A DNA stretch of 64,000 nucleotides from NCBI GenBank assembly GCA_019635795.1, contig JAHBYV010000008.1, positions 1 through 64,000 of the forward strand. Direction: 5' to 3'. This stretch comes from Rhizobiaceae bacterium. Its GTDB lineage: Bacteria; Pseudomonadota; Alphaproteobacteria; Rhizobiales; Rhizobiaceae. The notes under the pieces are model-generated. The model searched no databases. It was given only the letters and a program-made list of their open reading frames with translations, and had not been told where the DNA came from. Of this stretch, positions 1 to 64,000 are shown one piece after another. A program made the position numbers and the translations under genes. The stretch's first letter is position 1. Each line of letters begins with the position of its first letter.

Positions 1-157
1 ACAAAATCCCTTTTTTGAAACTTTTTTGACAGCCGGATCGGGCCCCTGTGGATGAATGCCAAACGTCACATTCGAGCCCGATTTTTAGTCCAACGACCCA
101 AGGACAAATGGTTAGCCGGGGAAGCTCTATATATACAAAGAGTGGTCCTTCGTTGAC

Positions 158-2197
158 TTGCCATGGCTTGGAAGGCAAAAGTCTGAAGCCAAACACGATA
201 GAATACAGGCATCCGAGGGAAACCAGCGGCATTTCATGCAGGATATCGACCGACCCATAGCGGAGCTTGGCAACGAGCCGCCGCTTCTGGCCGATGGGCA
301 AAGCGGCCCGCCGGATCGGCGGGAGGTTTCCGCCAGATGGCTTTCCGGAACATTTTTGACCGGCATCACATCGAGCGTTCTGATGGGCGTTGCGCTGCTA
401 GCAGCACTGGACGGTCGCGTTCTCATCGCCACGCCCCCTGAAATCGCGGACCTTATGGGCCTCAGAAAGGCGGGAGAATCGGGCGAGCAGGCCAAGGAAG
501 AGCGTGTCTTTGCCTCCCGCCAGATCGCGCGTGCAAAAGATCGCAGACGGATAGAGGTGTCTGTGGCTAGCAAGGTTGGCGATCGTGAAGTGATCCGAGC
601 GATGCCATTGATGGGCGTGAACATGGCGCTCGCCGCCAGCTATAAAAACGACCGCGACTATCCGCCTTTCGATCCGCTGATGGTGTTTGCCGAGCCGGGA
701 TCAAAACCGGAGGCCCCTGCGCCGGGTCAGATCTATGCGGCGAAGGTTGAAAGCGAGATGGTGCTGAAAACAGCGCCGTTCCCTATTGAAACGGCCAATT
801 TCGACGAAAGCGCTGCGTTTGCTGCAGACGAGGTTGAACAGGTTGTCCGCACCATGGGCGCAATCCTGACCGACGGTGACGTGCAAGTTGCCTCGCTGCA
901 TTTCGTTGACCCGGAACGATTCGGCGATTCGTTCGAGACCCAGACCCTTACGGCCTCCTATGGCTTCAAGATCACGCCGGAGAATGTGAGCGTTGCTCCG
1001 AAAGAAGCGAGCGACGACGATATTTCTTATGCGGAAGACATCATTCCGATAACATCGCCCACCACCATCGAAGACGCGCTGAAGGCCGCAGGCTATGCCG
1101 GCAATGATTCTGCAGCCGCGACAGCAAAGTTGAACGAGCTTCTGCATTCCCCGACCCTGAAAGAAGGTCAGGTTTTGCGCATTGGCCTTGAGCTCAAGGG
1201 TGAAACGCCAACGATCGTGCGTGCAGCGCTTTATCAAAGCGCAAGCTCCAGTAACTCAATTCTGTGCGTGGCGCTCAATGATCAGAAGGCTTTCGTCCCC
1301 GCTCAGGATCCAGATCCGACGCCCGCACTTCAAGCTGCATTCGATGATTCGCCGCCGGTTATGGTGAGTGGCAACCTGCCAACCGTATACGACGCGATAA
1401 ACCGGGCCGCTTCCTCCTATGGAATATCGCGCTCAATGACGCGCTCGCTATTGCGTCTGTTTGCGTCAGACGTCGATTTCCAGTCACGCGTTAATCCAAC
1501 GGATCGGATGGAGCTTCTGTTCTCCGAGCCGGATGAGGACAATCGTATCTCGGACGATTCGCAGTTGCTTTATGTTTCCGCCTCGTTCGGCGGCCAGACC
1601 AAAACACTTTACAGATTTCAGTCACCGGATGGTGGTGTGGACTATTTCGATAAGGATGGCCGCAACAACAAGCAGTTCCTGCTTCGCACCGCGGCCCCGA
1701 ACGGCCGGTTTACCTCCGGTTTCGGTATGCGCCGCCACCCTGTGTTGGGCTATGCGAGAATGCACACAGGCGTAGACTGGGCCGCGCCAACCGGAACGCC
1801 GATTCTGGCAACAGGTAGCGGCGTTGTGGAAAAGGCGGGATGGTCAGGCGCTTACGGACGTCAAACAATCATCCGCCACGCCAATGGCTATAAAACATCG
1901 TACAACCACCAGAGTGCAATTGCCAAAGGCATCAAGCCCGGCGCGCGTGTTCGCCAGGGGCAGATCATTGGTTATGTCGGCTCCACCGGTCTCGTGACCG
2001 GCGCGCATTTGCATTATGAGTTGATCGTCAACGGAGCAAAAGTTGACCCGATGCGCGTTCGCTTGCCTGCAGGCAAGACACTCAGGGGCGAAGAACTCAC
2101 CGCCTTCAAGCTCGAACGCGACCGCATTGACGAAATCATGAAGGAAAACGAGTCCGGGCAGCTAAAGCTGGCCAGCACCAAGGGCAACGACAGCTAG
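158..2197 (+). CDS. M23 family peptidoglycan endopeptidase with N-terminal membrane anchor
   Basis: Likely cuts peptide cross-links in peptidoglycan, or acts as an amidase activator, on the periplasmic side of the inner membrane. The 679-aa product has a hydrophobic segment at about residues 66-85, a long middle region, and a C-terminal M23 (lysostaphin-type) domain at about 525-645. The zinc-site residues are intact: H536 and D540 in HTGVD, and H617 and H619 in the HLHYE motif. The TTG at 158 gives the longest reading. An in-frame ATG at 236 (MQDIDRP) is a real alternative, because neither start has a convincing ribosome binding site. It converges with the L,D-transpeptidase gene, 24 bp away, so two wall-remodelling enzymes sit end to end. 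The family call is firm; the substrate is inferred. Confidence 0.9.
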   Translation: MPWLGRQKSEAKHDRIQASEGNQRHFMQDIDRPIAELGNEPPLLADGQSGPPDRREVSARWLSGTFLTGITSSVLMGVALLAALDGRVLIATPPEIADLMGLRKAGESGEQAKEERVFASRQIARAKDRRRIEVSVASKVGDREVIRAMPLMGVNMALAASYKNDRDYPPFDPLMVFAEPGSKPEAPAPGQIYAAKVESEMVLKTAPFPIETANFDESAAFAADEVEQVVRTMGAILTDGDVQVASLHFVDPERFGDSFETQTLTASYGFKITPENVSVAPKEASDDDISYAEDIIPITSPTTIEDALKAAGYAGNDSAAATAKLNELLHSPTLKEGQVLRIGLELKGETPTIVRAALYQSASSSNSILCVALNDQKAFVPAQDPDPTPALQAAFDDSPPVMVSGNLPTVYDAINRAASSYGISRSMTRSLLRLFASDVDFQSRVNPTDRMELLFSEPDEDNRISDDSQLLYVSASFGGQTKTLYRFQSPDGGVDYFDKDGRNNKQFLLRTAAPNGRFTSGFGMRRHPVLGYARMHTGVDWAAPTGTPILATGSGVVEKAGWSGAYGRQTIIRHANGYKTSYNHQSAIAKGIKPGARVRQGQIIGYVGSTGLVTGAHLHYELIVNGAKVDPMRVRLPAGKTLRGEELTAFKLERDRIDEIMKENESGQLKLASTKGNDS

Positions 2198-2221
2198 TTT
2201 TTCTGCCGTTCTGGCCCTCAG

Positions 2222-3580
2222 CTATTCCACAAACTCTACCGTCACGCCCGCCTTGACCAGCTTTGCCAACTCCAAAGCATCCCAGTTTGTCAGGCGAACA
2301 CAGCCGTGGCTTTCGGTTTTGCCGATTTTTGACGGTTCCGGCGTGCCATGTATGCCGTAAGTTGGCTTGTCGAGCGCAATCCACACATTACCGACCGGCC
2401 CATTTGGTCCCGGTGGAATGTTCAGCACCTTGTCGTTTGAGCCCTGCTTGAAATTGATCCTGGGGTTGTAGGTATAGCCGGGATCAGTGACGACGCGCGA
2501 AACCGCATGGGTGCCCGTCGGCGAAGGTGTTTCGGAAGAACCGATTGTTGCCGGATAGGTAACGACCAGCTTTCCATCCTCGCCATAGGCGCGGACCTGC
2601 TTGTTCGCTTTGTCAGCAATGATTCGTGTAACGGGCTTCGTCACGTTCTTCCCGACATTTGCCACGCGAATAATCGTGCCCGGCCTGTTGAAATTCGCTT
2701 CCGGATTGAACGATTTGAGGAATTTCTCGTCCATATGAAAGCGTTCAGCCAACATTTCCGGCACCGACGTATAGGCAAGCCGATCCAGCTTTGCCTTCTC
2801 GCTATAGTCGTCAGGCACTGATGCAACAAACGGACCTGCCGCATCTTCCGGGGTAATGGTGTAATCCATAAACGGTTCACCGCCGGTCGCCGCCAATTCT
2901 TCCTTGATTCGTTCCGTGTCCGTAGATTTCAACGGCCGTCCGGTTAGCGCCCGGTAGTTCTCCAGCGCCCGATCGACATTAGAGCCGAAACGACCGTCAA
3001 TAACGCCCGGCGAAGCACCAACCCGATCGAGAAGAATCTGCAGGCCTGCAACGTCTTCCATGATTTTTGTCTGGATGGTGACCTGGCTCGCAGGTGCCTT
3101 GCCAAGATCAATAACGGACCCGCCGGAACCTGATGCGGATGGTTCGATGCTCGATTGTCTGGTCTCCGATGGTTCGGGCAATGATTCCCGCGTCACGCCG
3201 CCAGATCGCTGGCGGGGAACAGCGGGAGTTTCGGGATAAGTGCGAACCTGCTCATCGGGATATGCTTCTTCCGGATAAGTACCGTAATTTTCCTGTTCGG
3301 GATAATCCCTGCGATAACGGCGGCGCTCATATTGTTCCAACTCGGGATCGTCATATGCTGCGCCATCGTCCCATTGCGGAGGAATGCGCCGACCATACCC
3401 CTGCGGTGGCTCGGTCCTTTCAATAGAAACAACCTCGCCCGTTACCGAATCAACAATAACGCGATTGCCATTGGCATCGTAGTAAACTTCTGCGTCGCGC
3501 ATTTGTGCCGAGGCAGCTCCTGCACCGCCAGCAACGAAAGCCGCCAGGAACGCAATTTTTGCGATTCGGGTCACATCCAT
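2222..3580 (-). CDS. L,D-transpeptidase (YkuD domain) with peptidoglycan-binding-like domain
   Basis: Secreted enzyme expected to make 3-3 cross-links in peptidoglycan or to attach outer-membrane proteins to it. The 452-aa precursor has a signal peptide (cleavage near residue 25, after ASA). A Tyr/Arg/Glu/Pro-rich low-complexity stretch follows at about 60-115, then a putative peptidoglycan-binding helical domain at about 175-215. The YkuD catalytic domain fills about 318-452. The catalytic motif SHGCVRL is complete, with H425 and C427. Hyphomicrobiales typically carry several paralogs of this family, and a second one begins at 63381. The start is the first ATG before the signal peptide. It is transcribed alone, upstream of the clpB terminator. 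Confidence 0.92.
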   Translation of the reverse strand: MDVTRIAKIAFLAAFVAGGAGAASAQMRDAEVYYDANGNRVIVDSVTGEVVSIERTEPPQGYGRRIPPQWDDGAAYDDPELEQYERRRYRRDYPEQENYGTYPEEAYPDEQVRTYPETPAVPRQRSGGVTRESLPEPSETRQSSIEPSASGSGGSVIDLGKAPASQVTIQTKIMEDVAGLQILLDRVGASPGVIDGRFGSNVDRALENYRALTGRPLKSTDTERIKEELAATGGEPFMDYTITPEDAAGPFVASVPDDYSEKAKLDRLAYTSVPEMLAERFHMDEKFLKSFNPEANFNRPGTIIRVANVGKNVTKPVTRIIADKANKQVRAYGEDGKLVVTYPATIGSSETPSPTGTHAVSRVVTDPGYTYNPRINFKQGSNDKVLNIPPGPNGPVGNVWIALDKPTYGIHGTPEPSKIGKTESHGCVRLTNWDALELAKLVKAGVTVEFVE

Positions 3581-3710
3581 CTCGCTTCTGATTCCATAGT
3601 CCTATGGTTAGCATTTCATATATGAACCGGGCATGAAAATGGCCAAACCGCTCCCGGTCGCTTCACCCAACGCTGGTCTCGACCTCGAAGTTGCAAACAG
3701 GTTGCGCGGC

Positions 3711-3743
3711 AAGAAAAAGGCGCGGCAATAATAGAGCCGTGCC
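3711..3743 (-). terminator. Intrinsic terminator of clpB
   Basis: Read on the minus strand, the clpB stop is followed about 20 bases later by an 8-bp stem (GGCACGGC against GCCGCGCC, one A-C mismatch) with a 9-base AT-rich loop. A TTTTTCTT tract follows directly. Stem arms lie at 3736-3743 and 3719-3726. This is the classical rho-independent layout. Confidence 0.7.
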
Positions 3744-3762
3744 TTGCTTATTCAGATTCCAG

Positions 3763-6369
3763 TCAGGCCGCCTGTTCGGTGTCTACCGCGCGAGGTTTTG
3801 ACCGGAAATTCAACCGGTCAGAACCCGACGTCACTTTGACCTTCGAGCCGTCCAGAATATCGCCAAGCAGGATTTTCTCTGCAAGCGGGTCCTGAAGCTC
3901 CTTCTGCATCACCCGCTTGAGGGGACGTGCGCCATAGGCCGGATCATAGCCCTTGTTGGCGAGCCATTCGATGGCCTCCTTATCCAGTTCCAGCTTGATC
4001 TTGCGGTCTGCGAGCAGCTTTTCAAGACGCCCGAGCTGGATTTCGACAATCCTGCCCATATCCTGACGGCGCAGGCGATGGAACAGAATGATCTCATCGA
4101 TACGGTTCAGGAATTCAGGCCGGAATGCAGCCTTGACGCGCTCCATCACCAGATCACGCACGGAATCGACATCATCCTCTTCGCCGAGATTCACAAGGAA
4201 TTCCGCGCCAAGATTCGATGTCATGATGATCAACGTGTTGCGGAAATCCACGGTACGGCCCTGCCCATCGGTCAACCGGCCATCATCGAGAACCTGCAAC
4301 AGAACGTTGAACACATCGGGGTGCGCTTTCTCCACCTCGTCGAACAGCACAACCTGATAGGGCCTGCGCCGAACTGCTTCGGTCAGTACGCCACCTTCCT
4401 CATAGCCAACGTAGCCGGGAGGTGCGCCGATAAGCCGGGCAACGGAGTGCTTTTCCATGAACTCCGACATGTCGATCCGAACCATTGCCTGCTCGTCGTC
4501 GAACAGGAAGTTCGCCAATGCCTTGGTCAGTTCGGTTTTGCCAACGCCTGTCGGTCCAAGGAACATGAACGATCCTATTGGCCGATTGGGGTCTTGCAAT
4601 CCGGCGCGGGCGCGACGTACTGCTTTCGACACCGCCTGAACGGCTTCGCCCTGTCCAACAACCCGCTTGCCGATTGCATCTTCCATCTGAAGAAGCTTCT
4701 CGCGCTCACCTTCCAGCATCTTGTCTACCGGTATGCCAGTCCAACGCGACACGACCTGCGCCACATGGTCCGGCGTCACGGTTTCCTCAACCATGCTACC
4801 GCTGGTTTCCTGAGATTCAGATTCGGCAAGTTGCTTTTCCAGTTCCGGGATTTTGCCATAGGCAAGTTCACCGGCTCTTTGGAATTCGCCTTTGCGCTGC
4901 GCTATTGCAAGCTCGTTGCGTGCATCATCAAGCTGCTTTTTCAAATCTGCAGCCCGGCCAAGCTTCTGCTTTTCAGACTGCCACTTGGAAGTCAGGCTCG
5001 CCGATTCCTCTTCGAGTCCGGCAAGTTCCTGTTCCAGCCGAGCCAGACGATCCTTTGAAGCATCATCCTTCTCAACCTTCAGAGCTTCCCGCTCGATCTT
5101 CAACTGCATGATGCGGCGATCGATCTCGTCAAGTTGCTCCGGCTTGGAATCAACCTGCATACGCAGCCGCGATGCAGCCTCGTCCATCAGGTCGATAGCC
5201 TTGTCGGGCAAGAACCGGTCGGCAATATAACGATTGGATAATGTCGCCGCCGACACCAGCGCAGAGTCCGAAATTCTCACCTTGTGGTGCTGTTCATACT
5301 TCTCTTTCAGCCCGCGCAGGATCGAGATCGTATCTTCGACCGTCGGCTCCGACACGAAAACAGGCTGGAAACGCCGGGCGAGCGCCGGGTCTTTCTCCAC
5401 ATGCTTGCGATATTCGTCGAGGGTGGTCGCGCCAACGCAATGCAACTCGCCGCGCGCAAGTGCGGGCTTAAGCAGGTTGGACGCATCCATTGCACCATCC
5501 GCTTTTCCGGCGCCAACAAGCGTGTGCATCTCGTCGATGAACAGAATTATGTTGCCATTTGCTGCGGTGATTTCCGAAAGAACGGATTTCAAACGCTCTT
5601 CAAACTCACCACGATACTTCGCACCCGCAATCAGCGCGCCCATATCGAGTGCGAGCAACTGCTTGTCCCTAAGCGATTCAGGAACGTCGCCATTGACAAT
5701 TCGCAGCGCCAGACCTTCGGCGATCGCCGTTTTGCCGACACCGGGTTCGCCAATCAGAACGGGATTGTTTTTGGTGCGGCGGGACAAGACCTGAATTGTA
5801 CGGCGAATTTCATCGTCGCGCCCGATCACAGGATCAAGCTTGCCTGCCCGCGCATCGGCAGTCAGGTCACGCGCATATTTCTTCAGCGCATCATAGCCTT
5901 GCTCTGCGCCAGCAGAATCTGCCGTGCGGCCCTTTCGGATATCATTGATAACCGTATTCAGTGCCTGCGCCGTGACACCGGCCTTGGCCAGAATGTCAGC
6001 GGTTTTGGCCGATTTCTCAACGGCAAGAGCAGTTAACAAGCGCTCGACCGTAACGAAACTGTCGCCAGCCTTCTTCGCGAGTTCTTCCGCCGTGGTGAAC
6101 ACCTTTGCCAAGGGCTGGGCCAGATAGAGCTGACCATTTCCACCTTCGACTTTCGGCATTGCCTCCAGCGCCGCATCAACGCCAAGCTTGACATCGCGCG
6201 CATTTCCACCCGCCCTCTCAATCAGGGACGCGGCGAACCCTTCGTCGTCGTCGATCAACGCCTTCAATATATGTTCGGGGGTGAATTGCTGGTGATTGCG
6301 GTTGAGTGCTGCCGTTTGCGCAGCCTGTATGAAACCACGGACGCGCTCTGAGTATTTTTCAAGGTTCAT
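3763..6369 (-). CDS. clpB: ATP-dependent chaperone ClpB (disaggregase)
   Basis: Hsp100 hexameric disaggregase that works with DnaK to resolubilise aggregated protein in the cytoplasm. The 868-aa protein shows the N-terminal Clp repeat domain (1-150), AAA-1 with Walker A GEPGVGKT at 207-214, a long coiled-coil middle domain (about 400-530), and AAA-2 with GPTGVGKT near 605. The start chosen is the ATG at 6369 ([10 protein letters not shown]), preceded by GGGAG seven bases upstream. A longer in-frame reading to 6438 only adds non-homologous residues. A heat-shock-type promoter lies at 6464-6493 and an intrinsic terminator follows the stop, so it is a monocistronic heat-shock gene. Confidence 0.98.
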
Positions 6370-6463
6370 TTCCAAATCTCCCTTCCCTCCCCATCCCGCT
6401 TTGCGGCAATGGCTTGGCATGTGAGTAACCCGCTTCATTGAAGCCGGGTCCGATTACTCACCA

Positions 6464-6493
6464 AAATATGGGACGTCTTTGACACTTCTCAAG
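6464..6493 (-). promoter_or_regulatory. clpB: RpoH (sigma-32)-type promoter of clpB
   Basis: On the minus strand CTTG (6493-6490) is followed by exactly 17 bases and then CCCATATTT (6472-6464). This matches the alphaproteobacterial heat-shock pattern of CTTG and a C-rich CCCATNT -10. Transcription would start about 90 bases before the clpB ATG at 6369. The element sits just downstream of the DUF4167 gene terminator on the same strand. Confidence 0.8.
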
Positions 6494-6511
6494 GCCGATT
6501 CAACATCGGCT

Positions 6512-6549
6512 AAAAAAGAAATCGGCGGAGAAATTGCTTCCCCGCCGAT
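6512..6549 (-). terminator. Intrinsic terminator of the DUF4167 gene
   Basis: Just past the stop at 6572 (minus strand) an 8-bp perfect inverted repeat (ATCGGCGG at 6521-6528 against CCGCCGAT at 6542-6549) with a 13-base spacer is followed by TTCTTTTTT. A further small hairpin (GCCGAT/ATCGGC, 6494-6510) lies beyond it and overlaps the clpB promoter. Confidence 0.75.
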
Positions 6550-6571
6550 CTGTTCGAAAATCCGAAAAAAA

Positions 6572-7363
6572 TTAGTCTTCGGACGCAGCAACCGCCTCGA
6601 CAGTGCTTTCAGCTTGCGCTTGCGGCGCATCGCCTTCTTCCGCCGCGCTGTCCGTGCGACGCGGGCGACGGGTTCTGCGCGGGCGGCGCGTTTCCTGTTC
6701 TTCGGGCTGGCTCGCAACTGCCGGAACTTCGGCCGTCAAAAATGCGGGCAACTCATCCCTGACTTCTTCGGTCGTGACCTCAACCGCAGGAGCGACGGCT
6801 TCTTGTGCCTGCTCTTCCTCACGGTGTGTCTCGCCACCATTGCGATGGCCGTTCTGGAAATTGCGCTCACGGCGGTCGCGGCCACGGAAATTCTCGCGGC
6901 GTGCATTACCGTTCTCGCGCTGGCCGTTCTCGCCGTTCAATGCGACTTCGGCAGGAACCCCATCGATCACCGGCTGTGGACCAGAGCCCGCATCGGCAGC
7001 CCCGGCATTAGCCTCAACCATGGCTGGCCGTTCGAACTCTCCGCCCTCGTCATCCATGTCGTCATCGTAATCGTCACGATTCTGGACATTCTGTATCGGC
7101 ATCTGCGCCTGCGCGGCCGCTATGATGCGATTATAGTGTTCTGCGTGCTGTAGATAATTCTCAGCCATGACCCTATCGCCTGAACTCATGGCGTCTCGGG
7201 CAAGGGTCGCGTATTTTTCGGCAATCTGCTGAGCAGAACCGCGGATCTTAACGTCCGGTCCGTTGCTCTCATAGCTGCGCGTAAGGGGGTTCGGGCCCTT
7301 CCGGTTATTATTGTTGTTGTTATTACGGCCGCGCATGCGCCGATTCTGCTGTTGTGGCCTCAT
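6572..7363 (-). CDS. DUF4167 domain-containing protein
   Basis: Conserved alphaproteobacterial protein of unknown function. The 263-aa product opens with an Arg/Gln/Asn-rich tract (seven Asn in a row near residue 14-24). The DUF4167 core follows (about 25-85, with KYATLARDA and ENYLQHAEHY), then a long low-complexity tail of alternating acidic and RRPRRTRR-type basic stretches. That composition suggests RNA or nucleoprotein binding, which is inference only. The ATG at 7363 (MRPQQQNRR) is used because GAAGAGA precedes it. An in-frame upstream codon at 7384 lacks a site. It lies downstream of prfA/prmC on the same strand, which fits a translation-related role. Confidence 0.85.
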   Translation of the reverse strand: MRPQQQNRRMRGRNNNNNNNRKGPNPLTRSYESNGPDVKIRGSAQQIAEKYATLARDAMSSGDRVMAENYLQHAEHYNRIIAAAQAQMPIQNVQNRDDYDDDMDDEGGEFERPAMVEANAGAADAGSGPQPVIDGVPAEVALNGENGQRENGNARRENFRGRDRRERNFQNGHRNGGETHREEEQAQEAVAPAVEVTTEEVRDELPAFLTAEVPAVASQPEEQETRRPRRTRRPRRTDSAAEEGDAPQAQAESTVEAVAASED

Positions 7364-7649
7364 TATGATCTCTTCATATTGCAAATCATGATCGAAGCGT
7401 GCGCCAGAAGCGCTCGCTGCTTCGTGTTCCCCTGCAGGCGCTCGCCCGCTGAGATCGCGTTGGCGTCACTTGCCATCCCAACCCGGTTTCGAGTTACTAG
7501 GCCGGCTGACCACCGCACTCAAGCGGAGCGTCGTCTTACGCAGAAAGGCAGCTTTTAAATTGGAGCCCGATTCCCATCGAAGCTGCCTGCTTCGTCCAAT
7601 CCGGCTGGCCGGACCCTACAGATTGTTTATGGCGATGCCAAGACTTTTT
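7364..7649. other. 286-bp gap, no gene seen
   Basis: Between the DUF4167 start and the prmC stop I see no credible coding sequence. The only structure is a short hairpin (CGAAGC/GCTTCG, 7578-7594) without a T-run on either strand. A DUF4167 promoter is presumably here, but no clear -35/-10 pair stands out. Confidence 0.5.
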
Positions 7650-8534
7650 TTATGCCCGCAAAACTTCGCTTTCTGCCCGTTTAAACACGAGAATACGGTC
7701 GTATTTTGCCAAATCCGAATGCTTTTGCAGCAGGAAAAAGCCTTTATTCGCGAAAATCTCCTCCACCTGATCGGCCTGATCGTACCCGATTTCAACCGCT
7801 ACTACGCCTTCTAATTGAAAATGTGCTAATACACCATGAGCGATTGCGCGATATGCTTCAAGCCCATCTGGACCGCCATCCAAAGCCTTTATCGGGTCAA
7901 AATTCCTGACTTCGGGATCAAGCTGGGGAACAACCTCACTCCTTATATAGGGAGGATTGGAGACAATTACATCAAACTGGCCCTCAACCGCCTCAAACCA
8001 GGAACCCGAGCGCACGTAAAACCGGTCTGACAACCCATGCCTGGCGGCATTTTGCCGAGCAACTTCAAGCGCTTGCGGTGACACATCAACACCTGTTGCA
8101 ACCGCTTCCGGTACTTGTTTCAGCAATGCCAGCGCAATTGCGCCGCTTCCTGTACCGAGGTCCAGGATCGAACAAATTCCTTTATTTTCAACAACTTGCC
8201 GAACAAAAGGCAAGACTGCATCGACGAGGATTTCTGTATCCGGACGCGGCTCCAGTGTCTCCTGCGAAAGCGCGAGCTCAAGTCCGTAGAACTCTCGAAA
8301 ACCGAGAATACGATGAACCGGTTCGCGAGACAGCCGGCGGGCAACTGCCGCTTCAATCGCGTCAATCACATCCGGCGACAGCGTACGTTCCGGCGCAACG
8401 ATAAGGTCCGTCTGTGTCGCGCCTGAAAAATGCTCTACCAGCAGCCTTGCATCAATTTCGGCGTTTGGAATTCCCGCTGCAGCAAGCCTCGACCGAACCT
8501 GCCGCAATGTTGCTGCGAGGCCCTGCTCACCCAT
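7650..8534 (-). CDS. prmC: Release factor glutamine methyltransferase PrmC
   Basis: Uses S-adenosylmethionine to methylate the glutamine of the GGQ motif in release factors, which speeds peptide release. The 294-aa protein has the N-terminal helical substrate-binding domain, the SAM-binding motif DLGTGSG near residue 125, and the diagnostic NPPY at 193-196. Its ATG at 8534 lies inside the 3' end of prfA (8-bp overlap). Enzyme and substrate are therefore translationally coupled, as in many bacteria. Confidence 0.97.
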
Positions 8535-9606
8535 CTGAATTCATGTCGGCAAGAAGCTTTGACTGCTGGTCGGCGATGAGGGCATCAATGATCTCGTCCA
8601 TTTCACCCTCCATCACCCTGTCAAGCTTATACAAGGTGAGGTTGATTCTATGATCCGTCACACGTCCCTGTGGAAAATTATAAGTGCGGATACGCTCAGA
8701 GCGGTCGCCTGAGCCAACCTGCAAGCGCCGTGATTCGGACCGTTCTTCCGCCGCCTTGCCGCGCTCCATATCGAAGAGTCGCGCCCGCAAAATCTGCATG
8801 GCGCGAGCGCGATTCTGATGCTGCGATTTTTCAGCCTGAACCACAACGATCCCTGTTGGAATGTGGGTTATGCGCACTGCCGAGTCTGTCGTGTTGACGT
8901 GCTGGCCGCCAGCGCCGGACGCCCGCATTGTATCAATGCGAATATCCTCATTGCGAATTTCGATATCAACTTCCTCAGCCTCGGGCAGCACAGCAACCGT
9001 AGCGGCTGACGTATGGATTCGCCCGCTCGCCTCGGTCTCTGGCACACGTTGAACGCGGTGCACGCCCGATTCGAACTTGAGGTGCGCAAAAACGCCTTTG
9101 CCGGAAACTGAAGCAATGATTTCCTTGAAGCCACCGACCTCGCCCTCGCTGATCGAAACGACTTCAATGCGCCAACCTTTCAGCGCGGCATAGCGTTCGT
9201 ACATTCGAAACAGGTCGCCCGCAAATAGCGCCGCCTCGTCACCGCCCGTCCCTGCCCGAATTTCCAGAATCGCGTTCTTCTCGTCGGCTGCATCTTTTGG
9301 AAGTAGCAGAATCTGGATGTCGTGCTGCAAAGCCTCTATCCGGCTTTTTACCTCCGGCAGGTCAGCTTCAGCCAAAGCACGCATCTCGGCATCGGTCGAC
9401 CTGTCGGCCAGCATAGCCTCCAGATCGGTCTGTTCCTGCTCAGCACCAAGCAAATCGCGAATCTTTCCGACCATTTCCTGCATGTCGGAATATTCCGATG
9501 CCATTTTTACATAGGCATCAGCCTGCGGGCCGGCTGCCATTTGTGCTTCGAGCATTTCGAAGCGCTTCACGACCTGATCCATTCGGTCACGCGGCAAAGA
9601 AATCAT
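8527..9606 (-). CDS. prfA: Peptide chain release factor 1
   Basis: Reads UAA and UAG stop codons and triggers hydrolysis of peptidyl-tRNA. At 359 aa it has the usual length. The catalytic GGQ lies at 233-235 within GAGGQHVN, and the codon-recognition tripeptide position is PET (189-191) in place of the common PAT/PVT. It lies 9 bp downstream of ptsP and overlaps prmC, so ptsP-prfA-prmC is probably one transcription unit. Confidence 0.98.
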
Positions 9607-9615
9607 ATTTGTTCT

Positions 9616-11886
9616 CTACAAAGGAATCTTGCGGTCGTCGGCAAATGCCTGAAGCAGCGCGCGCATCGGCAAAGTCGCGCTCTTTCCCGAAAGATTCTCT
9701 TCCATGAAGGTTTCGAGCTGCCCCAATGGCAGTTCCAGCATCATGGCCTTAACAGGGCCGATAGCTGCTGGCGACATTGAAATAGCGCGATAGCCCAAGC
9801 CCATCAATGCCATGGCAGAAATTGGTTTCCCGGCAAGCTCACCGCACAAGGTGACGGGCGTATTGTTACGTTTACCCGCATCAGCAATCTGCTTCAGGGT
9901 CCGCAAAAAAGGCACGGAAAGAGGATCAAAGCGATTGGCAAGCGCTGAGTTGCCCCGGTCAGTCGCCATAACGAATTGGAAAAGGTCGTTCGAGCCGACA
10001 GAAACGAAATCAACCGCCTCCATCAATTCGTCCAGTTGCCAAAGCAGCGAGGGAACCTCAATCATTGCGCCGACTTTCAAAGTGTTCGGCAGCATATGAG
10101 CGAAACGTGAAAGGTGACGCACTTCCTTTTCAATGATTTCGCGGGCCTGTGCAATTTCGCCAAGCTCGGTAACCATGGGTAACATGACCTTGAGCTCTCG
10201 CCCCCCGGCAGCCTTGAGCAGCGCCCGAATCTGGGTCTTGAGCAAGCCCGGCCGGTCGAGCGTCAGACGAATCGCGCGCCAGCCAAGCGCCGGGTTCTCT
10301 TCCTGGTGTAAGCCCTTGAAGTAAGGCAGCACCTTGTCACCGCCAATATCGATGGTGCGGAATGTCACCGGCTTACCGCGCGCTGCGTCAAGAACTTCCT
10401 TATACAGCCGCTCCTGCGCTTCCGCGCGCGGGAATGTCGACGCAACCATAAATTGCAATTCCGTGCGGTAAAGCCCTATCCCCTCAGCACCTGATTCGGT
10501 GAGTTGCGGCAGGTCCACGAGCAGGCCGGCATTGACCAGAAGGTCGATCTTCAAACCATCTTTTGTAACGCAAGGCTTGTCGCGCAACTCGCGGTAAAGC
10601 TTCTGCCGCCGCGCGCGGAACCGGACCTTCTCCGCATATGCAAGCTCAACGTCCTGCTGGGGACGCAAATGCACCGTGCCTTCATCACCATCGACGATCA
10701 CAGGGTCGCCGTTTTCCGCCATGGATACGGCACCCTTTACCTGCCCGACAGCCGCGATGCCCATGGCGCGCGCGACGATCACCACATGGCTCGTGGCAGC
10801 ACCATCTTCCAGCACAAGCCCCCGCAGTTTTTCACGCGGATAATCAAGAAGCTCGGCAGCGCCCATCGAGCGCGCGACAATTATGGAATCCTTTGGCAGC
10901 GCCGCGGCGATGTCATCCGGTGCACGGCCCAGCAACTGGCGCAGCAGCCGGTTGCCCAGATCATCAAAGTCGCTCATGCGCTCGCGCAGATAGGGATCCG
11001 TCATGTGCAACATGCGCGCCCGCATATCGCTCTGGACTTTCTCGACCGCCGCTTCTGCCGTCAGGCCGTTATTGATCGCCTCTTCGAGTCTGCGCACCCA
11101 TCCGCGATCATTTGCAAACATCCGATAGGCTTCAAGAACCGCCCGGTGCTCCCCTTCAAAGGCCACGTCGCGACGGGAAAGCATGTCATCAATGGAAAGC
11201 CGCAATGACCCCAAGGCAATTTCCAGCCGCGCCAACTCCTTTTCGCTGTCCTCATTGAACAGGTTGGTCACAACGATGCGCGGCTCGTGCAAAACCACAT
11301 GACCGAGCCCCACGCCTTCATTGAAGGACAAACCGCCGATCGTTACTGGCTTGGATAGATCAAGCTCGACACCGGGACGCGTCAGCCTTGTCAGCCCTCC
11401 GGCCGCAATCATTTCGGCAATAACCATTGCGGTGGTTTCGAGAGCTTCAACCTCGTCTTCGCGGTAGGTGCGCATCGTCCGGTTCTGTACGACCAGAACG
11501 CCGAGCGTTCGACCCGCGCGCAACACAGGAACGCCGAGGAAGGAATGATAGGCCTCTTCACCTGTCTCAGGCAGGTAGGTGAAGGCCGGGTGCCTTTGAG
11601 CATCGGACAGGTTGAGAGGCCGTGCGCTGGCTGCAATTGTACCCACAAGACCTTGCCCAACCTGCAACTGCGCAAGGTGGACCGCGCCAGGGTTAAGACC
11701 TTCCGTCGCATACAATTCGAGGATGGAGTCTGCCCTCAAAACGTATAGCGAGCAAACCTCTGCCACCATATTGGAAGCGATGTCGCGCACGATCCGGTCG
11801 AGCCGCTCTTGCGGCTCTAACGGCTCCGCCATCAGCTCACGGAGCTTTTTCAGCAATACGCGCGGACCACCCGCACCATCGCGCAT
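9616..11886 (-). CDS. ptsP: Phosphoenolpyruvate-protein phosphotransferase PtsP (enzyme I-Ntr)
   Basis: First kinase of the nitrogen-related phosphotransferase chain, passing phosphate from PEP to NPr. The 756-aa protein has an N-terminal GAF domain (about 20-160), the PEP-utiliser N domain, the phosphohistidine loop with H367 in GAATSHVVI, and a C-terminal PEP-binding TIM barrel ending with the catalytic CGEL motif. The start at 11886 (MRDGAGG) has GGAAGG seven bases upstream. An ATG two codons earlier at 11892 would lie too close to that site. Adjacency to lysC and prfA is a common Hyphomicrobiales arrangement. Confidence 0.96.
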   Translation of the reverse strand: MRDGAGGPRVLLKKLRELMAEPLEPQERLDRIVRDIASNMVAEVCSLYVLRADSILELYATEGLNPGAVHLAQLQVGQGLVGTIAASARPLNLSDAQRHPAFTYLPETGEEAYHSFLGVPVLRAGRTLGVLVVQNRTMRTYREDEVEALETTAMVIAEMIAAGGLTRLTRPGVELDLSKPVTIGGLSFNEGVGLGHVVLHEPRIVVTNLFNEDSEKELARLEIALGSLRLSIDDMLSRRDVAFEGEHRAVLEAYRMFANDRGWVRRLEEAINNGLTAEAAVEKVQSDMRARMLHMTDPYLRERMSDFDDLGNRLLRQLLGRAPDDIAAALPKDSIIVARSMGAAELLDYPREKLRGLVLEDGAATSHVVIVARAMGIAAVGQVKGAVSMAENGDPVIVDGDEGTVHLRPQQDVELAYAEKVRFRARRQKLYRELRDKPCVTKDGLKIDLLVNAGLLVDLPQLTESGAEGIGLYRTELQFMVASTFPRAEAQERLYKEVLDAARGKPVTFRTIDIGGDKVLPYFKGLHQEENPALGWRAIRLTLDRPGLLKTQIRALLKAAGGRELKVMLPMVTELGEIAQAREIIEKEVRHLSRFAHMLPNTLKVGAMIEVPSLLWQLDELMEAVDFVSVGSNDLFQFVMATDRGNSALANRFDPLSVPFLRTLKQIADAGKRNNTPVTLCGELAGKPISAMALMGLGYRAISMSPAAIGPVKAMMLELPLGQLETFMEENLSGKSATLPMRALLQAFADDRKIPL

Positions 11887-12110
11887 CGGCATCCCTTCCG
11901 ATCATTCGGACGTCAGGTCGGGGCGAATATCAGTCTGGTAGCCTGTATTTCTGGCTGAGCCGTAAAAACACCGGGCTGGAACTTCATTGCTGAGCAAGGC
12001 CGCGAGCGTGGGACCATCCCAGCCAAGCGTTCCTTGTACTGCATCAAGCTACCAAACCAGGTGCCCCTCAATCAGAAATCTTGGTCTCCAAATTGATTCG
12101 TCAACTTAAT

Positions 12111-13364
12111 CTACTGCTTATCCAGACCATACACCGAATGCAAAGTGCGCACTGCCAGTTCGGTATAAGGCCCGTCGATAAGGATGGAGATCTTGATCTC
12201 CGAAGTGGTTATCGCGCGGATATTTATCGACTTTTCAGCCAACGCCTTGAAGGCAGTTGCAGCAACGCCTGCGTGGCTGCGCATACCGATGCCGATAACA
12301 GATACTTTCGACATTCCGTCTTCATGCTGCATGTTGTCGAAACCGACCGATTCCTTGATCTTTTCGAGAACATGGAGAGCCTTGGTCACGTCGCCGGACG
12401 GCACCGTAAAGGTGATGTCGGTAAATTTGCCGTCTTCCGAAATGTTCTGGACGATCATATCGACATTAATGCCGGCTTCCGCGAGCGGGCCGAAAATTCC
12501 AGCCGAAACGCCCGGTCTGTCAGCCACGCGACGGAGAGAAATTTGCGCCTCATCCTTGGCATAGGCGATTCCGGTGACAACCTGCTGTTCCACGATTTCA
12601 TCCTCATCGCAAATAAGCGTTCCGGGCGGATTCAAGAGATCACCCATTCCGGGCGCGTCCGGATCTTCAAATGAAGAACGCACAAACGTACGAACTTTGT
12701 GAACCATTGCCAGCTCGACAGACCGCACCTGAAGCACTTTCGCGCCGAGAGAAGCCATTTCGAGCATTTCTTCAAAGGTGATCTTCGCCATGCGCCGGGC
12801 TTTTGGCTCAATGCGAGGATCAGTCGTATAGACACCGTCAACATCGGTGTAGATATCGCAACGGTCAGCCTTGACAGCGGCAGCTATTGCAACCGCGCTG
12901 GTATCAGAACCGCCGCGACCGAGTGTCGATATGCGATTGTCAGGCGCGAGTCCCTGGAACCCGGCGATCACTGCCACCTGGCCTTCCTGGAAACGCTGCA
13001 CGAGGAAGGAGCCGTCAATATCTGTAATGCGGGCTGCCCCGTGCGCATTGTCGGTGCGAATTGGAATCTGCCACCCCAGCCATGAACGCGCATGAACGCC
13101 CATATTCTGCAAGGTAATCGCCAGAAGCCCGGCCGTAACCTGTTCGCCCGACGCCACCACGGCATCGTATTCACGCGCGTCGTGCATGGGCGATGCTTCT
13201 TTGGTCCAAGCGACCAATTCGTTCGTCTTGCCCGACATTGCGGAAACGACGACAGCAACCTCGTGCCCGGCGTCAACTTCACGTTTGACGTGCCGCGCAA
13301 CATTGCGGATGCGGGCGATGTCGGCGACCGATGTTCCGCCGAATTTCATCACAATGCGCGCCAT
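12111..13364 (-). CDS. lysC: Aspartate kinase
   Basis: Phosphorylates aspartate, the first step to lysine, methionine, threonine and diaminopimelate. The 417-aa protein begins with the nucleotide/aspartate signature KFGGTSV (residues 7-13), contains the GRGGSDTSA motif, and ends with tandem ACT domains that normally bind feedback amino acids. lysA lies later in this window. The gene is separated from ptsP by 218 bp with no recognised element. Confidence 0.97.
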   Translation of the reverse strand: MARIVMKFGGTSVADIARIRNVARHVKREVDAGHEVAVVVSAMSGKTNELVAWTKEASPMHDAREYDAVVASGEQVTAGLLAITLQNMGVHARSWLGWQIPIRTDNAHGAARITDIDGSFLVQRFQEGQVAVIAGFQGLAPDNRISTLGRGGSDTSAVAIAAAVKADRCDIYTDVDGVYTTDPRIEPKARRMAKITFEEMLEMASLGAKVLQVRSVELAMVHKVRTFVRSSFEDPDAPGMGDLLNPPGTLICDEDEIVEQQVVTGIAYAKDEAQISLRRVADRPGVSAGIFGPLAEAGINVDMIVQNISEDGKFTDITFTVPSGDVTKALHVLEKIKESVGFDNMQHEDGMSKVSVIGIGMRSHAGVAATAFKALAEKSINIRAITTSEIKISILIDGPYTELAVRTLHSVYGLDKQ

Positions 13365-13615
13365 GTGCGGATGAATGCCTTGTTGACTGCGCCGGCGTGC
13401 CGGCTACTCCTGCGAAAAAGCGCCTGCGTATGCAAACGCCAAAACCGCGGCTTCCTTAGCCAAAACCAATTACATTCGCAACCCGGCGTTTAATGAATGA
13501 CGGCAAGAACCTGTTCATGCGGCAAGCGCGCCGCGCAATCCATCCGATCAGCTTCGCCCCACCTTGACATTTGCGCTCACAAACCCGACTTCCTGTACCT
13601 CAAATGGAGAGATGT

Positions 13616-14362
13616 ATGGCTGAGGCAGAACGCTCGACCATCGACCCCGGTGAAGTGGAACACTTTTCCCGGCTCGCGGCGCAGTGGTGGGATCCGAAAG
13701 GGAAATTCCGCCCGCTTCATAAATTCAATCCGGTTCGGTTGGCCTATATTCGCGACCATGTCGCGTCGCGTCTGGGACGTGATCCACTAAGCGCGCGCCC
13801 GCTGGATGGTGTTCGTGTGCTTGACATCGGTTGTGGAGGCGGCCTGCTTTGCGAGCCGATGGCGCGCCTTGGAGCCACTGTGATCGGCGTCGATCCTGCT
13901 GAGAGAAATATCGAGATCGCCCGTCTACATGCTGCAGAAAGCGGTTTGACGATCGATTATCGGGCAACCACCGCGGAAGCGCTTGCTGATGCGGGCGAGC
14001 AATTCGACATCGTGCTAAATATGGAAGTCGTGGAGCACGTTGCCGATATTGATCTGTTCATCACGCGCACCGGGGAGATGGTAAAGCCCGGCGGGCTTAT
14101 GTTCGTCGCAACGATCAACCGCACGTTGAAAGCACTGGGACTGGCGATCGTCGGGGCCGAGTATCTACTGCGCTGGTTGCCACGCGGCACCCACCGGTAC
14201 GACAAGTTTGTTCGGCCTCAAGAACTTGAGGCTGCACTTGGCCGGGCCGGACTTTCGGTCGCGGATCGCACAGGCGTTACGTACAACCCTCTTGCAGACC
14301 GGTGGAGTCTGTCGAAGGATATGGACGTCAATTATATGTTGCTCGCCGAAAAGCCCGCTTAA
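13616..14362 (+). CDS. ubiG: Ubiquinone biosynthesis O-methyltransferase UbiG
   Basis: SAM-dependent enzyme making the two O-methylations of ubiquinone synthesis. The 248-aa product carries VLDIGCGGG (SAM motif I), the [13 protein letters not shown] post-motif and the MFVATINRT stretch typical of UbiG/Coq3. The ATG at 13616 (MAEAERST) is preceded by GGAGAG. The open frame extends upstream but without homology. It diverges from lysC across 251 bp. A TTGACA sits at 13564 but lacks a good -10 partner. Confidence 0.96.
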
Positions 14363-14366
14363 CCAG

Positions 14367-14792
14367 CTAATTGCGATCGTCAGGGACTACCGGCAGGGGC
14401 AGGAAGTCGACGCCGTCCTCTGCCAGTGAGCGCACCTCGTCGAGCGTTGCCTCGCCATAGATGCCGCGCGGGTCCGTTTCACCGAAGTGAATCTTGCGCG
14501 CTTCTTCTGCGAATTTGTCGCCAACATAATCGGCGTCAGCTTTCACACGTTCCGCAAAGGCTTTGAGTTCCGCCATCGCGCGCCGCTGCTGTTCGCCCAT
14601 GGCGAGCGCCAGCTTCTCCTGCTTGCGAGATGTCGAGACGGCAGGTGCCATCAGCGCCTTTTCTACGCGCGTACTGCCACAGTGGGGACAGTCAACGAAG
14701 CCACGTTTGCTTTGCTTCTCGAAATCGTCGTTGGAACGAAACCATCCTTCGAATTCGTGGGCTTTTTCACACACCAGAGAGAACCGAATCAA
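14367..14792 (-). CDS. DUF1178 family protein
   Basis: Small conserved proteobacterial protein of unknown function (141 aa). It opens with IRFSLVCEKAHEFEGWF, and a CPHCG pair near residue 36 could form part of a zinc site with the earlier Cys. The remainder is charged and helical. Its ATG overlaps the stop of the upstream amidase gene (ATGA), so the two are translated together. Family name is confident; function unknown. Confidence 0.9.
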   Translation of the reverse strand: MIRFSLVCEKAHEFEGWFRSNDDFEKQSKRGFVDCPHCGSTRVEKALMAPAVSTSRKQEKLALAMGEQQRRAMAELKAFAERVKADADYVGDKFAEEARKIHFGETDPRGIYGEATLDEVRSLAEDGVDFLPLPVVPDDRN

Positions 14793-15649
14793 AATGCGGC
14801 TCCCTTCAATAGCTGCGTCTCAACCTGGTCGACCTCAAACGTACGGGCATTCTTCAAGTTGGGAATTTTGGAACGCGCTGCCGCAACCTGCGCGGTGTCA
14901 ATCTGGGCGAAAATCACATCCGGTTCGTCGCCCGACGACTCGGCTACGATTCGCCCCCACGGGTCGATTATCAGCGAATGGCCAAAGGTTTCGCGTCCAT
15001 CCTCATGCAATCCGCCCTGCGCGGCTGCAATGATGAAGGCGCCATTTTCAATCGCGCGAGCGCGAAGCAAAGTATGCCAGTGCGCCTCACCGGTCTGGCG
15101 TGTAAATGCGGCGGGCACAGTCAGTATCTCCGCACCGGCAAGCGCTTCCGCGCGAAACAACTGAGGAAACCGCAAATCATAGCAAATGGCAAACCCAAGC
15201 CTGCCGAAAGGCAAATCCGCAACGACTGCACGGGTTCCCGGCTCATAGGCTGATGATTCGCGCCAGCTCTCGCCATTATCGAGATCAACGTCGAACATGT
15301 GAATTTTATCATAGGTAGTGATCAGCTCACCGTCCGGACCGTATAGCAGTGCCCGGTTTGCAAGCTTGCCGTCCTCACGCTTTATGGCGGTGGAGCCGAC
15401 ATGCAAAAAAATTCCCAGCTCTGACGCAAGGCGGGCAGCGGCTTTTGCAACGAAATCCTGATCAACCGAGGTGAATGACGCCGAGCGCGCATCCTTGTCG
15501 CGTATCAGACCGCCGGTCATTTCCGGCGTCTGCACATATTGCGCGCCGCCTGCTGCGGCCTTGCGCACCAATACCTCGAAATCTTCTGCATTTCGCTGCG
15601 GGTCCGTTCCCGAACGCATCTGGACTGCCGCAGCCATGAACACGCTCAT
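14789..15649 (-). CDS. Carbon-nitrogen hydrolase (nitrilase-fold amidase)
   Basis: Cytoplasmic amidase of the Nit1/Nit2 branch. Relatives hydrolyse deaminated glutathione or omega-amides of 2-oxo acids. The 286-aa protein holds the Glu-Lys-Cys catalytic set: Glu in TPEMT, Lys in YDKIHMFD, and Cys in FAICYDLRFP. It sits between a glutaredoxin gene and the DUF1178 gene on the same strand, and a glutathione-repair role would suit that context (inference). Confidence 0.92.
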   Translation of the reverse strand: MSVFMAAAVQMRSGTDPQRNAEDFEVLVRKAAAGGAQYVQTPEMTGGLIRDKDARSASFTSVDQDFVAKAAARLASELGIFLHVGSTAIKREDGKLANRALLYGPDGELITTYDKIHMFDVDLDNGESWRESSAYEPGTRAVVADLPFGRLGFAICYDLRFPQLFRAEALAGAEILTVPAAFTRQTGEAHWHTLLRARAIENGAFIIAAAQGGLHEDGRETFGHSLIIDPWGRIVAESSGDEPDVIFAQIDTAQVAAARSKIPNLKNARTFEVDQVETQLLKGAAF

Positions 15650-15658
15650 GACAACTCC

Positions 15659-15925
15659 TCAAGCAAGGTTGCCGGTCTCAAGCAAACCATCAAGCTTTCC
15701 CTGCGCATCCAGCGCATGAAGGTCATCGCAACCACCAACATGCACATCACCCACGAATATTTGCGGGAAGGTGCGACGACCCGAGCGCGCAATCATTTCC
15801 TCGCGCAATGCGGGACTGAAGCTTGCGTCATGCTCGGTATAGTGAACGCCCTTGTTGTCCAGCAAACGTTTGGCAGCGGCGCAATAGCCGCACATGGCGC
15901 GTGTATAAATCGTTACTTCAGGCAT
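15659..15925 (-). CDS. grxC: Glutaredoxin 3
   Basis: Glutathione-dependent thiol-disulfide oxidoreductase of 88 aa, a single thioredoxin fold. The dithiol active site is CGYC (residues 12-15 in RAMCGYC). The cis-proline loop is RTFPQIF and the glutathione-binding GGCDDL is present. It is 9 bp upstream of the nitrilase-type gene and 22 bp downstream of comF, in the same operon. Confidence 0.96.
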   Translation of the reverse strand: MPEVTIYTRAMCGYCAAAKRLLDNKGVHYTEHDASFSPALREEMIARSGRRTFPQIFVGDVHVGGCDDLHALDAQGKLDGLLETGNLA

Positions 15926-15947
15926 ATCTGCTCACCCCGTTGCCAGA

Positions 15948-16721
15948 CTATATAGTCTCAAGGTCATCTGGCTGAAAGTCCCCCGGCAAAACCCTTGCAA
16001 ACGTAAGCACATCCACCGCCGCCGCACCACCTTTTAACAACGCTCTTGTTGCAGCAATAGCAGTCGAGCCTGTCGTATAAACATCATCGATCAGAAGCGC
16101 ACGGCGTCCGTGAACATCAATCTGTTTTTCAGGCGGGACCATAAACGCAGAGCGCACATTTTCCTGGCGCTCCGCCAGCTTCAGGCCCACTTGCTGACGC
16201 GTATTCTTAACGCGCTCAAGCACCTGCGGCGCGACCGTTTTTCCCGAGATTTTCGACAAGGCACGCGCAAGCTCGGCAGATTGATTGAACCGACGCCAGA
16301 AGAAGCGGGAGCGATGCAGCGGGACAGGTACGATAAGATCGCAGTCCTCCACAAGTTCAGCACCTGCCCGCATCATCCACTTCGCCATCCATGGCGCGAG
16401 GTCGGTATGATCCCTGTATTTAAGGTTCCGCACCATCGACCGCGCAACACCGCGATAAGCCACAGCGGCTCGAGCCTTTTGAAAAGGCGGCGGATTGGCG
16501 ATAGCCTCAGCGGAAAGAAAGCCCTTTCCCATATCATGCGAGAAGGGCGTGCCCATCACCTCGCACCAGGGCATTTCCAGAAAGCGCACTCCACGCCAGC
16601 AGGAAACGCACAGGGCGCCAGGTTCCGAAACAATGCGGCCGCAGCCCGCGCAGCCGGACGGAAAGAGCACTTGCATCGCGCCCGCACCGCATGTTTGAAG
16701 AAACGCCTTGAGCGTAGGCAT
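15948..16721 (-). CDS. ComF family phosphoribosyltransferase-like protein
   Basis: The 257-aa protein has an N-terminal four-Cys zinc module (CAGC near residue 24 and CVSC near 38) followed by a type I phosphoribosyltransferase fold with the PRPP loop LLIDDVYTTGST. The family is linked to DNA uptake and recombination where studied; its role in this group is not known. The ATG at 16721 (MPTLKAF) is preceded by GAGG six bases away. An upstream ATG at 16757 has no such site. First gene of the comF-grxC-amidase-DUF1178 run, divergent from a methyltransferase gene. Confidence 0.9.
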   Translation of the reverse strand: MPTLKAFLQTCGAGAMQVLFPSGCAGCGRIVSEPGALCVSCWRGVRFLEMPWCEVMGTPFSHDMGKGFLSAEAIANPPPFQKARAAVAYRGVARSMVRNLKYRDHTDLAPWMAKWMMRAGAELVEDCDLIVPVPLHRSRFFWRRFNQSAELARALSKISGKTVAPQVLERVKNTRQQVGLKLAERQENVRSAFMVPPEKQIDVHGRRALLIDDVYTTGSTAIAATRALLKGGAAAVDVLTFARVLPGDFQPDDLETI

Positions 16722-16804
16722 CGACTGCCTCACCAGAAAACCTGCTTTGCAATTCAAGCTGCAACATTACATTAGAAGAACTCGAAACAGGAAAGTTCAG
16801 TCCG

Positions 16805-17662
16805 GTGCAACCCATTTTCGATACAGACCTGCTGCTGGCGCGGAAACTGCGCGCGCTCCGGTCTGCGGCTCCGGGATCGGACTTTCTTATGGAGCGCGCA
16901 GCCGAGGACCTCGCCGACAGGCTGTCAGCGGTAGAGCGGCGCTTTGAGCGCGCCGTTGCAGCGTTTTGCGTGACCGACCATGCGCAGCGCGCATTGCAGG
17001 CAAGCGGCAAGGTGGCGGAAATAATTCGTGTCGAACGCGACCCGGGAATGCTGCCGTCCAGCGAAGGCTTGCTGTCCGAAGCCGAGATACTCCCGCTCGA
17101 ACCCGCAAGTATCGACCTGGCAGTTTCCCTGTTGTCGCTTCAGGAGGTCAACGACCTGCCCGGTCTGCTGCTGCAATTTCGCACCGCGCTCAAGCCGGAT
17201 GGATTGTTTCTAGCAGCATTCGCAGGCGGCGATACGCTCAAGGAACTGCGTGAATGTTTACTGCAAGCGGAAACAGAACTAACCGGCGGTGCAGCGCCTC
17301 GCGTTGCCCCTTTTACCGACATCCGCGATGCGGGCGCGCTCCTCCAACGCGCGGGATTTGCCTTGCCGGTAGCGGATGTTGAAACCGTAACGGTGCGCTA
17401 TTCCAACCTGTTTGCGCTGATGGCGGATTTGCGCTCTATGGGCGCGACCAGCGCGCTTTTAGCACGCAGCCGAAAGCCGGTGAGCCGAGGGCTGTTTATG
17501 AAAGCTGCTGAAATTTACGCTGATCGATTTGCCGACCCCGACGGACGAATCCGGGCGACCTTCTCCACAATCTGGCTTTCTGGCTGGGCACCGGATCCTT
17601 CGCAGCAAAAGCCGTTGAAGCCGGGTTCTGCCCAGATATCGTTGGCCAAAGTGCTGAAATAA
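16805..17662 (+). CDS. Class I SAM-dependent methyltransferase, BioC/NDUFAF5-like
   Basis: The 285-aa protein looks like the bacterial relatives of BioC and of the mitochondrial complex I assembly factor NDUFAF5. It shows a degenerate SAM region (CVTDHAQRALQ), then the LAVSLLSLQEVNDLPGLL and DGLFLAAFAGGDTLKELR segments typical of that branch. The start is GTG at 16805 with AGGAAAG about nine bases upstream. Whether it methylates or hydroxylates cannot be told from sequence. Confidence 0.85.
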   Translation: MQPIFDTDLLLARKLRALRSAAPGSDFLMERAAEDLADRLSAVERRFERAVAAFCVTDHAQRALQASGKVAEIIRVERDPGMLPSSEGLLSEAEILPLEPASIDLAVSLLSLQEVNDLPGLLLQFRTALKPDGLFLAAFAGGDTLKELRECLLQAETELTGGAAPRVAPFTDIRDAGALLQRAGFALPVADVETVTVRYSNLFALMADLRSMGATSALLARSRKPVSRGLFMKAAEIYADRFADPDGRIRATFSTIWLSGWAPDPSQQKPLKPGSAQISLAKVLK

Positions 17663-17673
17663 CTGCCGGTACT

Positions 17674-17862
17674 TTACTCGCCAGAGGAAACCAGCGCCTG
17701 ATTTGCAATCTCGGCATTGTTGTTCCACAGGGAACTGAGCGAGACGCCTGCACTTGATGCTCCGCCAAGAAGGGCGACGCATACAAGCGTCGCGATCAAA
17801 CCATATTCTACTGCGGTGGCACCGCGTTCGTTGACGATGAAAGCTATGAATGTGTTGAACAT
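17674..17862 (-). CDS. Flp family type IVb pilin (orphan)
   Basis: The 62-aa prepilin has a short leader ending in Gly at residue 14. The Flp signature ATAVEYGLIA starts right after the cleavage point and includes the Glu at mature position 5 and the neighbouring Tyr. A single hydrophobic helix follows. It would be processed by a prepilin peptidase and assembled by a Tad secretion machine, but no tad/cpa genes lie in this window. Its ribosome binding site is inside a hairpin (17867-17887). Confidence 0.9.
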   Translation of the reverse strand: MFNTFIAFIVNERGATAVEYGLIATLVCVALLGGASSAGVSLSSLWNNNAEIANQALVSSGE

Positions 17863-17866
17863 CGCA

Positions 17867-17887
17867 TTCCGCCTGATTTTGGCGGAA
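17867..17887 (-). promoter_or_regulatory. 5' leader hairpin covering the pilin ribosome binding site
   Basis: A perfect 7-bp inverted repeat (TTCCGCC/GGCGGAA, 7-base loop) lies four bases upstream of the pilin ATG on the minus strand. The GGCGGA that would act as Shine-Dalgarno is one arm of the stem, so folding would hide it. Confidence 0.5.
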
Positions 17888-17907
17888 CCATAGTGGACGG
17901 ATGTTAA

Positions 17908-17931
17908 AAAGCTTACCGCAGCTTGCGTAAG
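17908..17931 (-). terminator. Probable intrinsic terminator after the 84-aa membrane protein gene
   Basis: On the minus strand CTTACGCA and TGCGGTAAG pair with one bulged base around a 3-base loop, and CTTTTTAAC follows. It lies between the stop at 17959 and the pilin gene, separating the two transcripts. Confidence 0.5.
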
Positions 17932-17958
17932 ATTATACTATATTGATGCCGTATCGGT

Positions 17959-18213
17959 TCAGCATGACCCTCGGCGTGTGCCATCCGCCTCGATAATGCA
18001 GGTCGCGTCAGGTGAAGCCTGCAAGACACTTCGCCTGATCGTGTACACATTGCTCTTGTCGATCGAACCCACTCGCATCGTGTCGATGCCTGCGCCCATC
18101 GAGATTTCGCGGCTACGCTTTTCAATGGTGGGAACAATAAGAACGGCAAGCGTTGCGATGCCAAGGCCAAACAGCAGCGTAGCGCGAAGCAAGCTCATCC
18201 CGGCTTCCCTCAT
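17959..18213 (-). CDS. Conserved small membrane protein, function unknown
   Basis: The 84-aa product has one N-terminal membrane segment (about residues 9-28, LLRATLLFGLGIATLAVLIV) and then a periplasmic tail. The tail resembles small proteins I associate with Hyphomicrobiales: a GSIDKSNVYTIRRSVLQ stretch and a C-terminal CIIEADGTRRGSC with two Cys that could form a disulfide. The ATG at 18213 is preceded by GGAGAGG seven bases upstream. An ATG at 18198 is a second choice. No domain name is known to me. It neighbours the Flp pilin gene and could be an accessory, but nothing in the sequence proves it. Confidence 0.75.
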   Translation of the reverse strand: MREAGMSLLRATLLFGLGIATLAVLIVPTIEKRSREISMGAGIDTMRVGSIDKSNVYTIRRSVLQASPDATCIIEADGTRRGSC

Positions 18214-18399
18214 GCCCCAGCCTCTCCTGTCTTGTGCAAGTTGCCAGCCGCTGTCCTGATCCATTGAGCCCTCTTCGCACGACCTCGCGCACAGATTGCG
18301 TATATCAGAACAAATTTCACGATCGGCTCAACGGTTCGTTAACGCCGTAGCGATGCTCCAATTACCGTTAACACATCGTGAATGCGGTCTCACACCAAC

Positions 18400-18861
18400 T
18401 CACGATTGTATCGACGGGAAAACGGTCGAGCGCTTGACGACCCCATAGGCAAAACTCGTATCGATCGAGGCAATGCCCTCTATTGTGTGGAGCTTGTGAC
18501 GCACAAACTGCTCATACTCCTCAAGACTCTCAATCAGCACCCGCAGCAGGTAGTCGGAATCGCCGGTCATCACATAGCAATCCAGAATTGCGTCGATGCT
18601 GCGTATCTTTTGCTCAAACGCAGCAACCCGTCCCTCTGAATGCCGCTCCAGACGGATGCGCACAAATGCCGTAATTGGCAGGCCGTAGGCGCGCTCGTCG
18701 ACAATTGCAGTGTAGCCTTTGATTACACCCGTATCTTCCAGAACGCGCAGCCGTCTCAGGCACGGCGAAGGCGACAGCGCCACCCGTTCCGACAACTCCT
18801 GATTGGTAAGTCGTCCGTTCTGCTGCAACTCGGCAATTATCTGGCGATCTTTATGATCCAT
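18400..18861 (-). CDS. Lrp/AsnC family transcriptional regulator
   Basis: The 153-aa protein has an N-terminal winged helix-turn-helix (about 1-60, with RLTNQELSERVALSPSPCLRRL) and a C-terminal RAM/AsnC ligand domain (about 65-140, with YVMTGDSDYLLRV). Such regulators sense amino acids. It lies 147 bp downstream of a methionine gamma-lyase gene on the same strand, so methionine or another sulfur amino acid is a reasonable guess for the effector. Confidence 0.93.
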   Translation of the reverse strand: MDHKDRQIIAELQQNGRLTNQELSERVALSPSPCLRRLRVLEDTGVIKGYTAIVDERAYGLPITAFVRIRLERHSEGRVAAFEQKIRSIDAILDCYVMTGDSDYLLRVLIESLEEYEQFVRHKLHTIEGIASIDTSFAYGVVKRSTVFPSIQS

Positions 18862-19008
18862 AGGAGCACCCTTGGCAGATTGTGCTGCGTCGAGGTTTCC
18901 TCTTGCATGGTTCTGTTAGTAACAGGCAAGACTACTTTAGCATCAGGGCGAGCTGTGCCACTTGCAGCATACAGCAGCAGCGCGCCCCAATTTGGCTTGC
19001 CTAAACCA

Positions 19009-20217
19009 TCAGGCTGCCATCGAAGCAGGAATATCCGAGAGGGCCTGATCAATATCGGCAATAATATCCTCAATCTCTTCCAGACCAACAGAGAGGCGGA
19101 TCAAACCTTCCAAAATGCCATGTTCGGCGCGTTCTTCAGGGGTGTAGGTCGAATGGGTCATGGAAGCCGGATGCTGGACCAGTGATTCGGCATCTCCCAG
19201 CGACACAGCACGCCGGATTAGCTCAAGCCGGTCCATCATTGACCGGCCCGCGTCAAAGCCGCCCTTCAACTCAAAAGCAATCATCCCGCCAAAGCCGGGC
19301 ATCTGCCGCGCTGCAAGCTCATTTTGCGCGAAAGATAACAGGCCGGGATAGAAAACACGGGAAACAGAAGGGTGTCCCTCCAGGAAATGCGCAACGGTCA
19401 TCGCGTTCGCGCAATGCCTTTCAACACGCAATTTGAGCGTTTTTAGCCCGCGCAGAACCAGCATCGCATTGAACGGCGCCATCACTGCGCCGGTCATATC
19501 CTTCATGCCAACCAGACGTACCTGCGCAATATCCTCAGCGGAGCCTACAGCAATGCCACCGATAAGATCACCGTGGCCGCCCATATACTTCGTCGCAGAA
19601 TGGACAACAATATCAGCGCCGAACTCAATAGGACGCGTCAGAACCGGTGTGGCATAAGTGTTGTCAACAACCACTTTCGCGCCTTTCGCATGTGCCAGCG
19701 CTGAAACCGCCTCAATGTCCACCAGCCGCATATTCGGGTTTGCCGGGGTTTCGAAATAAACGATGCGCGTCTTTTCCGAAATGCTCGCTTCCACCGCCGC
19801 CAGATCAGTCATATCCACATGGGTGATCTGAATGCCAAACTTCGCAAGGCCATGCCGCATGTAGGCGAACGTGCAGCCATAAAGCGTCTTGTCGGTGATG
19901 ATTTCATCACCGGGCGCAAGGAAGGTCCACATTACCGATGTGATGGCTCCCATACCCGAAGCAAGGGCAAGACCAGCTTCTGCACCTTCCAGCACAGCAC
20001 AACGCTGCTCCAGAAGATCCAGCGTTGGGTTCGAAATACGCGAGTAAAAATAACCCGGTCGTTCGCCTGCAAAGATAGCAGCGCCTTCATCCACATTTTC
20101 AAACGAAAAAGTCGAGGTGAGATGAACCGGCGGCGTAAGTGCGCCTTCATGATCGGCCGGATTATGACCGTGATGAATCGCGCGTGTGGCAAAACCGGAA
20201 TGATGATTGTTCTGCAT
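19009..20217 (-). CDS. Methionine gamma-lyase (Cys/Met metabolism PLP enzyme)
   Basis: Expected to split methionine to methanethiol, 2-oxobutyrate and ammonia. The 402-aa protein shows the Cys/Met-metabolism PLP fold with YSRISNPTL, the SGMGAI phosphate-binding turn, and the PLP lysine in HSATKYMGGHGD near residue 211. The LYGCTFAYM segment has the Cys typical of methionine gamma-lyases, as opposed to cystathionine lyases. The ATG at 20217 (MQNNHHSGF) is chosen; the frame runs further upstream without homology. Cystathionine or homocysteine lyase activity is the main alternative. Confidence 0.88.
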   Translation of the reverse strand: MQNNHHSGFATRAIHHGHNPADHEGALTPPVHLTSTFSFENVDEGAAIFAGERPGYFYSRISNPTLDLLEQRCAVLEGAEAGLALASGMGAITSVMWTFLAPGDEIITDKTLYGCTFAYMRHGLAKFGIQITHVDMTDLAAVEASISEKTRIVYFETPANPNMRLVDIEAVSALAHAKGAKVVVDNTYATPVLTRPIEFGADIVVHSATKYMGGHGDLIGGIAVGSAEDIAQVRLVGMKDMTGAVMAPFNAMLVLRGLKTLKLRVERHCANAMTVAHFLEGHPSVSRVFYPGLLSFAQNELAARQMPGFGGMIAFELKGGFDAGRSMMDRLELIRRAVSLGDAESLVQHPASMTHSTYTPEERAEHGILEGLIRLSVGLEEIEDIIADIDQALSDIPASMAA

Positions 20218-20387
20218 GGTATCGACCTCATGGATGCAAGCACTTATCGAGATCGAAGATTTGCATATGAGCAAAGGCAGATGTTGCCTATCTTTAACAG
20301 CTATCGCCCCGAAATTGGCAGAAGATGAATGTTTCTCGTTTGGCTTTCGCAGAATATGCCTGCCGACGCTCTCCCGCCGACAAAAAA

Positions 20388-20801
20388 TCAATGCAGCAGG
20401 TCGATGAGAAAAGGAATCAGGGGCGCATCGGCCGGGGGCATAGGGTAGTCACGCAGCTTGGCCGGCTTGACCCATTTGAGAGCCTGAGCCTCCAGCGGCT
20501 GCGGAATGCCGGTGAACTTGCGGCAAATATAGAGCGGCATCAGAAGGTGAAAATTATCATAGCTGTGGCTGGCAAAGGTTAGTGGCGCAAGGCAAGCTGT
20601 CTGTGTCTCGATTCCGAGTTCTTCTCGCAATTCGCGGACCAGCGTTTCTTCAGGAGTTTCTCCCGGCTCAATCTTGCCACCCGGAAACTCCCACAATCCC
20701 GCGAGTTGTTTGCCCTCCGGACGTTGGGCAATCAAAATGCGTCCGTCCGCGTCGACAAGCGCGCATGCCACCACAAGAAGGATCGATCTGCGCTTTTCCA
20801 A
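20388..20801 (-). CDS. mutT: Nudix hydrolase, 8-oxo-dGTP diphosphatase type
   Basis: Sanitises oxidised nucleotides. The 137-aa protein has a complete Nudix box running from [14 protein letters not shown] to REELGI, with the flanking GLWEFP motif typical of MutT. It is 2 bp downstream of a GNAT gene, which overlaps argJ, giving the operon argJ-GNAT-mutT. This grouping is common in Hyphomicrobiales. Confidence 0.93.
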
Positions 20802-20803
20802 AA

Positions 20804-21589
20804 TCAGGCTCCGGGCGGTCTGCGGTAGTGGTAGCTGTATATCTCTTGAAACCCTATGCTGCGATAAAGGTGCAACGCTGGAGCATTATCCGCCTCGACC
20901 TGAAGCCATGCCTGCCGCGCGCCCCGAAGCCTGGCCCAGCGCAATGCCGAGAGAACCACACGTCTACCATAGCCCTTGCCACGCTCGCGCGGCCCGGTCG
21001 CAATTTCGAAAAGCCCCGCGAGATCACCATCATGGACGCAAACAGCGGTTGCAAGCGGCACGCCTTCATCTTCCAGCACGAACAAACCCGCTTCAGCGTT
21101 AATGGAGCTGATAATTTCTGTGAGGCCGGGTCGCAGTTCTGCACTGATTGCATGAACTTCCATTGCCGCATTGATAAAGCGGCCGATGTCTTTCATCGGT
21201 ATTTGCAGGATCGCACTATCAACTGGCAGGTCCTCAAGATTGGCGCGCATCACCAGAGACGGCGACAGCGTCTGCCAGTTCATTGCGTCAAAATATTCGG
21301 TGAGAGCCTGGCCAGATAGCGGAGAAAGGCGAAACGTGAGCGCCCGACCATAGGCTGCAAACCATCTGCTCGCGCGCTCCACACGCCCGGGAATATCGTG
21401 CACATCGCCGGGGTCGAGCGGATTGACCGAATTCAGGCGCTTGGCCGGATGGCCTGCATTCAGGCGCACGACCCATGTGCCGTCATATTGCACTGACGCG
21501 GCAGGCCACGCACGAAAGCCCGCCGCCTCAAAGCGGCGCACGAGCGGCAATTGAACCGCGGCTTCCGAATCTGAACCGGAAGAATTCAT
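20804..21589 (-). CDS. GNAT family N-acetyltransferase
   Basis: The 261-aa protein has a C-terminal GNAT fold (about 120-255). The acetyl-CoA loop is [12 protein letters not shown], and the [18 protein letters not shown] ending is typical of the family. The N-terminal half is a divergent repeat of the fold. The ATG shares one base with the argJ stop (TGATG). Substrate unknown; position suggests a co-transcribed accessory of argJ. Confidence 0.9.
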
Positions 21590-22830
21590 CAGCTACGATA
21601 GTCGCCATTAATTGCGACATACTCCTTGGTCAGGTCACAAGTCCAAACCGTTGCCTTGCCACGCCCAAGACCAATATCAACCCGAATGCGAATCTCGTCA
21701 CGCTTCATATAGGCCGAGGTAGCTTCCTCGGAATATTCAGAGTCGCGCTCACCTTGATGTGCGAGACGATTGTCACCAAACCAGATTGAGAGCAGGTCAC
21801 GATCCGCAGGCTCACCAGCTTTGCCTACGGCCATAACCACCCTGCCCCAGTTTGCATCCTCGCCCGCCACCGCGGTTTTCACCAGCGGTGAATTCGCGAT
21901 CGAGAGCGCAATCCGCTTGGCCGACTTCGCGGAGCGGGCACCTGTTACCGTCACCTCGATCTGCTTGCGCGCACCTTCTCCGTCGCGAACGACCTGCAGC
22001 GCAAGATTTTTCAGAATCTTGTTCAGACCCCGCTTGAATGCCGCAAGGCGCGGATCACGCGGATCATCAATGCGCTTCGCACCCCGCCGTGAAGCCGCGC
22101 CCGTTGCAAAAAGCAGCAGCGTGTCACTGGTGGACGTGTCGCTGTCCACCGTCACAGCATTGAATGTCCCGCCCACTCCCTTGGACAACAATTGTTGCAG
22201 CACAGGTGCAGCAATTGGAGCATCGGTGGCAACGAAAGACAGCATAGTCGCCATATCTGGCGCGATCATGCCTGCGCCTTTGGCTATGCCATTTATCGCG
22301 ACCTCAACATCGCCAAGCTTCACGGTTACGGTGGCAACCTTCGGATAGGTGTCCGTGGTCATAATGGCCTTGGCGGCATCGAGCCAGCGGTTCTCTTCCG
22401 CCCGTTCGACAAGATCCGCCAATAGGCCGGTGAACTTTGCGGGATCGAGAGGTTCGCCGATCACACCCGTCGAAGCCTGATACACTTCTGAAACGGAACA
22501 GCCAACAGCGCTAGCAGCAGCCTTGCCCGTTGCGGCAGTCGTTTCCCGTCCCTTTTTCCCGGTGAAAGCGTTAGCGTTGCCCGAATTGACGACTAATATG
22601 CGTGCCTTGCCGGATGGCAGGTTCGCCCGGCAAAAATCGACTGGTGCGGATGGGCATTTCGAGCGGGTGAAAACTCCCGCGACTTCCGTTCCCTCATCGA
22701 AAACCATCGCCAGCAGGTCGGTGCGGCCCCGATACTTAATGCCGGCCTCGGCAGTGGCTATGCGCACCCCGGCAATGAGAGGCATCCGCGGGTATTTCTT
22801 TGGCGCGAGAGGCGAAATCTTGTCCGACAT
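21589..22830 (-). CDS. argJ: Bifunctional glutamate N-acetyltransferase/amino-acid acetyltransferase
   Basis: Transfers the acetyl group from N-acetylornithine to glutamate (and may use acetyl-CoA), recycling acetyl groups in arginine synthesis. The 413-aa precursor contains the self-cleavage site: [14 protein letters not shown] holds the Ala-Thr bond that splits it into alpha and beta chains, with Thr as nucleophile. argH lies elsewhere in the window. First gene of argJ-GNAT-mutT, divergent from the Wzz-like gene. Confidence 0.97.
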
Positions 22831-22986
22831 GGTTCGTCCGGCTGGTTAGCTGATCATGCCCATTTGCCCCAGACCTGCGCCACACGCAAGTGTCGGCTAC
22901 CTTCGCCATTGCACATGATGCTATTTCTGATATTAGTAATGTACGTTAAGTTCAATCTCCCTCAACTACTTCCGGAACTGCTACAA

Positions 22987-24429
22987 ATGAGCGATCACGG
23001 CATTGCATCAGCAACTATTGTCGATGAAGGCCCCGCAATGACTTTTAGCGAGGTCATCCGCCGGTTGTGGCGGAGGCGGGTCAGTATTGTGCTTTTTCCA
23101 GTAATCGCCGGGCTCATTGGACTCGGAGTTGCCTATGCGATCAGCGCAAGGGACAGGCACATTATAACCCTTTACGTAGCTTTGACCGGCATAGAAGAGG
23201 GTCGCTATCCTAGCGGATTTGCCTTCTCGCCCAGCGACCTGAAGTCCCCGGACGTTCTTGCAAGCCTATCGCAGAAGTTCGATGTCCCAGTGTCTGATCT
23301 TGAGTCCGCTATTAGTGCAACCTATGACAATCCTGCATCAATGGGCATCGATCTCAAATATCAGCAAAAGATGAGCGTTAAAGGCCTTACCGCCGCTGTC
23401 ATCGATTCCATCAATACCGAGTATACCGCAGAGCGGGACGCGTCGATCAAAGGAGGCCTGCGTATCGATGTTAATAACTCTCAGCTTGGTCTCACCATTT
23501 CCAACGCAAGAGCCCTGACCTTGGCAATCCCGGAGACCTGGAACGACGTTTATGTGAAGAATTATCGCGTTCTGACTGACACACGCCTCAGCCAAACCGC
23601 TATGTCACCGATTTCTAAAGAACTCTCCGGCACCCAGCAGCTGATGGTTGCAGGCGAACAGCTCTACAAGATTGGTCGGGGCTTGAAGCTCATAAGCGAA
23701 GACAACAGGCTGTCGGGTCTTACCAGTCCAGACAACCTCTCCGCGTCTGACCTCAAGCAAATGACGGACACATATCGGATAGCCTACTACAATCCGTTGA
23801 TAGCAAAGGGCTTTCCGGCTGGAGATCCCGTCGCGCTGGCGGAAAAGCGCGAAATCGAAAACAGGATCAACGAATATCGCATACAAATCAAAGGGCTGGA
23901 CGACAACCTGTCTATGCTTCTTGGCAAAGAGGGCCCCAAAGCCCCTGACTTGGCAGTTGGCCAAGGCATAGGACTGGAACAGGGCTCGTTGCAAACTGTA
24001 ATCAACCTCGTCCAACGGACATCAGACATTGAATACACACAGAAATTGCTGGATCAGCGCCAGCTTCTAGTTGAGGATTTATCGGAACTCGAAGGTCGGA
24101 ACGGGTCGATCGTGTTTCAGGAAGAAGGCGCAGAAATTGGCACACTTCCGGCTTTGACGCAGGCGGCAGAAGAAAAATTGGGCGCACTTGCGCAACAGTA
24201 TAAGGGTCTTTTGCAGGTTGCCCAGGAGCGAATGTTGAAGTCGTCGAGTCGCTTCTACGCGGTCACGACAACGCCGCAGGCCACTCCGATCTATGCTCGT
24301 TTCAGCAGCATGTCGCTAATCGCTGCATTCCTTATCCTGGGCTTTGCTTTGGGGATCGTGCGAGCTATTCTGTTACCGATGATCAGGGACACGCGGCCAA
24401 GAAGCCTGCCATCCTTTTCGGGTTCTTGA
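22987..24429 (+). CDS. Wzz-like polysaccharide chain-length determinant family protein
   Basis: Inner-membrane polysaccharide co-polymerase candidate. The 480-aa product has an N-terminal cytoplasmic stub with LWRRR, a membrane helix at about 33-52, a large helical periplasmic domain, and a second membrane helix at about 437-461. This is the two-helix Wzz plan, with no fused tyrosine kinase. Two starts are plausible: ATG 22987 with a weak GGAA, and ATG 23038 (MTFSEVIRR) with GAAGG seven bases upstream, which gives the more typical short Wzz N-terminus. It runs divergently from argJ and ends by overlapping the reading region of the next gene. No glycosyltransferases are adjacent, but a flippase and exosortase lie past secA. 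The family call rests on topology and N-terminal pattern. Confidence 0.75.
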   Translation: MSDHGIASATIVDEGPAMTFSEVIRRLWRRRVSIVLFPVIAGLIGLGVAYAISARDRHIITLYVALTGIEEGRYPSGFAFSPSDLKSPDVLASLSQKFDVPVSDLESAISATYDNPASMGIDLKYQQKMSVKGLTAAVIDSINTEYTAERDASIKGGLRIDVNNSQLGLTISNARALTLAIPETWNDVYVKNYRVLTDTRLSQTAMSPISKELSGTQQLMVAGEQLYKIGRGLKLISEDNRLSGLTSPDNLSASDLKQMTDTYRIAYYNPLIAKGFPAGDPVALAEKREIENRINEYRIQIKGLDDNLSMLLGKEGPKAPDLAVGQGIGLEQGSLQTVINLVQRTSDIEYTQKLLDQRQLLVEDLSELEGRNGSIVFQEEGAEIGTLPALTQAAEEKLGALAQQYKGLLQVAQERMLKSSSRFYAVTTTPQATPIYARFSSMSLIAAFLILGFALGIVRAILLPMIRDTRPRSLPSFSGS

Positions 24430-24467
24430 CGAGCGACCTGACCCGAAGAAACTGCCGGGAGTCCATA

Positions 24468-24902
24468 ATGGCCGATCTGACCGGAATTCGTCCCGCGAAC
24501 GTTCGTGCATCATTAGCGATCGGCGCACACCTGCTTTGGGCGTGCGCCTCCCCTGCTTACGCTCAACAGACCGATTGCCGTCAAGCCGAACCGGTGAACA
24601 CGTTGGAAGCCACAGGGCAAGCGCTCGGCAGGTGTTGGCAGGCTCCACCAAATAGCGCGGGGCTGGAGGTGACAGTTCGACTGGCATTGCGCAGTGACGG
24701 AACACTTTATGGAGAGCCTCGAATAACCTGGCTGAAGCGAAATGGGACGGAAGCACAGCGTCGGGCTTTCGTCGCAGCCGTGTTTAGGGCTCTGGACGCG
24801 GCCCTGCCAATTCCGTTCACCGAATCGATGGGTCGAATAGCTGCAGGCAGACCGATGGCGATTCGGTTTTCTTCCTCCGACCCCAACGAAAAGACGCTCT
24901 GA
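24468..24902 (+). CDS. Secreted TonB/TolA C-terminal-like protein
   Basis: The 144-aa protein has a signal peptide (cleavage near residue 32, after AYA). The mature part holds two Cys (TDCRQ and GRCWQ) that may pair. It ends in a TonB_C-like fold: VTVRLALRSDGTLYGEPRI, then a helix, and a final strand AIRFSS. Unlike true TonB it has no Pro-rich spacer. The ATG at 24468 has GGAG seven bases upstream. An in-frame TTG at 24426 overlaps the preceding stop. It lies 38 bp after the Wzz-like gene, so the two are likely co-transcribed. Function unknown. Confidence 0.75.
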   Translation: MADLTGIRPANVRASLAIGAHLLWACASPAYAQQTDCRQAEPVNTLEATGQALGRCWQAPPNSAGLEVTVRLALRSDGTLYGEPRITWLKRNGTEAQRRAFVAAVFRALDAALPIPFTESMGRIAAGRPMAIRFSSSDPNEKTL

Positions 24903-24921
24903 ACAGGGTCCAGAGCGTCTT
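24887..24921 (-). terminator. Intrinsic terminator of the ppiC gene
   Basis: A perfect 10-bp inverted repeat (AAGACGCTCT at 24891-24900 and AGAGCGTCTT at 24912-24921, 11-base loop) is followed on the minus strand by TTTTCG. It lies 25 bases past the ppiC stop and overlaps the stop codon of the convergent TonB-like gene, which it may serve too. Confidence 0.75.
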
Positions 24922-24946
24922 AAATACTGACCTAATTTATATCGGA

Positions 24947-25873
24947 TCAGGGCTTTGAAGATTCCAGCCCTTCGACGGACTGCTTCAATTGCGGATCATC
25001 AATCTCAATCTTTGCTGATTCGCGCAGCCCCTTGATCAGCTCAAGATATTTGTCGCGCAAGACCAGCGAACGTACTTGCTCCTTCACCTGCTCAAAAGCC
25101 GGCGGCTGCTTAGCGCGTTTGTCTTCAACCTTGACGACATGGAACCCAAACTGCGTCTGGATCGGTGTCTTGGTGTAGGTGCCAGGGGCCAGTTCAAATG
25201 CAGCCTTCTCAAATTCCGGCACCATCTGGCCCGCGGAGAAATAGCCCAGATCGCCACCATTAGCGCCCGAACCGGGGTCTTGCGATTTTTCCTTGGCGAT
25301 TTCCTCAAAGCTCTTGCCGCCATCAAGATCCTTGATAATCGCCTCGGCTTCCTCCTTGGTCTTCACCAGAATATGACGCGCGCGAACCTCGTTCTCGGGC
25401 TTCTGAGCCGATATTTCCTTGTCATAACGAGCGCGGATTTCATCGTCAGTTATCTTTGCCTGCACTTCCTTATCAATCACGGCCGCATGAAGTGCGCGTT
25501 GTTGAAGGAATGCCAGGCGCCGCGCCATATCCGGATCCTTGTCGATTCCCTTGGCAGCGGCCTCAGCGGCCATGAGACGAATTTCTATGACTGCCGAAAG
25601 GGCTGCAGCGCGCTTTTGCTCCTCAGGCAAACGGGCGAACTGCTGATCAAGGTCCTCAATTGCCAGATCAAGGTCTGCCTCAGTGATTGGCTGTCCATTA
25701 ACAGTAGCCAGAACCGTATCGGGAGCGGGCTTGGCGGCTGGAGCAGCAGCTTCCGCTGCACGAACTTCAGCCGGTTTGTTATCTTGTGCATATACTGAAA
25801 ACGCGGCGCAGGATGAAAGCAGCGCGGCAAAAGAAAGCCGGATCAAAGATGCGCGGCGGTGGAACATTGACAT
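24947..25873 (-). CDS. Peptidylprolyl isomerase, parvulin (PpiC/SurA) type, periplasmic
   Basis: Helps fold secreted and outer-membrane proteins. The 308-aa precursor has a signal peptide (cleavage near residue 29, after VYA), an Ala/Pro-rich linker, a SurA-like N-terminal helical region (about 50-150), and a parvulin domain (about 160-260) with RARHILVKT, GGDLGYFSAG and FGFHVVKV. The ATG at 25873 has GGAG eight bases upstream. It diverges from secA, and the ppiC-secA pairing is typical of this order. Confidence 0.94.
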   Translation of the reverse strand: MSMFHRRASLIRLSFAALLSSCAAFSVYAQDNKPAEVRAAEAAAPAAKPAPDTVLATVNGQPITEADLDLAIEDLDQQFARLPEEQKRAAALSAVIEIRLMAAEAAAKGIDKDPDMARRLAFLQQRALHAAVIDKEVQAKITDDEIRARYDKEISAQKPENEVRARHILVKTKEEAEAIIKDLDGGKSFEEIAKEKSQDPGSGANGGDLGYFSAGQMVPEFEKAAFELAPGTYTKTPIQTQFGFHVVKVEDKRAKQPPAFEQVKEQVRSLVLRDKYLELIKGLRESAKIEIDDPQLKQSVEGLESSKP

Positions 25874-25969
25874 CAAAGTAACTCCGATGGAATTCGAGCG
25901 GGCAGCTATCTGATGAAAGCAGCTTAAAATGTGGCAGAATCGCAGGCGCAGCAGTGTTTAGTTGCCACG

Positions 25970-25998
25970 TTGACATCGCCTCTCCCCCCTCTTATCTG
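25970..25998 (+). promoter_or_regulatory. secA: Candidate housekeeping promoter of secA
   Basis: TTGACA at 25970-25975, a 17-base pyrimidine-rich spacer, and TATCTG at 25993-25998. Transcription would begin about 125 bases before the secA ATG, leaving a long leader. The -35 is perfect and the -10 is fair. Confidence 0.45.
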
Positions 25999-26127
25999 TC
26001 CACCACCTTTGCGTCCAGAAGCGATTTTGGAACGCATGTCGTTTTGCATCAGGTTCGTTGCTTAAAATAGTCCGCAATGGACCTACCCGGTTCCCCGCCG
26101 GAGAGAGCCAACTGAAAGGGCCATTGC

Positions 26128-28833
26128 ATGGTCAGCCTGGGCAATCTCGCTCGCAAGATATTTGGGTCCGCCAACGACCGCCGTGTGAAGGGGCTGCGTC
26201 CCCGGGTCGAGGCGATAAACGCGCTGGAGCCAGAAATCTCCGCGCTCTCGGACGATCAGCTCCGGGCCCGCACGGATGAATTCAAGAAGCAGCTCGCCGA
26301 TGGCGTTGCACTGGATGACATTCTGATCCCGGCATTCGCCACTGTTCGAGAGGCCGCCAAGCGAGCGCTCGGGCTTCGCCCGTTCGACGTTCAGCTCATG
26401 GGCGGTATGGTCCTGCATGGTGGGAATATTGCCGAGATGCGTACCGGCGAGGGCAAAACCCTTGTGGCAACCCTGCCCGTCTACTTGAATGCCCTCGCAG
26501 GAAAAGGCGTGCATGTCGTTACTGTAAACGACTATCTCGCCCGCCGCGACGCCGAATGGATGAGCCGCGTTTACGGATTTCTGGGTCTGACGACCGGTGT
26601 TATCGTGCACGGTCTGGACGATGACGAACGACGCGCCGCATATAACTGCGACATCACTTATGCGACGAATAACGAGCTCGGTTTCGACTATCTGCGCGAC
26701 AACATGAAGTACGAACGCGCGCAAATGGTGCAGCGCGGTCACTACTTCGCCATTGTGGACGAGGTGGACTCGATCCTTATCGATGAGGCCCGCACCCCGC
26801 TTATCATTTCCGGCCCGCTCGAAGACCGCTCGGAAATGTACAACACGGTTGATGCGCTGGTAATTAACCTTCAGCCCGAAGACTACGAGGTTGATGAGAA
26901 GCAGCGTACCGCCATTTTCACCGAGGCGGGAACAGAGAAGATGGAAAACCTGCTCAAGTCAGCAGGTCTTTTACGCGGTGAATCGCTCTATGACGTGGAA
27001 AACGTGGCGATGGTCCACCACGTCAACAATGCGCTGAAAGCGCACCGTCTCTTCCAGCGCGACAAGGACTATATTGTTCGCAACAATGAAGTTGTAATCA
27101 TTGACGAATTTACGGGCCGAATGATGCCGGGCCGCAGATACTCGGAAGGCCTGCACCAGGCACTTGAGGCGAAGGAACACGTCGCCATCCAACCTGAAAA
27201 CCAGACCTTGGCCTCTATCACGTTCCAGAACTATTTCCGTATGTACAATAAGCTTGCGGGCATGACCGGCACCGCGCTGACGGAAGCGGAAGAATTCGCC
27301 AATATTTACAATCTCGGCGTTACTGAAATTCCGACGAACCTGCCTGTGCAGCGCATCGACGAAGATGACGAGGTTTATCGTACGATCGAAGAGAAATATC
27401 GCGCCATCGTTCGCGATATTCGCGAAGCCAGCGCCAAGGGCCAGCCCATTCTGGTCGGAACGACTTCAATCGAAAAATCCGAGCATCTCGCCGAACGCCT
27501 CCGCACGGAAGGCATCAAGGACTTTCAGGTTCTGAACGCCCGTTATCATGAGCAGGAAGCGGCAATCGTTGCGCAAGCAGGTCGCCCGGGCGCTGTTACC
27601 ATCGCTACCAATATGGCGGGACGTGGCACCGATATTCAGCTCGGCGGTAATGCGGACATGCGCATTGCACAAGAACTGGCTGACATGCCAGAGGGGCCGG
27701 AACGCGACGCCAAGGAAAAGGCTATCCGGGAAGACATTGCCCGGCTGAAAGAAAAGGCACTGGCAGCCGGTGGCCTATACGTTCTCGCCACCGAGCGCCA
27801 CGAATCGCGGCGTATCGACAATCAGTTGCGTGGCCGATCAGGTCGCCAGGGTGATCCGGGTCGATCCAAATTCTATCTGTCCATTCAGGATGATCTGATG
27901 CGGATCTTTGGATCGGACCGCATGGACGGAATGCTGCAAAAGCTGGGTTTGAAAGAAGACGAGGCCATTATCCACCCGTGGATCAACAAGGCCCTCGAAA
28001 AGGCCCAGAAAAAGGTCGAGGCGCGCAACTTCGACATCCGCAAAAACCTGCTGAAATATGACGATGTGATGAACGATCAGCGCAAAGTCGTTTTTGAGCA
28101 GCGCATCGATCTAATGGATGGCGGCAGCCTGACCGAAACGATCGCTGAAATGCGTCAAGACGTAGTGGATGACCTGATCGCTCGCTACATTCCCGAAACT
28201 GCATATGCAGAGCAGTGGGACATTCAAGGCTTTAAGCAAGCGGTTCTGGAACAGCTCAACCTTGACCTCCCTGTCGATGAATGGGCGAAAGAAGAGGGGA
28301 TCGCTGATGAGGAAATTCGCGAGCGCCTGACCAATGCAGCAAACGCTGCGGCAGAAGACCGGGCCAAGCGGTTTGGCCCCGAAATTATGACCTATGTCGA
28401 GCGGTCGGTCGTGCTTCAAACGCTAGACCAGCTCTGGCGCGAACATCTGGTCAATCTCGACCACTTGCGTTCTGTTATCGGCTTCCGGGGCTATGCTCAG
28501 CGTGACCCGCTGAACGAATACAAATCCGAATCATTTGAGATGTTCCAGGCCATGCTGAACAATCTGCGTCAGCTTGTTACGTCTCAATTGATGCGCGTGG
28601 AGATTGTAAGAGAAGCCGCTGAAGCCCCTCCTCCACAAGCGCCGCAGACATTTGGCCATCACCTCGATGCCACCACCGGCGAGGACGATTTCGGTGAAGC
28701 GGCCAACGAGGCTGCTGTTGATCCGGCACAACGCGACCCCAACGACCCAAAAACGTGGGGCAAGGTGGGGCGCAATGAAGCATGCCCTTGCGGCTCAGGC
28801 AAAAAGTACAAGCATTGCCACGGGACGTTTTAA
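26128..28833 (+). CDS. secA: Preprotein translocase ATPase SecA
   Basis: Motor that drives unfolded preproteins through SecYEG. The 901-aa protein carries Walker A (MRTGEGKT), the [11 protein letters not shown] box, the MAGRGTDI helicase motif, and a C-terminal zinc SEC-C tail ([14 protein letters not shown]) for SecB binding. An AAGGG lies seven bases upstream of the ATG. It is flanked on both sides by polysaccharide/sorting genes whose products are Sec substrates or membrane proteins. Confidence 0.98.
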
Positions 28834-28852
28834 GGTCGCACAGTTAGGAATT

Positions 28853-29332
28853 TCAGCCGGATAGAGCTGCCAGCTCTTCGGCTGGAATTGCGTCTGGTGC
28901 GCAGTTCTTGTCGAACAGTATTGCCCGAACTTTGACTGGTGGCGCGTCAATTCCCGCATAGCGCTTCAACCGGTTCAGATAGTGATGCAGTAACGGCCCT
29001 ACCAAGGGCTGTTCAGGCTGCAAGACGCCGCCTGCTGAATATTGGACGAGGCGATCAGCCCCTGCCCATTTGACGATATTTCGGTGCCACCCTTGCGGCG
29101 AAACATTCGCTATTTGCATGCGGCAATCGGGCCGGGTCCCGGTGACCCATTTTGGGTCTGCATTAGGTGCTGCAAATTCGATAACGAAACCGTGATGCTC
29201 CAGAAGAGAAACGATGTCGTCCTGCTCGGGATACACAAGCGTGTCATTCGCGCGACTACTGGCGTTCACTTTGAGGCCAAGGCTGATGGCACCCACGAGC
29301 ACCAACGCTACACTAAGCGCGATGCGCGACAT
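28853..29332 (-). CDS. Exosortase-associated membrane-anchored periplasmic protein
   Basis: I do not recognise the family. The 159-aa product has one N-terminal hydrophobic anchor (about 5-22) and a periplasmic domain with two Cys, one in RPDCRMQI (near 70) and one in DKNCAPDA (near 144), plus a WHRNIVKWAG segment. Its start overlaps the exosortase 3' end by 20 bases, so it is translationally coupled. In classical exosortase loci this slot is held by EpsI (DUF3485). This protein has similar size and topology but no clear EpsI motif, so I call it an analogue by position only. Confidence 0.7.
   Translation of the reverse strand: MSRIALSVALVLVGAISLGLKVNASSRANDTLVYPEQDDIVSLLEHHGFVIEFAAPNADPKWVTGTRPDCRMQIANVSPQGWHRNIVKWAGADRLVQYSAGGVLQPEQPLVGPLLHHYLNRLKRYAGIDAPPVKVRAILFDKNCAPDAIPAEELAALSG
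28855..28883. other. Hairpin at the convergent ends of secA and the exosortase unit
   Basis: Nested inverted repeats (AGCCG/CGGCT outside, AGAGCT/AGCTCT inside, 3-base loop) sit 21 bases past the secA stop. No T-run follows on either strand, so it is at best a weak terminator or an mRNA-end protector. Confidence 0.35.
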
Positions 29333-30170
29333 CAGGCGTTATCCAGCGAAAATAAATTGACAGAACCGCTATGATCGAGAGCCATTCAGCAGCAGACGCG
29401 CCGACGGCCCCATGTATGAGATCATAGTATGTGGGGAAAAACGCAATTGCGCTCATGCGGGTAACGTTGATTGCGACCGTAGCAACGCAGGCCGCGACAA
29501 CGGCCTTGAGAACATTCAACGACCAACTGCGATTGAATATGCTCATGAAAAACACACCGCACAGCAAGGCCAGTGAAACGTTCGTCAGGGATGAACAGGC
29601 AGGCTCCAGAAAGAGCACGCCAGTGCCATCCCAGAATGGGATCGTGTTCCCCGAAGAGCCGGTGCCGACGACCATTCCCACCATCTTGGCATCTATCGAA
29701 AGGATAGTGTTACTCATGCTGGCAAACAGAAGACGCGCCCAAAGCATGGGAATGGTCATTCCAAACATAAGGACGCCAGCGCGCCGCATCGGATCGCCGG
29801 AAGTGCTCGTCCACACAAGATAAGCCGCGAGTATTGCAAGCCCCAGCCAGCTGGCGGCGGACATTGGAAAAATGAAGCCTATGCAGGCGATGGATGCCAG
29901 CCAGAAATCCATTGGGCGGGCGCGCTCATGCCCTGCCTGCCGCAGCAGCCAGAATACGCCACCAGCAGCAACCCAAATAAGCGCGCTCACACCAAACGTA
30001 TTGAAGAAAGCGCCAATCAGCCCGCTTTCGCCTATAGCACTCAGCGCCCGCTCAGCAATTCCGTTTGCAAAACCGACCGCGAAAAGAGCGCCGTACAACT
30101 GTGCCCGCGTCACGCGCCAAGCCTCAGAACGTTCCATCGCCCCCGCGACGGAAATCGATTGGGCACCCAT
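29313..30170 (-). CDS. Exosortase/archaeosortase family transpeptidase
   Basis: Multi-pass inner-membrane enzyme expected to cut a C-terminal sorting signal and pass the protein on to an acceptor. The 285-aa reading (start ATG 30170, MGAQSIS) has about eight hydrophobic helices. The three family residues are present in order: Cys192 in EPACSSL, Arg238 in NVTRMS, and His253 in LIHGAVG. The usual ACSG is ACSS here. A GTG at 30194 abuts a hairpin and an ATG at 30137 is also possible, so the start is uncertain. Upstream is the gene for a 68-aa protein with a matching sorting-type C-terminus. The subfamily could not be assigned. Confidence 0.88.
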   Translation of the reverse strand: MGAQSISVAGAMERSEAWRVTRAQLYGALFAVGFANGIAERALSAIGESGLIGAFFNTFGVSALIWVAAGGVFWLLRQAGHERARPMDFWLASIACIGFIFPMSAASWLGLAILAAYLVWTSTSGDPMRRAGVLMFGMTIPMLWARLLFASMSNTILSIDAKMVGMVVGTGSSGNTIPFWDGTGVLFLEPACSSLTNVSLALLCGVFFMSIFNRSWSLNVLKAVVAACVATVAINVTRMSAIAFFPTYYDLIHGAVGASAAEWLSIIAVLSIYFRWITPDVAHRA

Positions 30171-30187
30171 GGCCGCATCCCGCCTGC

Positions 30188-30225
30188 AAAACACTCACGC
30201 CACAGCATTCAAGCATGTGGCGTGA
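30188..30225 (-). terminator. Attenuator-like hairpin between the small sorted protein and exosortase genes
   Basis: A perfect 10-bp inverted repeat (TCACGCCACA at 30195-30204 and TGTGGCGTGA at 30216-30225, 11-base loop) lies 22 bases past the stop of the 68-aa gene on the minus strand and is followed by GTGTTTTG. It could stop most transcripts or protect the upstream message, giving much more small protein than exosortase. Confidence 0.55.
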
Positions 30226-30247
30226 AAACACTCAACTGTGCCGGCAA

Positions 30248-30454
30248 TTACTTCTTCTTTGCGCGACGGAAAAGAACGTAGCCACCAGCGATTGCCAGCG
30301 CAGGCAAGCCGAGGCCAAGAATCGGTCCAGGAGCTGAATGCGAAGAGCCTCCGCCGTCACCTTCCTTTGGCGGAACAAGACCAGCAGCGTTGGCGGGAAT
30401 GATATATGAAAGGCCCAAAATGGCCGCGCAGATAATTGGTTTCGTAAATTGCAC
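30248..30454 (-). CDS. Small secreted protein with exosortase-type C-terminal sorting signal
   Basis: The 68-aa product is almost all targeting signal: a signal peptide (1-23, cleavage after ANA), an exposed piece of about 18 residues rich in Gly/Ser with EGDGGGSSHS (31-40), a PGP motif at 42-44 followed by LGLGLP, a hydrophobic helix (45-62), and a basic end RRAKKK (63-68). Motif, helix and basic tail form the tripartite plan of PEP-CTERM-like sorting signals, although the motif is not PEP. The start is GTG at 30454 with GGGG six bases upstream. It is first in the exosortase unit and is the obvious substrate candidate. Confidence 0.8.
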   Translation of the reverse strand: MQFTKPIICAAILGLSYIIPANAAGLVPPKEGDGGGSSHSAPGPILGLGLPALAIAGGYVLFRRAKKK

Positions 30455-30753
30455 CTCTAACCCCTTCCTGAGACATGTTTTGGCACAGATGAACCTTTAC
30501 ACGCGCGCGCGCAAAGCTGCATTACATCCGAGAGTGTAATATGGATTATGCGTTTGGCGTAGTGCAAAGTTCCTATATGGCCTCAAGTAACACCCATGAA
30601 TGCCAAAAGCATTGCTATCGTCTGTTCAATTTTAGCTGATTGGAGAATTTTTGAAATGCCGACATCGGGATAGATATGCCCTTGAATATATTGAAAAACA
30701 GCCATTAAGCACGCCGGATACAATTCGGGCAAATCGATGCGGAGATTATTTAA
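30455..30753. promoter_or_regulatory. 299-bp divergent regulatory region
   Basis: AT-rich gap between the exosortase unit (minus) and the flippase gene (plus), containing no coding sequence I trust. It must hold promoters for both directions. A dyad ATTACA-8-TGTAAT at 30519-30538 is the best operator candidate. Confidence 0.5.
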
Positions 30754-32163
30754 TTGCGATTTTCTGCCGCTACCCTTGCGGATCGGATACTTCCATCGGG
30801 CTTGAGGGAGCGGGTGCGGCCCTCACTCAATCGCATTGATTTGGCGCTATTTAGCAATACTGAACACGCAAAAGCTGGCCGAATGTCGATTGCGGCGTTC
30901 CTGATTCGCATCGTGAGCGCACTTCTTGCGTTGGCGATGCAGATTTTGCTCGCGCGCTGGATGGCCAGTTTCGAATACGGCATATTTGTTCTTGTATGGA
31001 CCACCGTGGTAATTGGCGGATCGATAGCCAGTTTTGGCTTCCACACGTCCGTGATTCGTTACGTCTCGGAATATCGCGAGCGAAGCATGTTGGCCGAGCT
31101 GCAAGGCGTCTTGCGAACGAGCCGGATTTTCACCCTTCTCGTTTCAACATTTCTGGCCGCACTAGGCATCGGTAGCGTTTGGCTGCTCCAGTCCCGGATC
31201 GAGGCATATTATATCGTACCCCTCTATCTCGGTATGATATGCCTCCCGATGATTGCGCTTGGCGACGTGCTGGAAGGCATTGCGCGTGGTAATTCGTGGG
31301 CATACTGGGCGCTGGGTCCGATCTACCTCCTACGCCCGGCGCTCATTCTTGCGTTCATGGCGATTGCCATTTGGCTGGGCTATCCTGCAGACGCCCCAAC
31401 CGCGATGACTGCGGCGATATTGGCCACCTATCTGACAACACTTGCACAACTTGGCGGCGTAAATTTCAGTCTTGGCAAGACCATGGATCACGCCGCACCG
31501 GCCTTTCGCCTTCGCGAGTGGATAGCAGTTTCACTTCCAATCTTTCTGGTGGAGAGTTTTTTCTTCCTGCTCACGAACATGGATGTGCTCATGGTCGGCT
31601 ACTTCCTGGAGCCGGATGATGTGGGCGTTTACTTCGCCACCGTCAAAACCCTTGCGCTGGTTCATTTCGTCTATTTTGCGGTAAAGGCAGGAGCCGCCCA
31701 ACGCTATGCGCAATTCGCGCACACCGACCCGGCACAACTTGCCCGTTTCGCACGTGACACGGTTACGTGGACGTTCTGGCCCTCACTGGCATTGGCGGTT
31801 GTAGTTCTTTTAATCGGCAAACCGCTGTTGATGTTGTTCGGCAATGAATTTGCAGCGGGATACCCGCTTCTGTTTGCGCAGATGATTGGCGTCCTCGCCC
31901 GCGCGTCGGTTGGCCCTGCCGAAAGCCTGTTGACGATGAGCGGAAATCAGAAAGCCTGCGCTCGGGTCTATGGCGTAACATTGGCTCTCAACATCGCACT
32001 CTGCATCATTCTCATTCCCAAATTCGGCCTGTGGGGTGCTGCAATTGCATCCGCCTTGTCGATGATGTTTGAAGCCGCAGCGCTTTCATGGACGGCATGG
32101 AAGCAGCTCGGCGTTGCCATGACGATCTTCCTGCCTGCAACATTCAGGGGCAAAGACATATGA
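30754..32163 (+). CDS. Oligosaccharide flippase (Wzx-like, MOP superfamily)
   Basis: Expected to flip lipid-linked sugar repeat units across the inner membrane. The 469-aa protein has a 40-residue cytoplasmic lead and then a dozen or more hydrophobic helices. Typical MOP features are the early FLIRIVSALLALAMQILLARWM helix, the mid-protein SLPIFLVESFFFLLTNMDVLMVGYFL repeat, and the IPKFGLWGAAIASALSMM helix near the end. The start is TTG at 30754 with GGAG nine bases upstream. It overlaps the next gene by four bases (ATGA) and is divergent from the exosortase unit. Confidence 0.9.
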   Translation: MRFSAATLADRILPSGLRERVRPSLNRIDLALFSNTEHAKAGRMSIAAFLIRIVSALLALAMQILLARWMASFEYGIFVLVWTTVVIGGSIASFGFHTSVIRYVSEYRERSMLAELQGVLRTSRIFTLLVSTFLAALGIGSVWLLQSRIEAYYIVPLYLGMICLPMIALGDVLEGIARGNSWAYWALGPIYLLRPALILAFMAIAIWLGYPADAPTAMTAAILATYLTTLAQLGGVNFSLGKTMDHAAPAFRLREWIAVSLPIFLVESFFFLLTNMDVLMVGYFLEPDDVGVYFATVKTLALVHFVYFAVKAGAAQRYAQFAHTDPAQLARFARDTVTWTFWPSLALAVVVLLIGKPLLMLFGNEFAAGYPLLFAQMIGVLARASVGPAESLLTMSGNQKACARVYGVTLALNIALCIILIPKFGLWGAAIASALSMMFEAAALSWTAWKQLGVAMTIFLPATFRGKDI

Positions 32164-33416
32164 GACCCGCTCCGCTCCTGAGCGCCGACGCACGCTCCGC
32201 ATCTTCAAGGCGAAAGCCGCAAATCGGATGGACGCAGCACCATGCGTCACCGCAGCCCGACAGAACACCAAGGCGCCTTGCGATTTACGATGCCAGATCC
32301 GGCTTCGATATGGTCGAAGAGCTTGAACACCTGTGCAATCGCACCATCGAGCCGAATATTTTCTTCAGCCCGCCATTTCTGGCTCCGGCAATGCCGCGCG
32401 TGGAAGATCGGGACGTGCTGCTGGCCGTTATACGCGACGGGAAGGAAGATAATGATCGTGTGCGGCTTGTGCTCCCGTTCACCGTTCAGCCATCCCCAAC
32501 CGGCATCGGGCCTTCAATCATGCGCACCTGGGCTCATGCGTTCGGATTGCTCGGAACGCCATTGGTTGATCGCGACGACCCCGCTGCCGTGCTGGATGAC
32601 TTCCTTGGAATGGCAAGGCGCGCTCGCCTCAAGCTGCCAAGTGTGATGGTATTGCCGAACATAAGGCTCGATGGTCCGTTTGCAGGTCTGTTGCGCACAG
32701 TAGCAGATCACCGCTCCCTACCCTGGCATGTCATCGGGCGCGAACAACGCCCCATACTTAACAGTCATCTTTCTGGCGACGATTACCTCAAACAATCGCT
32801 CCGCCCGCACCACGCGCGCGAATACAGGCGGCTTCGCAGACGCCTTGAGGAACAGGGCACATTGCAGCACTGCGTAGCGCGCAGCCCTGTTGAGGTTCGC
32901 AGGGCAATGGAGGATTTTCTTGCGCTGGAGGCTGCCGGCTGGAAGGGCAAACGTCGCACCGCCCTGGCAATTGACAGGCTGGTTGCCGCATTCGCCCGGG
33001 AAGCGGTTCAAAATCTCGCAGAGAGGGATATGACCCGCGTCCATACTCTGACGCTGAACGGCAAGGTGGTGGCAGCGCTGATCGTTTTCGTGGAAGGCGG
33101 CACAGCCTATACGTGGAAAACCACATTCGACGAAAACTTTTCGGCCTTTTCCCCCGGAACACTGCTCATGATTGAAGTGACGAAGCAGCACCTGCCGGAT
33201 CCCAATATTGAAATCACCGATTCTTGCGCAATCCCGAACCACCCTGTCATGAGCAGGCTTTGGACGGAGCGTCAGGTGATGGGGACGATTGTCATGGGCC
33301 TGACCCCCAAGGCAGAGCGCGCAGCCAAGAGAGTTTCGACCGAGCTCCACCTTTATGGCGAAACGCGGGAGGTTGCCCGCAAGGTTCGCAAACGCATAAG
33401 CAAGGTCACGGGGTAG
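32160..33416 (+). CDS. FemAB/BioF2-like (CelD/BcsL-type) acyltransferase
   Basis: The 418-aa protein belongs to the GNAT-related BioF2/FemAB group, seen in exopolysaccharide and exosortase clusters. It has a variable N-terminal third, the YLKQSLRPHHAREYRRLRRRLEEQG segment, then FLALEAAGWKGKRRTAL, and the ALIVFVEGGTAYTWKTTFDENFSAFSPGTLL core that forms the acyl-CoA fold. The ATG at 32160 overlaps the flippase stop (ATGA), so they form a coupled pair. Longer in-frame starts lie inside the flippase gene. The stop touches the stop of the convergent rhomboid gene with no base between. Probable role: acylation or aminoacylation of a polysaccharide (inference). Confidence 0.85.
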   Translation: MRPAPLLSADARSASSRRKPQIGWTQHHASPQPDRTPRRLAIYDARSGFDMVEELEHLCNRTIEPNIFFSPPFLAPAMPRVEDRDVLLAVIRDGKEDNDRVRLVLPFTVQPSPTGIGPSIMRTWAHAFGLLGTPLVDRDDPAAVLDDFLGMARRARLKLPSVMVLPNIRLDGPFAGLLRTVADHRSLPWHVIGREQRPILNSHLSGDDYLKQSLRPHHAREYRRLRRRLEEQGTLQHCVARSPVEVRRAMEDFLALEAAGWKGKRRTALAIDRLVAAFAREAVQNLAERDMTRVHTLTLNGKVVAALIVFVEGGTAYTWKTTFDENFSAFSPGTLLMIEVTKQHLPDPNIEITDSCAIPNHPVMSRLWTERQVMGTIVMGLTPKAERAAKRVSTELHLYGETREVARKVRKRISKVTG

Positions 33417-34187
33417 CTATTGTCTGCCCCAGCGCGGAGGTGGTGCGGCAGGAACCGGCCTCACCGCACTGCGATGTTCAAGCTCGACAGCTTGCGGGGT
33501 AACAATTCCCTGATCGAACAGGGGGACGCCGCGCCGCCGCAGCACCAGAACCAGCACCGCACCGGCAAGAATGCCGCCAATATGAGCCGCAAAGGAAACC
33601 TGTTCCTCGCCACCCCAAAGGAACATGCCGAACTGCATCCCAACCCAGCCCGCCAACGCAAACCATGCAGGTATACGCAAGGGAAGTCTGCCAAAGGCAA
33701 GCACCCAGACTTTGACCCGAGGATGGAGCATCAGGTAAGCGGCAACGATGCCGGCTATTGCCCCGGAAGCGCCAATCAGCGGAATCTGGGAGTCTGGTAT
33801 GAAAAGTCCGTGCACCAAAGCACCTGCGGCGGCACAAACCAGATAAAACATCAAATACCGGAAATGTCCCAGCGCATCTTCCACATTATCGCCGAACACC
33901 CATAAGAACAGCATGTTGCCGCCGAGATGGAATATGTCGCCGTGAAGAAATGAATAGGTGAGATAGGTCATATCCTCCGGCACAATCACGAAGTTTGGCG
34001 GAAGTTCAGCCGTGTCGAAGACCACGGACGGAATGTAACCGAGCCCCAACACAGCAGCCTGCACAAACTGGTCTGATTGGAAATTGACGAGAAGAAATAC
34101 CAGAATGTTCGCCACGATCAGACCAATCGTGACGTACTGCAATCTTATGTAGCGCAGGCTGTTCGCGTCATGCAGCGGTATGAACAT
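33417..34187 (-). CDS. Rhomboid family intramembrane serine protease
   Basis: The 256-aa protein has six or seven membrane helices. Catalytic Ser is in GASGAIAG (near 140) and His in SFAAHIGGILAG (near 203). The HxxxN stretch FHLGGNMLFLWVFG of the oxyanion helix is present. It is a standard rhomboid protease, not the shortened rhombosortase type. The C-terminus has a soluble Pro/Arg tail. It is convergent with the acyltransferase gene, and its substrate is unknown. Confidence 0.92.
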   Translation of the reverse strand: MFIPLHDANSLRYIRLQYVTIGLIVANILVFLLVNFQSDQFVQAAVLGLGYIPSVVFDTAELPPNFVIVPEDMTYLTYSFLHGDIFHLGGNMLFLWVFGDNVEDALGHFRYLMFYLVCAAAGALVHGLFIPDSQIPLIGASGAIAGIVAAYLMLHPRVKVWVLAFGRLPLRIPAWFALAGWVGMQFGMFLWGGEEQVSFAAHIGGILAGAVLVLVLRRRGVPLFDQGIVTPQAVELEHRSAVRPVPAAPPPRWGRQ

Positions 34188-34268
34188 CGTGTTCCGGCCT
34201 GCGTTTCATCATTGATCGTTAGGAGCTGAATTTTCCTGCGAATGTGCGGGCGGTGTTCAGGCGTCAAA

Positions 34269-34850
34269 CTATCGGTTCTTTCCCGGAACCCATAACACAT
34301 CGCCCTTTCCATTGTCATTGGCCGCGCGGGCGGCGACAAAGAGCAAGTCCGAAAGACGGTTGATGTAGCGAAGCGCGGCCGGGTTTACGTGCTCGCCCGG
34401 CTGGCGCGCCAACGCCACCATCAGCCGCTCGGCGCGGCGCGCTATAGTGCGGGCAAGATGAAGGGCTGCAGCCGCCGCAGTGCCACCATTCAGAACAAAC
34501 GAGCGCAACGGCTCCAGATGATCGTTCAACGCGTCGATATCGCGCTCGATCCGCTCGACCTGCGTATCAATGATCCGCAGCGGCTCGTAATCCAGCGGCT
34601 TGCCTGTGTCCGGGGTGCAAAGGTCCGCGCCAAGATCGAACATATCGTTCTGTACGGAACCAAGCATCTTATCGATTTGCGGGTTCGTATCTGCCAGATG
34701 AACCCTTGCCATGCCGATGCAGGCATTTGCCTCATCAACCGTGCCGAAAGCCTCAATCCGCAAATCGTCCTTTGTGCGCCGTGATCCGTCGCCCAGCCCC
34801 GTGGTGCCGTCATCACCTGTACGCGTGTATATTTTGTTGAGCCGAACCAT
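34269..34850 (-). CDS. Cob(I)alamin adenosyltransferase, PduO type
   Basis: Adenosylates reduced cobalamin to coenzyme B12. The 193-aa helical protein carries the ATP-binding N-terminus TRTGDDGTTGLGDG and the RTIARRAER helix that completes the site between subunits. GGAGG lies five bases before the ATG. The HIG1 gene is 9 bp upstream on the same strand, a pairing I consider typical for this order. Confidence 0.94.
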   Translation of the reverse strand: MVRLNKIYTRTGDDGTTGLGDGSRRTKDDLRIEAFGTVDEANACIGMARVHLADTNPQIDKMLGSVQNDMFDLGADLCTPDTGKPLDYEPLRIIDTQVERIERDIDALNDHLEPLRSFVLNGGTAAAAALHLARTIARRAERLMVALARQPGEHVNPAALRYINRLSDLLFVAARAANDNGKGDVLWVPGKNR

Positions 34851-34859
34851 AAATTCCTC

Positions 34860-35051
34860 CTACTGGCGCGTCGCCCAAACCGCGAGCAATATGAACACCA
34901 GCGCGAAGAACTGGAGAACAATACGGGCCTGCATCAACTTGTTAGATGTATTGCCCGAGCCGCCTTTCATGAGGTTCACGAGCCCTCGTATCAAAACAGC
35001 CACCACAGCAACCATGAACACGATGGCAATGATGTTGAACGTCGTAGACAT
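34860..35051 (-). CDS. Small twin-helix membrane protein (HIG1 domain)
   Basis: The 63-aa protein has two membrane helices (about 5-25 and 42-60) joined by a short basic loop with MKGGSGNTSNKLMQAR, matching the hypoxia-induced HIG1 fold found in respiratory supercomplex factors. The ATG at 35051 is preceded by AAGGAAG. A longer in-frame TTG at 35141 adds only non-homologous residues. Confidence 0.85.
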   Translation of the reverse strand: MSTTFNIIAIVFMVAVVAVLIRGLVNLMKGGSGNTSNKLMQARIVLQFFALVFILLAVWATRQ

Positions 35052-35241
35052 TGGGAAACTTCCTTGAAGCACGGCGGGGTTGCACCCTTGATAACCTCGA
35101 ATGGATTGATGCAACAGTGAAAAACACGCAATGCATATCAATCCTGTTCACGCCGAGGGTTGCCAACCGCGCCTCGCACAACCCATATGGACGAGATGAT
35201 AAGGGGGTCGATCACCGGATCGGCAGTCGGAATCGGGTTTG

Positions 35242-36102
35242 ATGCTGCGCAAAATCGTTGCCCTGAAACGTGTGGTCTACGACGCGGTCGGTCATTTCAA
35301 CTATGATGACGGCTGGTCCATGGCGAGCCATCTCGCCATCAGCGCGCTCATGGCCCTGTTTCCGTTTTTGATCTTCGCGACGACGCTCGCCAGCTTTCTC
35401 GGTGCTCAGGCTTTCGCTGAAACAGCCGTCCATCTGGTGTTCGATACATGGCCCGCACAAATTGCTGAGCCAATTTCGCGCGAAGTTGTGAACGTACTTA
35501 CCATCCAGCGCGGCGACCTTTTGACTTATGGCGCTGTACTTGCAGCCTTTTTTGCATCAAACGGAATTGAGGCGCTGCGCACATCGCTGAATCGCGCATA
35601 TCGCGTCACCGAGAATCGCTCGATTTTTTGGCGCAGGGCACAAAGTCTTGTCTTTGTGCTCATCGCCACCATCAGTTTCGTCGCCATAAGCGTGCTGCTG
35701 GTGTTCGCTCCCATCATCGAGCGCCTGCTCGAACAAAAAATCGAATGGGTCAGGCCATATCTGGGAACCATTACGATATGGCGCTACATCATTGCTTCAG
35801 TCGTTATTGTTGTGGGGCTGATTGCAGTGCATTTCTGGCTTCCGGCAGGCAGGCGCCGTTTGGCGGAGATCGTTCCCGGCTTGATATTCACTCTTGTGGG
35901 CTGGCTTGTCGGCTCGACGGTATTTGCCACCTATCTGGATAATTTCTCGTCCTACGTGACGACCTATGCCGGGCTTGCCTCGATCATGATTGCCATCGTT
36001 TTCCTGTACATCGTTTCGGCGATTTTTATTCTTGGTGGCGAACTGAATGCTGCTATCAGCCGCTACCTTGAAGCGCGGGCGCGCGTTCCGTCTGAAGCCT
36101 GA
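35242..36102 (+). CDS. YihY/BrkB family inner-membrane protein
   Basis: The 286-aa protein has six membrane helices and the family pattern: an SMASHLAISALMALFPFLIF entry helix, ASNGIEALRTSLNRAY, and the FATYLDNFSSYVTTYAGLASIMIAIVFLY ending. It is not an RNase despite the old name; its function is unclear and may be transport. The ATG at 35242 follows an in-frame TTG at 35239. Its end overlaps the convergent EamA transporter gene by 40 bp. Confidence 0.9.
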   Translation: MLRKIVALKRVVYDAVGHFNYDDGWSMASHLAISALMALFPFLIFATTLASFLGAQAFAETAVHLVFDTWPAQIAEPISREVVNVLTIQRGDLLTYGAVLAAFFASNGIEALRTSLNRAYRVTENRSIFWRRAQSLVFVLIATISFVAISVLLVFAPIIERLLEQKIEWVRPYLGTITIWRYIIASVVIVVGLIAVHFWLPAGRRRLAEIVPGLIFTLVGWLVGSTVFATYLDNFSSYVTTYAGLASIMIAIVFLYIVSAIFILGGELNAAISRYLEARARVPSEA

Positions 36103-36965
36103 GCCCTGCCACGCCTTGTTGCAAGCGCGACACCAAGCATGGCTATTCCCATGCCTGCCATCTGAACAGGCGCGAGCGATTCATCAAACAGGAACCAGGC
36201 AATCATTGCCGTGACGGAAGGCACGAGATAAAACAGGGATGATACGCGTGCCATCTCGCCTTCGCGAATCATGCGCATGAGAAGGAAGATTGCACCAATC
36301 GACAGAACAAGCGTCAGCCAGATCAGCGCGAAAATCAGCTCGCCATTGAGCACGAAGGTGCGATCCTCAAACAGCGCTGACCCCAGAACCATGACCGCCG
36401 TTGCACCGACATATTGCCACGCGGTATTTGCGACAGGATCGGCACCACCACCATATTTCTTCTGCCACACCGTGCCGAAACTGATGGCCAGCACGGCCAC
36501 AAGGCAGGCGGCCAGGGTTGCCGAATTGATGCCGGCACCGGTCACGCCCAACTTTGGCAACAGGACCATTACAACACCGACCAGACCCACCACCAGGCCG
36601 ACCCATTGGCGGGAACTTACTCTCTCCTTCAACATCAATGCGCCAAGCACTGCCGTTGCAAGCGGCTGCATGCCCGCAATCAGCGCGGCAATGCCTGCCG
36701 GAAGCCCCCGAGATACCGCCCAGAAAACACCTCCAAGATAAATCCCGTGGATCAACATGCCCGCAAATGCCGCGTGGGCGATCTGGTCTGGACGCAAACG
36801 CACGCGAACCAGCCATACGCTCAACAATGCCAGAATAAGAAGAGCCAGCGCAAAGCGCGCGGCGAGAAAGCTGAACGGCTCGGACCATGGCATTGCCAGT
36901 CGCGCACCCAGAAAGCCTGTGGCCCACATCAGGACGAATATGGCGGGGATAAAGCGCGAAGGCAT
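36063..36965 (-). CDS. EamA/DMT superfamily transporter
   Basis: The 300-aa protein has ten predicted membrane helices in two EamA repeats, with the typical ALIAGMQPLATAVLGALMLKERVS and FYLVPSVTAMIAWFLFDESL helices. Probably a metabolite exporter; the substrate cannot be read from sequence. Confidence 0.92.
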   Translation of the reverse strand: MPSRFIPAIFVLMWATGFLGARLAMPWSEPFSFLAARFALALLILALLSVWLVRVRLRPDQIAHAAFAGMLIHGIYLGGVFWAVSRGLPAGIAALIAGMQPLATAVLGALMLKERVSSRQWVGLVVGLVGVVMVLLPKLGVTGAGINSATLAACLVAVLAISFGTVWQKKYGGGADPVANTAWQYVGATAVMVLGSALFEDRTFVLNGELIFALIWLTLVLSIGAIFLLMRMIREGEMARVSSLFYLVPSVTAMIAWFLFDESLAPVQMAGMGIAMLGVALATRRGRAQASDGTRARASR

Positions 36966-37044
36966 TTTTGGGGCACCGCTTCAGGAAGAACCAAGCGAGT
37001 AAACCTGAACACACCACTTTCTCAAGGAATATTGCGCGGAAGCT

Positions 37045-37917
37045 TCAAATGATGCCGACCATGCGCTTCACATCATCGGGCGAACATCCAGCTTCACGCA
37101 ACGCCCGCAGGCCCGTACTGCGTGCGCTTTTGGAAAGTTTGCGCCCATCCGCACCCTCTATCAGACGGTGGTGGTGATAGACCGGCGGCGCCAAACCGAG
37201 CAGCCGGTGAAGAACACGCTGTACCGAAGTTGCTTCGTAAAGATCACGCCCGCGCACGACATGGGTGACGCCCTGCAACGCATCATCCACAACCACGGAA
37301 AGGTGATAACTCGTAGGGATATCACTGCGCGCAAGCACAACGTCGCCCCACTCCTGCGGCCTTGCCGTTATGCGTCTTTCAATACCCTCCTGATCGACAT
37401 CAAATTCGCTCCAATCAAGCGTTCCCACCGTGCCAATGGCTGCATCCATGTTCAGCCGCCAGGCGAAAGCTTTGCCTGAATCCATATGCTCGCGCCGCGA
37501 TTTTTCGGTCAGTTCCCGGTCAAGCGGCGGATAATGCGGTGCGCCATCAGGATCGTGAGGCCACGCGCCTGCCATTCGTTGTTCAGCGATCCAGCCCCTG
37601 ACCTCGCCGCGGCTCATGAAGGACGGATAGACAAACCCATCACGCTTAAGCCTTTCCAGCGCCGCGCCATAGTCGGCGAAGTGATCTGACTGGCGCCTGA
37701 CCGGCTGTTCCCACTCAAGTCCAAGCCATTCCAGATCACAATAGATGCCGCGCTCAAACTCTGGTGTGCAGCGCGTGATGTCAATGTCCTCAATGCGCAG
37801 CAGCAATCGCCCGTTGAACTTCTTGGCAAGGTTGCCATTCAGCAAAGCAGAATAGGCATGACCAAGGTGAAGCTCGCCATTCGGGCTTGGCGCAAAACGG
37901 AATGTTGGAGCCGTCAT
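37045..37917 (-). CDS. gluQ: Glutamyl-Q tRNA(Asp) synthetase
   Basis: Attaches glutamate to queuosine of tRNA(Asp). The 290-aa protein is a truncated class I glutamyl-tRNA synthetase with the HIGH-like HLGH (17-20) and the KLSKS loop (near 262), and it lacks the anticodon-binding domain. In this subfamily a central region holds Cys/His positions, here with a few replacements. It stands alone, divergent from the DNA glycosylase. Confidence 0.94.
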   Translation of the reverse strand: MTAPTFRFAPSPNGELHLGHAYSALLNGNLAKKFNGRLLLRIEDIDITRCTPEFERGIYCDLEWLGLEWEQPVRRQSDHFADYGAALERLKRDGFVYPSFMSRGEVRGWIAEQRMAGAWPHDPDGAPHYPPLDRELTEKSRREHMDSGKAFAWRLNMDAAIGTVGTLDWSEFDVDQEGIERRITARPQEWGDVVLARSDIPTSYHLSVVVDDALQGVTHVVRGRDLYEATSVQRVLHRLLGLAPPVYHHHRLIEGADGRKLSKSARSTGLRALREAGCSPDDVKRMVGII

Positions 37918-37992
37918 TTCTGCCAGAATCGGGTTGTACGAAATGATTGATATTGCAATCTGGCAAACTGGTCACGGCAAGAGAACGAGAAA

Positions 37993-38643
37993 ATGCGGCG
38001 CATTGTGACGCTGGACGACATTGCTGAGGGGCTTGATGCGCTGTGCGCGGCAGACCCAAGGCTTCAGGCTGTTCGCGCCGCAGCGGGCGAGATTCCGCTA
38101 CGACTGCACCCGCCGGGCTTTTCCAGCCTTGCAGCGGTCGTGATCTCGCAACAGGTTTCAACCGCCAGCGCCGCCGCGATACACGCTCGCTTCAAAACTC
38201 TTTTCAATCCCCTGACACCGCGAGCAATACTCGCATCAGAAGATTCGGCGTTTCGGGAAGCCGGGCTTTCCCGTGCCAAGCAGAACGCTTTGATTGCCAT
38301 CGCGACCGCGATTGACGCGGGCCTTGACCTTGAAAGCGTCGCTTCCATGGATGGAACATCGGCCATGGAGACATTGACCGCCGTTTCGGGAATCGGACCA
38401 TGGACCGCGCAAGTCTATCTTCTGAGCGCCGCAGGCCATCCCGACATCTTCCCTGCCAAGGATGTCGCGCTACAGGCAGCCGTACACCATGCCCTCGACC
38501 TCGAATCACGCCCGACCGACAAAGCATTGGCCGCGCTGGCCGAATCATGGGCACCCTGGCGAGCAGTCGCCGCGCGGCTGTTCTGGGCCTACTACCGCGC
38601 AACCAAGGGACGTGACGGCCTTTTAACCGCACCCAGCACATAA
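37993..38643 (+). CDS. DNA-3-methyladenine glycosylase (AlkA-like, HhH-GPD)
   Basis: Removes alkylated bases from DNA. The 216-aa protein has the helix-hairpin-helix VSGIGPWTAQ (131-140) and the catalytic Asp157 in FPAKDVALQ, with the VISQQVS segment near 50. It lacks the N-terminal domain of E. coli AlkA, as expected for the short form. It starts at ATG 37993. Confidence 0.93.
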   Translation: MRRIVTLDDIAEGLDALCAADPRLQAVRAAAGEIPLRLHPPGFSSLAAVVISQQVSTASAAAIHARFKTLFNPLTPRAILASEDSAFREAGLSRAKQNALIAIATAIDAGLDLESVASMDGTSAMETLTAVSGIGPWTAQVYLLSAAGHPDIFPAKDVALQAAVHHALDLESRPTDKALAALAESWAPWRAVAARLFWAYYRATKGRDGLLTAPST

Positions 38644-38756
38644 AAAGCTGCGTATTCCGCCAAATTTGGCAGGCTTTCTATCAACAAGCCCGCTTCACAA
38701 CTCTGTCATGTTGAGAATACATTCTGACCACCAGTTATTTGGGCAGAGGTGAACGA

Positions 38757-39314
38757 GTGACGATCGCCGTATCTCCCGATGGGCTACCGGCTCTGGTGCT
38801 GAACGCGGATTACCGCCCGCTCAGTTACTATCCGCTGTCGCTTTGGTCCTGGCAGGACGCGATTAAAGCCGTGTTCCTCGACCGGGTGAATATTGTCGCT
38901 GAGTACGACCAACGGGTTTCGTCACCCACCTTTTCCATGAAGCTGCCAAGCGTCGTTTGCCTCAAGTCATACGTCAAACCTTCGCGCTATCCGGCATTCA
39001 CTCGTTTCAACGTGTTTTTGCGGGATCGCTTCCAGTGCCAATATTGTGGCACGGATCAGGATCTCACTTTCGACCATGTGGTCCCACGTCATTGCGGCGG
39101 CGCGACGACGTGGGAAAACGTTGTAGCCGCTTGCTCGCCCTGCAATCTCAGGAAGGGCGGGTTACTCACCTCGCAAGCCAAAATGTTTCCACGCCAGACG
39201 CCCTTCCAACCCACCGTGCATGACCTGCACAAAAACGGCAGGCTGTTTCCGCCAAACTATCTGCACGAAAGCTGGATGGATTATCTTTACTGGGATGTCG
39301 AGCTGGAGCCTTAG
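38757..39314 (+). CDS. HNH endonuclease family protein
   Basis: The 185-aa protein is widespread in Hyphomicrobiales. It opens with LVLNADYRPLSYYPLSLWSW and has a C-terminal HNH nuclease fold: CQYCG, the FDHVVPRHCGG beta-beta-alpha motif, and ACSPCNLRKG closing the zinc site. The GTG at 38757 follows GAGGTGA closely; a TTG at 38739 is the alternative. A housekeeping, not restriction, role is likely because of its conservation. It overlaps the convergent dsbB end by four bases. Confidence 0.88.
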   Translation: MTIAVSPDGLPALVLNADYRPLSYYPLSLWSWQDAIKAVFLDRVNIVAEYDQRVSSPTFSMKLPSVVCLKSYVKPSRYPAFTRFNVFLRDRFQCQYCGTDQDLTFDHVVPRHCGGATTWENVVAACSPCNLRKGGLLTSQAKMFPRQTPFQPTVHDLHKNGRLFPPNYLHESWMDYLYWDVELEP

Positions 39315-39808
39315 GTGCGCTTGAGCGCCGCCCACCCTGCAACCAGCATCAATACAAAGCTGACAACTGCATTCCAGCCTGCAAACGACAGGCCGAATAT
39401 GCGCAGCGCCGCCTTGTCGCAAGAGGGCGGAACAACCGTGTTGATTGCATCAAGCACACCTTTGCCGCCCGTATCGACAGGTGCGACGGCACCGCAATCC
39501 GTGGGTCCGGGCCACCAGCCCCATTCCACGCCGGCGTGCTTGGCTCCAAGGTAAAAGCTGTATGCCATGATGAGTGCGCCGAGGAATAACAACGCCCTTG
39601 TTAACGCAGCAGGCCAGCGCAACCACGCGCCAAGCGCGGCCAATGCCATCAACGGCGCTCCAACATAAAACGGCGTGCGCTGCTCATAGCAAAGCTTGCA
39701 GGGTATGTAGCCGCCAATGTGCTGGAAACCGAGAGCGGTTAATACCGTAAGCGCCATTGCAAACGCGAGGAATATCGCTGCTTTAAGATACGGCGTTTCA
39801 GTTTGCAT
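39311..39808 (-). CDS. dsbB: Disulfide bond formation protein B
   Basis: Reoxidises DsbA by passing electrons to quinone. The 165-aa protein has four membrane helices, the first periplasmic pair C37/C40 in CKLC, and a second pair (PTDCGAV and PPSCDKA) in the second loop. It lies 18 bp downstream of the YqaA-family gene on the same strand. Confidence 0.93.
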   Translation of the reverse strand: MQTETPYLKAAIFLAFAMALTVLTALGFQHIGGYIPCKLCYEQRTPFYVGAPLMALAALGAWLRWPAALTRALLFLGALIMAYSFYLGAKHAGVEWGWWPGPTDCGAVAPVDTGGKGVLDAINTVVPPSCDKAALRIFGLSFAGWNAVVSFVLMLVAGWAALKRT

Positions 39809-39826
39809 TTCGCCACCAGACTCAGG

Positions 39827-40414
39827 TCAATGTGCGTATTTGATTGCGATATAAAGCAAAATGACGGCAGCCGCACCAACTGCCGCTATGGTGCCCAGAC
39901 GCTTCTCGATGAAGTTGCGGATTGGCTCCCCATAGGTACGCAACAGCCAGGCAAGGGCGAAGAACCGCGCGCCACGCGCAACAATGGCAAGCACGATAAA
40001 CAGCCAGATATTGACCCCGATCACACCCGAAAGAATCGTGACGATCTTTATCGGCGGAAGGTGAGCCAGACCTGAAGTAACAAGCATGATGATAATCAAG
40101 CCGAGGCCGGTAGAATTTCGCAAAGCCTCGAAATCATCCAGCTTGCCGTAAAATTCGAGGATGGGTTTCGCCAATCCCTCATAGGCGTAGTGACCGAGAA
40201 ACCAGCCCGCAACACCTCCGAGAACAGAAGCTATTGTTGCAACCAGCGCATAGCGATAGGCCCTGTCCGGGCGCGACAAAGCCATGGGCACATAAAGAAC
40301 ATCGGCAGGAACGAGAAAAACTGAGCTTTCCACGAAAGCTATCGTGGCCAGCCACCATTCGGCTGATTTGCGCGCCGCAAGCGACAGCGTCCAGTCATAA
40401 AGTTTGCGAAGCAT
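39827..40414 (-). CDS. YqaA family membrane protein (SNARE-associated/DedA-related)
   Basis: The 195-aa protein has four or five membrane helices and the VTT-fold pattern: FVESSVFLVPADVL early, then GGVAGWFLGHYAYEGL and ARFFALAWLLRTYGEPI. Relatives may scramble or flip lipids; the exact role is unknown. It is upstream of dsbB in an apparent two-gene unit. Confidence 0.9.
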   Translation of the reverse strand: MLRKLYDWTLSLAARKSAEWWLATIAFVESSVFLVPADVLYVPMALSRPDRAYRYALVATIASVLGGVAGWFLGHYAYEGLAKPILEFYGKLDDFEALRNSTGLGLIIIMLVTSGLAHLPPIKIVTILSGVIGVNIWLFIVLAIVARGARFFALAWLLRTYGEPIRNFIEKRLGTIAAVGAAAVILLYIAIKYAH

Positions 40415-40526
40415 TGCGTGCCCAGAATTAGCCGTGTCGTGTGTCTAGATAGATTTATGCGCCGGAGCAATGGCCGCAAACAGGGCGCGACATAAACGCC
40501 TCGTGATCAAATTGTTATATGCACAG

Positions 40527-40556
40527 TTGACGAACAATCCATCAGTCGTGTAGTGC
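40527..40556 (+). promoter_or_regulatory. Weak candidate promoter of tRNA-Leu
   Basis: TTGACG at 40527-40532, 18-base spacer, TAGTGC at 40551-40556, about 30 bases before the mature tRNA 5' end. The -35 is good and the -10 is poor. Confidence 0.3.
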
Positions 40557-40586
40557 CCCTCCCGTCCGGTACAATTTGTACCTTGG

Positions 40587-40671
40587 GCCCCTGTGGCGGA
40601 ACTGGTAGACGCGCTCGACTCAAAATCGAGTTCCGCAAGGAGTGCTGGTTCGATTCCGGCCAGGGGCACCA
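40587..40671 (+). tRNA. tRNA-Leu (CAA anticodon)
   Basis: Class II tRNA of 85 nt. The acceptor stem pairs GCCCCTG with CAGGGGC (40661-40667), followed by discriminator A and an encoded CCA (40669-40671). The anticodon stem CTCGA/TCGAG encloses CTCAAAA, giving CAA. A variable arm follows, and the T-loop GGTTCGATTCC is canonical. Leu tRNA reading UUG. No integrase is adjacent, so there is no sign that it serves as an attachment site. Confidence 0.95.
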
Positions 40672-40690
40672 TTCTCGCTGACAGGCGTCC

Positions 40691-42319
40691 ATGCTCGAAA
40701 ATCGCGACAATTATGAAGCGCTTTACAGGGACTTCCGCTGGCAGATTCCAAAACGCTTCAACATCGGCACTGCTATCTCTGACCATTGGGCTGCAATAGA
40801 TCCCGACCGGATTGCGATCCACGCGTTTCGACCGCAAAGCGGCAAAATGGCGATGACATTCGGCGAATTGTCCGACCTTTCAAATGCACTTGCAAAATCG
40901 CTGACAAGCCTTGGTATCAGGCGCGCGGACCGTGTTGCTCTGCTGCTTCCCCAATCGTTCGAGACAGCTATCAGCCACGCCGCGATCTACAAGATGGGCG
41001 CTATCGCCGTGCCGCTGGCATTGTTGTTCGGCGTTGACGCGCTGCAATACAGGCTGCGCGCAAGCGGCGCGAAGGCTGCCATTACAAACGCCCACGGCGC
41101 GGCAACCATCGCCTCTATCCGCGCCGACTTGCCCGATCTTGAGCATGTTATCGTCACCGATGACGCCTCGCAAAGCCTCCGGTTTGAGGAACTGCTTGTC
41201 GATGGTGGGAACTTTCAAGCCGTAGAAACCAGCCCGGACGATCCGGCTTTGATGATTTTCACCTCCGGCACAACCGGGCCGCCAAAGGGCGCGCTGCACG
41301 GCCACCGTGTGTTACTTGGCCACATGCCCGGCTTCGAAATGGCGTACCAGTTTCCGCCGAATGAGAGCGATGTGATGTGGACACCCGCTGATTGGGCATG
41401 GGCAGGCGGCTTGCTCAACGCTACGCTGCCAGCGCTTTATCTCGGTATTGCGGTGGTTGCAGGCAAGTTCGAACGTTTTTCTCCAGAAACTGCTTTGAGC
41501 CTTATGGAAGACATGCGCGTTACTCTCGCATTTCTTCCGCCAACCGCATTGCGCATGATGAAGAATGCACCCGTTCGGGCGGCGCAGAAAAATCTGCACC
41601 TGCGCGCAATCATGTCAGCAGGCGAACAGTTGGGGCGCGAAACATATGAATGGGCGCGCGAGGAGTTCGGCTTTCCGGTGAACGAGTTTTACGGCCAGAC
41701 AGAATGCAATCTGGTCATCGGTTCGTGCGGAGTGCTCGGAACAACGCGCGCCGGTGCGACCGGCCGCGCCGTACCGGGTCATGACGTGCAGATAATCGAC
41801 GCGGAAGGCAATGTGTTGCCGTGCGGCGAAGTTGGACAGATTGCCGTGAAACGCCCCGATCCGGTGATGTTTCTCAGCTACTGGCAGGATGAACGTGCGA
41901 CTGGGAAGAAATTCATACGGGAATGGTTGTTCACGGGCGATCAGGGCCACCTCGATCAGGACGGTTTCATCCACTTCTTCGGGCGCGACGATGATGTGAT
42001 CACCTCTGCCGGCTATCGCATTGGACCCGGCGAAATCGAAGATTGCCTGATCAGCCATCCAGACGTTGCGCTGGCCGCCGCAGTAGGCAAACCCGATCCC
42101 GTTCGTACCGAAATTGTGAAGGCCTATATCGTGCCGCGCCAAGGCGTGCAGCCGTCACAGGACCTCGCACGCGCGATCCAGCTTTGGGTGCGCTCGCGAC
42201 TGTCCGCGCATGAATATCCGCGTGAGATCGAGTTTGTGGAGGAAATCCCGCTGACGACAACTGGCAAGGTCATTCGTCGCATTTTCCGCGACAAGGCCAG
42301 AAATGAAACCCTCGGTTGA
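40691..42319 (+). CDS. AMP-forming acyl-CoA synthetase (acetyl/medium-chain type)
   Basis: Activates a carboxylic acid to its CoA thioester through an acyl-adenylate. The 542-aa protein has the P-loop TSGTTGPPKGALHGH (near 195), the EFYGQTECN adenylate-binding motif, the FTGDQG hinge and the C-terminal catalytic Lys in TTTGKVIRR. It resembles short- or medium-chain ligases by the DWAWAGGL stretch; the acyl chain is not determined. It starts 19 bases after the tRNA and lies upstream of etfBA and a hydroxyacyl-CoA dehydrogenase, consistent with fatty-acid or butyrate use. Confidence 0.92.
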   Translation: MLENRDNYEALYRDFRWQIPKRFNIGTAISDHWAAIDPDRIAIHAFRPQSGKMAMTFGELSDLSNALAKSLTSLGIRRADRVALLLPQSFETAISHAAIYKMGAIAVPLALLFGVDALQYRLRASGAKAAITNAHGAATIASIRADLPDLEHVIVTDDASQSLRFEELLVDGGNFQAVETSPDDPALMIFTSGTTGPPKGALHGHRVLLGHMPGFEMAYQFPPNESDVMWTPADWAWAGGLLNATLPALYLGIAVVAGKFERFSPETALSLMEDMRVTLAFLPPTALRMMKNAPVRAAQKNLHLRAIMSAGEQLGRETYEWAREEFGFPVNEFYGQTECNLVIGSCGVLGTTRAGATGRAVPGHDVQIIDAEGNVLPCGEVGQIAVKRPDPVMFLSYWQDERATGKKFIREWLFTGDQGHLDQDGFIHFFGRDDDVITSAGYRIGPGEIEDCLISHPDVALAAAVGKPDPVRTEIVKAYIVPRQGVQPSQDLARAIQLWVRSRLSAHEYPREIEFVEEIPLTTTGKVIRRIFRDKARNETLG

Positions 42320-42542
42320 TTAGCGACAATTTGTTTCAACCGATTTTTCCAGCCTTATTATATTGACGCGCCGAAATGCGCAAACTACGGTCCCGCGCGC
42401 TTTCGAGCCATCCGCTCTAGGATTTCCAGGGCGTCCAGCAGTGACAGCGAAAAGATTGACGGATGAATGTCGGCAATCGGCAAGCTACATGACTGGTCTG
42501 GTGTTATCTTGCGCCAGAACCTGAAAATGAGGTGATTTACAA

Positions 42543-43289
42543 ATGAAGGTACTCGTCCCCGTTAAGCGGGTTGTTGATGCCAACGTTAAGGTCCGCGTCA
42601 AGAGCGACGGGTCGGGCGTCGAACTCGCCAATGTAAAGATGGCGATGAATCCGTTTGACGAAATTGCCGTCGAAGAGGCCATTCGTCTGAAGGAAGCTGG
42701 TAAGGTTGAGGAAATCGTGGTGGTTTCCATCGGGCCGGCACAAGCGCAAGAAACGCTGCGCACCGCGCTGGCCATGGGTGCCGACAGGGCAATTCTGGTC
42801 AAGACGGACGAAACTGCCGAGCCTCTGGGCGTTGCCAAGGTTTTGAAGGGCGTTGTGGACGCCGAACAGCCAGGGATTGTCATTCTTGGAAAGCAGGCGA
42901 TCGACGACGATTCCAATCAGACCGGCCAGATGCTCGCTGCATTGCTTGGCTGGGCACAGGGAACCTTCGCTTCGAAGATTGAGATCGAAGGCGATAAGGC
43001 AAAGGTCACGCGCGAGGTTGATGGCGGCCTGCAGACTGTAGAGCTGAAGATGCCAGCAATTGTGACGGCAGATCTTCGCCTGAACCAGCCGCGTTATGCT
43101 TCGCTCCCGAACATCATGAAGGCCAAGAAAAAGCCGCTTGACGAAAAATCGGCAGCGGATTTCGGCGCCGACCTGACACCGCGCCTCAAGGTCGTAAAGA
43201 CTGAAGAGCCGGGTGGCCGCAAGGCAGGCGTGAAGGTGAAAGATGTGGCCGAGCTGGTTTCCAGTCTCAAGGCTGCTGGCGTATTGTAA
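42543..43289 (+). CDS. etfB: Electron transfer flavoprotein beta subunit
   Basis: Carries electrons from acyl-CoA dehydrogenases to ETF-ubiquinone oxidoreductase, as a heterodimer with EtfA. The 248-aa protein has the beta-ETF signature near 180-200 ([20 protein letters not shown]) and the AMP-binding [21 protein letters not shown] segment. GAGGTG precedes the ATG. It is followed by etfA after 23 bp. Confidence 0.97.
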
Positions 43290-43312
43290 TTCGCGATAGA
43301 AAGGACAGACCA

Positions 43313-44242
43313 ATGGCAATTCTTCTTATCGCCGAGCATGACAACGCTTCCTTGTCGGACCAGACCGCCAAGGCGCTTTCTGCAGCACTCAAGATTGGTT
43401 CGGATGTTGATGTTCTGGTTGCGGGCAAAGGCGCGCAAGGCGCTGCTGACGCAGCGGCCAAGCTGCAGGGCGTGCGCAAGGTGCTGCTTGCAGAGGCAGA
43501 CGAACTGGCCGAGCGGCTTGCAGAGCCAACGGCTGACCTGATCGTTTCGCTGGCAGGCGGCTACGACACGATTGTTGCGCCAGCCACGACCAGCGGCAAG
43601 AATGTGCTGCCGCGCGTCGCAGCCCTGCTCGACGTTATGCAGATCTCTGAAATCATCGAAGTGGTTTCGGCGGACACTTTCAAGCGTCCTATCTATGCCG
43701 GCAATGCGATCCAGACCGTGCAGTCCAGCGATGCAAAGAAGGTGATCACCGTTCGTACAGCTTCCTTCCCCGCAGCGGGCGAAGGCGGCTCGGCCAAGGT
43801 GGAAACGGTCAGCGCTGCGGCGAATCCAGGTCTTTCAACGTTTGTCGAGAACAAGCTCTCTGAAAGCGATCGTCCGGAACTCACATCGGCCAAGATCATC
43901 ATCTCAGGCGGTCGCGCGCTCGGTTCTTCTGAGAAGTTCCAGGAAGTTATCCTTCCCGTTGCCGACAAGCTTGGCGCGGCCGTTGGCGCATCGCGCGCAG
44001 CGGTGGATGCAGGCTACGCGCCTAACGATTGGCAGGTCGGTCAGACCGGCAAGGTCGTGGCGCCAGAGCTTTATATCGCAGCGGGCATCTCGGGTGCTAT
44101 CCAGCACCTCGCCGGGATGAAGGATTCGAAAGTGATCGTCGCCATCAACAAGGACGAAGAAGCACCGATTTTCCAGGTCGCGGACTATGGAATCGTCGGC
44201 GACCTCTTTGTAATTCTGCCGGAATTGCAAAAGGCGCTTTGA
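43313..44242 (+). CDS. etfA: Electron transfer flavoprotein alpha subunit
   Basis: FAD-binding partner of EtfB. The 309-aa protein has an N-terminal AANH-like domain and the C-terminal FAD domain with [11 protein letters not shown], the Q-T-G-K-V-V segment, and the signature from [13 protein letters not shown] to NKDEEAPIF. Co-transcribed with etfB, and followed by a strong hairpin. Confidence 0.97.
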
Positions 44243-44271
44243 CTTTCTCAAACTGACACGCAAAATTGATT

Positions 44272-44304
44272 GGCCGGGGTGGACGAATGCCGCCCCGGCC
44301 TATT
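44272..44304 (+). terminator. Strong hairpin after etfA
   Basis: An 11-bp stem (GGCCGGGGTGG at 44272-44282 against CCGCCCCGGCC at 44290-44300, one G-U pair, 7-base loop) lies 30 bases after the etfA stop and 50 bases before the next start. Only TATTAATTT follows, so termination may be partial, lowering expression of the dehydrogenase relative to etfBA. Confidence 0.55.
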
Positions 44305-44349
44305 AATTTCGCACTGCAAAATGAACGAACTATCCGGCAGGTATTGGGA

Positions 44350-45228
44350 ATGGGCAAGATCAAAACGGTCGGCATCATTGGTGCGGGCCAAATGGGTGGC
44401 GGAATAGCGCATGTGTCGGCAATCGCCGGCTATGACGTATTGCTCTACGACATTTCCAGCGAACGCATCGAAAAGGGATTGGCGACGATCAACGGCAATC
44501 TCGCCCGGCAGGTTTCTTCCGGCAAACTCGACGATGCCCAGCGCAAACAGGCTCTGTCGCGCATCTCGCCCGCCCCAACGATGGCCGATCTGGCTGGCGC
44601 TGATCTGGTGATTGAGGCGGCGACCGAAAATGAAGAGGTGAAGCGCAAGATTTATCAGGAGCTTTGCCCGCAACTGAACCCCGAAGCCATCCTCGCCACC
44701 AACACGTCCTCAATCTCTATTACGCGCCTCGCCGCTCAAACGGATCGGGCAGAACGCTTTATCGGCATCCACTTCATGAATCCGGTTCCGGTGATGAAGC
44801 TTGTAGAAGTCGTGCGCGGCATTGCCACTGAAGACGCGACGTTCGAGCAGGCGAAGGAGTTCGTGCACAGCCTCGATAAGACTGTAACGCTTTCGGAAGA
44901 TTTCCCGGCGTTTATCGTCAACCGCATTTTGCTGCCGATGATCAATGAAGCGATCTATACGCTCTATGAAGGCGTTGGAACGGTGGAAGCCATTGATACC
45001 GCAATGCGGCTCGGCGCGAACCACCCGATGGGGCCGCTGCAACTTGCCGATTTCATTGGTCTGGATACCTGTCTGTCAATCATGCAGGTCCTGCATGACG
45101 GGCTTTCAGATTCGAAGTATCGCCCCTGCCCTCTGCTCGTGAAATATGTCGAGGCTGGTTGGCTGGGCCGCAAGGCCGGACGCGGTTTCTATGATTACCG
45201 CGGCGAGCATCCTGTTCCGACCCGCTAG
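44350..45228 (+). CDS. 3-hydroxyacyl-CoA (3-hydroxybutyryl-CoA) dehydrogenase
   Basis: NAD-dependent oxidation of 3-hydroxyacyl-CoA in beta-oxidation or butanoate metabolism. The 292-aa single-function protein has the dinucleotide loop GIIGAGQMGGG near residue 10, the catalytic His in GIHFMNPVPVMKLVEV, and the C-terminal AMRLGANHPMGPLQLADFIGLD signature. The ATG at 44350 (MGKIKTVG) is used; upstream in-frame codons add nothing similar. It lies downstream of etfBA, fitting electron flow from acyl-CoA oxidation. Confidence 0.94.
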   Translation: MGKIKTVGIIGAGQMGGGIAHVSAIAGYDVLLYDISSERIEKGLATINGNLARQVSSGKLDDAQRKQALSRISPAPTMADLAGADLVIEAATENEEVKRKIYQELCPQLNPEAILATNTSSISITRLAAQTDRAERFIGIHFMNPVPVMKLVEVVRGIATEDATFEQAKEFVHSLDKTVTLSEDFPAFIVNRILLPMINEAIYTLYEGVGTVEAIDTAMRLGANHPMGPLQLADFIGLDTCLSIMQVLHDGLSDSKYRPCPLLVKYVEAGWLGRKAGRGFYDYRGEHPVPTR

Positions 45229-45237
45229 GAAATCAAT

Positions 45238-46080
45238 ATGCGCTTTGAAGGTACCCGCGAATACGTCGCGGATAAGGATCTGATGGTCGCGGTGAATGCC
45301 GCCATTGCACTTGAGCGGCCCTTGCTGGTCAAGGGTGAACCTGGCACTGGCAAGACCGAACTGGCGCGGCAGGTTGCACAGGCGCTCGGTCTGGAGATGA
45401 TCGAGTGGAATGTGAAATCCACAACGAAGGCACAACAGGGCCTTTATGAATACGATGCCGTTTCGCGATTGCGTGACAGCCAGCTTGGCGATGAGCGCTT
45501 TAACGACATTCACAACTACATCAAGCGCGGCAAATTGTGGGATGCGTTTGCGGCGGACAAAAAGGTTGTCCTGCTGATCGACGAAATCGACAAGGCCGAC
45601 ATCGAGTTTCCGAATGATCTGTTGCAGGAACTCGATCGCATGGAGTTCTTCGTTTACGAGACGGGCGAGACGATCCGCGCAGCGCAGCGGCCTATCGTGA
45701 TTATTACATCGAACAATGAGAAAGAGCTTCCGGACGCGTTCCTGCGCCGGTGCTTCTTCCACTATATCCGGTTCCCGGACGTGGACACGTTGCAACGCAT
45801 TGTCGAGGTTCACTATCCCGGCATCAAACAGAATCTGGTCCGCGCGGCGCTTACGCAATTCTACGAAATCCGCGATGTACCGGGCCTGAAGAAGCGCCCA
45901 TCAACGTCGGAAGCGCTGGATTGGATAAGGCTGCTGGTTGCGGACGACATTGATCCGGCAGATTTGCGCACAGACGCAAAGAACGCCCTTCCACGCCTGC
46001 ACGGAGCACTGCTCAAGAATGAGCAGGATGTGCATCTGTTCGAACGTCTGGCCTTTATGGCGAGACGGCAGGGAAGCTGA
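45238..46080 (+). CDS. MoxR-type AAA+ ATPase
   Basis: The 280-aa chaperone-like ATPase has Walker A GEPGTGKT (33-40), Walker B VVLLIDEIDKAD (near 110-120) and the arginine-finger LPDAFLRRC segment. MoxR proteins work with VWA-domain partners to mature enzymes or complexes; the VWA gene begins at 46992, as in CoxD-CoxE/RavA-ViaA pairs. It follows the dehydrogenase after 9 bp. Confidence 0.93.
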   Translation: MRFEGTREYVADKDLMVAVNAAIALERPLLVKGEPGTGKTELARQVAQALGLEMIEWNVKSTTKAQQGLYEYDAVSRLRDSQLGDERFNDIHNYIKRGKLWDAFAADKKVVLLIDEIDKADIEFPNDLLQELDRMEFFVYETGETIRAAQRPIVIITSNNEKELPDAFLRRCFFHYIRFPDVDTLQRIVEVHYPGIKQNLVRAALTQFYEIRDVPGLKKRPSTSEALDWIRLLVADDIDPADLRTDAKNALPRLHGALLKNEQDVHLFERLAFMARRQGS

Positions 46081-46081
46081 A

Positions 46082-46525
46082 ATGAGCATCGAGATTCGAC
46101 CGGTTTCCAGGGATGATCATTCGCGCTGGCGCAATCTCTGGACCGAATATCTCAATTTTTACAACACGAAGCTGCCGGACAATGTATTTGACAGCAGCTG
46201 GGAGCGGTTGTTCGCAGAAGGCGAATTTGAGCCGCGCTGCTTCCTGGCAATGATCGATGGTGAGGCGGTGGGATTGGTGCATTACCTATTCCATCGTTCG
46301 ATGTGGTCTTTGGAAGGCAATTGCTATTTGCAGGACCTGTTCACGTCACAGGCAGCGCGCGGCAAGGGCGTTGGTGCGGCATTGATTGACGCCGTGAAGA
46401 CGGCTGCGGCAGAGCGCGGCGTGGCCAATGTGTATTGGATGACGCACGAAACCAACCACACCGCACAAGCGCTTTATAATCGCGTGGCGAGGCGCACCGG
46501 ATTTATAGAATATGATCTGCTTTGA
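46082..46525 (+). CDS. GNAT family N-acetyltransferase
   Basis: The 147-aa single-domain acetyltransferase has the acetyl-CoA loop AARGKGVGAALIDAV and the ending NHTAQALYNRVARRTGFIEYDL. The ATG at 46082 with AGGGAAG upstream starts one base after the MoxR stop; the frame is open farther back inside the MoxR gene. Substrate unknown. Confidence 0.92.
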   Translation: MSIEIRPVSRDDHSRWRNLWTEYLNFYNTKLPDNVFDSSWERLFAEGEFEPRCFLAMIDGEAVGLVHYLFHRSMWSLEGNCYLQDLFTSQAARGKGVGAALIDAVKTAAAERGVANVYWMTHETNHTAQALYNRVARRTGFIEYDLL

Positions 46526-46928
46526 AGTCGGAGACTTTGGCTGAACCGGCTGAAACAGACAGATTGAGTGCAGTCCGTATCGCAGAAATGCCAGCCACTG
46601 CCCACAGCGCTTCAATCGGCCAGCAATGCGGGTTTTCCGATTTACGCTTTGTCTTCAAGTAATCGCTATCCAGAAACTCAGCGAGAAATCTGGAGCCTTT
46701 AGCCTCGTTGCAAGCGCGACAGGCGGGAATCGTAAGGCACCCGCCACGATGCGCTCTGGAGATAACATGATCGCGCGTTGCCTGGCTTGGCGGCATTGAA
46801 CCTTTCCCGCACCAGCGAAACATTTCAACGCCGCAATAAGCGCACCAATTGCGGCGCTCATCTTGCCACCAGTCGCCAAGCGCCTGATAAGCAACGCGGT
46901 TGAGTGTTTCGAGACTCCTTAAATCCAT
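46503..46928 (-). CDS. HNH endonuclease-like protein
   Basis: The 141-aa protein has a compact HNH fold: CAYCG near 29, the RDHVISRAHRGG metal-binding motif near 52, and CRACNEAKG closing the zinc site near 70. It lies on the opposite strand between the MoxR/GNAT genes and the VWA gene, overlapping the GNAT end by 23 bp. Upstream is an imperfect dyad and no clear ribosome binding site. Nuclease activity is likely, role unknown. Confidence 0.8.
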   Translation of the reverse strand: MDLRSLETLNRVAYQALGDWWQDERRNWCAYCGVEMFRWCGKGSMPPSQATRDHVISRAHRGGCLTIPACRACNEAKGSRFLAEFLDSDYLKTKRKSENPHCWPIEALWAVAGISAIRTALNLSVSAGSAKVSDFKADHIL

Positions 46929-46991
46929 AGTGACCGGATATACCAGTCACGCTAAGATTCCATGGAAGTGATAGGGACAAGTTTAGCGTTT

Positions 46992-48182
46992 ATGTTCATA
47001 CCTTTTTTCCTTGAATTGAAAGCAGCGCGCGTACCAGTCTCGCTGCGCGAATATCTGACATTGCTTGAGGGTATGGAGGCCGATCTCGTCACTTATGATG
47101 TGGAAGGTTTCTATTATCTGGCGCGAGCAGCGCTGGTGAAAGACGAGCGCCATATTGACCGGTTCGACAGGGTATTCTCCCACGTGTTCCGTGGTGTTGA
47201 GGCTGTTTCGGGCGAAGGCGGAACTGATGTTGCCAATTTGCCTGAAGAGTGGCTGTGCAAACTCGCTGAAAAACACCTCACGGAGGAGGAGAAAAAGCTT
47301 GTGAAAGCGCTGGGTGGCTTTGACAAGCTGATGGAAACCCTGCGCAAGCGTCTGGAGGAACAGAAGGGTCGCCATCAGGGTGGGTCAAAGTGGATAGGCA
47401 CGGCGGGCACGTCACCATTCGGTGCCTATGGCTATAACCCCGAAGGCATCCGCATCGGGCAGGACTCGAGCCGCAATCGGCGCGCGGTCAAAGTTTGGGA
47501 CAAGCGCGAATTCAGGAATTTCGACGACACTGTGGAGCTTGGAACGCGAAACATAAAGGTAGCGCTGAAGCGCCTGCGGCGGTGGGTTCGCGACGGAGCT
47601 GCCGAGGAACTGGATCTTCCCGGAACCATCAACGCTACTGCCGAGCACGGCTATCTCGACGTGCAGACCAGACCGGAACGCCGCAACGCGGTGAAGCTGT
47701 TGATGTTTTTTGATGTCGGCGGATCGATGGACGATCATATCAAGGTTGTCGAAGAATTGTTCTCAGCAGCGAGGGCCGAGTTCCGACAGCTTGAGTTCTT
47801 CTATTTTCACAATTGCCTTTATGAAGGCGTGTGGAAGGATAACCGGCGGCGGCACACCGCAAAAATCCCGACTTTCGACGTGATGCGCAAATATGGCCAT
47901 GACTACAAGGTGGTTTTCGTCGGAGACGCTGCGATGAGTCCATATGAAATCATCACACCCGGCGGTTCAGTGGAGCACTGGAATGAGGAGGCCGGAGCCG
48001 TTTGGTTGCAGCGCGCGCTTGCACAGTGGCCGAATTCAGTATGGATCAACCCCACGCGTCAGGAGCATTGGGGCTACACCCATTCGACCAGAATGATCAG
48101 CGATATTTTCGCCAGACGCATGTATCCGCTGACGCTTGAGGGGCTGGAAAGCGCAACGCGCGAACTTTCACGCAAGCATTGA
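46992..48182 (+). CDS. VWA domain-containing protein, CoxE/ViaA-like
   Basis: Partner type for MoxR ATPases. The 396-aa protein has a helical N-terminal half with charged coiled-coil stretches (KRLEEQKGRHQGG) and a C-terminal von Willebrand A domain whose metal site reads DVGGSMDD (DxGxS in place of the classical DxSxS), with later QLEFFYFHN and VVFVGDAAMSP strands. The ATG at 46992 (MFIPFFLELK) fits the family start; an in-frame ATG at 46962 adds ten residues. It is separated from the MoxR gene by the GNAT and HNH genes. Confidence 0.9.
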   Translation: MFIPFFLELKAARVPVSLREYLTLLEGMEADLVTYDVEGFYYLARAALVKDERHIDRFDRVFSHVFRGVEAVSGEGGTDVANLPEEWLCKLAEKHLTEEEKKLVKALGGFDKLMETLRKRLEEQKGRHQGGSKWIGTAGTSPFGAYGYNPEGIRIGQDSSRNRRAVKVWDKREFRNFDDTVELGTRNIKVALKRLRRWVRDGAAEELDLPGTINATAEHGYLDVQTRPERRNAVKLLMFFDVGGSMDDHIKVVEELFSAARAEFRQLEFFYFHNCLYEGVWKDNRRRHTAKIPTFDVMRKYGHDYKVVFVGDAAMSPYEIITPGGSVEHWNEEAGAVWLQRALAQWPNSVWINPTRQEHWGYTHSTRMISDIFARRMYPLTLEGLESATRELSRKH

Positions 48183-48198
48183 TTGATTGGTAATACGA

Positions 48199-49239
48199 TC
48201 AGCCAGCCCGCTTACCGTTGCTATCGAACCAGTGCAGCTTTTCCGGGCGCGCGGTAACTGTCAGCTTCTCACCAAGCTCATGCGACGAGCGCCCTGCAAC
48301 ACGCACAACAACGCGTTGCCCTGCAGCAGCACAATAAAGAAAGCTCTCAGCCCCCACCGGCTCGACACCCTCAACTGTGGCATCTAACGCCAGGCCGTCG
48401 CCAGAGGACCTTTGCGTCACGTCAGCATCTTCCGGACGAAACCCCAATGTCGTCGCCTGTGCGGGCGCTGAAATGACGGTGCCATCGGAGAATTTAACAT
48501 CAGTCACAGGAAGCAGGTTCATGGGCGGCGCGCCGATAAAGCTGGCAACAAATGTTGATGCTGGCTTTTCGTAAATGTCGAGCGGATTGCCCAACTGCTC
48601 GACCTGTCCGGCATTCATCACAACCAGAATATCAGCAAGGGTCATAGCCTCAAGCTGATCGTGCGTGACATAAACTGACGTGACGCCCAGAGAACGTTGC
48701 AGGTTTTTGATCTCGACCCGCATTTGGCCGCGCAGCTTGGCATCGAGATTGGAAAGCGGCTCGTCGAAAAGGAAAACCTTCGGGTTGCGAACAATCGCAC
48801 GCCCCATCGCAACACGCTGACGCTGGCCGCCCGATAATTCGCGCGGACGACGTTCCAGCAAATGCGACAATTCGAGTATCTTCGCCGTTTCATGAACACG
48901 GCGCTCTATCTCATCCTTAGGCGTGCCGCGATTGCGCAGCCCGTAAGCCATGTTGTCGTAAACCTTCATATGCGGATAGAGCGCGTAGTTCTGGAACACC
49001 ATCGCAATGTCGCGCTCTGTAGGACCGATTGCGTTAACAACCTTGCCGTCGAACGCGCATGTTCCCCCGGTGATTGTTTCCAACCCGGCAATCATGCGCA
49101 GCAAGGTTGATTTTCCGCAGCCGGAAGGTCCCACCAGCACACACAGCGCCTTGTCCGGGATGGCAATGGAAACGCCTTTTACCGCCTCGACCCCGCCAGC
49201 GTAGACCTTGCGCACATCTTTGAGATCAACAGTTGCCAT
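48199..49239 (-). CDS. ugpC: sn-glycerol-3-phosphate ABC importer ATPase
   Basis: Powers uptake of glycerol-3-phosphate and its diesters. The 346-aa MalK-type subunit has Walker [10 protein letters not shown] (37-45), signature LSGGQRQR, the [11 protein letters not shown] Walker B, and a C-terminal TOBE/OB domain with GFRPEDADV. Last gene of ugpBAEC, 8 bp after ugpE. Substrate is inferred from subunit patterns and gene order. Confidence 0.94.
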
Positions 49240-49247
49240 TTACGCAC

Positions 49248-50129
49248 TCACTTTTCCGTCTCGACCAGACCGCGCACAAACCAGCGCTGCATAAGAACAA
49301 CAACGAGTATGGGCGGAACGATCGCGAGCATCGACGTCACCATGACCAGATGCCACTCCGTATCTGCATCGGCAAAAGAAACCATCTTCTTCAGCGCGAT
49401 GACGATCGTGTTCATCTGGTTGTCATTGGTGACTAGCAACGGCCAAAGATATTGCGTCCAGCCATAAATGAAGAGGATCACGAACAGAGCCGCGATATTG
49501 GTGCGCGACAAGGGCAGCAATATATCCTTGAAAAAGCGGAATGGCCCTGCCCCATCCACACGCGCGGCCTCGACAAGCTCACCTGGAATCGTGAGGAAGA
49601 ACTGTCGAAACAGCAGCGTTGCCGTGGCGGACGCAATGAGCGGAACGATCAACCCGGCATATGTGTCGATCATGCCCAGATCGACCATTACCTTGTATGT
49701 AGGCAGGATCCGCACTTCGACTGGCAGCATCAGGGTGATGAAGATGATCCAGAAAAATGTCATGCGCAGGGGAAAGCGGAAGAAGACAATCGCATAAGCG
49801 GACAGGATCGAGATGATGATCTTGCCGATCGCAATACCAAGCGCCACGACAGTGGTGTTGAACAGCAAGGTCGAGACAGGCACGCCGCCAATGCGCCCGA
49901 CCCCGCCGAACAAGGCTTCCGAATAGTTCTCGATAAATCGATCGCCCGGCAATAGCGGCAGGGGCGGACGAAGGATTGTTTGAAGCGAATGTGTAGAAGC
50001 AACAAAGGTATAATAGATCGGGAACGCGACAATCAGGATACCTAGTATCAGCACCGCGTGAGCGACATAGATGCCCGTCCGGGACTGCCCGATCATTAAC
50101 TTGTCACTGCCGGAAGATGGCTCAGCCAT
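49248..50129 (-). CDS. ugpE: sn-glycerol-3-phosphate ABC importer permease
   Basis: The 293-aa inner-membrane permease has six helices and the EAA loop ([23 protein letters not shown]) that contacts the ATPase. The ATG at 50129 (MAEPSSGS) has GGAAGG six bases upstream and overlaps the ugpA end by 8 bp. The [19 protein letters not shown] stretch is typical of UgpE. Confidence 0.94.
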
Positions 50130-51006
50130 AGTGCACCTTCCTTTCGACATAGCGGAATTGCACCGCGGTCAACGCGATAACAATCACCATCAGGATTACC
50201 GATTGCGCAGCGGAGTCACCAAGGATCAGGTTGACGAACCCATCATTGTAAACCTTGTAGACCAGCGTTTCGGTTGCCTTGCCCGGCCCGCCGCCGGTGA
50301 CAGCATGAATAATTCCGAACGTATCGAAGAACGCATAAACCGTGTTCACTACGAGCAGGAAGAACGTGGTTGGCGCGAGCAGCGGGAAGACAATCGTCCA
50401 GAACCGCTTGAGTTCCCGCGCACCATCGATTGCCGCCGCCTCGATCAAGGCTTTGGGAATTGCTTGCAGTCCAGCAACGAAGAACAGGAAATTATAGCTG
50501 ATCTGCTTCCAGGCAGCGGCCATGACGACCAGCACCATTGCCTGATCACCCTTCAGCAACGGATCCCATGCAATGCCCATCCAGCGTAGCGCATAGGCAA
50601 GAGACCCGATGGATGGGTTGAAGAGAAACAGCCACAGCATACCGGCAATTGCCGGTGCGACCGCATAGGGCCATATCAGCAGCGTGCGGTAAAGATTGCG
50701 ACTGCGAACCACCTTATCCGCCATTACGGCAAGGATAAGCGCCGCAACCATCGACAACATGGCGGTTGAAATGGAGAATATCGCCGTAACTTCGATAGAG
50801 TTTATGTAGTTCGGGTCAGACAGGACCTTTTTGAAATTATCGAACCACACGAACTGTGATTTCAGTCCGAACGGGTCTTCACGCAGCATGGACTGGTAGA
50901 GAGCCTGACTTGCAGGCCAGTAGAAGAACACCAGCGTGATGGCGAGCTGCGGAGCCACCAGCAGATAGGGAAGTATCTTATTTGGAAAGACGACGCGCGG
51001 GGTCAA
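50122..51006 (-). CDS. ugpA: sn-glycerol-3-phosphate ABC importer permease
   Basis: The 294-aa permease pairs with UgpE; it has six helices and an EAA loop ([24 protein letters not shown]). The start is TTG at 51006 with AAGGAA six bases upstream; no ATG is available near it. The [24 protein letters not shown] helix is typical of UgpA. It follows ugpB by 84 bp. Confidence 0.94.
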
Positions 51007-51090
51007 AGAGAATTCCTTGTTAGCGAGAACGCCCCCTTATCCGCCGAAGCGAACAAGGGGACGAATAAAGCATCAGGAACGACGCCGCCC

Positions 51091-52386
51091 TTACTGGGTG
51101 GCTTCCTTGATTGCAGCGTTACCGCGCTGAACAATGTTATCCATCGCTTGCTGCGCTGTTTGCTGGCCCGCCAGCATCTTTTCGTATTCTTCATTCATAA
51201 TGTCGCGAACCTGCGGCAGGTTCGGCAGACGCACGCCTTTGGAATTCTCCGTCGGCTCCTTGCCCATCATCTGCTTGATCGGGATTTCCCGCGCCGGGTT
51301 CTTTTCATAGAAGCCATCGGCCTTGGTTTTCTCATAGGCAGCAAGTGTGACGGGCAAATAGCCGGAAACCTGATGCAGCCGAGCCTGTATGTCAGTCTGT
51401 GAAAGGAAGTTGAAGAACGCGGCCACGGCCTTGTACTCCTCTTCAGACTTGCCACCGAACACCCAGAGCGACGCACCGCCGGGAATCGTATTTTGCGACT
51501 CGGTGTCATAGGGAAGCATCCCCGTGCCATAGTTCATACCCGACTTTACGATGTCACCAAGTCCACCCGACGATTCAGTGAAAATTCCGCATTCGCCAGC
51601 AAGGAAGATTTGCTTGGCCTCGGATGTGCGACCGCCATATTTGAACGTTCCATCCTTTGCGAGGTCAGCCAAAGCCTGAAAATGCTTCACGAATGGCTCA
51701 CTGTTGACCTTGAGTTCCACATTCGGACCGGCAATGCCGTTCTCCTGGGTGCCCCATTGATAATTGTTCCAGGCCGCAAAGTTTTCGGTATGGATCCAGG
51801 TCAGCCAGGTTGAGGTGAAGCCGCAAGGCGCAGCACCCGATGATTTGATCTTCTTTGCCGCGTCCCAAACCTCGCTCCAGGTCTTTGGCGGATTATCGAC
51901 ATCAAGACCCGCCTTCTGGAAAATATCCTTGTTGTAATAGAGGATCGGCGAAGATGAATTGTAGGGGAACGACAGCATCGTTCCGTCCGGCTTGGAATAA
52001 TATGCCACGATTCCGGGCAGATACTGGGACTTGTCGAACGGTTTGCCACCCATCGACAACACTTCCGCCACCGGCTTCATTGCGCCTTCGGCAGCCATCA
52101 TGGTGCCTGTTCCCGCATCGAAAACCTGAATGATGTTCGGGGCCTGCTTTGCACGGAAAGCCGCGATGCCTGCATTCAGCGTTTCGGGATAGGTGCCCTT
52201 GAACACTGGTGAAACCTTGTAGTCGCTCTGGCTTTCGTTGAACTCCTTCGAGAGCTGCTCGACAACTTCGTTGTTCGCGCCGGTCATGGCGTGCCACCAA
52301 CTGATTTCGGTGACAGCAAATGCGGAGGTGGTGGAATAGAAGGTGAAGGCAGCTGCAAAACCAGCCGCAATGCCTGTAACTTTCAT
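51091..52386 (-). CDS. ugpB: sn-glycerol-3-phosphate-binding periplasmic protein
   Basis: Captures substrate for the UgpAEC importer. The 431-aa precursor has a signal peptide (cleavage near 24, after AFA) and an extracellular solute-binding fold. UgpB-like landmarks are ISWWHAMTGANNEVVEQL, NSSSPILYYNKD and the PIKQMMGKEPTENSKG stretch. First gene of the operon; a possible Pho box lies 124-141 bp upstream. Confidence 0.95.
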   Translation of the reverse strand: MKVTGIAAGFAAAFTFYSTTSAFAVTEISWWHAMTGANNEVVEQLSKEFNESQSDYKVSPVFKGTYPETLNAGIAAFRAKQAPNIIQVFDAGTGTMMAAEGAMKPVAEVLSMGGKPFDKSQYLPGIVAYYSKPDGTMLSFPYNSSSPILYYNKDIFQKAGLDVDNPPKTWSEVWDAAKKIKSSGAAPCGFTSTWLTWIHTENFAAWNNYQWGTQENGIAGPNVELKVNSEPFVKHFQALADLAKDGTFKYGGRTSEAKQIFLAGECGIFTESSGGLGDIVKSGMNYGTGMLPYDTESQNTIPGGASLWVFGGKSEEEYKAVAAFFNFLSQTDIQARLHQVSGYLPVTLAAYEKTKADGFYEKNPAREIPIKQMMGKEPTENSKGVRLPNLPQVRDIMNEEYEKMLAGQQTAQQAMDNIVQRGNAAIKEATQ

Positions 52387-52509
52387 CGATCACTCCCTAA
52401 TCTTGTTGGGATGAGGGCAGTCCGATTGTTCAGTCAACCGCCCTGACAACCAAGGCGAGTATTCCCGTAATATGACAGTCGCACAATAACTTTGTTTCCG
52501 TTTTGTGAA

Positions 52510-52527
52510 ACATCAGTCAAATGACCG
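52510..52527 (-). promoter_or_regulatory. Possible PHO box upstream of ugpB
   Basis: On the minus strand CGGTCAT and CTGATGT are spaced 11 bases start to start, matching 10 of 14 positions of the CTGTCAT direct repeat bound by PhoB. It lies about 124 bases before ugpB. The ugp operon is phosphate-regulated in studied bacteria. The match is moderate. Confidence 0.35.
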
Positions 52528-52558
52528 ATTTTCCTCACAAAACTTGACGTAAGGGAAG

Positions 52559-53251
52559 TTAGCCGCCTAATGCTGCATCTATCAACCTGTGCGCGTCAGC
52601 GCCGGACCATTCCGCAGGTCCGTTCATACTTCCCAAAAGGCACCCGTCACCGTCGATCAAAAGAGTAACCGGCAGTCCAAGCGCCAGCCCCTGCTTCTTC
52701 AGCGTCTCGAAAATGCCGAGCGTATTGTCACGGTAATAGCTGAGCGAATGGACTCCGGTATCGGCAAGGAACTTTCGGGGCTTTGTGTCGTCCCCGGTAT
52801 CGACATTAACGGCAACGACCTCAAACCTGTCACTGCCCCTATCGCGCTGCAAGGCATCAAGCGCAGGCATTTCAGCGCGGCAAGGCGCACACCATGTTGC
52901 CCACAGGTTCAGAAGAACCGTTTTGCCAGAATGCTCTGCCATGGTCATTGGCTTGCCGTCAGGGCCGTTGAATGCGAGCGAGGAAAGAGAGCGCGAAGGG
53001 TCGGCAGGCAGCATCGCCGCGACATCGCCTTTCGCCGCCGCAATGGCTGTCCTGGAAGCTGCTTCTTTGGCTTTACAGGCAGGATCAGCCTCTGCATCCA
53101 CCGCCGTTGTTTGTATTGAAGGCGTCTGGATGTTGCGTTCCAGCCCTCCGCTGACATATACCGCGACCGCGCCGGCCGCCAGACCGGCAATCGCTGCAAG
53201 CAAAATGAGCCGCAGTGAAGGGTAAATTCTGGTCTGCTTGTCATTGGACAT
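52559..53251 (-). CDS. TlpA-like membrane-anchored thioredoxin
   Basis: Periplasmic thiol-disulfide reductase involved in cytochrome c or copper-centre assembly in relatives. The 230-aa protein has an N-terminal membrane anchor (about 15-33) and a thioredoxin fold with the active site WCAPC (C121 and C124) and the cis-proline LGLPVTLLI. GAGGA precedes the ATG at 53251. It diverges from argH across 30 bp; tlpA-argH divergence is common in this order. Confidence 0.93.
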   Translation of the reverse strand: MSNDKQTRIYPSLRLILLAAIAGLAAGAVAVYVSGGLERNIQTPSIQTTAVDAEADPACKAKEAASRTAIAAAKGDVAAMLPADPSRSLSSLAFNGPDGKPMTMAEHSGKTVLLNLWATWCAPCRAEMPALDALQRDRGSDRFEVVAVNVDTGDDTKPRKFLADTGVHSLSYYRDNTLGIFETLKKQGLALGLPVTLLIDGDGCLLGSMNGPAEWSGADAHRLIDAALGG

Positions 53252-53281
53252 GCGGAAATCCTCCGGTAGCGGGTTATATAG

Positions 53282-54682
53282 ATGAGCGACAAGAAGGCCA
53301 GCAACCAGATGTGGGGTGGACGTTTCGCCTCAGGCCCCGCAGCGATCATGGAAGCCATCAACGCTTCCATCGGGTTCGACAAGAAGCTCTACCAGCAGGA
53401 TATTCGCGGCTCTGTTGCGCATTCGCGAATGCTCGCCGAACAGGGCATCATCAGCGCCGACGACCAGAAGAAGATCGAGAATGGCCTCAATTCGATTCTG
53501 GCCGACATTGACGCCGGAAAGTTCGAGTTTTCCGCGAAACTCGAAGACATTCATATGAACGTCGAGGCACATTTGGCAGAACTGATCGGCCCTGCTGCCG
53601 GACGCCTGCACACAGCCCGCTCCCGCAACGATCAGGTGGCCGTCGATTTCCGGTTGTGGGTGAAGGAAGAAACGCAGCGCATCGCTGCTGCTCTCAAAGA
53701 ATTGATCGCAGCCTTCCTCGACCGCGCCGAAGAGCACGCCGCAACTGTCATGCCGGGCTTTACCCATTTGCAGACTGCACAGCCGGTAACGTTTGGCCAT
53801 CACTGCATGGCCTATGTGGAAATGTTTGCGCGCGATTTGTCACGCGCCCGCGACGCGGTGGAGCGCATGGACGAATGTCCGCTGGGCGCTGCGGCGCTGG
53901 CCGGAACGGGTTTCCCGATCGACCGGCATATGACGGCCAAAGCTCTTGGATTTCGCGAACCAACCCGCAACTCGCTGGACAGCGTTTCAGACCGCGATTT
54001 TGCGCTCGAATTTCTTTCACTGGCCGCGATTTGCGCGACACACCTTTCGCGCCTCGCTGAGGAGATTGTTATCTGGTCCACGCCGCAATTCGGCTTCGTG
54101 CGCCTTTCCGACAGCTACTCAACCGGCTCCTCCATCATGCCGCAAAAGAAAAACCCGGACGCGGCCGAACTCGTGCGCGCCAAGACAGGCCGGATCAATG
54201 GCCATCTCATCGGATTGCTCACGGTTATGAAGGGGCTTCCGCTCGCCTATTCCAAAGACATGCAGGAAGACAAGGAAGCCGTTTTTGACGCCGCCGAAAC
54301 GCTTGATCTGATGTTGGCAGCCATGACCGGAATGGTGCGCGACATGACGATCAACACCGCTGCCATGAAGAAAGCCGCAGGTTCAGGCTATGCGACGGCC
54401 ACCGATCTTGCCGATTGGCTGGTTCGCGCACTTGGCCTGCCCTTCCGCGAAGCGCACCATGTCACGGGACGGGCTGTCGCGCTGGCGGAAGAACGGAAAG
54501 CTCCGCTGGACAAGCTGACGCTGGAAGATTTCCGTTCAATACACGCAGGCATTACGGACGATGTCTACTCGGTGCTGACTGTGCAGAACTCGGTGAAGAG
54601 CAGAACATCCTTTGGCGGCACAGCGCCATCGGAGGTGCGCAAGCAAATTCGCCACTGGCGCAAACGCCTTTCCAAAACCTAA
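53282..54682 (+). CDS. argH: Argininosuccinate lyase
   Basis: Last step of arginine synthesis: splits argininosuccinate into arginine and fumarate. The 466-aa protein carries the fumarase/aspartase superfamily signature [12 protein letters not shown] and the [13 protein letters not shown] and [15 protein letters not shown] substrate loops. It is followed by the LptM-like lipoprotein and lysA on the same strand. Confidence 0.98.
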
Positions 54683-54742
54683 TGGGTGCAAAGCGCCGAA
54701 AACTCGGCTAGAAGCATCTGCGCATTGCTTAAAGGAAAGTCT

Positions 54743-54946
54743 ATGAGCAGCAGATTGGTCGCATCACTAGTGCTCATCGGGGCGTCGTTGGCCATAACCG
54801 GCTGCGGACGCAAATCGGCGCTCGATACGCCGTATCAGGCCTCACTCGATGCGCGCAAGGACGCGGAGCGCAACAAACAACCATTGCCGCCCGAGCAACC
54901 CAAACCGGTCGAAGACAGGCCGTTTATTCTCGACAAGCTGCTTTAG
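54743..54946 (+). CDS. lptM: LptM-like small lipoprotein
   Basis: The 67-aa lipoprotein has a signal peptide with a lipobox ending ITGC (Cys20) followed by GRKSALDTP, the pattern of LptM/YifL proteins (CGxKGPL). In E. coli this factor assists disulfide maturation of the LptDE lipopolysaccharide translocon and its gene sits beside a diaminopimelate gene, dapF; here lysA is next. The tail is Pro/Lys-rich. The ATG at 54743 has AAAGGAAAG upstream. The name is by motif and context. Confidence 0.8.
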   Translation: MSSRLVASLVLIGASLAITGCGRKSALDTPYQASLDARKDAERNKQPLPPEQPKPVEDRPFILDKLL

Positions 54947-54967
54947 AGCGTTTCAGGAACAATTCAC

Positions 54968-56236
54968 GTGAACCATTTCGAGTATCGGGACGGCGTTCTG
55001 CATGCGGAGGACGTTCCAGTTCCTCTGATAGCCGCTGAGGTCGGAACCCCATTCTATTGCTATTCCACGGCAACGCTCGTGCGGCACTATCGCGTGTTCA
55101 GCGAAGCATTTGCCGGACTGGATTCGCTCGTTTGCTACGCAATGAAGGCCAACTCCAATCAGGCAGTGCTGCGCACGCTGGCAAAGCTGGGAGCCGGTGC
55201 CGACGTTGTTTCGGAAGGCGAGCTGCGCCGCGCGCTGGCCGCCGGGATTCCGGCTTCGAAAATCATGTTTTCAGGCGTGGGCAAGACTGCCCGCGAGATG
55301 GATTTTGCGCTGGATGCCGGAATTCACTGCTTCAACGTGGAATCCGAGCCTGAGCTTGAATTGCTTTCGCAGCGCGCCGTTGCTTCAGGTCGAACAGCAA
55401 ACATCTCAGTGCGTATCAATCCTGATGTGGATGCAAAGACCCATAAGAAGATCGCCACCGGAAAGGCGGAAAACAAGTTCGGCATTCCCTGGCAAAGGGC
55501 AAAGGCAGTTTATGCCCACGCATCGGCGCTTCCAGGCATCAAGGCTACTGGCATAGACATGCACATCGGCAGCCAGATTACCGACTTGCAGCCGTTTGAT
55601 TCAGCGTTCGCGTTGCTGGCAGAGCTTGTTGTTACCCTGCGCAGCGACGGACACCAGATCGAGCATATTGACCTTGGTGGCGGTTTGGGTGTGCCTTACC
55701 AGTTTGACAACAGCCCGCCCCCACTGCCGGAAGAATATGCGAGCATCGTGCGCAAGCATACGACGGATCTGGGCGTGAAGGTGATCTTCGAGCCAGGCCG
55801 ACTGATTGCCGGAAATGCGGGAATTCTGGTTACGGAAGTCATCTATGTTAAGGAAGGCGAAGCAAAGAAGTTCGTGATTGTCGATGCAGCCATGAACGAT
55901 CTCATCCGCCCGACGCTTTATGAGGCCTACCACGACATACGGCCCGTGGTGCAGAACGCCGCAAGCGGTCCGCGTATTCGCGCCGACATTGTTGGGCCGG
56001 TGTGCGAAACAGGTGATTTTCTTGCGCAGGACCGCGACCTGCCCACATTGAAAACAGGCGACCTAATCGCAGTTGGCACGGCCGGAGCATATGGTGCAGT
56101 TCAGGCCAGCACATACAATACGCGGCTTCTTATCCCCGAAGTTCTGGTAGATGGCGATCGTTATCACGTCGTGCGCCCACGCCGAACTTATGAGGAGCTG
56201 ATCGGGCTGGACTCCATGCCGGATTGGCTTGAGTAA
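54968..56236 (+). CDS. lysA: Diaminopimelate decarboxylase
   Basis: Makes lysine from meso-diaminopimelate. The 422-aa fold-type III PLP enzyme has the PLP lysine K60 in YAMKANSN, the HIGSQI and GGGLGVPY phosphate-binding loops, EPGRLI, and the catalytic Cys in GPVCETGD. The start is GTG at 54968, 21 bp after the lipoprotein gene. With lysC it brackets the lysine pathway in this window. Confidence 0.97.
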   Translation: MNHFEYRDGVLHAEDVPVPLIAAEVGTPFYCYSTATLVRHYRVFSEAFAGLDSLVCYAMKANSNQAVLRTLAKLGAGADVVSEGELRRALAAGIPASKIMFSGVGKTAREMDFALDAGIHCFNVESEPELELLSQRAVASGRTANISVRINPDVDAKTHKKIATGKAENKFGIPWQRAKAVYAHASALPGIKATGIDMHIGSQITDLQPFDSAFALLAELVVTLRSDGHQIEHIDLGGGLGVPYQFDNSPPPLPEEYASIVRKHTTDLGVKVIFEPGRLIAGNAGILVTEVIYVKEGEAKKFVIVDAAMNDLIRPTLYEAYHDIRPVVQNAASGPRIRADIVGPVCETGDFLAQDRDLPTLKTGDLIAVGTAGAYGAVQASTYNTRLLIPEVLVDGDRYHVVRPRRTYEELIGLDSMPDWLE

Positions 56237-56299
56237 CTGCGTTCACGTTTACGCTATTCTGCCTCGCAAGCGCCCACATTAGTGTTATTGTTGCAAAAA

Positions 56300-56317
56300 G
56301 CGGCCCAATTGGGCCGC
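56300..56317 (-). repeat. 18-bp perfect palindrome, terminator-like on the minus strand
   Basis: GCGGCCCAATTGGGCCGC lies just before the ribosome binding site of the downstream plus-strand gene. Read on the minus strand it is followed by TTTTTGC, the layout of an intrinsic terminator facing against lysA, although no minus-strand gene is present here. Confidence 0.6.
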
Positions 56318-56329
56318 GCAGGACGCCCA

Positions 56330-58825
56330 ATGACGCATGAGCCCGCGAGAACACCGGAAAATGACAAGCTGAGCAGCTTGCGTGCCTCCCGTTTCGCCGT
56401 GCGGGCCGCTATGCTGGCTGAACGGCTGTGGCCATTGGTACTGCCGTTCCTTTTGGTCGTCACATTTTTCCTGAGCGCCTCGTGGTTCGGACTTTTCCGC
56501 GGCATTTCAGAACCGGTAAGACTTGGCCTTCTCGCAATTTTCGCATTGGCTGGCTTGGGCGCACTATTACTGTTGCGCCGGCTCCGCCCTCCAACCCCCG
56601 ATGAAATTGACCGGCGGCTCGAAGCGGCTAATGCGCTCGAACACACCCCTGTTCAGGTTCAGTTCGAGCGCCCCGGCGGCAAGGCTGATGGGTTTGCCGA
56701 AGCGTTGTGGCGTGAACACCAAAGGCGCATGGCAGAAAAGTTGCAGGTTCTGGGCGGCGACCTGCCCCGCCCGAACATCCCGGCGCACGATCGTTGGGCA
56801 CTGCGCACCCTGCCCATACTTGCTCTGGCCGTTGGGTACGCCTTTTCCTACGGTTCAATGGGCGGTCGTCTCACAGACGCTTTCCAGCCCGGAGCGGGTG
56901 TTGTGGCGATCCCGCCGCGTATCGACGCATGGGTCACTCCGCCCGGCTATACTGGCAAGCCACCGATCTTCCTGACTTCCGAAGCCAATCAGGACAGCAC
57001 AACATTCACTGTTCCGGCCGGCAGCGAACTTGCCTTGCGTGTCACAGGCGGCAGCGGAAACGAAACGCTTGGCCTTATAACGCCGGCAGGCGAACGCATT
57101 GTGGACCCCAGGGAAAGCCCCGTGCCGGAGCCAGCAGTTGGCGCTGGCAATCGTCAATTTGTCACGAAGATAGTTGGGGACGGCGAAGTCCTGTTACGCG
57201 AGGGTGATAGCCGGATTGCCGGATGGAACTTCAAAACCATACCGGACACCCCGCCATCGATACATTTTGTTGGTGAACCTTTGCAGGCTCTCAACGGAAC
57301 ATTGGAGGTTCAATACGAAATCCGGGATGACTATGGCGCCACGTCAGCGAATGCCGACTTTGAACTCTCCGAGGCTCCTTCCCCGCAAGCAGAGCCGATC
57401 TACGGGAAGCCGGAACTGAAGCTGGTACTTCCCCGGCGCGGCGCAATCCTGCCAACGGCCAAAGTTTCGCGCGACCTGACGGATCATGTGTGGGCAGGTT
57501 CGAAAGTCCGGCTGACCTTGCAGGCAACTGACGCGGCGGGGCAGACAAGCCTGAGCGAGACAAAAGAATTCATCCTGCCGGAGCGTCCATTCACAAATCC
57601 CCTCGCACGGGCAGTCGTTGAACAACGCAAGATCTTTGCACTGGATGCGAACCGCAAGCCCGAAGCGCTGGACCTGATTGAAGCGATCACTTTGCGTCCT
57701 GAAGATACGTTTGATTCTCTTTCGCACTATCTCGGGCTGATGGTCGCAAAATCCATGCTGGCGAGTGCAGACAGCGATGAGCAGCTTCGATCCACCGCCG
57801 ATTATTTCTGGGAACTTGCACTCGGAATTGAGAACGGTGAACTCAGCAGCGCAGAAATGCGGCTGAAACAGGCTCGAGAGGCGCTGAAGCAGGCCCTGGA
57901 GCGCGGTGCATCAGATGCCGAAATCGACAAGTTGATGAAAGAACTGCGCGAGGCAATGAATGAATATCTGCGTGAATTTGCAGAGCGCGCGCAACGCGAC
58001 CCGAACATGCAGGCCCAGCAGACAGAACGCACACTTTCTGACCGGGACCTGCAAAAAATGCTGGATGACATCGAGAAGCAGGCGAAATCCGGCAACAGGG
58101 AAGCGGCAGAGGACCTGCTGGCACAGCTTGAGAACCTGATGAACAATTTGCAGATGGCACGCCCTCAACAAGGCGACAACAGCCAGCAAAGCGAAATGCG
58201 GCAGCAGATGAACAAGCTCGGGGACATTATGCGGCGCCAGCAAGAGATGATGAACGAAACGCATCGCCTCGACCAGCGCCAGCAGCAATCCGAACAAGGA
58301 ATGAACAGCCAGCAGCCAATGACCCCGGAAGAATTTGCCGACGCTATGAAGCAATTGCAGGAGGGGCAAGGCAAACTTCAAAGCGAGCTTGAGCAGCTCA
58401 TGAAAGGCCTTGAGGGAATGGGTATCCAGCCCGGTCAGGGCTTTGGGGAGGCTGGCAAGCAGATGGGCGAAGCCCAGGGCGCGCTCGGCGAAAATGAAGG
58501 CCAGCGGGCAACTGGCCATCAGGGCCAGGCCCTTGAAGCGCTGCGTCGCGGTGCACAGGATATGATGCAGCAAATGCAACAGGCCATGCAGGGCGAACAG
58601 GGCAATGGTCAGGAAGGCGGTCGCCAGCAAAGCTCAGACCGCGACCCGCTTGGCCGACCCCGCGCAACGCGCGGTCCCGATGATGGCGACACCACCCGTG
58701 TTCCTGATGAAATCGACGCCCAGCGTGCGCGCCAGATTCTCGAAGCGATCCGCAAGCGCCTTGGCAACGCTCTCAGCCCTGAACTGGAGCGCAGCTATCT
58801 CGAACGTCTTCTGGAAATGCGTTAG
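56330..58825 (+). CDS. TIGR02302-type membrane protein (DUF4175 family)
   Basis: Large alphaproteobacterial protein of unknown function. The 831-aa product has two N-terminal membrane helices (about 35-80), a third near 165, a beta-rich central region with AWVTPPGYTGKPP, and then from about 520 a long helical Gln/Met/Glu-rich region with many QQ pairs. It ends DAQRARQILEAIRKRLG, a typical family tail. The ATG at 56330 has AGGA six bases upstream; a longer reading from 56282 crosses a palindrome. Likely an envelope protein. It overlaps the convergent response regulator by four bases. Confidence 0.9.
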   Translation: MTHEPARTPENDKLSSLRASRFAVRAAMLAERLWPLVLPFLLVVTFFLSASWFGLFRGISEPVRLGLLAIFALAGLGALLLLRRLRPPTPDEIDRRLEAANALEHTPVQVQFERPGGKADGFAEALWREHQRRMAEKLQVLGGDLPRPNIPAHDRWALRTLPILALAVGYAFSYGSMGGRLTDAFQPGAGVVAIPPRIDAWVTPPGYTGKPPIFLTSEANQDSTTFTVPAGSELALRVTGGSGNETLGLITPAGERIVDPRESPVPEPAVGAGNRQFVTKIVGDGEVLLREGDSRIAGWNFKTIPDTPPSIHFVGEPLQALNGTLEVQYEIRDDYGATSANADFELSEAPSPQAEPIYGKPELKLVLPRRGAILPTAKVSRDLTDHVWAGSKVRLTLQATDAAGQTSLSETKEFILPERPFTNPLARAVVEQRKIFALDANRKPEALDLIEAITLRPEDTFDSLSHYLGLMVAKSMLASADSDEQLRSTADYFWELALGIENGELSSAEMRLKQAREALKQALERGASDAEIDKLMKELREAMNEYLREFAERAQRDPNMQAQQTERTLSDRDLQKMLDDIEKQAKSGNREAAEDLLAQLENLMNNLQMARPQQGDNSQQSEMRQQMNKLGDIMRRQQEMMNETHRLDQRQQQSEQGMNSQQPMTPEEFADAMKQLQEGQGKLQSELEQLMKGLEGMGIQPGQGFGEAGKQMGEAQGALGENEGQRATGHQGQALEALRRGAQDMMQQMQQAMQGEQGNGQEGGRQQSSDRDPLGRPRATRGPDDGDTTRVPDEIDAQRARQILEAIRKRLGNALSPELERSYLERLLEMR

Positions 58826-59187
58826 GCTGCCAGCAACCGCGACACACGAGAGCGGAAATCGGCAAGCGCAAATGGCTTCTGCATCACGTCCTGAATGATG
58901 CCGTTGAGTTCGTCGGCACGCTCGCGCTGGTCCGCATAGCCCGTCACCAGCATGATCTTCAGACCGGGATAGGCACGCGCCGCTTCCTTGGCCATCTCGA
59001 TGCCGTCCATCTCAGGCATTCTGATATCAGAAACAACGAGATCGTAGTCTGCGCCACACGCATGAATACACTCAAGGCCCTGCACGCCGTCCGCCGCCTC
59101 TTCAATGGCGTGGCCAATGTTTTTAAGGGCACGCGAGGTCATTGCCCGCACAGATTCGTCGTCTTCAACAATAAGTATCTTAGCCAT
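58822..59187 (-). CDS. Single-domain response regulator (CheY-like)
   Basis: The 121-aa receiver-only protein has the acidic pocket E8-D9-D10, phospho-acceptor D54 in VVSDIRMPEMDG, T82 in VTGYA and K104 in MQKPF. No output domain. It resembles CpdR-type single receivers of alphaproteobacteria, which steer ClpXP proteolysis, but the resemblance is not enough to name it. Confidence 0.93.
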   Translation of the reverse strand: MAKILIVEDDESVRAMTSRALKNIGHAIEEAADGVQGLECIHACGADYDLVVSDIRMPEMDGIEMAKEAARAYPGLKIMLVTGYADQRERADELNGIIQDVMQKPFALADFRSRVSRLLAA

Positions 59188-59238
59188 GACGCCACTTATC
59201 GCCGGGAATTCTTGATGTTCCCTGAACGCGAACCGCCG

Positions 59239-60360
59239 TTATGAAACTGTTGGGTGATTTTCTCTCAGGAAAGCCAGGACTTCCGACTGCGGCACATCCC
59301 TGGCAATGAATGATTGGCCAATGCCTCGCGTCAAAATGAATGTCAGCGCACCGCGCGAAACCTTCTTGTCCTGCGTAATGTATTCCATCAGCTTTTCAGC
59401 GGGCGGCAGTTCGCCCGGTATTTCTGCCATGCGCCACGGCAAACCAACTGTCTGCAAATGCGCCTCAACGCGCGCGGCAGCGTCCGGGCTTGCGAGATTC
59501 ATCCGCGCTGAAAAGTGGTGGGCCAGCGCCATTCCAATTGCGACACCTTCACCATGCACAAGGCGCGCGGAATCATATGACGTAGCAGCTTCAAGCGCAT
59601 GTCCGAATGTGTGGCCGAGATTGAGCAGCGCACGGTCGCCCGTTTCGAATTCGTCACGCGCTACCACATCGGCTTTGGCACGGCAGGATTGCGCGATTGC
59701 TTCAGTACGCGCCGCTCCACCCGCAAACACTTCCTGCCAGTTTTTTTCCAGCCAGGCGAAGAAATCCGGCCGATCAATCAGGCCGTATTTTGCAACTTCA
59801 GCATAGCCAGCGCGAAACTCCCGGCGCGGCAATGTGTCGAGCGCATCTGTGTCTGCCAGCACCAGCTTCGGCTGATTGAACAATCCCACAAGGTTCTTGC
59901 CTTGCGGACTGTTTATCCCGGTCTTGCCGCCAACCGAGGAATCAACTTGCGCCAGCAAGGAAGTAGGCATCTGAACAAACGGCATTCCGCGACGCGCTAT
60001 GCCTGCGGCGAATCCGGCAAGATCACCAATAACCCCACCGCCAAAAGCGATCACCAGATCGTTGCGTTCCAGGCGGGCACCGATCAGCCCCTCCACCACA
60101 CGTTCAAGCATCGCGTAGCTTTTGGTTTTTTCGCCAGCCGGCAAAACGATCGGAGCGGAGGAAATGGATTTCTCGGCAAGGCTCTGCGTCAGGGTTTCCA
60201 AATGCGCTGCAGCGACGTTTTCATCGGTCACAATGGCAGCACGCGCTCCGGGCCGCAGCCCGGAAATATGTGACCCGGCATCACGAATTAGACCAGATCC
60301 GATTCGAATCTGATAGGCGCGGTCACCAAGCCCGACTTCAATTGTTACTGCATCAGACAT
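59239..60360 (-). CDS. aroB: 3-dehydroquinate synthase
   Basis: Second step of the shikimate pathway. The 373-aa protein has the NAD site [13 protein letters not shown], the [21 protein letters not shown] core, and the zinc ligands in GHTFGHALE and HGEGVAIGM. The ATG at 60360 (MSDAVTIEV) lies inside the aroK 3' end (8-bp overlap) and has AAGGCG upstream. aroK-aroB is the standard pair in this order. Confidence 0.97.
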
Positions 60361-60952
60361 CGGTATTCGCCTTTTTGCCCTGCTCTTCTGCGTCGAGGAA
60401 ATTTGACAGCGCTTCAATGGTTTCGTTGGCAATCACGTCTTTGCCCACATCACGTGTGACCACAACCACGTCTGACGTTTCGTAAACAGGATAGCGCAAC
60501 GCCATCAACCGTTGCATGACCCCGCGCGGATCAGGGTCTTTGAGCAGGGGGCGGTTTTGCTTTTTTGAAACCCGGTCCATCAGAAGATCCAGATCAGCTT
60601 TCAGCCAGATGGATATTGCGCCCTCTCGTATTGAAGCGCGCGTAAATTCGTTCATGAATGCGCCGCCGCCTGTGGAAAGAACCTGAGGTCCATCCTCCAG
60701 CAGCCGCTGGATAACCCTTTGTTCCAACGCTCGAAACTCCGGCTCGCCGTAGCGTTCGAAAAGTTCCGGCACGCTCATGCGCGAAACACCTTCGATCTCA
60801 TGATCGCTATCTGCAAAATGCAAGCCGAGTATTTGTGCAACCTTACGCCCTATCGCGGTTTTGCCAGCGCCCATCAGCCCGACAAACACGATCGAGCGTC
60901 CATTCAGACGCTCGGCAATTCGGTGTTTTGGATCATTTTCGTCGATGGTCAT
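60353..60952 (-). CDS. aroK: Shikimate kinase
   Basis: Phosphorylates shikimate. The 199-aa protein has Walker [10 protein letters not shown], the DSDHEIE shikimate/ATP site, the GGGAF loop and the LID segment [11 protein letters not shown]. The ATG at 60952 ([10 protein letters not shown]) has GGA seven bases upstream; upstream in-frame ATGs at 61009 and 61093 would add an unusual extension and are less likely. Confidence 0.95.
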
Positions 60953-61083
60953 TTGCCCGTCCAGCTTTGCCAGATGTGCTTTCGACAGAAACGAATGCCT
61001 GTCAAGCATTGCGACTGTCTTGAAATGGCCACTCGGGCAAAGGATAAGGGCTGAACACAGGGAAACAGGCCGATTCGTTACCC

Positions 61084-61248
61084 ATGCCTTCACTGTTCCG
61101 ATTTTTGATGATTGTCGCGATTATTGCGGCCCTGGTATATGGGGTAATGCTTGCACTGGCCGAATTTGTTACCCCGAACCAGACAGAAATAAGTGAACGC
61201 GTTCCGCTTGACCTGCCAACACCGGGCCAACCGGTGAACCCTCAATGA
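61084..61248 (+). CDS. 54-aa single-helix membrane protein coupled to xerD
   Basis: A short gene of 55 codons with ATG at 61084 and TGA at 61246-61248. The product has one hydrophobic helix (about 4-26) and a periplasmic tail rich in Pro and Gln ([14 protein letters not shown]). Its stop overlaps the xerD start as ATGA, which argues that it is translated. I do not know a function; similar tiny proteins are expected upstream of xerD in this order. Confidence 0.7.
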
Positions 61249-62168
61249 GCGCTTCCCGGATTGAAGCTTTTCTGGAAATGATGAGCGCCGAGCGCGGCGC
61301 GGCTGAAAACACACTTCAATCCTACCGTCGCGATCTTGAGGATGCCAACGCGCATATTGGTGGGCGGCTGGACAAAGCCGAAGCTGCTGACTTGCGTAAT
61401 TATCTCAATGAGATAGCCGACCGCGATTTTGCCTCCTCCTCGCAGGCAAGGAAACTCTCGGCGCTGCGCCAGTTCTTCAAATTCCTGTACACGGAAGGCA
61501 TAAGGCAGGACGATCCGACTGGGACTTTGGATAGCCCCCGCAAGGAGCGTACGCTACCGAAAACAATGAGCGAATCGCAAACCGGAAAACTGCTTGACCG
61601 CGCCGCAAGCGAAGCTGCGGATGAACAACTTTCCGGAGAAGCCCGTTTCGTCGCCCTGAGAATGCACGCACTGGTCGAAGTGCTTTATGCAACCGGCCTG
61701 CGCGTTTCCGAACTTGTCTCATTGCCTATCGGTGTTGCGGCGCGGGACGAACGGTTTTTCATCGTTCGGGGCAAAGGAAACAAGGAGCGTATGGTTCCGC
61801 TTTCCGCAAAGGCCCGGCAGGCCATGCAAAAATGGCTGGAAGCGCGCAATCGCAATCCACAGATGGAGGACAGTCCCTGGCTTTTCCCGGCGGCTTCCGA
61901 AGCCGGCCACCTGCCAAGGCAGGTTTTTGCGCGCGACTTGAAGGCTCTTGCCGCACGGGCCGGCATTGCCTCTGCCAAAGTGTCACCCCATGTGCTGCGA
62001 CACGCCTTTGCGAGCCACCTTTTGCAGAACGGTGCTGATCTGCGTGCGGTTCAGCAATTACTCGGCCATTCCGACATTTCCACAACACAAATTTACACGC
62101 ATGTGCTGGAAGAACGGCTTGTTAAGCTGGTTCAGGATCACCACCCGCTTGCCGACAAGGCAGGGTAA
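61245..62168 (+). CDS. xerD: Tyrosine recombinase XerD
   Basis: With XerC resolves chromosome dimers at dif. The 307-aa protein has the N-terminal SAM-like core-binding domain (1-85) and the catalytic domain with Arg in [10 protein letters not shown], the [10 protein letters not shown] box, the LLGHSDIS His and the nucleophilic Tyr in QIYTHV. No phage or integron genes are nearby, so this is the housekeeping copy. Confidence 0.95.
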
Positions 62169-62260
62169 GGTTATGTCAGGCGAAATTTTCATTCTGGCAG
62201 GAACTGAAATCCCGGCATTTCGGCTCTATATCCGGTAGAACTCCACGGGTTTGCGCAAGT

Positions 62261-63211
62261 ATGTATAATTATCTCGACTTTGAAAAGCCGGTCGCCGATC
62301 TCGAAGGCAAGATCATCGAGTTGAAGAAGCTCGCGGAAAGCGGCGAGGCCGTCGATGTTGGAGACGAGATTGCGCGGCTTGAAAAGCGCTCGCAGGAAGC
62401 GTTGAGCGATGTATATCGCGCGCTTACGCCCTGGCAGAAGGTGCAGGTAGCACGCCACCCCGACCGCCCGCATTGCATGGATTATATTGCCGGGCTCTTC
62501 ACCGATTTCACCCCGCTTGCGGGTGACCGAGTCTTTGGCGAGGACGCGGCGATTGTTGGCGGCTTCGCACGGTTCAAAGGCCAGTCCATCGCCATTCTGG
62601 GACAGGAAAAAGGCTCGGACACCAAAACGCGTCTCAAGCACAATTTCGGCTCTGCCCGCCCGGAAGGCTATCGCAAGGCCGTACGCATCATGGAACTGGC
62701 CGATCGCTATGGCATTCCTCTGGTCACACTGGTTGACACCGCAGGGGCATATCCTGGTGTGGGTGCCGAAGAGCGCGGACAGGCAGAAGCTATTGCGCGA
62801 TCCACGTCAGCCTGCCTTGCGCTGAAAGTGCCTTCCGTTTCCGTTATTCTTGGCGAGGGCGGGTCCGGTGGGGCAATCGCAATTGCGACTGCCAACCGCG
62901 TCTATATGCTTGAGCACGCAATCTATTCCGTTATTTCGCCGGAGGGTGCGGCTTCAATTCTCTGGCGTGACACAACGCGCTCCAAGGATGCCGCAACGAA
63001 TATGCGTATCACGGCGCGCGACCTGCTTGAGATGAAGATCATCGACGGCATCATTCCCGAGCCTTTGGGCGGGGCGCACCGCGGGCGCGAGAAGGTTATC
63101 AGAGACGCTGGCGAACAGATCGACAAGGCGTTTCGAGACCTGATTGCGTCCAATGCTGATTTCAGGGAGCTACGCCGCGAGAAGTTTCTGGCGATGGGGC
63201 GCACCCTATAG
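62261..63211 (+). CDS. accA: Acetyl-CoA carboxylase carboxyltransferase subunit alpha
   Basis: Part of the complex that makes malonyl-CoA for fatty-acid synthesis. The 316-aa protein has the coiled N-terminal region, the CoA/biotin-site TLVDTAGAYPGVGAEERGQ, and GEGGSGGAIAI oxyanion loop with the Pro-Glu-Gly (SPEGAASILW) segment. The ATG at 62261 follows a weak ribosome binding site. The gap from xerD is 92 bp. Confidence 0.97.
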   Translation: MYNYLDFEKPVADLEGKIIELKKLAESGEAVDVGDEIARLEKRSQEALSDVYRALTPWQKVQVARHPDRPHCMDYIAGLFTDFTPLAGDRVFGEDAAIVGGFARFKGQSIAILGQEKGSDTKTRLKHNFGSARPEGYRKAVRIMELADRYGIPLVTLVDTAGAYPGVGAEERGQAEAIARSTSACLALKVPSVSVILGEGGSGGAIAIATANRVYMLEHAIYSVISPEGAASILWRDTTRSKDAATNMRITARDLLEMKIIDGIIPEPLGGAHRGREKVIRDAGEQIDKAFRDLIASNADFRELRREKFLAMGRTL

Positions 63212-63380
63212 GTGGAAGCGCCGCGATCTTGCCACAAAATCGCCGCCTCGGCGGGTAAATGACTTGGATCGGGTTATTTGGGGATAAGTTGGCGGTAACG
63301 AGTTCTCAAGGTTAACAGTCTATCAGTGCGGGGATGGGCGAAGCCAAACGTTTCGCCGGGTAACAGATCGAAACGTCACA

Positions 63381-64000
63381 ATGTCAGCAAGACTGCTAAA
63401 AGCCGGTGCATTGGTTGCGATTCTTTTGCTCGCAGCCGGCTGCAATGAGAAATCTTCCTTCTCCGACCTTGCCAAACACGGCAAGCCGCACATCTCGTCA
63501 AAAACCCTCGCGGAGATGAAAAAGCAGGGGATGCCACTGTCCTCGCCTGTGGTGGCGCGCGTCTTCAAGGAAGAATCGAAAGTCGAAATCTGGAAGCAAA
63601 AGAGCAATGGACGTTATGGCCTGCTCGCGACCTATGACATTTGCAAATATTCCGGCCAGCTTGGCCCCAAATTCACCGAGGGCGATCGTCAGGCACCGGA
63701 GGGCTTCTACACCGTTCGCCCGGCGCAAATGAATCCCAATTCGCAATACCACCTGTCCTTCGATATTGGATATCCCAACGCATTTGACCGCGCGCATGGC
63801 CGAACCGGCTCCAACCTGATGGTTCATGGTGCCTGCTCATCCTCGGGCTGCTACTCCATGACGGACCCGCAAATCGAAGAGATTTACGCGATTGCACGCG
63901 AATCCTTCAAAGGCGGGCAGCAGGAGTTTCAGATTCAGGCCTATCCATTCCGCATGACCGCAGCCAATATGGCGCGCTACCACAAAGACCCGAACTTTGC
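63381..64000 (+). CDS. L,D-transpeptidase lipoprotein, YafK-like (partial, runs off the window)
   Basis: The 206 residues visible start with a lipoprotein signal whose lipobox ends LAAGC (Cys21). A YkuD domain follows with the GFYTVRPAQMNPNSQYHLSF strand region and the catalytic HGACSSSGC (H149, C157), the YafK/DpaA-like variant of the motif. Relatives remodel or release lipoprotein-bound peptidoglycan. The 3' end lies outside the window. The ATG at 63381 is the first start in frame with the signal. Confidence 0.88.
   Translation, partial: MSARLLKAGALVAILLLAAGCNEKSSFSDLAKHGKPHISSKTLAEMKKQGMPLSSPVVARVFKEESKVEIWKQKSNGRYGLLATYDICKYSGQLGPKFTEGDRQAPEGFYTVRPAQMNPNSQYHLSFDIGYPNAFDRAHGRTGSNLMVHGACSSSGCYSMTDPQIEEIYAIARESFKGGQQEFQIQAYPFRMTAANMARYHKDPNF

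Follow-up and report, generated by a model that had tools for sequence, protein, structure and literature searches.

The closest described relative of the locus analyzed here is the PEP-CTERM/EpsH (XrtA) system. In the description of that system (PMC1569441), EpsH is a polytopic exosortase with Cys, Asn-x-x-Arg and His-x-x-x-Gly motifs, the first reading Cys-x-Gly, and its substrates combine a signal peptide with a C-terminal Pro motif, a helix and a basic tail. The same paper places EpsI directly downstream of the exosortase or fused to it, in an exopolysaccharide neighborhood, and reports unlinked substrates with a common upstream DNA element (PMC1569441).

The plan recurs in the window, i.e., the whole 64,000-nucleotide stretch of Rhizobiaceae DNA analyzed: enzyme motifs, substrate layout and an upstream element common to unlinked substrates are found there, and partner position and exopolysaccharide neighborhood are found in the branch of its enzyme. 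The parts differ. The tag reads PGPxxGxGLP and not PEP, the Cys motif is Cys-Ser-Ser and not the Cys-x-Gly given for EpsH (PMC1569441), and an enzyme without a subfamily model stands beside a partner that has an invariant Cys pair and is not detectably related to EpsI.

From sequence comparison, we propose that three minus-strand genes form a self-contained exosortase sorting system of substrate, cleaving enzyme and assisting partner (probability of about 0.8). The branch is carried by some alphaproteobacteria, its enzyme presumably cutting an undescribed kind of export tag off surface proteins. The gene anatomy outlined in an earlier note on this DNA was recovered in full, with all five reading frames where it had placed them. 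Purifying selection acts on each of the three minus-strand genes: dN/dS against the two congeners was 0.12 and 0.12 for the 68-aa gene, 0.08 and 0.08 for the exosortase and 0.10 and 0.12 for the partner, ratios that are only rough because dS is high (1.3–2.5).

Exosortase and partner against known families

The exosortase gene (29313..30194, −) encodes 293 aa if translation starts at a GTG, and 285 aa if it starts at an ATG 24 nt downstream of it. Counted from the GTG, the motifs are Cys200, Asn243-x-x-Arg246 and His261-x-x-x-Gly265; the Cys192-Arg238-His253 of the earlier note are the same Cys, Arg and His numbered from the ATG. In an alignment of 27 exosortases, only Cys200, Asn243, Arg246 and His261 are invariant and Gly265 is nearly so. 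The protein exceeds the cut-off of the broad superfamily signature TIGR04178 (24.9 bits, cut-off 23), as do two of the six branch relatives scanned (L017, 30.1; L030, 23.6), while the other four fall below it (L022, 22.8; L019, 19.3; L029, 17.9; L016, 17.5); an outgroup, L024, scores 24.4 bits. PF09721 gives 24.9 bits (E 1.5e-5), below its gathering score of 25.7, and at the limits used matches neither the fused Microvirga protein (L029) nor L106.

The earlier note knew no named subfamily for this enzyme, and the profile search agrees, meeting only TIGR04178: no named NCBIfam Xrt/Art subfamily reaches its cut-off, the best being cyanoexosortase A with 13.7 bits against 150, and the seven relatives scanned are likewise below every such cut-off. 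Hydropathy counts six strong membrane segments, where the superfamily has at least eight helices. AlphaFold models of exosortase and partner from two-row alignments (mean pLDDT 37 and 49) were too poor for fold comparison, and a search of solved structures returned no credible relative for either (best E 1.9 and 0.042, respectively). Support for the branch is 98/96, and the genomes or records behind 12 of the 14 rows in it carry the tag. A separate scan of named genomes with the window exosortase met one relative only.

The partner gene (28853..29332, −; 159 aa) overlaps the exosortase gene by 20 nt and encodes an N-terminal membrane anchor (residues 4–22) followed by a domain, presumed to be periplasmic, in which Cys70 and Cys144 are invariant. 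It lies downstream of the exosortase in 27/27 loci, identified by profile in 22 (12 of which built that profile) and by position plus the Cys pair in five, and is fused to the enzyme in Microvirga ossetica. The earlier note had called this protein unfamiliar, and so it proved: constant beside the exosortase and not detectably EpsI, whose place in other systems it occupies.

That shared place is an argument for reading the partner as a very divergent EpsI (DUF3485) and the whole as a diverged XrtA-type system, not a separate branch. Like EpsI (PMC1569441), it either follows the exosortase immediately or is fused to it, and it combines an N-terminal anchor with a small domain. We nevertheless consider this reading unlikely. 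Profile comparison between partner and EpsI yielded nothing (P-values 0.13–0.75), and a detectable EpsI was rejected on these values, whereas the same method joins the halves of the partner family (5e-15), the halves of EpsI (5e-18) and both kinds of exosortase (4.5e-8). The 27 exosortases also separate from 10 EpsI-fused ones at 100/100 under midpoint rooting. The EpsI model PF11984 matches in 15 of 190 genomes of the class; a search of the window's genome gave no match, and its controls gave none either.

Flippase, acyltransferase and exopolysaccharide genes

The module lies in a gap, one edge of which is a plus-strand gene (26128..28833) that we take, from its sequence, to be secA. Beyond the other edge, also on the plus strand, a Polysacc_synt flippase (30754..32163) and a 418-aa GNAT/FemAB-like acyltransferase (32160..33416) are joined by an ATGA overlap at 32160–32163. 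This could be an ordinary exopolysaccharide-cluster exosortase, with all five genes forming one functional locus and the product attached to a polysaccharide exported by the flippase. The five-gene arrangement is identical in 3/3 congeners, and other loci of the branch sit among glycosyltransferase and Wzc-type genes. Against this, the flippase has a match in 71 of 101 genomes of the family, and the upstream side of the gene, read in 20 of the best-scoring ones, holds secA in 14 and an exosortase, partner or tag in none; among 16 exosortase loci compared, the window's flippase or acyltransferase is present only in those of the two congeners. A single five-gene system is thus improbable on these counts. 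We judge the pair an independent neighbor of secA, outside the exosortase module, and reject it as a part of the system.

The functional pairing suggested in the earlier note is not borne out by these neighborhoods. Away from this genus, the link it drew between exosortases and exopolysaccharide is upheld for the enzyme branch: glycosyltransferase, Wzc/Wzz-type or nucleotide-sugar genes lie near 8 of the 11 branch loci there.

The PGP tag and its distribution

The candidate substrate, a PGP-CTERM protein of 68 aa (30248..30454, −; GTG start), consists of a signal peptide, a Gly/Ser-rich stretch of about 17 residues, PGPxxGxGLP, a hydrophobic helix and an RRAKKK end. The tag follows the pattern [AV]PGPxxGxGLPxL...RRR, and PGP is present in 27 of 28 aligned tags (alignment A6), with PVP in the remaining one. 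The non-PEP character of this signal, remarked on in the earlier note, stands. The 68-aa protein stays below the cut-off of every family model, those for PEP-CTERM tags included; a longer LEVG-family model gives 14 bits against a cut-off of 100, and the GlyGly-CTERM model is not among the protein's matches. Tail layout is weakly similar to GVDTG-CTERM (NF058571; 17.3 bits, cut-off 29) and to the LPXTG anchor (TIGR01167; 14.9 bits, cut-off 15.9), but the motif is not the same, and LPXTG goes with a different kind of sortase. A scan of ten tagged proteins, drawn from five genomes, gave none of them a CTERM family name; one (L097) equals the LPXTG cut-off of 15.9. The PGP tag is, as judged from these comparisons, an export tag without a model of its own. 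A general rhomboid is encoded at 33417–34187; with 25.8 bits for the rhombosortase model, whose cut-off is 84, it was rejected as a rhombosortase.

The tag ends proteins in open frames of 61–324 aa, most of which begin signal-peptide-like as judged by eye, a layout also seen in PEP-CTERM systems; two surveyed genomes encode five and six proteins with strong tags. In the window's sub-branch, the exosortase comes after a tagged gene in 6/6 rows. Among 297 Hyphomicrobiales genomes, strong tag matches (E ≤ 1e-4, a line drawn after the gap in scores had been seen) and the exosortase branch coincide in the same six, three of which were not used in the tag model A3. The best scores in these three were 43.4 (G188), 40.7 (G155) and 35.1 bits (G266), compared with 22.4 bits at most among the 291 that lack the branch; the window protein, with 71.6 bits, does not count as independent because the model includes its tail. 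Assuming independent genomes, the chance of the three coinciding is 1/C(294,3) = 2.4e-7, a figure that is only indicative because genomes share ancestry. A class sample of 240 genomes contributed one further strong match (G392, 45.8 bits), in a gene outside alignment A6 that precedes an exosortase of the branch.

Tags occurring regularly without the exosortase, which the earlier note had named as grounds for refutation, were searched for, and the proposal was not refuted: strong tag matches and the branch coincide genome by genome. Absences in these searches are not certain because at most 27 first-look candidates per genome were scored for the tag and seven for the exosortase, and because the exosortase of G150 was missed there and found beside its partner. 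For the two members on Rhizobium plasmids, the 20 kb of plasmid examined encodes no tagged protein; a tblastn search of plasmids with one tag retrieved nothing beyond the source of that tag (E 0.03) and was too insensitive to count.

Second substrates, upstream box and proposed mechanism

The earlier note had assumed a single substrate, and this did not survive. A second tagged protein is encoded, unlinked, in the same genome (G000:C12:183121-183213, −), and each of 3/3 congeners has two tagged genes, the second unlinked. A genome holding tripartite C-terminal tags that match its enzyme is a feature of the exosortase/archaeosortase superfamily. A box, CCMAWYGCATAR (30546..30557, −), lies about 90 bp before the start of the 68-aa gene and has no other exact copy within the window; in three species, both substrate genes have a similar box ahead of them. 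The longer first pattern matched exactly at none of the second-substrate loci, and the shorter one was chosen after these loci had been viewed. The two unlinked Gly-rich substrates are probably co-regulated in this genus. In PEP-CTERM/XrtA systems, the promoter element is of the sigma-54 type, with PrsK/PrsR/PrsT, and the box common to the substrates here differs from it.

That the 68-aa protein has nothing to do with sorting, being some small membrane protein encoded beside an exosortase by chance, would fit its lack of a family model and a mature part of only about 17 residues before PGP, but is very improbable given that its tail is the motif of the other 27 rows of A6, that strong copies are found only where the exosortase branch occurs, that in each of the six sub-branch rows the exosortase comes after a tagged gene and that the second tagged gene, too, has a similar box ahead of it.

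For the sorting system proposed here, we infer cleavage, cut site, partner role and product fate as follows. The signal peptide would export the substrate, and the C-terminal helix and basic tail would keep it in the inner membrane with PGPxxGxGLP facing the periplasm. Attack by the exosortase Cys near PGP would remove the tail, and either an acceptor or water would receive the trimmed substrate, in the 68-aa case a peptide of about 17 residues. The membrane-held partner beside the enzyme may dock substrate or acceptor, or keep the enzyme competent. A bolder and quite doubtful version is that, in the genus and sub-branch, the exosortase is a peptide-releasing or conjugating machine: the dedicated substrate next to it would leave a short peptide, of about 17 residues here, to be freed or linked to a glycan or lipid of the envelope, and the Cys pair of the partner would take a direct part, e.g., as a thioester carrier or a redox switch of the enzyme Cys. 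With one enzyme, one constant partner and an adjacent 68-aa substrate, the locus would be near the smallest test case for the attachment targets of exosortases and the roles of their small accessory proteins, and a so far unrecognized surface-protein tag could be added to the annotation of tag-bearing genomes.

Around the module, a consensus scan of 28700–31000 found no sigma-70-like promoter, the two terminator-like sites in that interval are fewer than shuffles give and neither is at a module junction, and no Rfam family was matched in 25000–36000. A strong RNA hairpin (30194..30226, −) occupies the space between the substrate stop and the exosortase start; a hairpin with the same outer stem is present in both congeners (z −2.4, −5.5 and −3.2 in the three sequences), with which covariation was not shown.

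The module and its predicted product

The five genes that the earlier note had assigned to a sorting system and an adjacent export pair were borne out, at the positions claimed for them, by the frames read in the window. On the minus strand lie a gene for a 68-aa putative substrate (30248-30454), an exosortase gene (29313-30194), whose GTG follows the stop of the 68-aa gene by 53 nt, and the gene of an anchored partner (28853-29332), which overlaps that of the exosortase by 20 nt. In the 68-aa protein, a signal peptide is followed by a short stretch rich in Gly and Ser and then by the tail APGPILGLGLPALAIAGGYVLFRRAKKK, a PGP-type C-terminal signal (PGPxxGxGLP, hydrophobic helix, basic end) that we call the tag. 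All three module genes are under purifying selection in a comparison of three genomes of the genus, the window's own and two congeners. A strong intergenic hairpin (30194-30226, minus strand) separates the substrate and exosortase genes and is present in the three species with an identical outer stem; in a consensus scan, it was not scored as a terminator. We infer that the two genes, with this hairpin between them, have different transcript levels.

The PEP-CTERM/EpsH model (PMC1569441) is the template for the mechanism that we propose. By this analogy, the substrate would be exported and then retained by its tail, and the cysteine enzyme would cut near PGP on the periplasmic face, the remainder being passed on. 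With a signal peptide ending after ANAA, a cleavage site placed by eye, the predicted product would be only the 17 residues that precede PGP. What sets the system in the window apart is the size of this product, together with a constant partner carrying a cysteine pair. Neither tag nor partner is described among the matches listed for the exosortase, CTERM and EpsI/DUF3485 literature (Rhizobiales included, with few subscription journals), nor among those listed for exosortase and PEP-CTERM work on Methylobacterium, Mesorhizobium, Hyphomicrobiales and Bradyrhizobium.

Distribution of the tag and the exosortase branch

The window exosortase passes TIGR04178 (24.9, cut-off 23), reaches no narrower family model and narrowly misses PF09721. 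A 17-row exosortase profile found 14 exosortases in 12 of 297 genomes of the order and, in a class sample of 240, matches in seven genomes plus the window's own. These survey matches, the two congeners, three plasmid records (Microvirga ossetica and two Rhizobium) and one further genome, G150, whose exosortase was located via its partner, make up 27 loci. Cys200, Asn243, Arg246 and His261 are invariant in the alignment of all 27 exosortases, and a tree that took in ten further exosortases from the class, each fused to EpsI, set the 27 apart at 100/100. Within it, the window exosortase falls in a 14-row branch with support of 98/96; four rows outside this branch sit on long ends, with uncertain placement. 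The branch is represented twice in G155 (loci L017 and L021) and in G230 (L020 and L022).

The tag was searched for with a model of seven aligned tails, taken from five genomes and one plasmid, with at most 27 candidates scored per order genome. Twenty matches at E <= 1e-4 were confined to six of the 297 genomes (6, 5, 3, 3, 2 and 1 per genome), and these six are exactly the order-sample genomes in which the 14-row branch is represented; G155, G188 and G266 had contributed no sequence to the model. The line at 1e-4 was set once a gap had been seen, the top score being 22.4 bits across the other 291 genomes versus at least 35.1 bits in each of the six, and 72 of the 297 have a match at E <= 0.1. 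A second model of 28 rows, run on the class sample (which shares three genomes with the order sample, namely the window's own, G000, plus G042 and G082), gave strong matches in just two genomes, the window's own and G392 (45.8 bits); in G392 an exosortase lies directly downstream of the tag gene; three other class genomes reached 21.7-22.7 bits. A weak tag-like match of 19 bits was also seen in G295 (G295:C62:25-108, locus L150), in a short frame at a contig edge just upstream of that genome's distant exosortase.

Tagged open frames span 61-324 aa, with uncurated starts, and most have a signal-peptide-like start by eye. The ten tagged proteins that were scanned reached no Pfam cut-off; against NCBIfam, one (L097) equals the LPXTG anchor cut-off (15.9) and the others stay below, including one with 21.8 bits to the Npun_F0296 exosortase-dependent surface domain (cut-off 29). 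Beside two exosortases outside the branch lie small genes whose tails are related to the tag but distinct from it, APAPLLGVGLP in G501 and GAPAPLLASTL in G025. Since small genes with APAP or PLPG tails lie beside such exosortases at L127 (G025, 4268-4576), L121 (G501, 1455-1748) and L025 (G039, 8227-8535), the small-substrate layout may extend beyond the PGP branch.

The partner protein

At all 27 loci, the exosortase gene is followed by a frame whose product has an N-terminal anchor and a pair of cysteines; 22 were called by profile (E <= 1e-3; 12 of these built the profile) and five by position only, several starts being picked by eye. Cys70 and Cys144 are the partner's only invariant residues. 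In M. ossetica, exosortase and partner are fused in a single 479-aa frame. Just 5′ of this fused gene, on the plasmid (L029), two tagged small proteins are encoded on opposite strands (9228-9497 and 9655-9948), with transposase genes nearby. Partners reached no cut-off in Pfam (11 scanned) or NCBIfam (5 scanned). No relation of the partner to EpsI was detectable by profile comparison, a method whose positive controls worked. Among the 297 order genomes, the partner profile matched in 11: nine matches, at E <= 5e-14, each lie beside an exosortase of this family, a weak one in G150 (9e-5) adjoins an exosortase that the exosortase profile survey had missed, and G212 has a weak match (0.003).

Second substrates and genomic neighbourhoods

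Each of the three genus genomes has two tagged genes, one adjoining the exosortase and one unlinked. The second tagged protein of the window's genome, counted from the likely ATG, is about 124 aa long; its gene stands alone, 5′ of a MazG-like gene on the opposite strand by frame reading. The congeners' second tagged protein is Gly-rich. Upstream of the tagged gene on the exosortase side, the three genomes have a conserved stretch in common, and a pattern from it, CCMAWYGCATAA, recurs ahead of each second gene (0, 1 and 2 mismatches), at a near-constant offset of 132-133 in 230 upstream bases. This mismatch total was equalled or beaten in none of 3000 first-order randomisations, in a test that was not blind: one of the three second-gene regions had been viewed before the pattern was chosen. 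An earlier, longer pattern had matched exactly at none of the three second genes, and it was shortened to CCMAWYGCATAA once the three regions had been viewed. The form CCMAWYGCATAR has one copy in the 64-kb window, at the promoter of the 68-aa gene.

Elsewhere in the branch, exopolysaccharide-type genes are close by at 8 of 11 loci outside the genus, in a scan that took in chosen neighbours only. Rhizobium sp. WL3 (L030) has an annotated exopolysaccharide cluster beside its branch exosortase; L016, L017, L018, L019, L021, L031 and L120 have glycosyltransferase, Wzc/Wzz-type, mannose-nucleotide or sugar-epimerase genes nearby; none was seen among the four neighbours scanned at L029, nor in the single neighbour scanned at each of L020 and L022.

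In the window, the module lies between secA (26128-28833) and a flippase gene (30754-32163), both on the plus strand. The flippase has a match at E <= 1e-20 in 71 of 101 family genomes, and its upstream side was read in 20 of the 71, picked among the best-scoring (about 7 kb each, one 4 kb at a contig end). secA lies upstream on the same strand in 14 of the 20, within about 600 bases by coordinates in five of those 14, and no exosortase, partner or tag was found upstream in any of the 20. In the simplest history, the secA-flippase gap either received the three-gene module or lost it, so that adjacency to the flippase pair speaks only weakly for joint function. The acyltransferase (32160-33416, plus strand) scores 541.9 bits, below the cut-off of 775, with NCBIfam NF047385, a model that takes its name from the Brucella effector BspF. 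Its gene is ATGA-coupled to the flippase gene, which is often found next to secA in this family, and this gene order suggests an envelope role for the acyltransferase lineage. The rhomboid next to it (33417-34187, minus strand) is a general rhomboid protease with weak similarity to rhombosortases.
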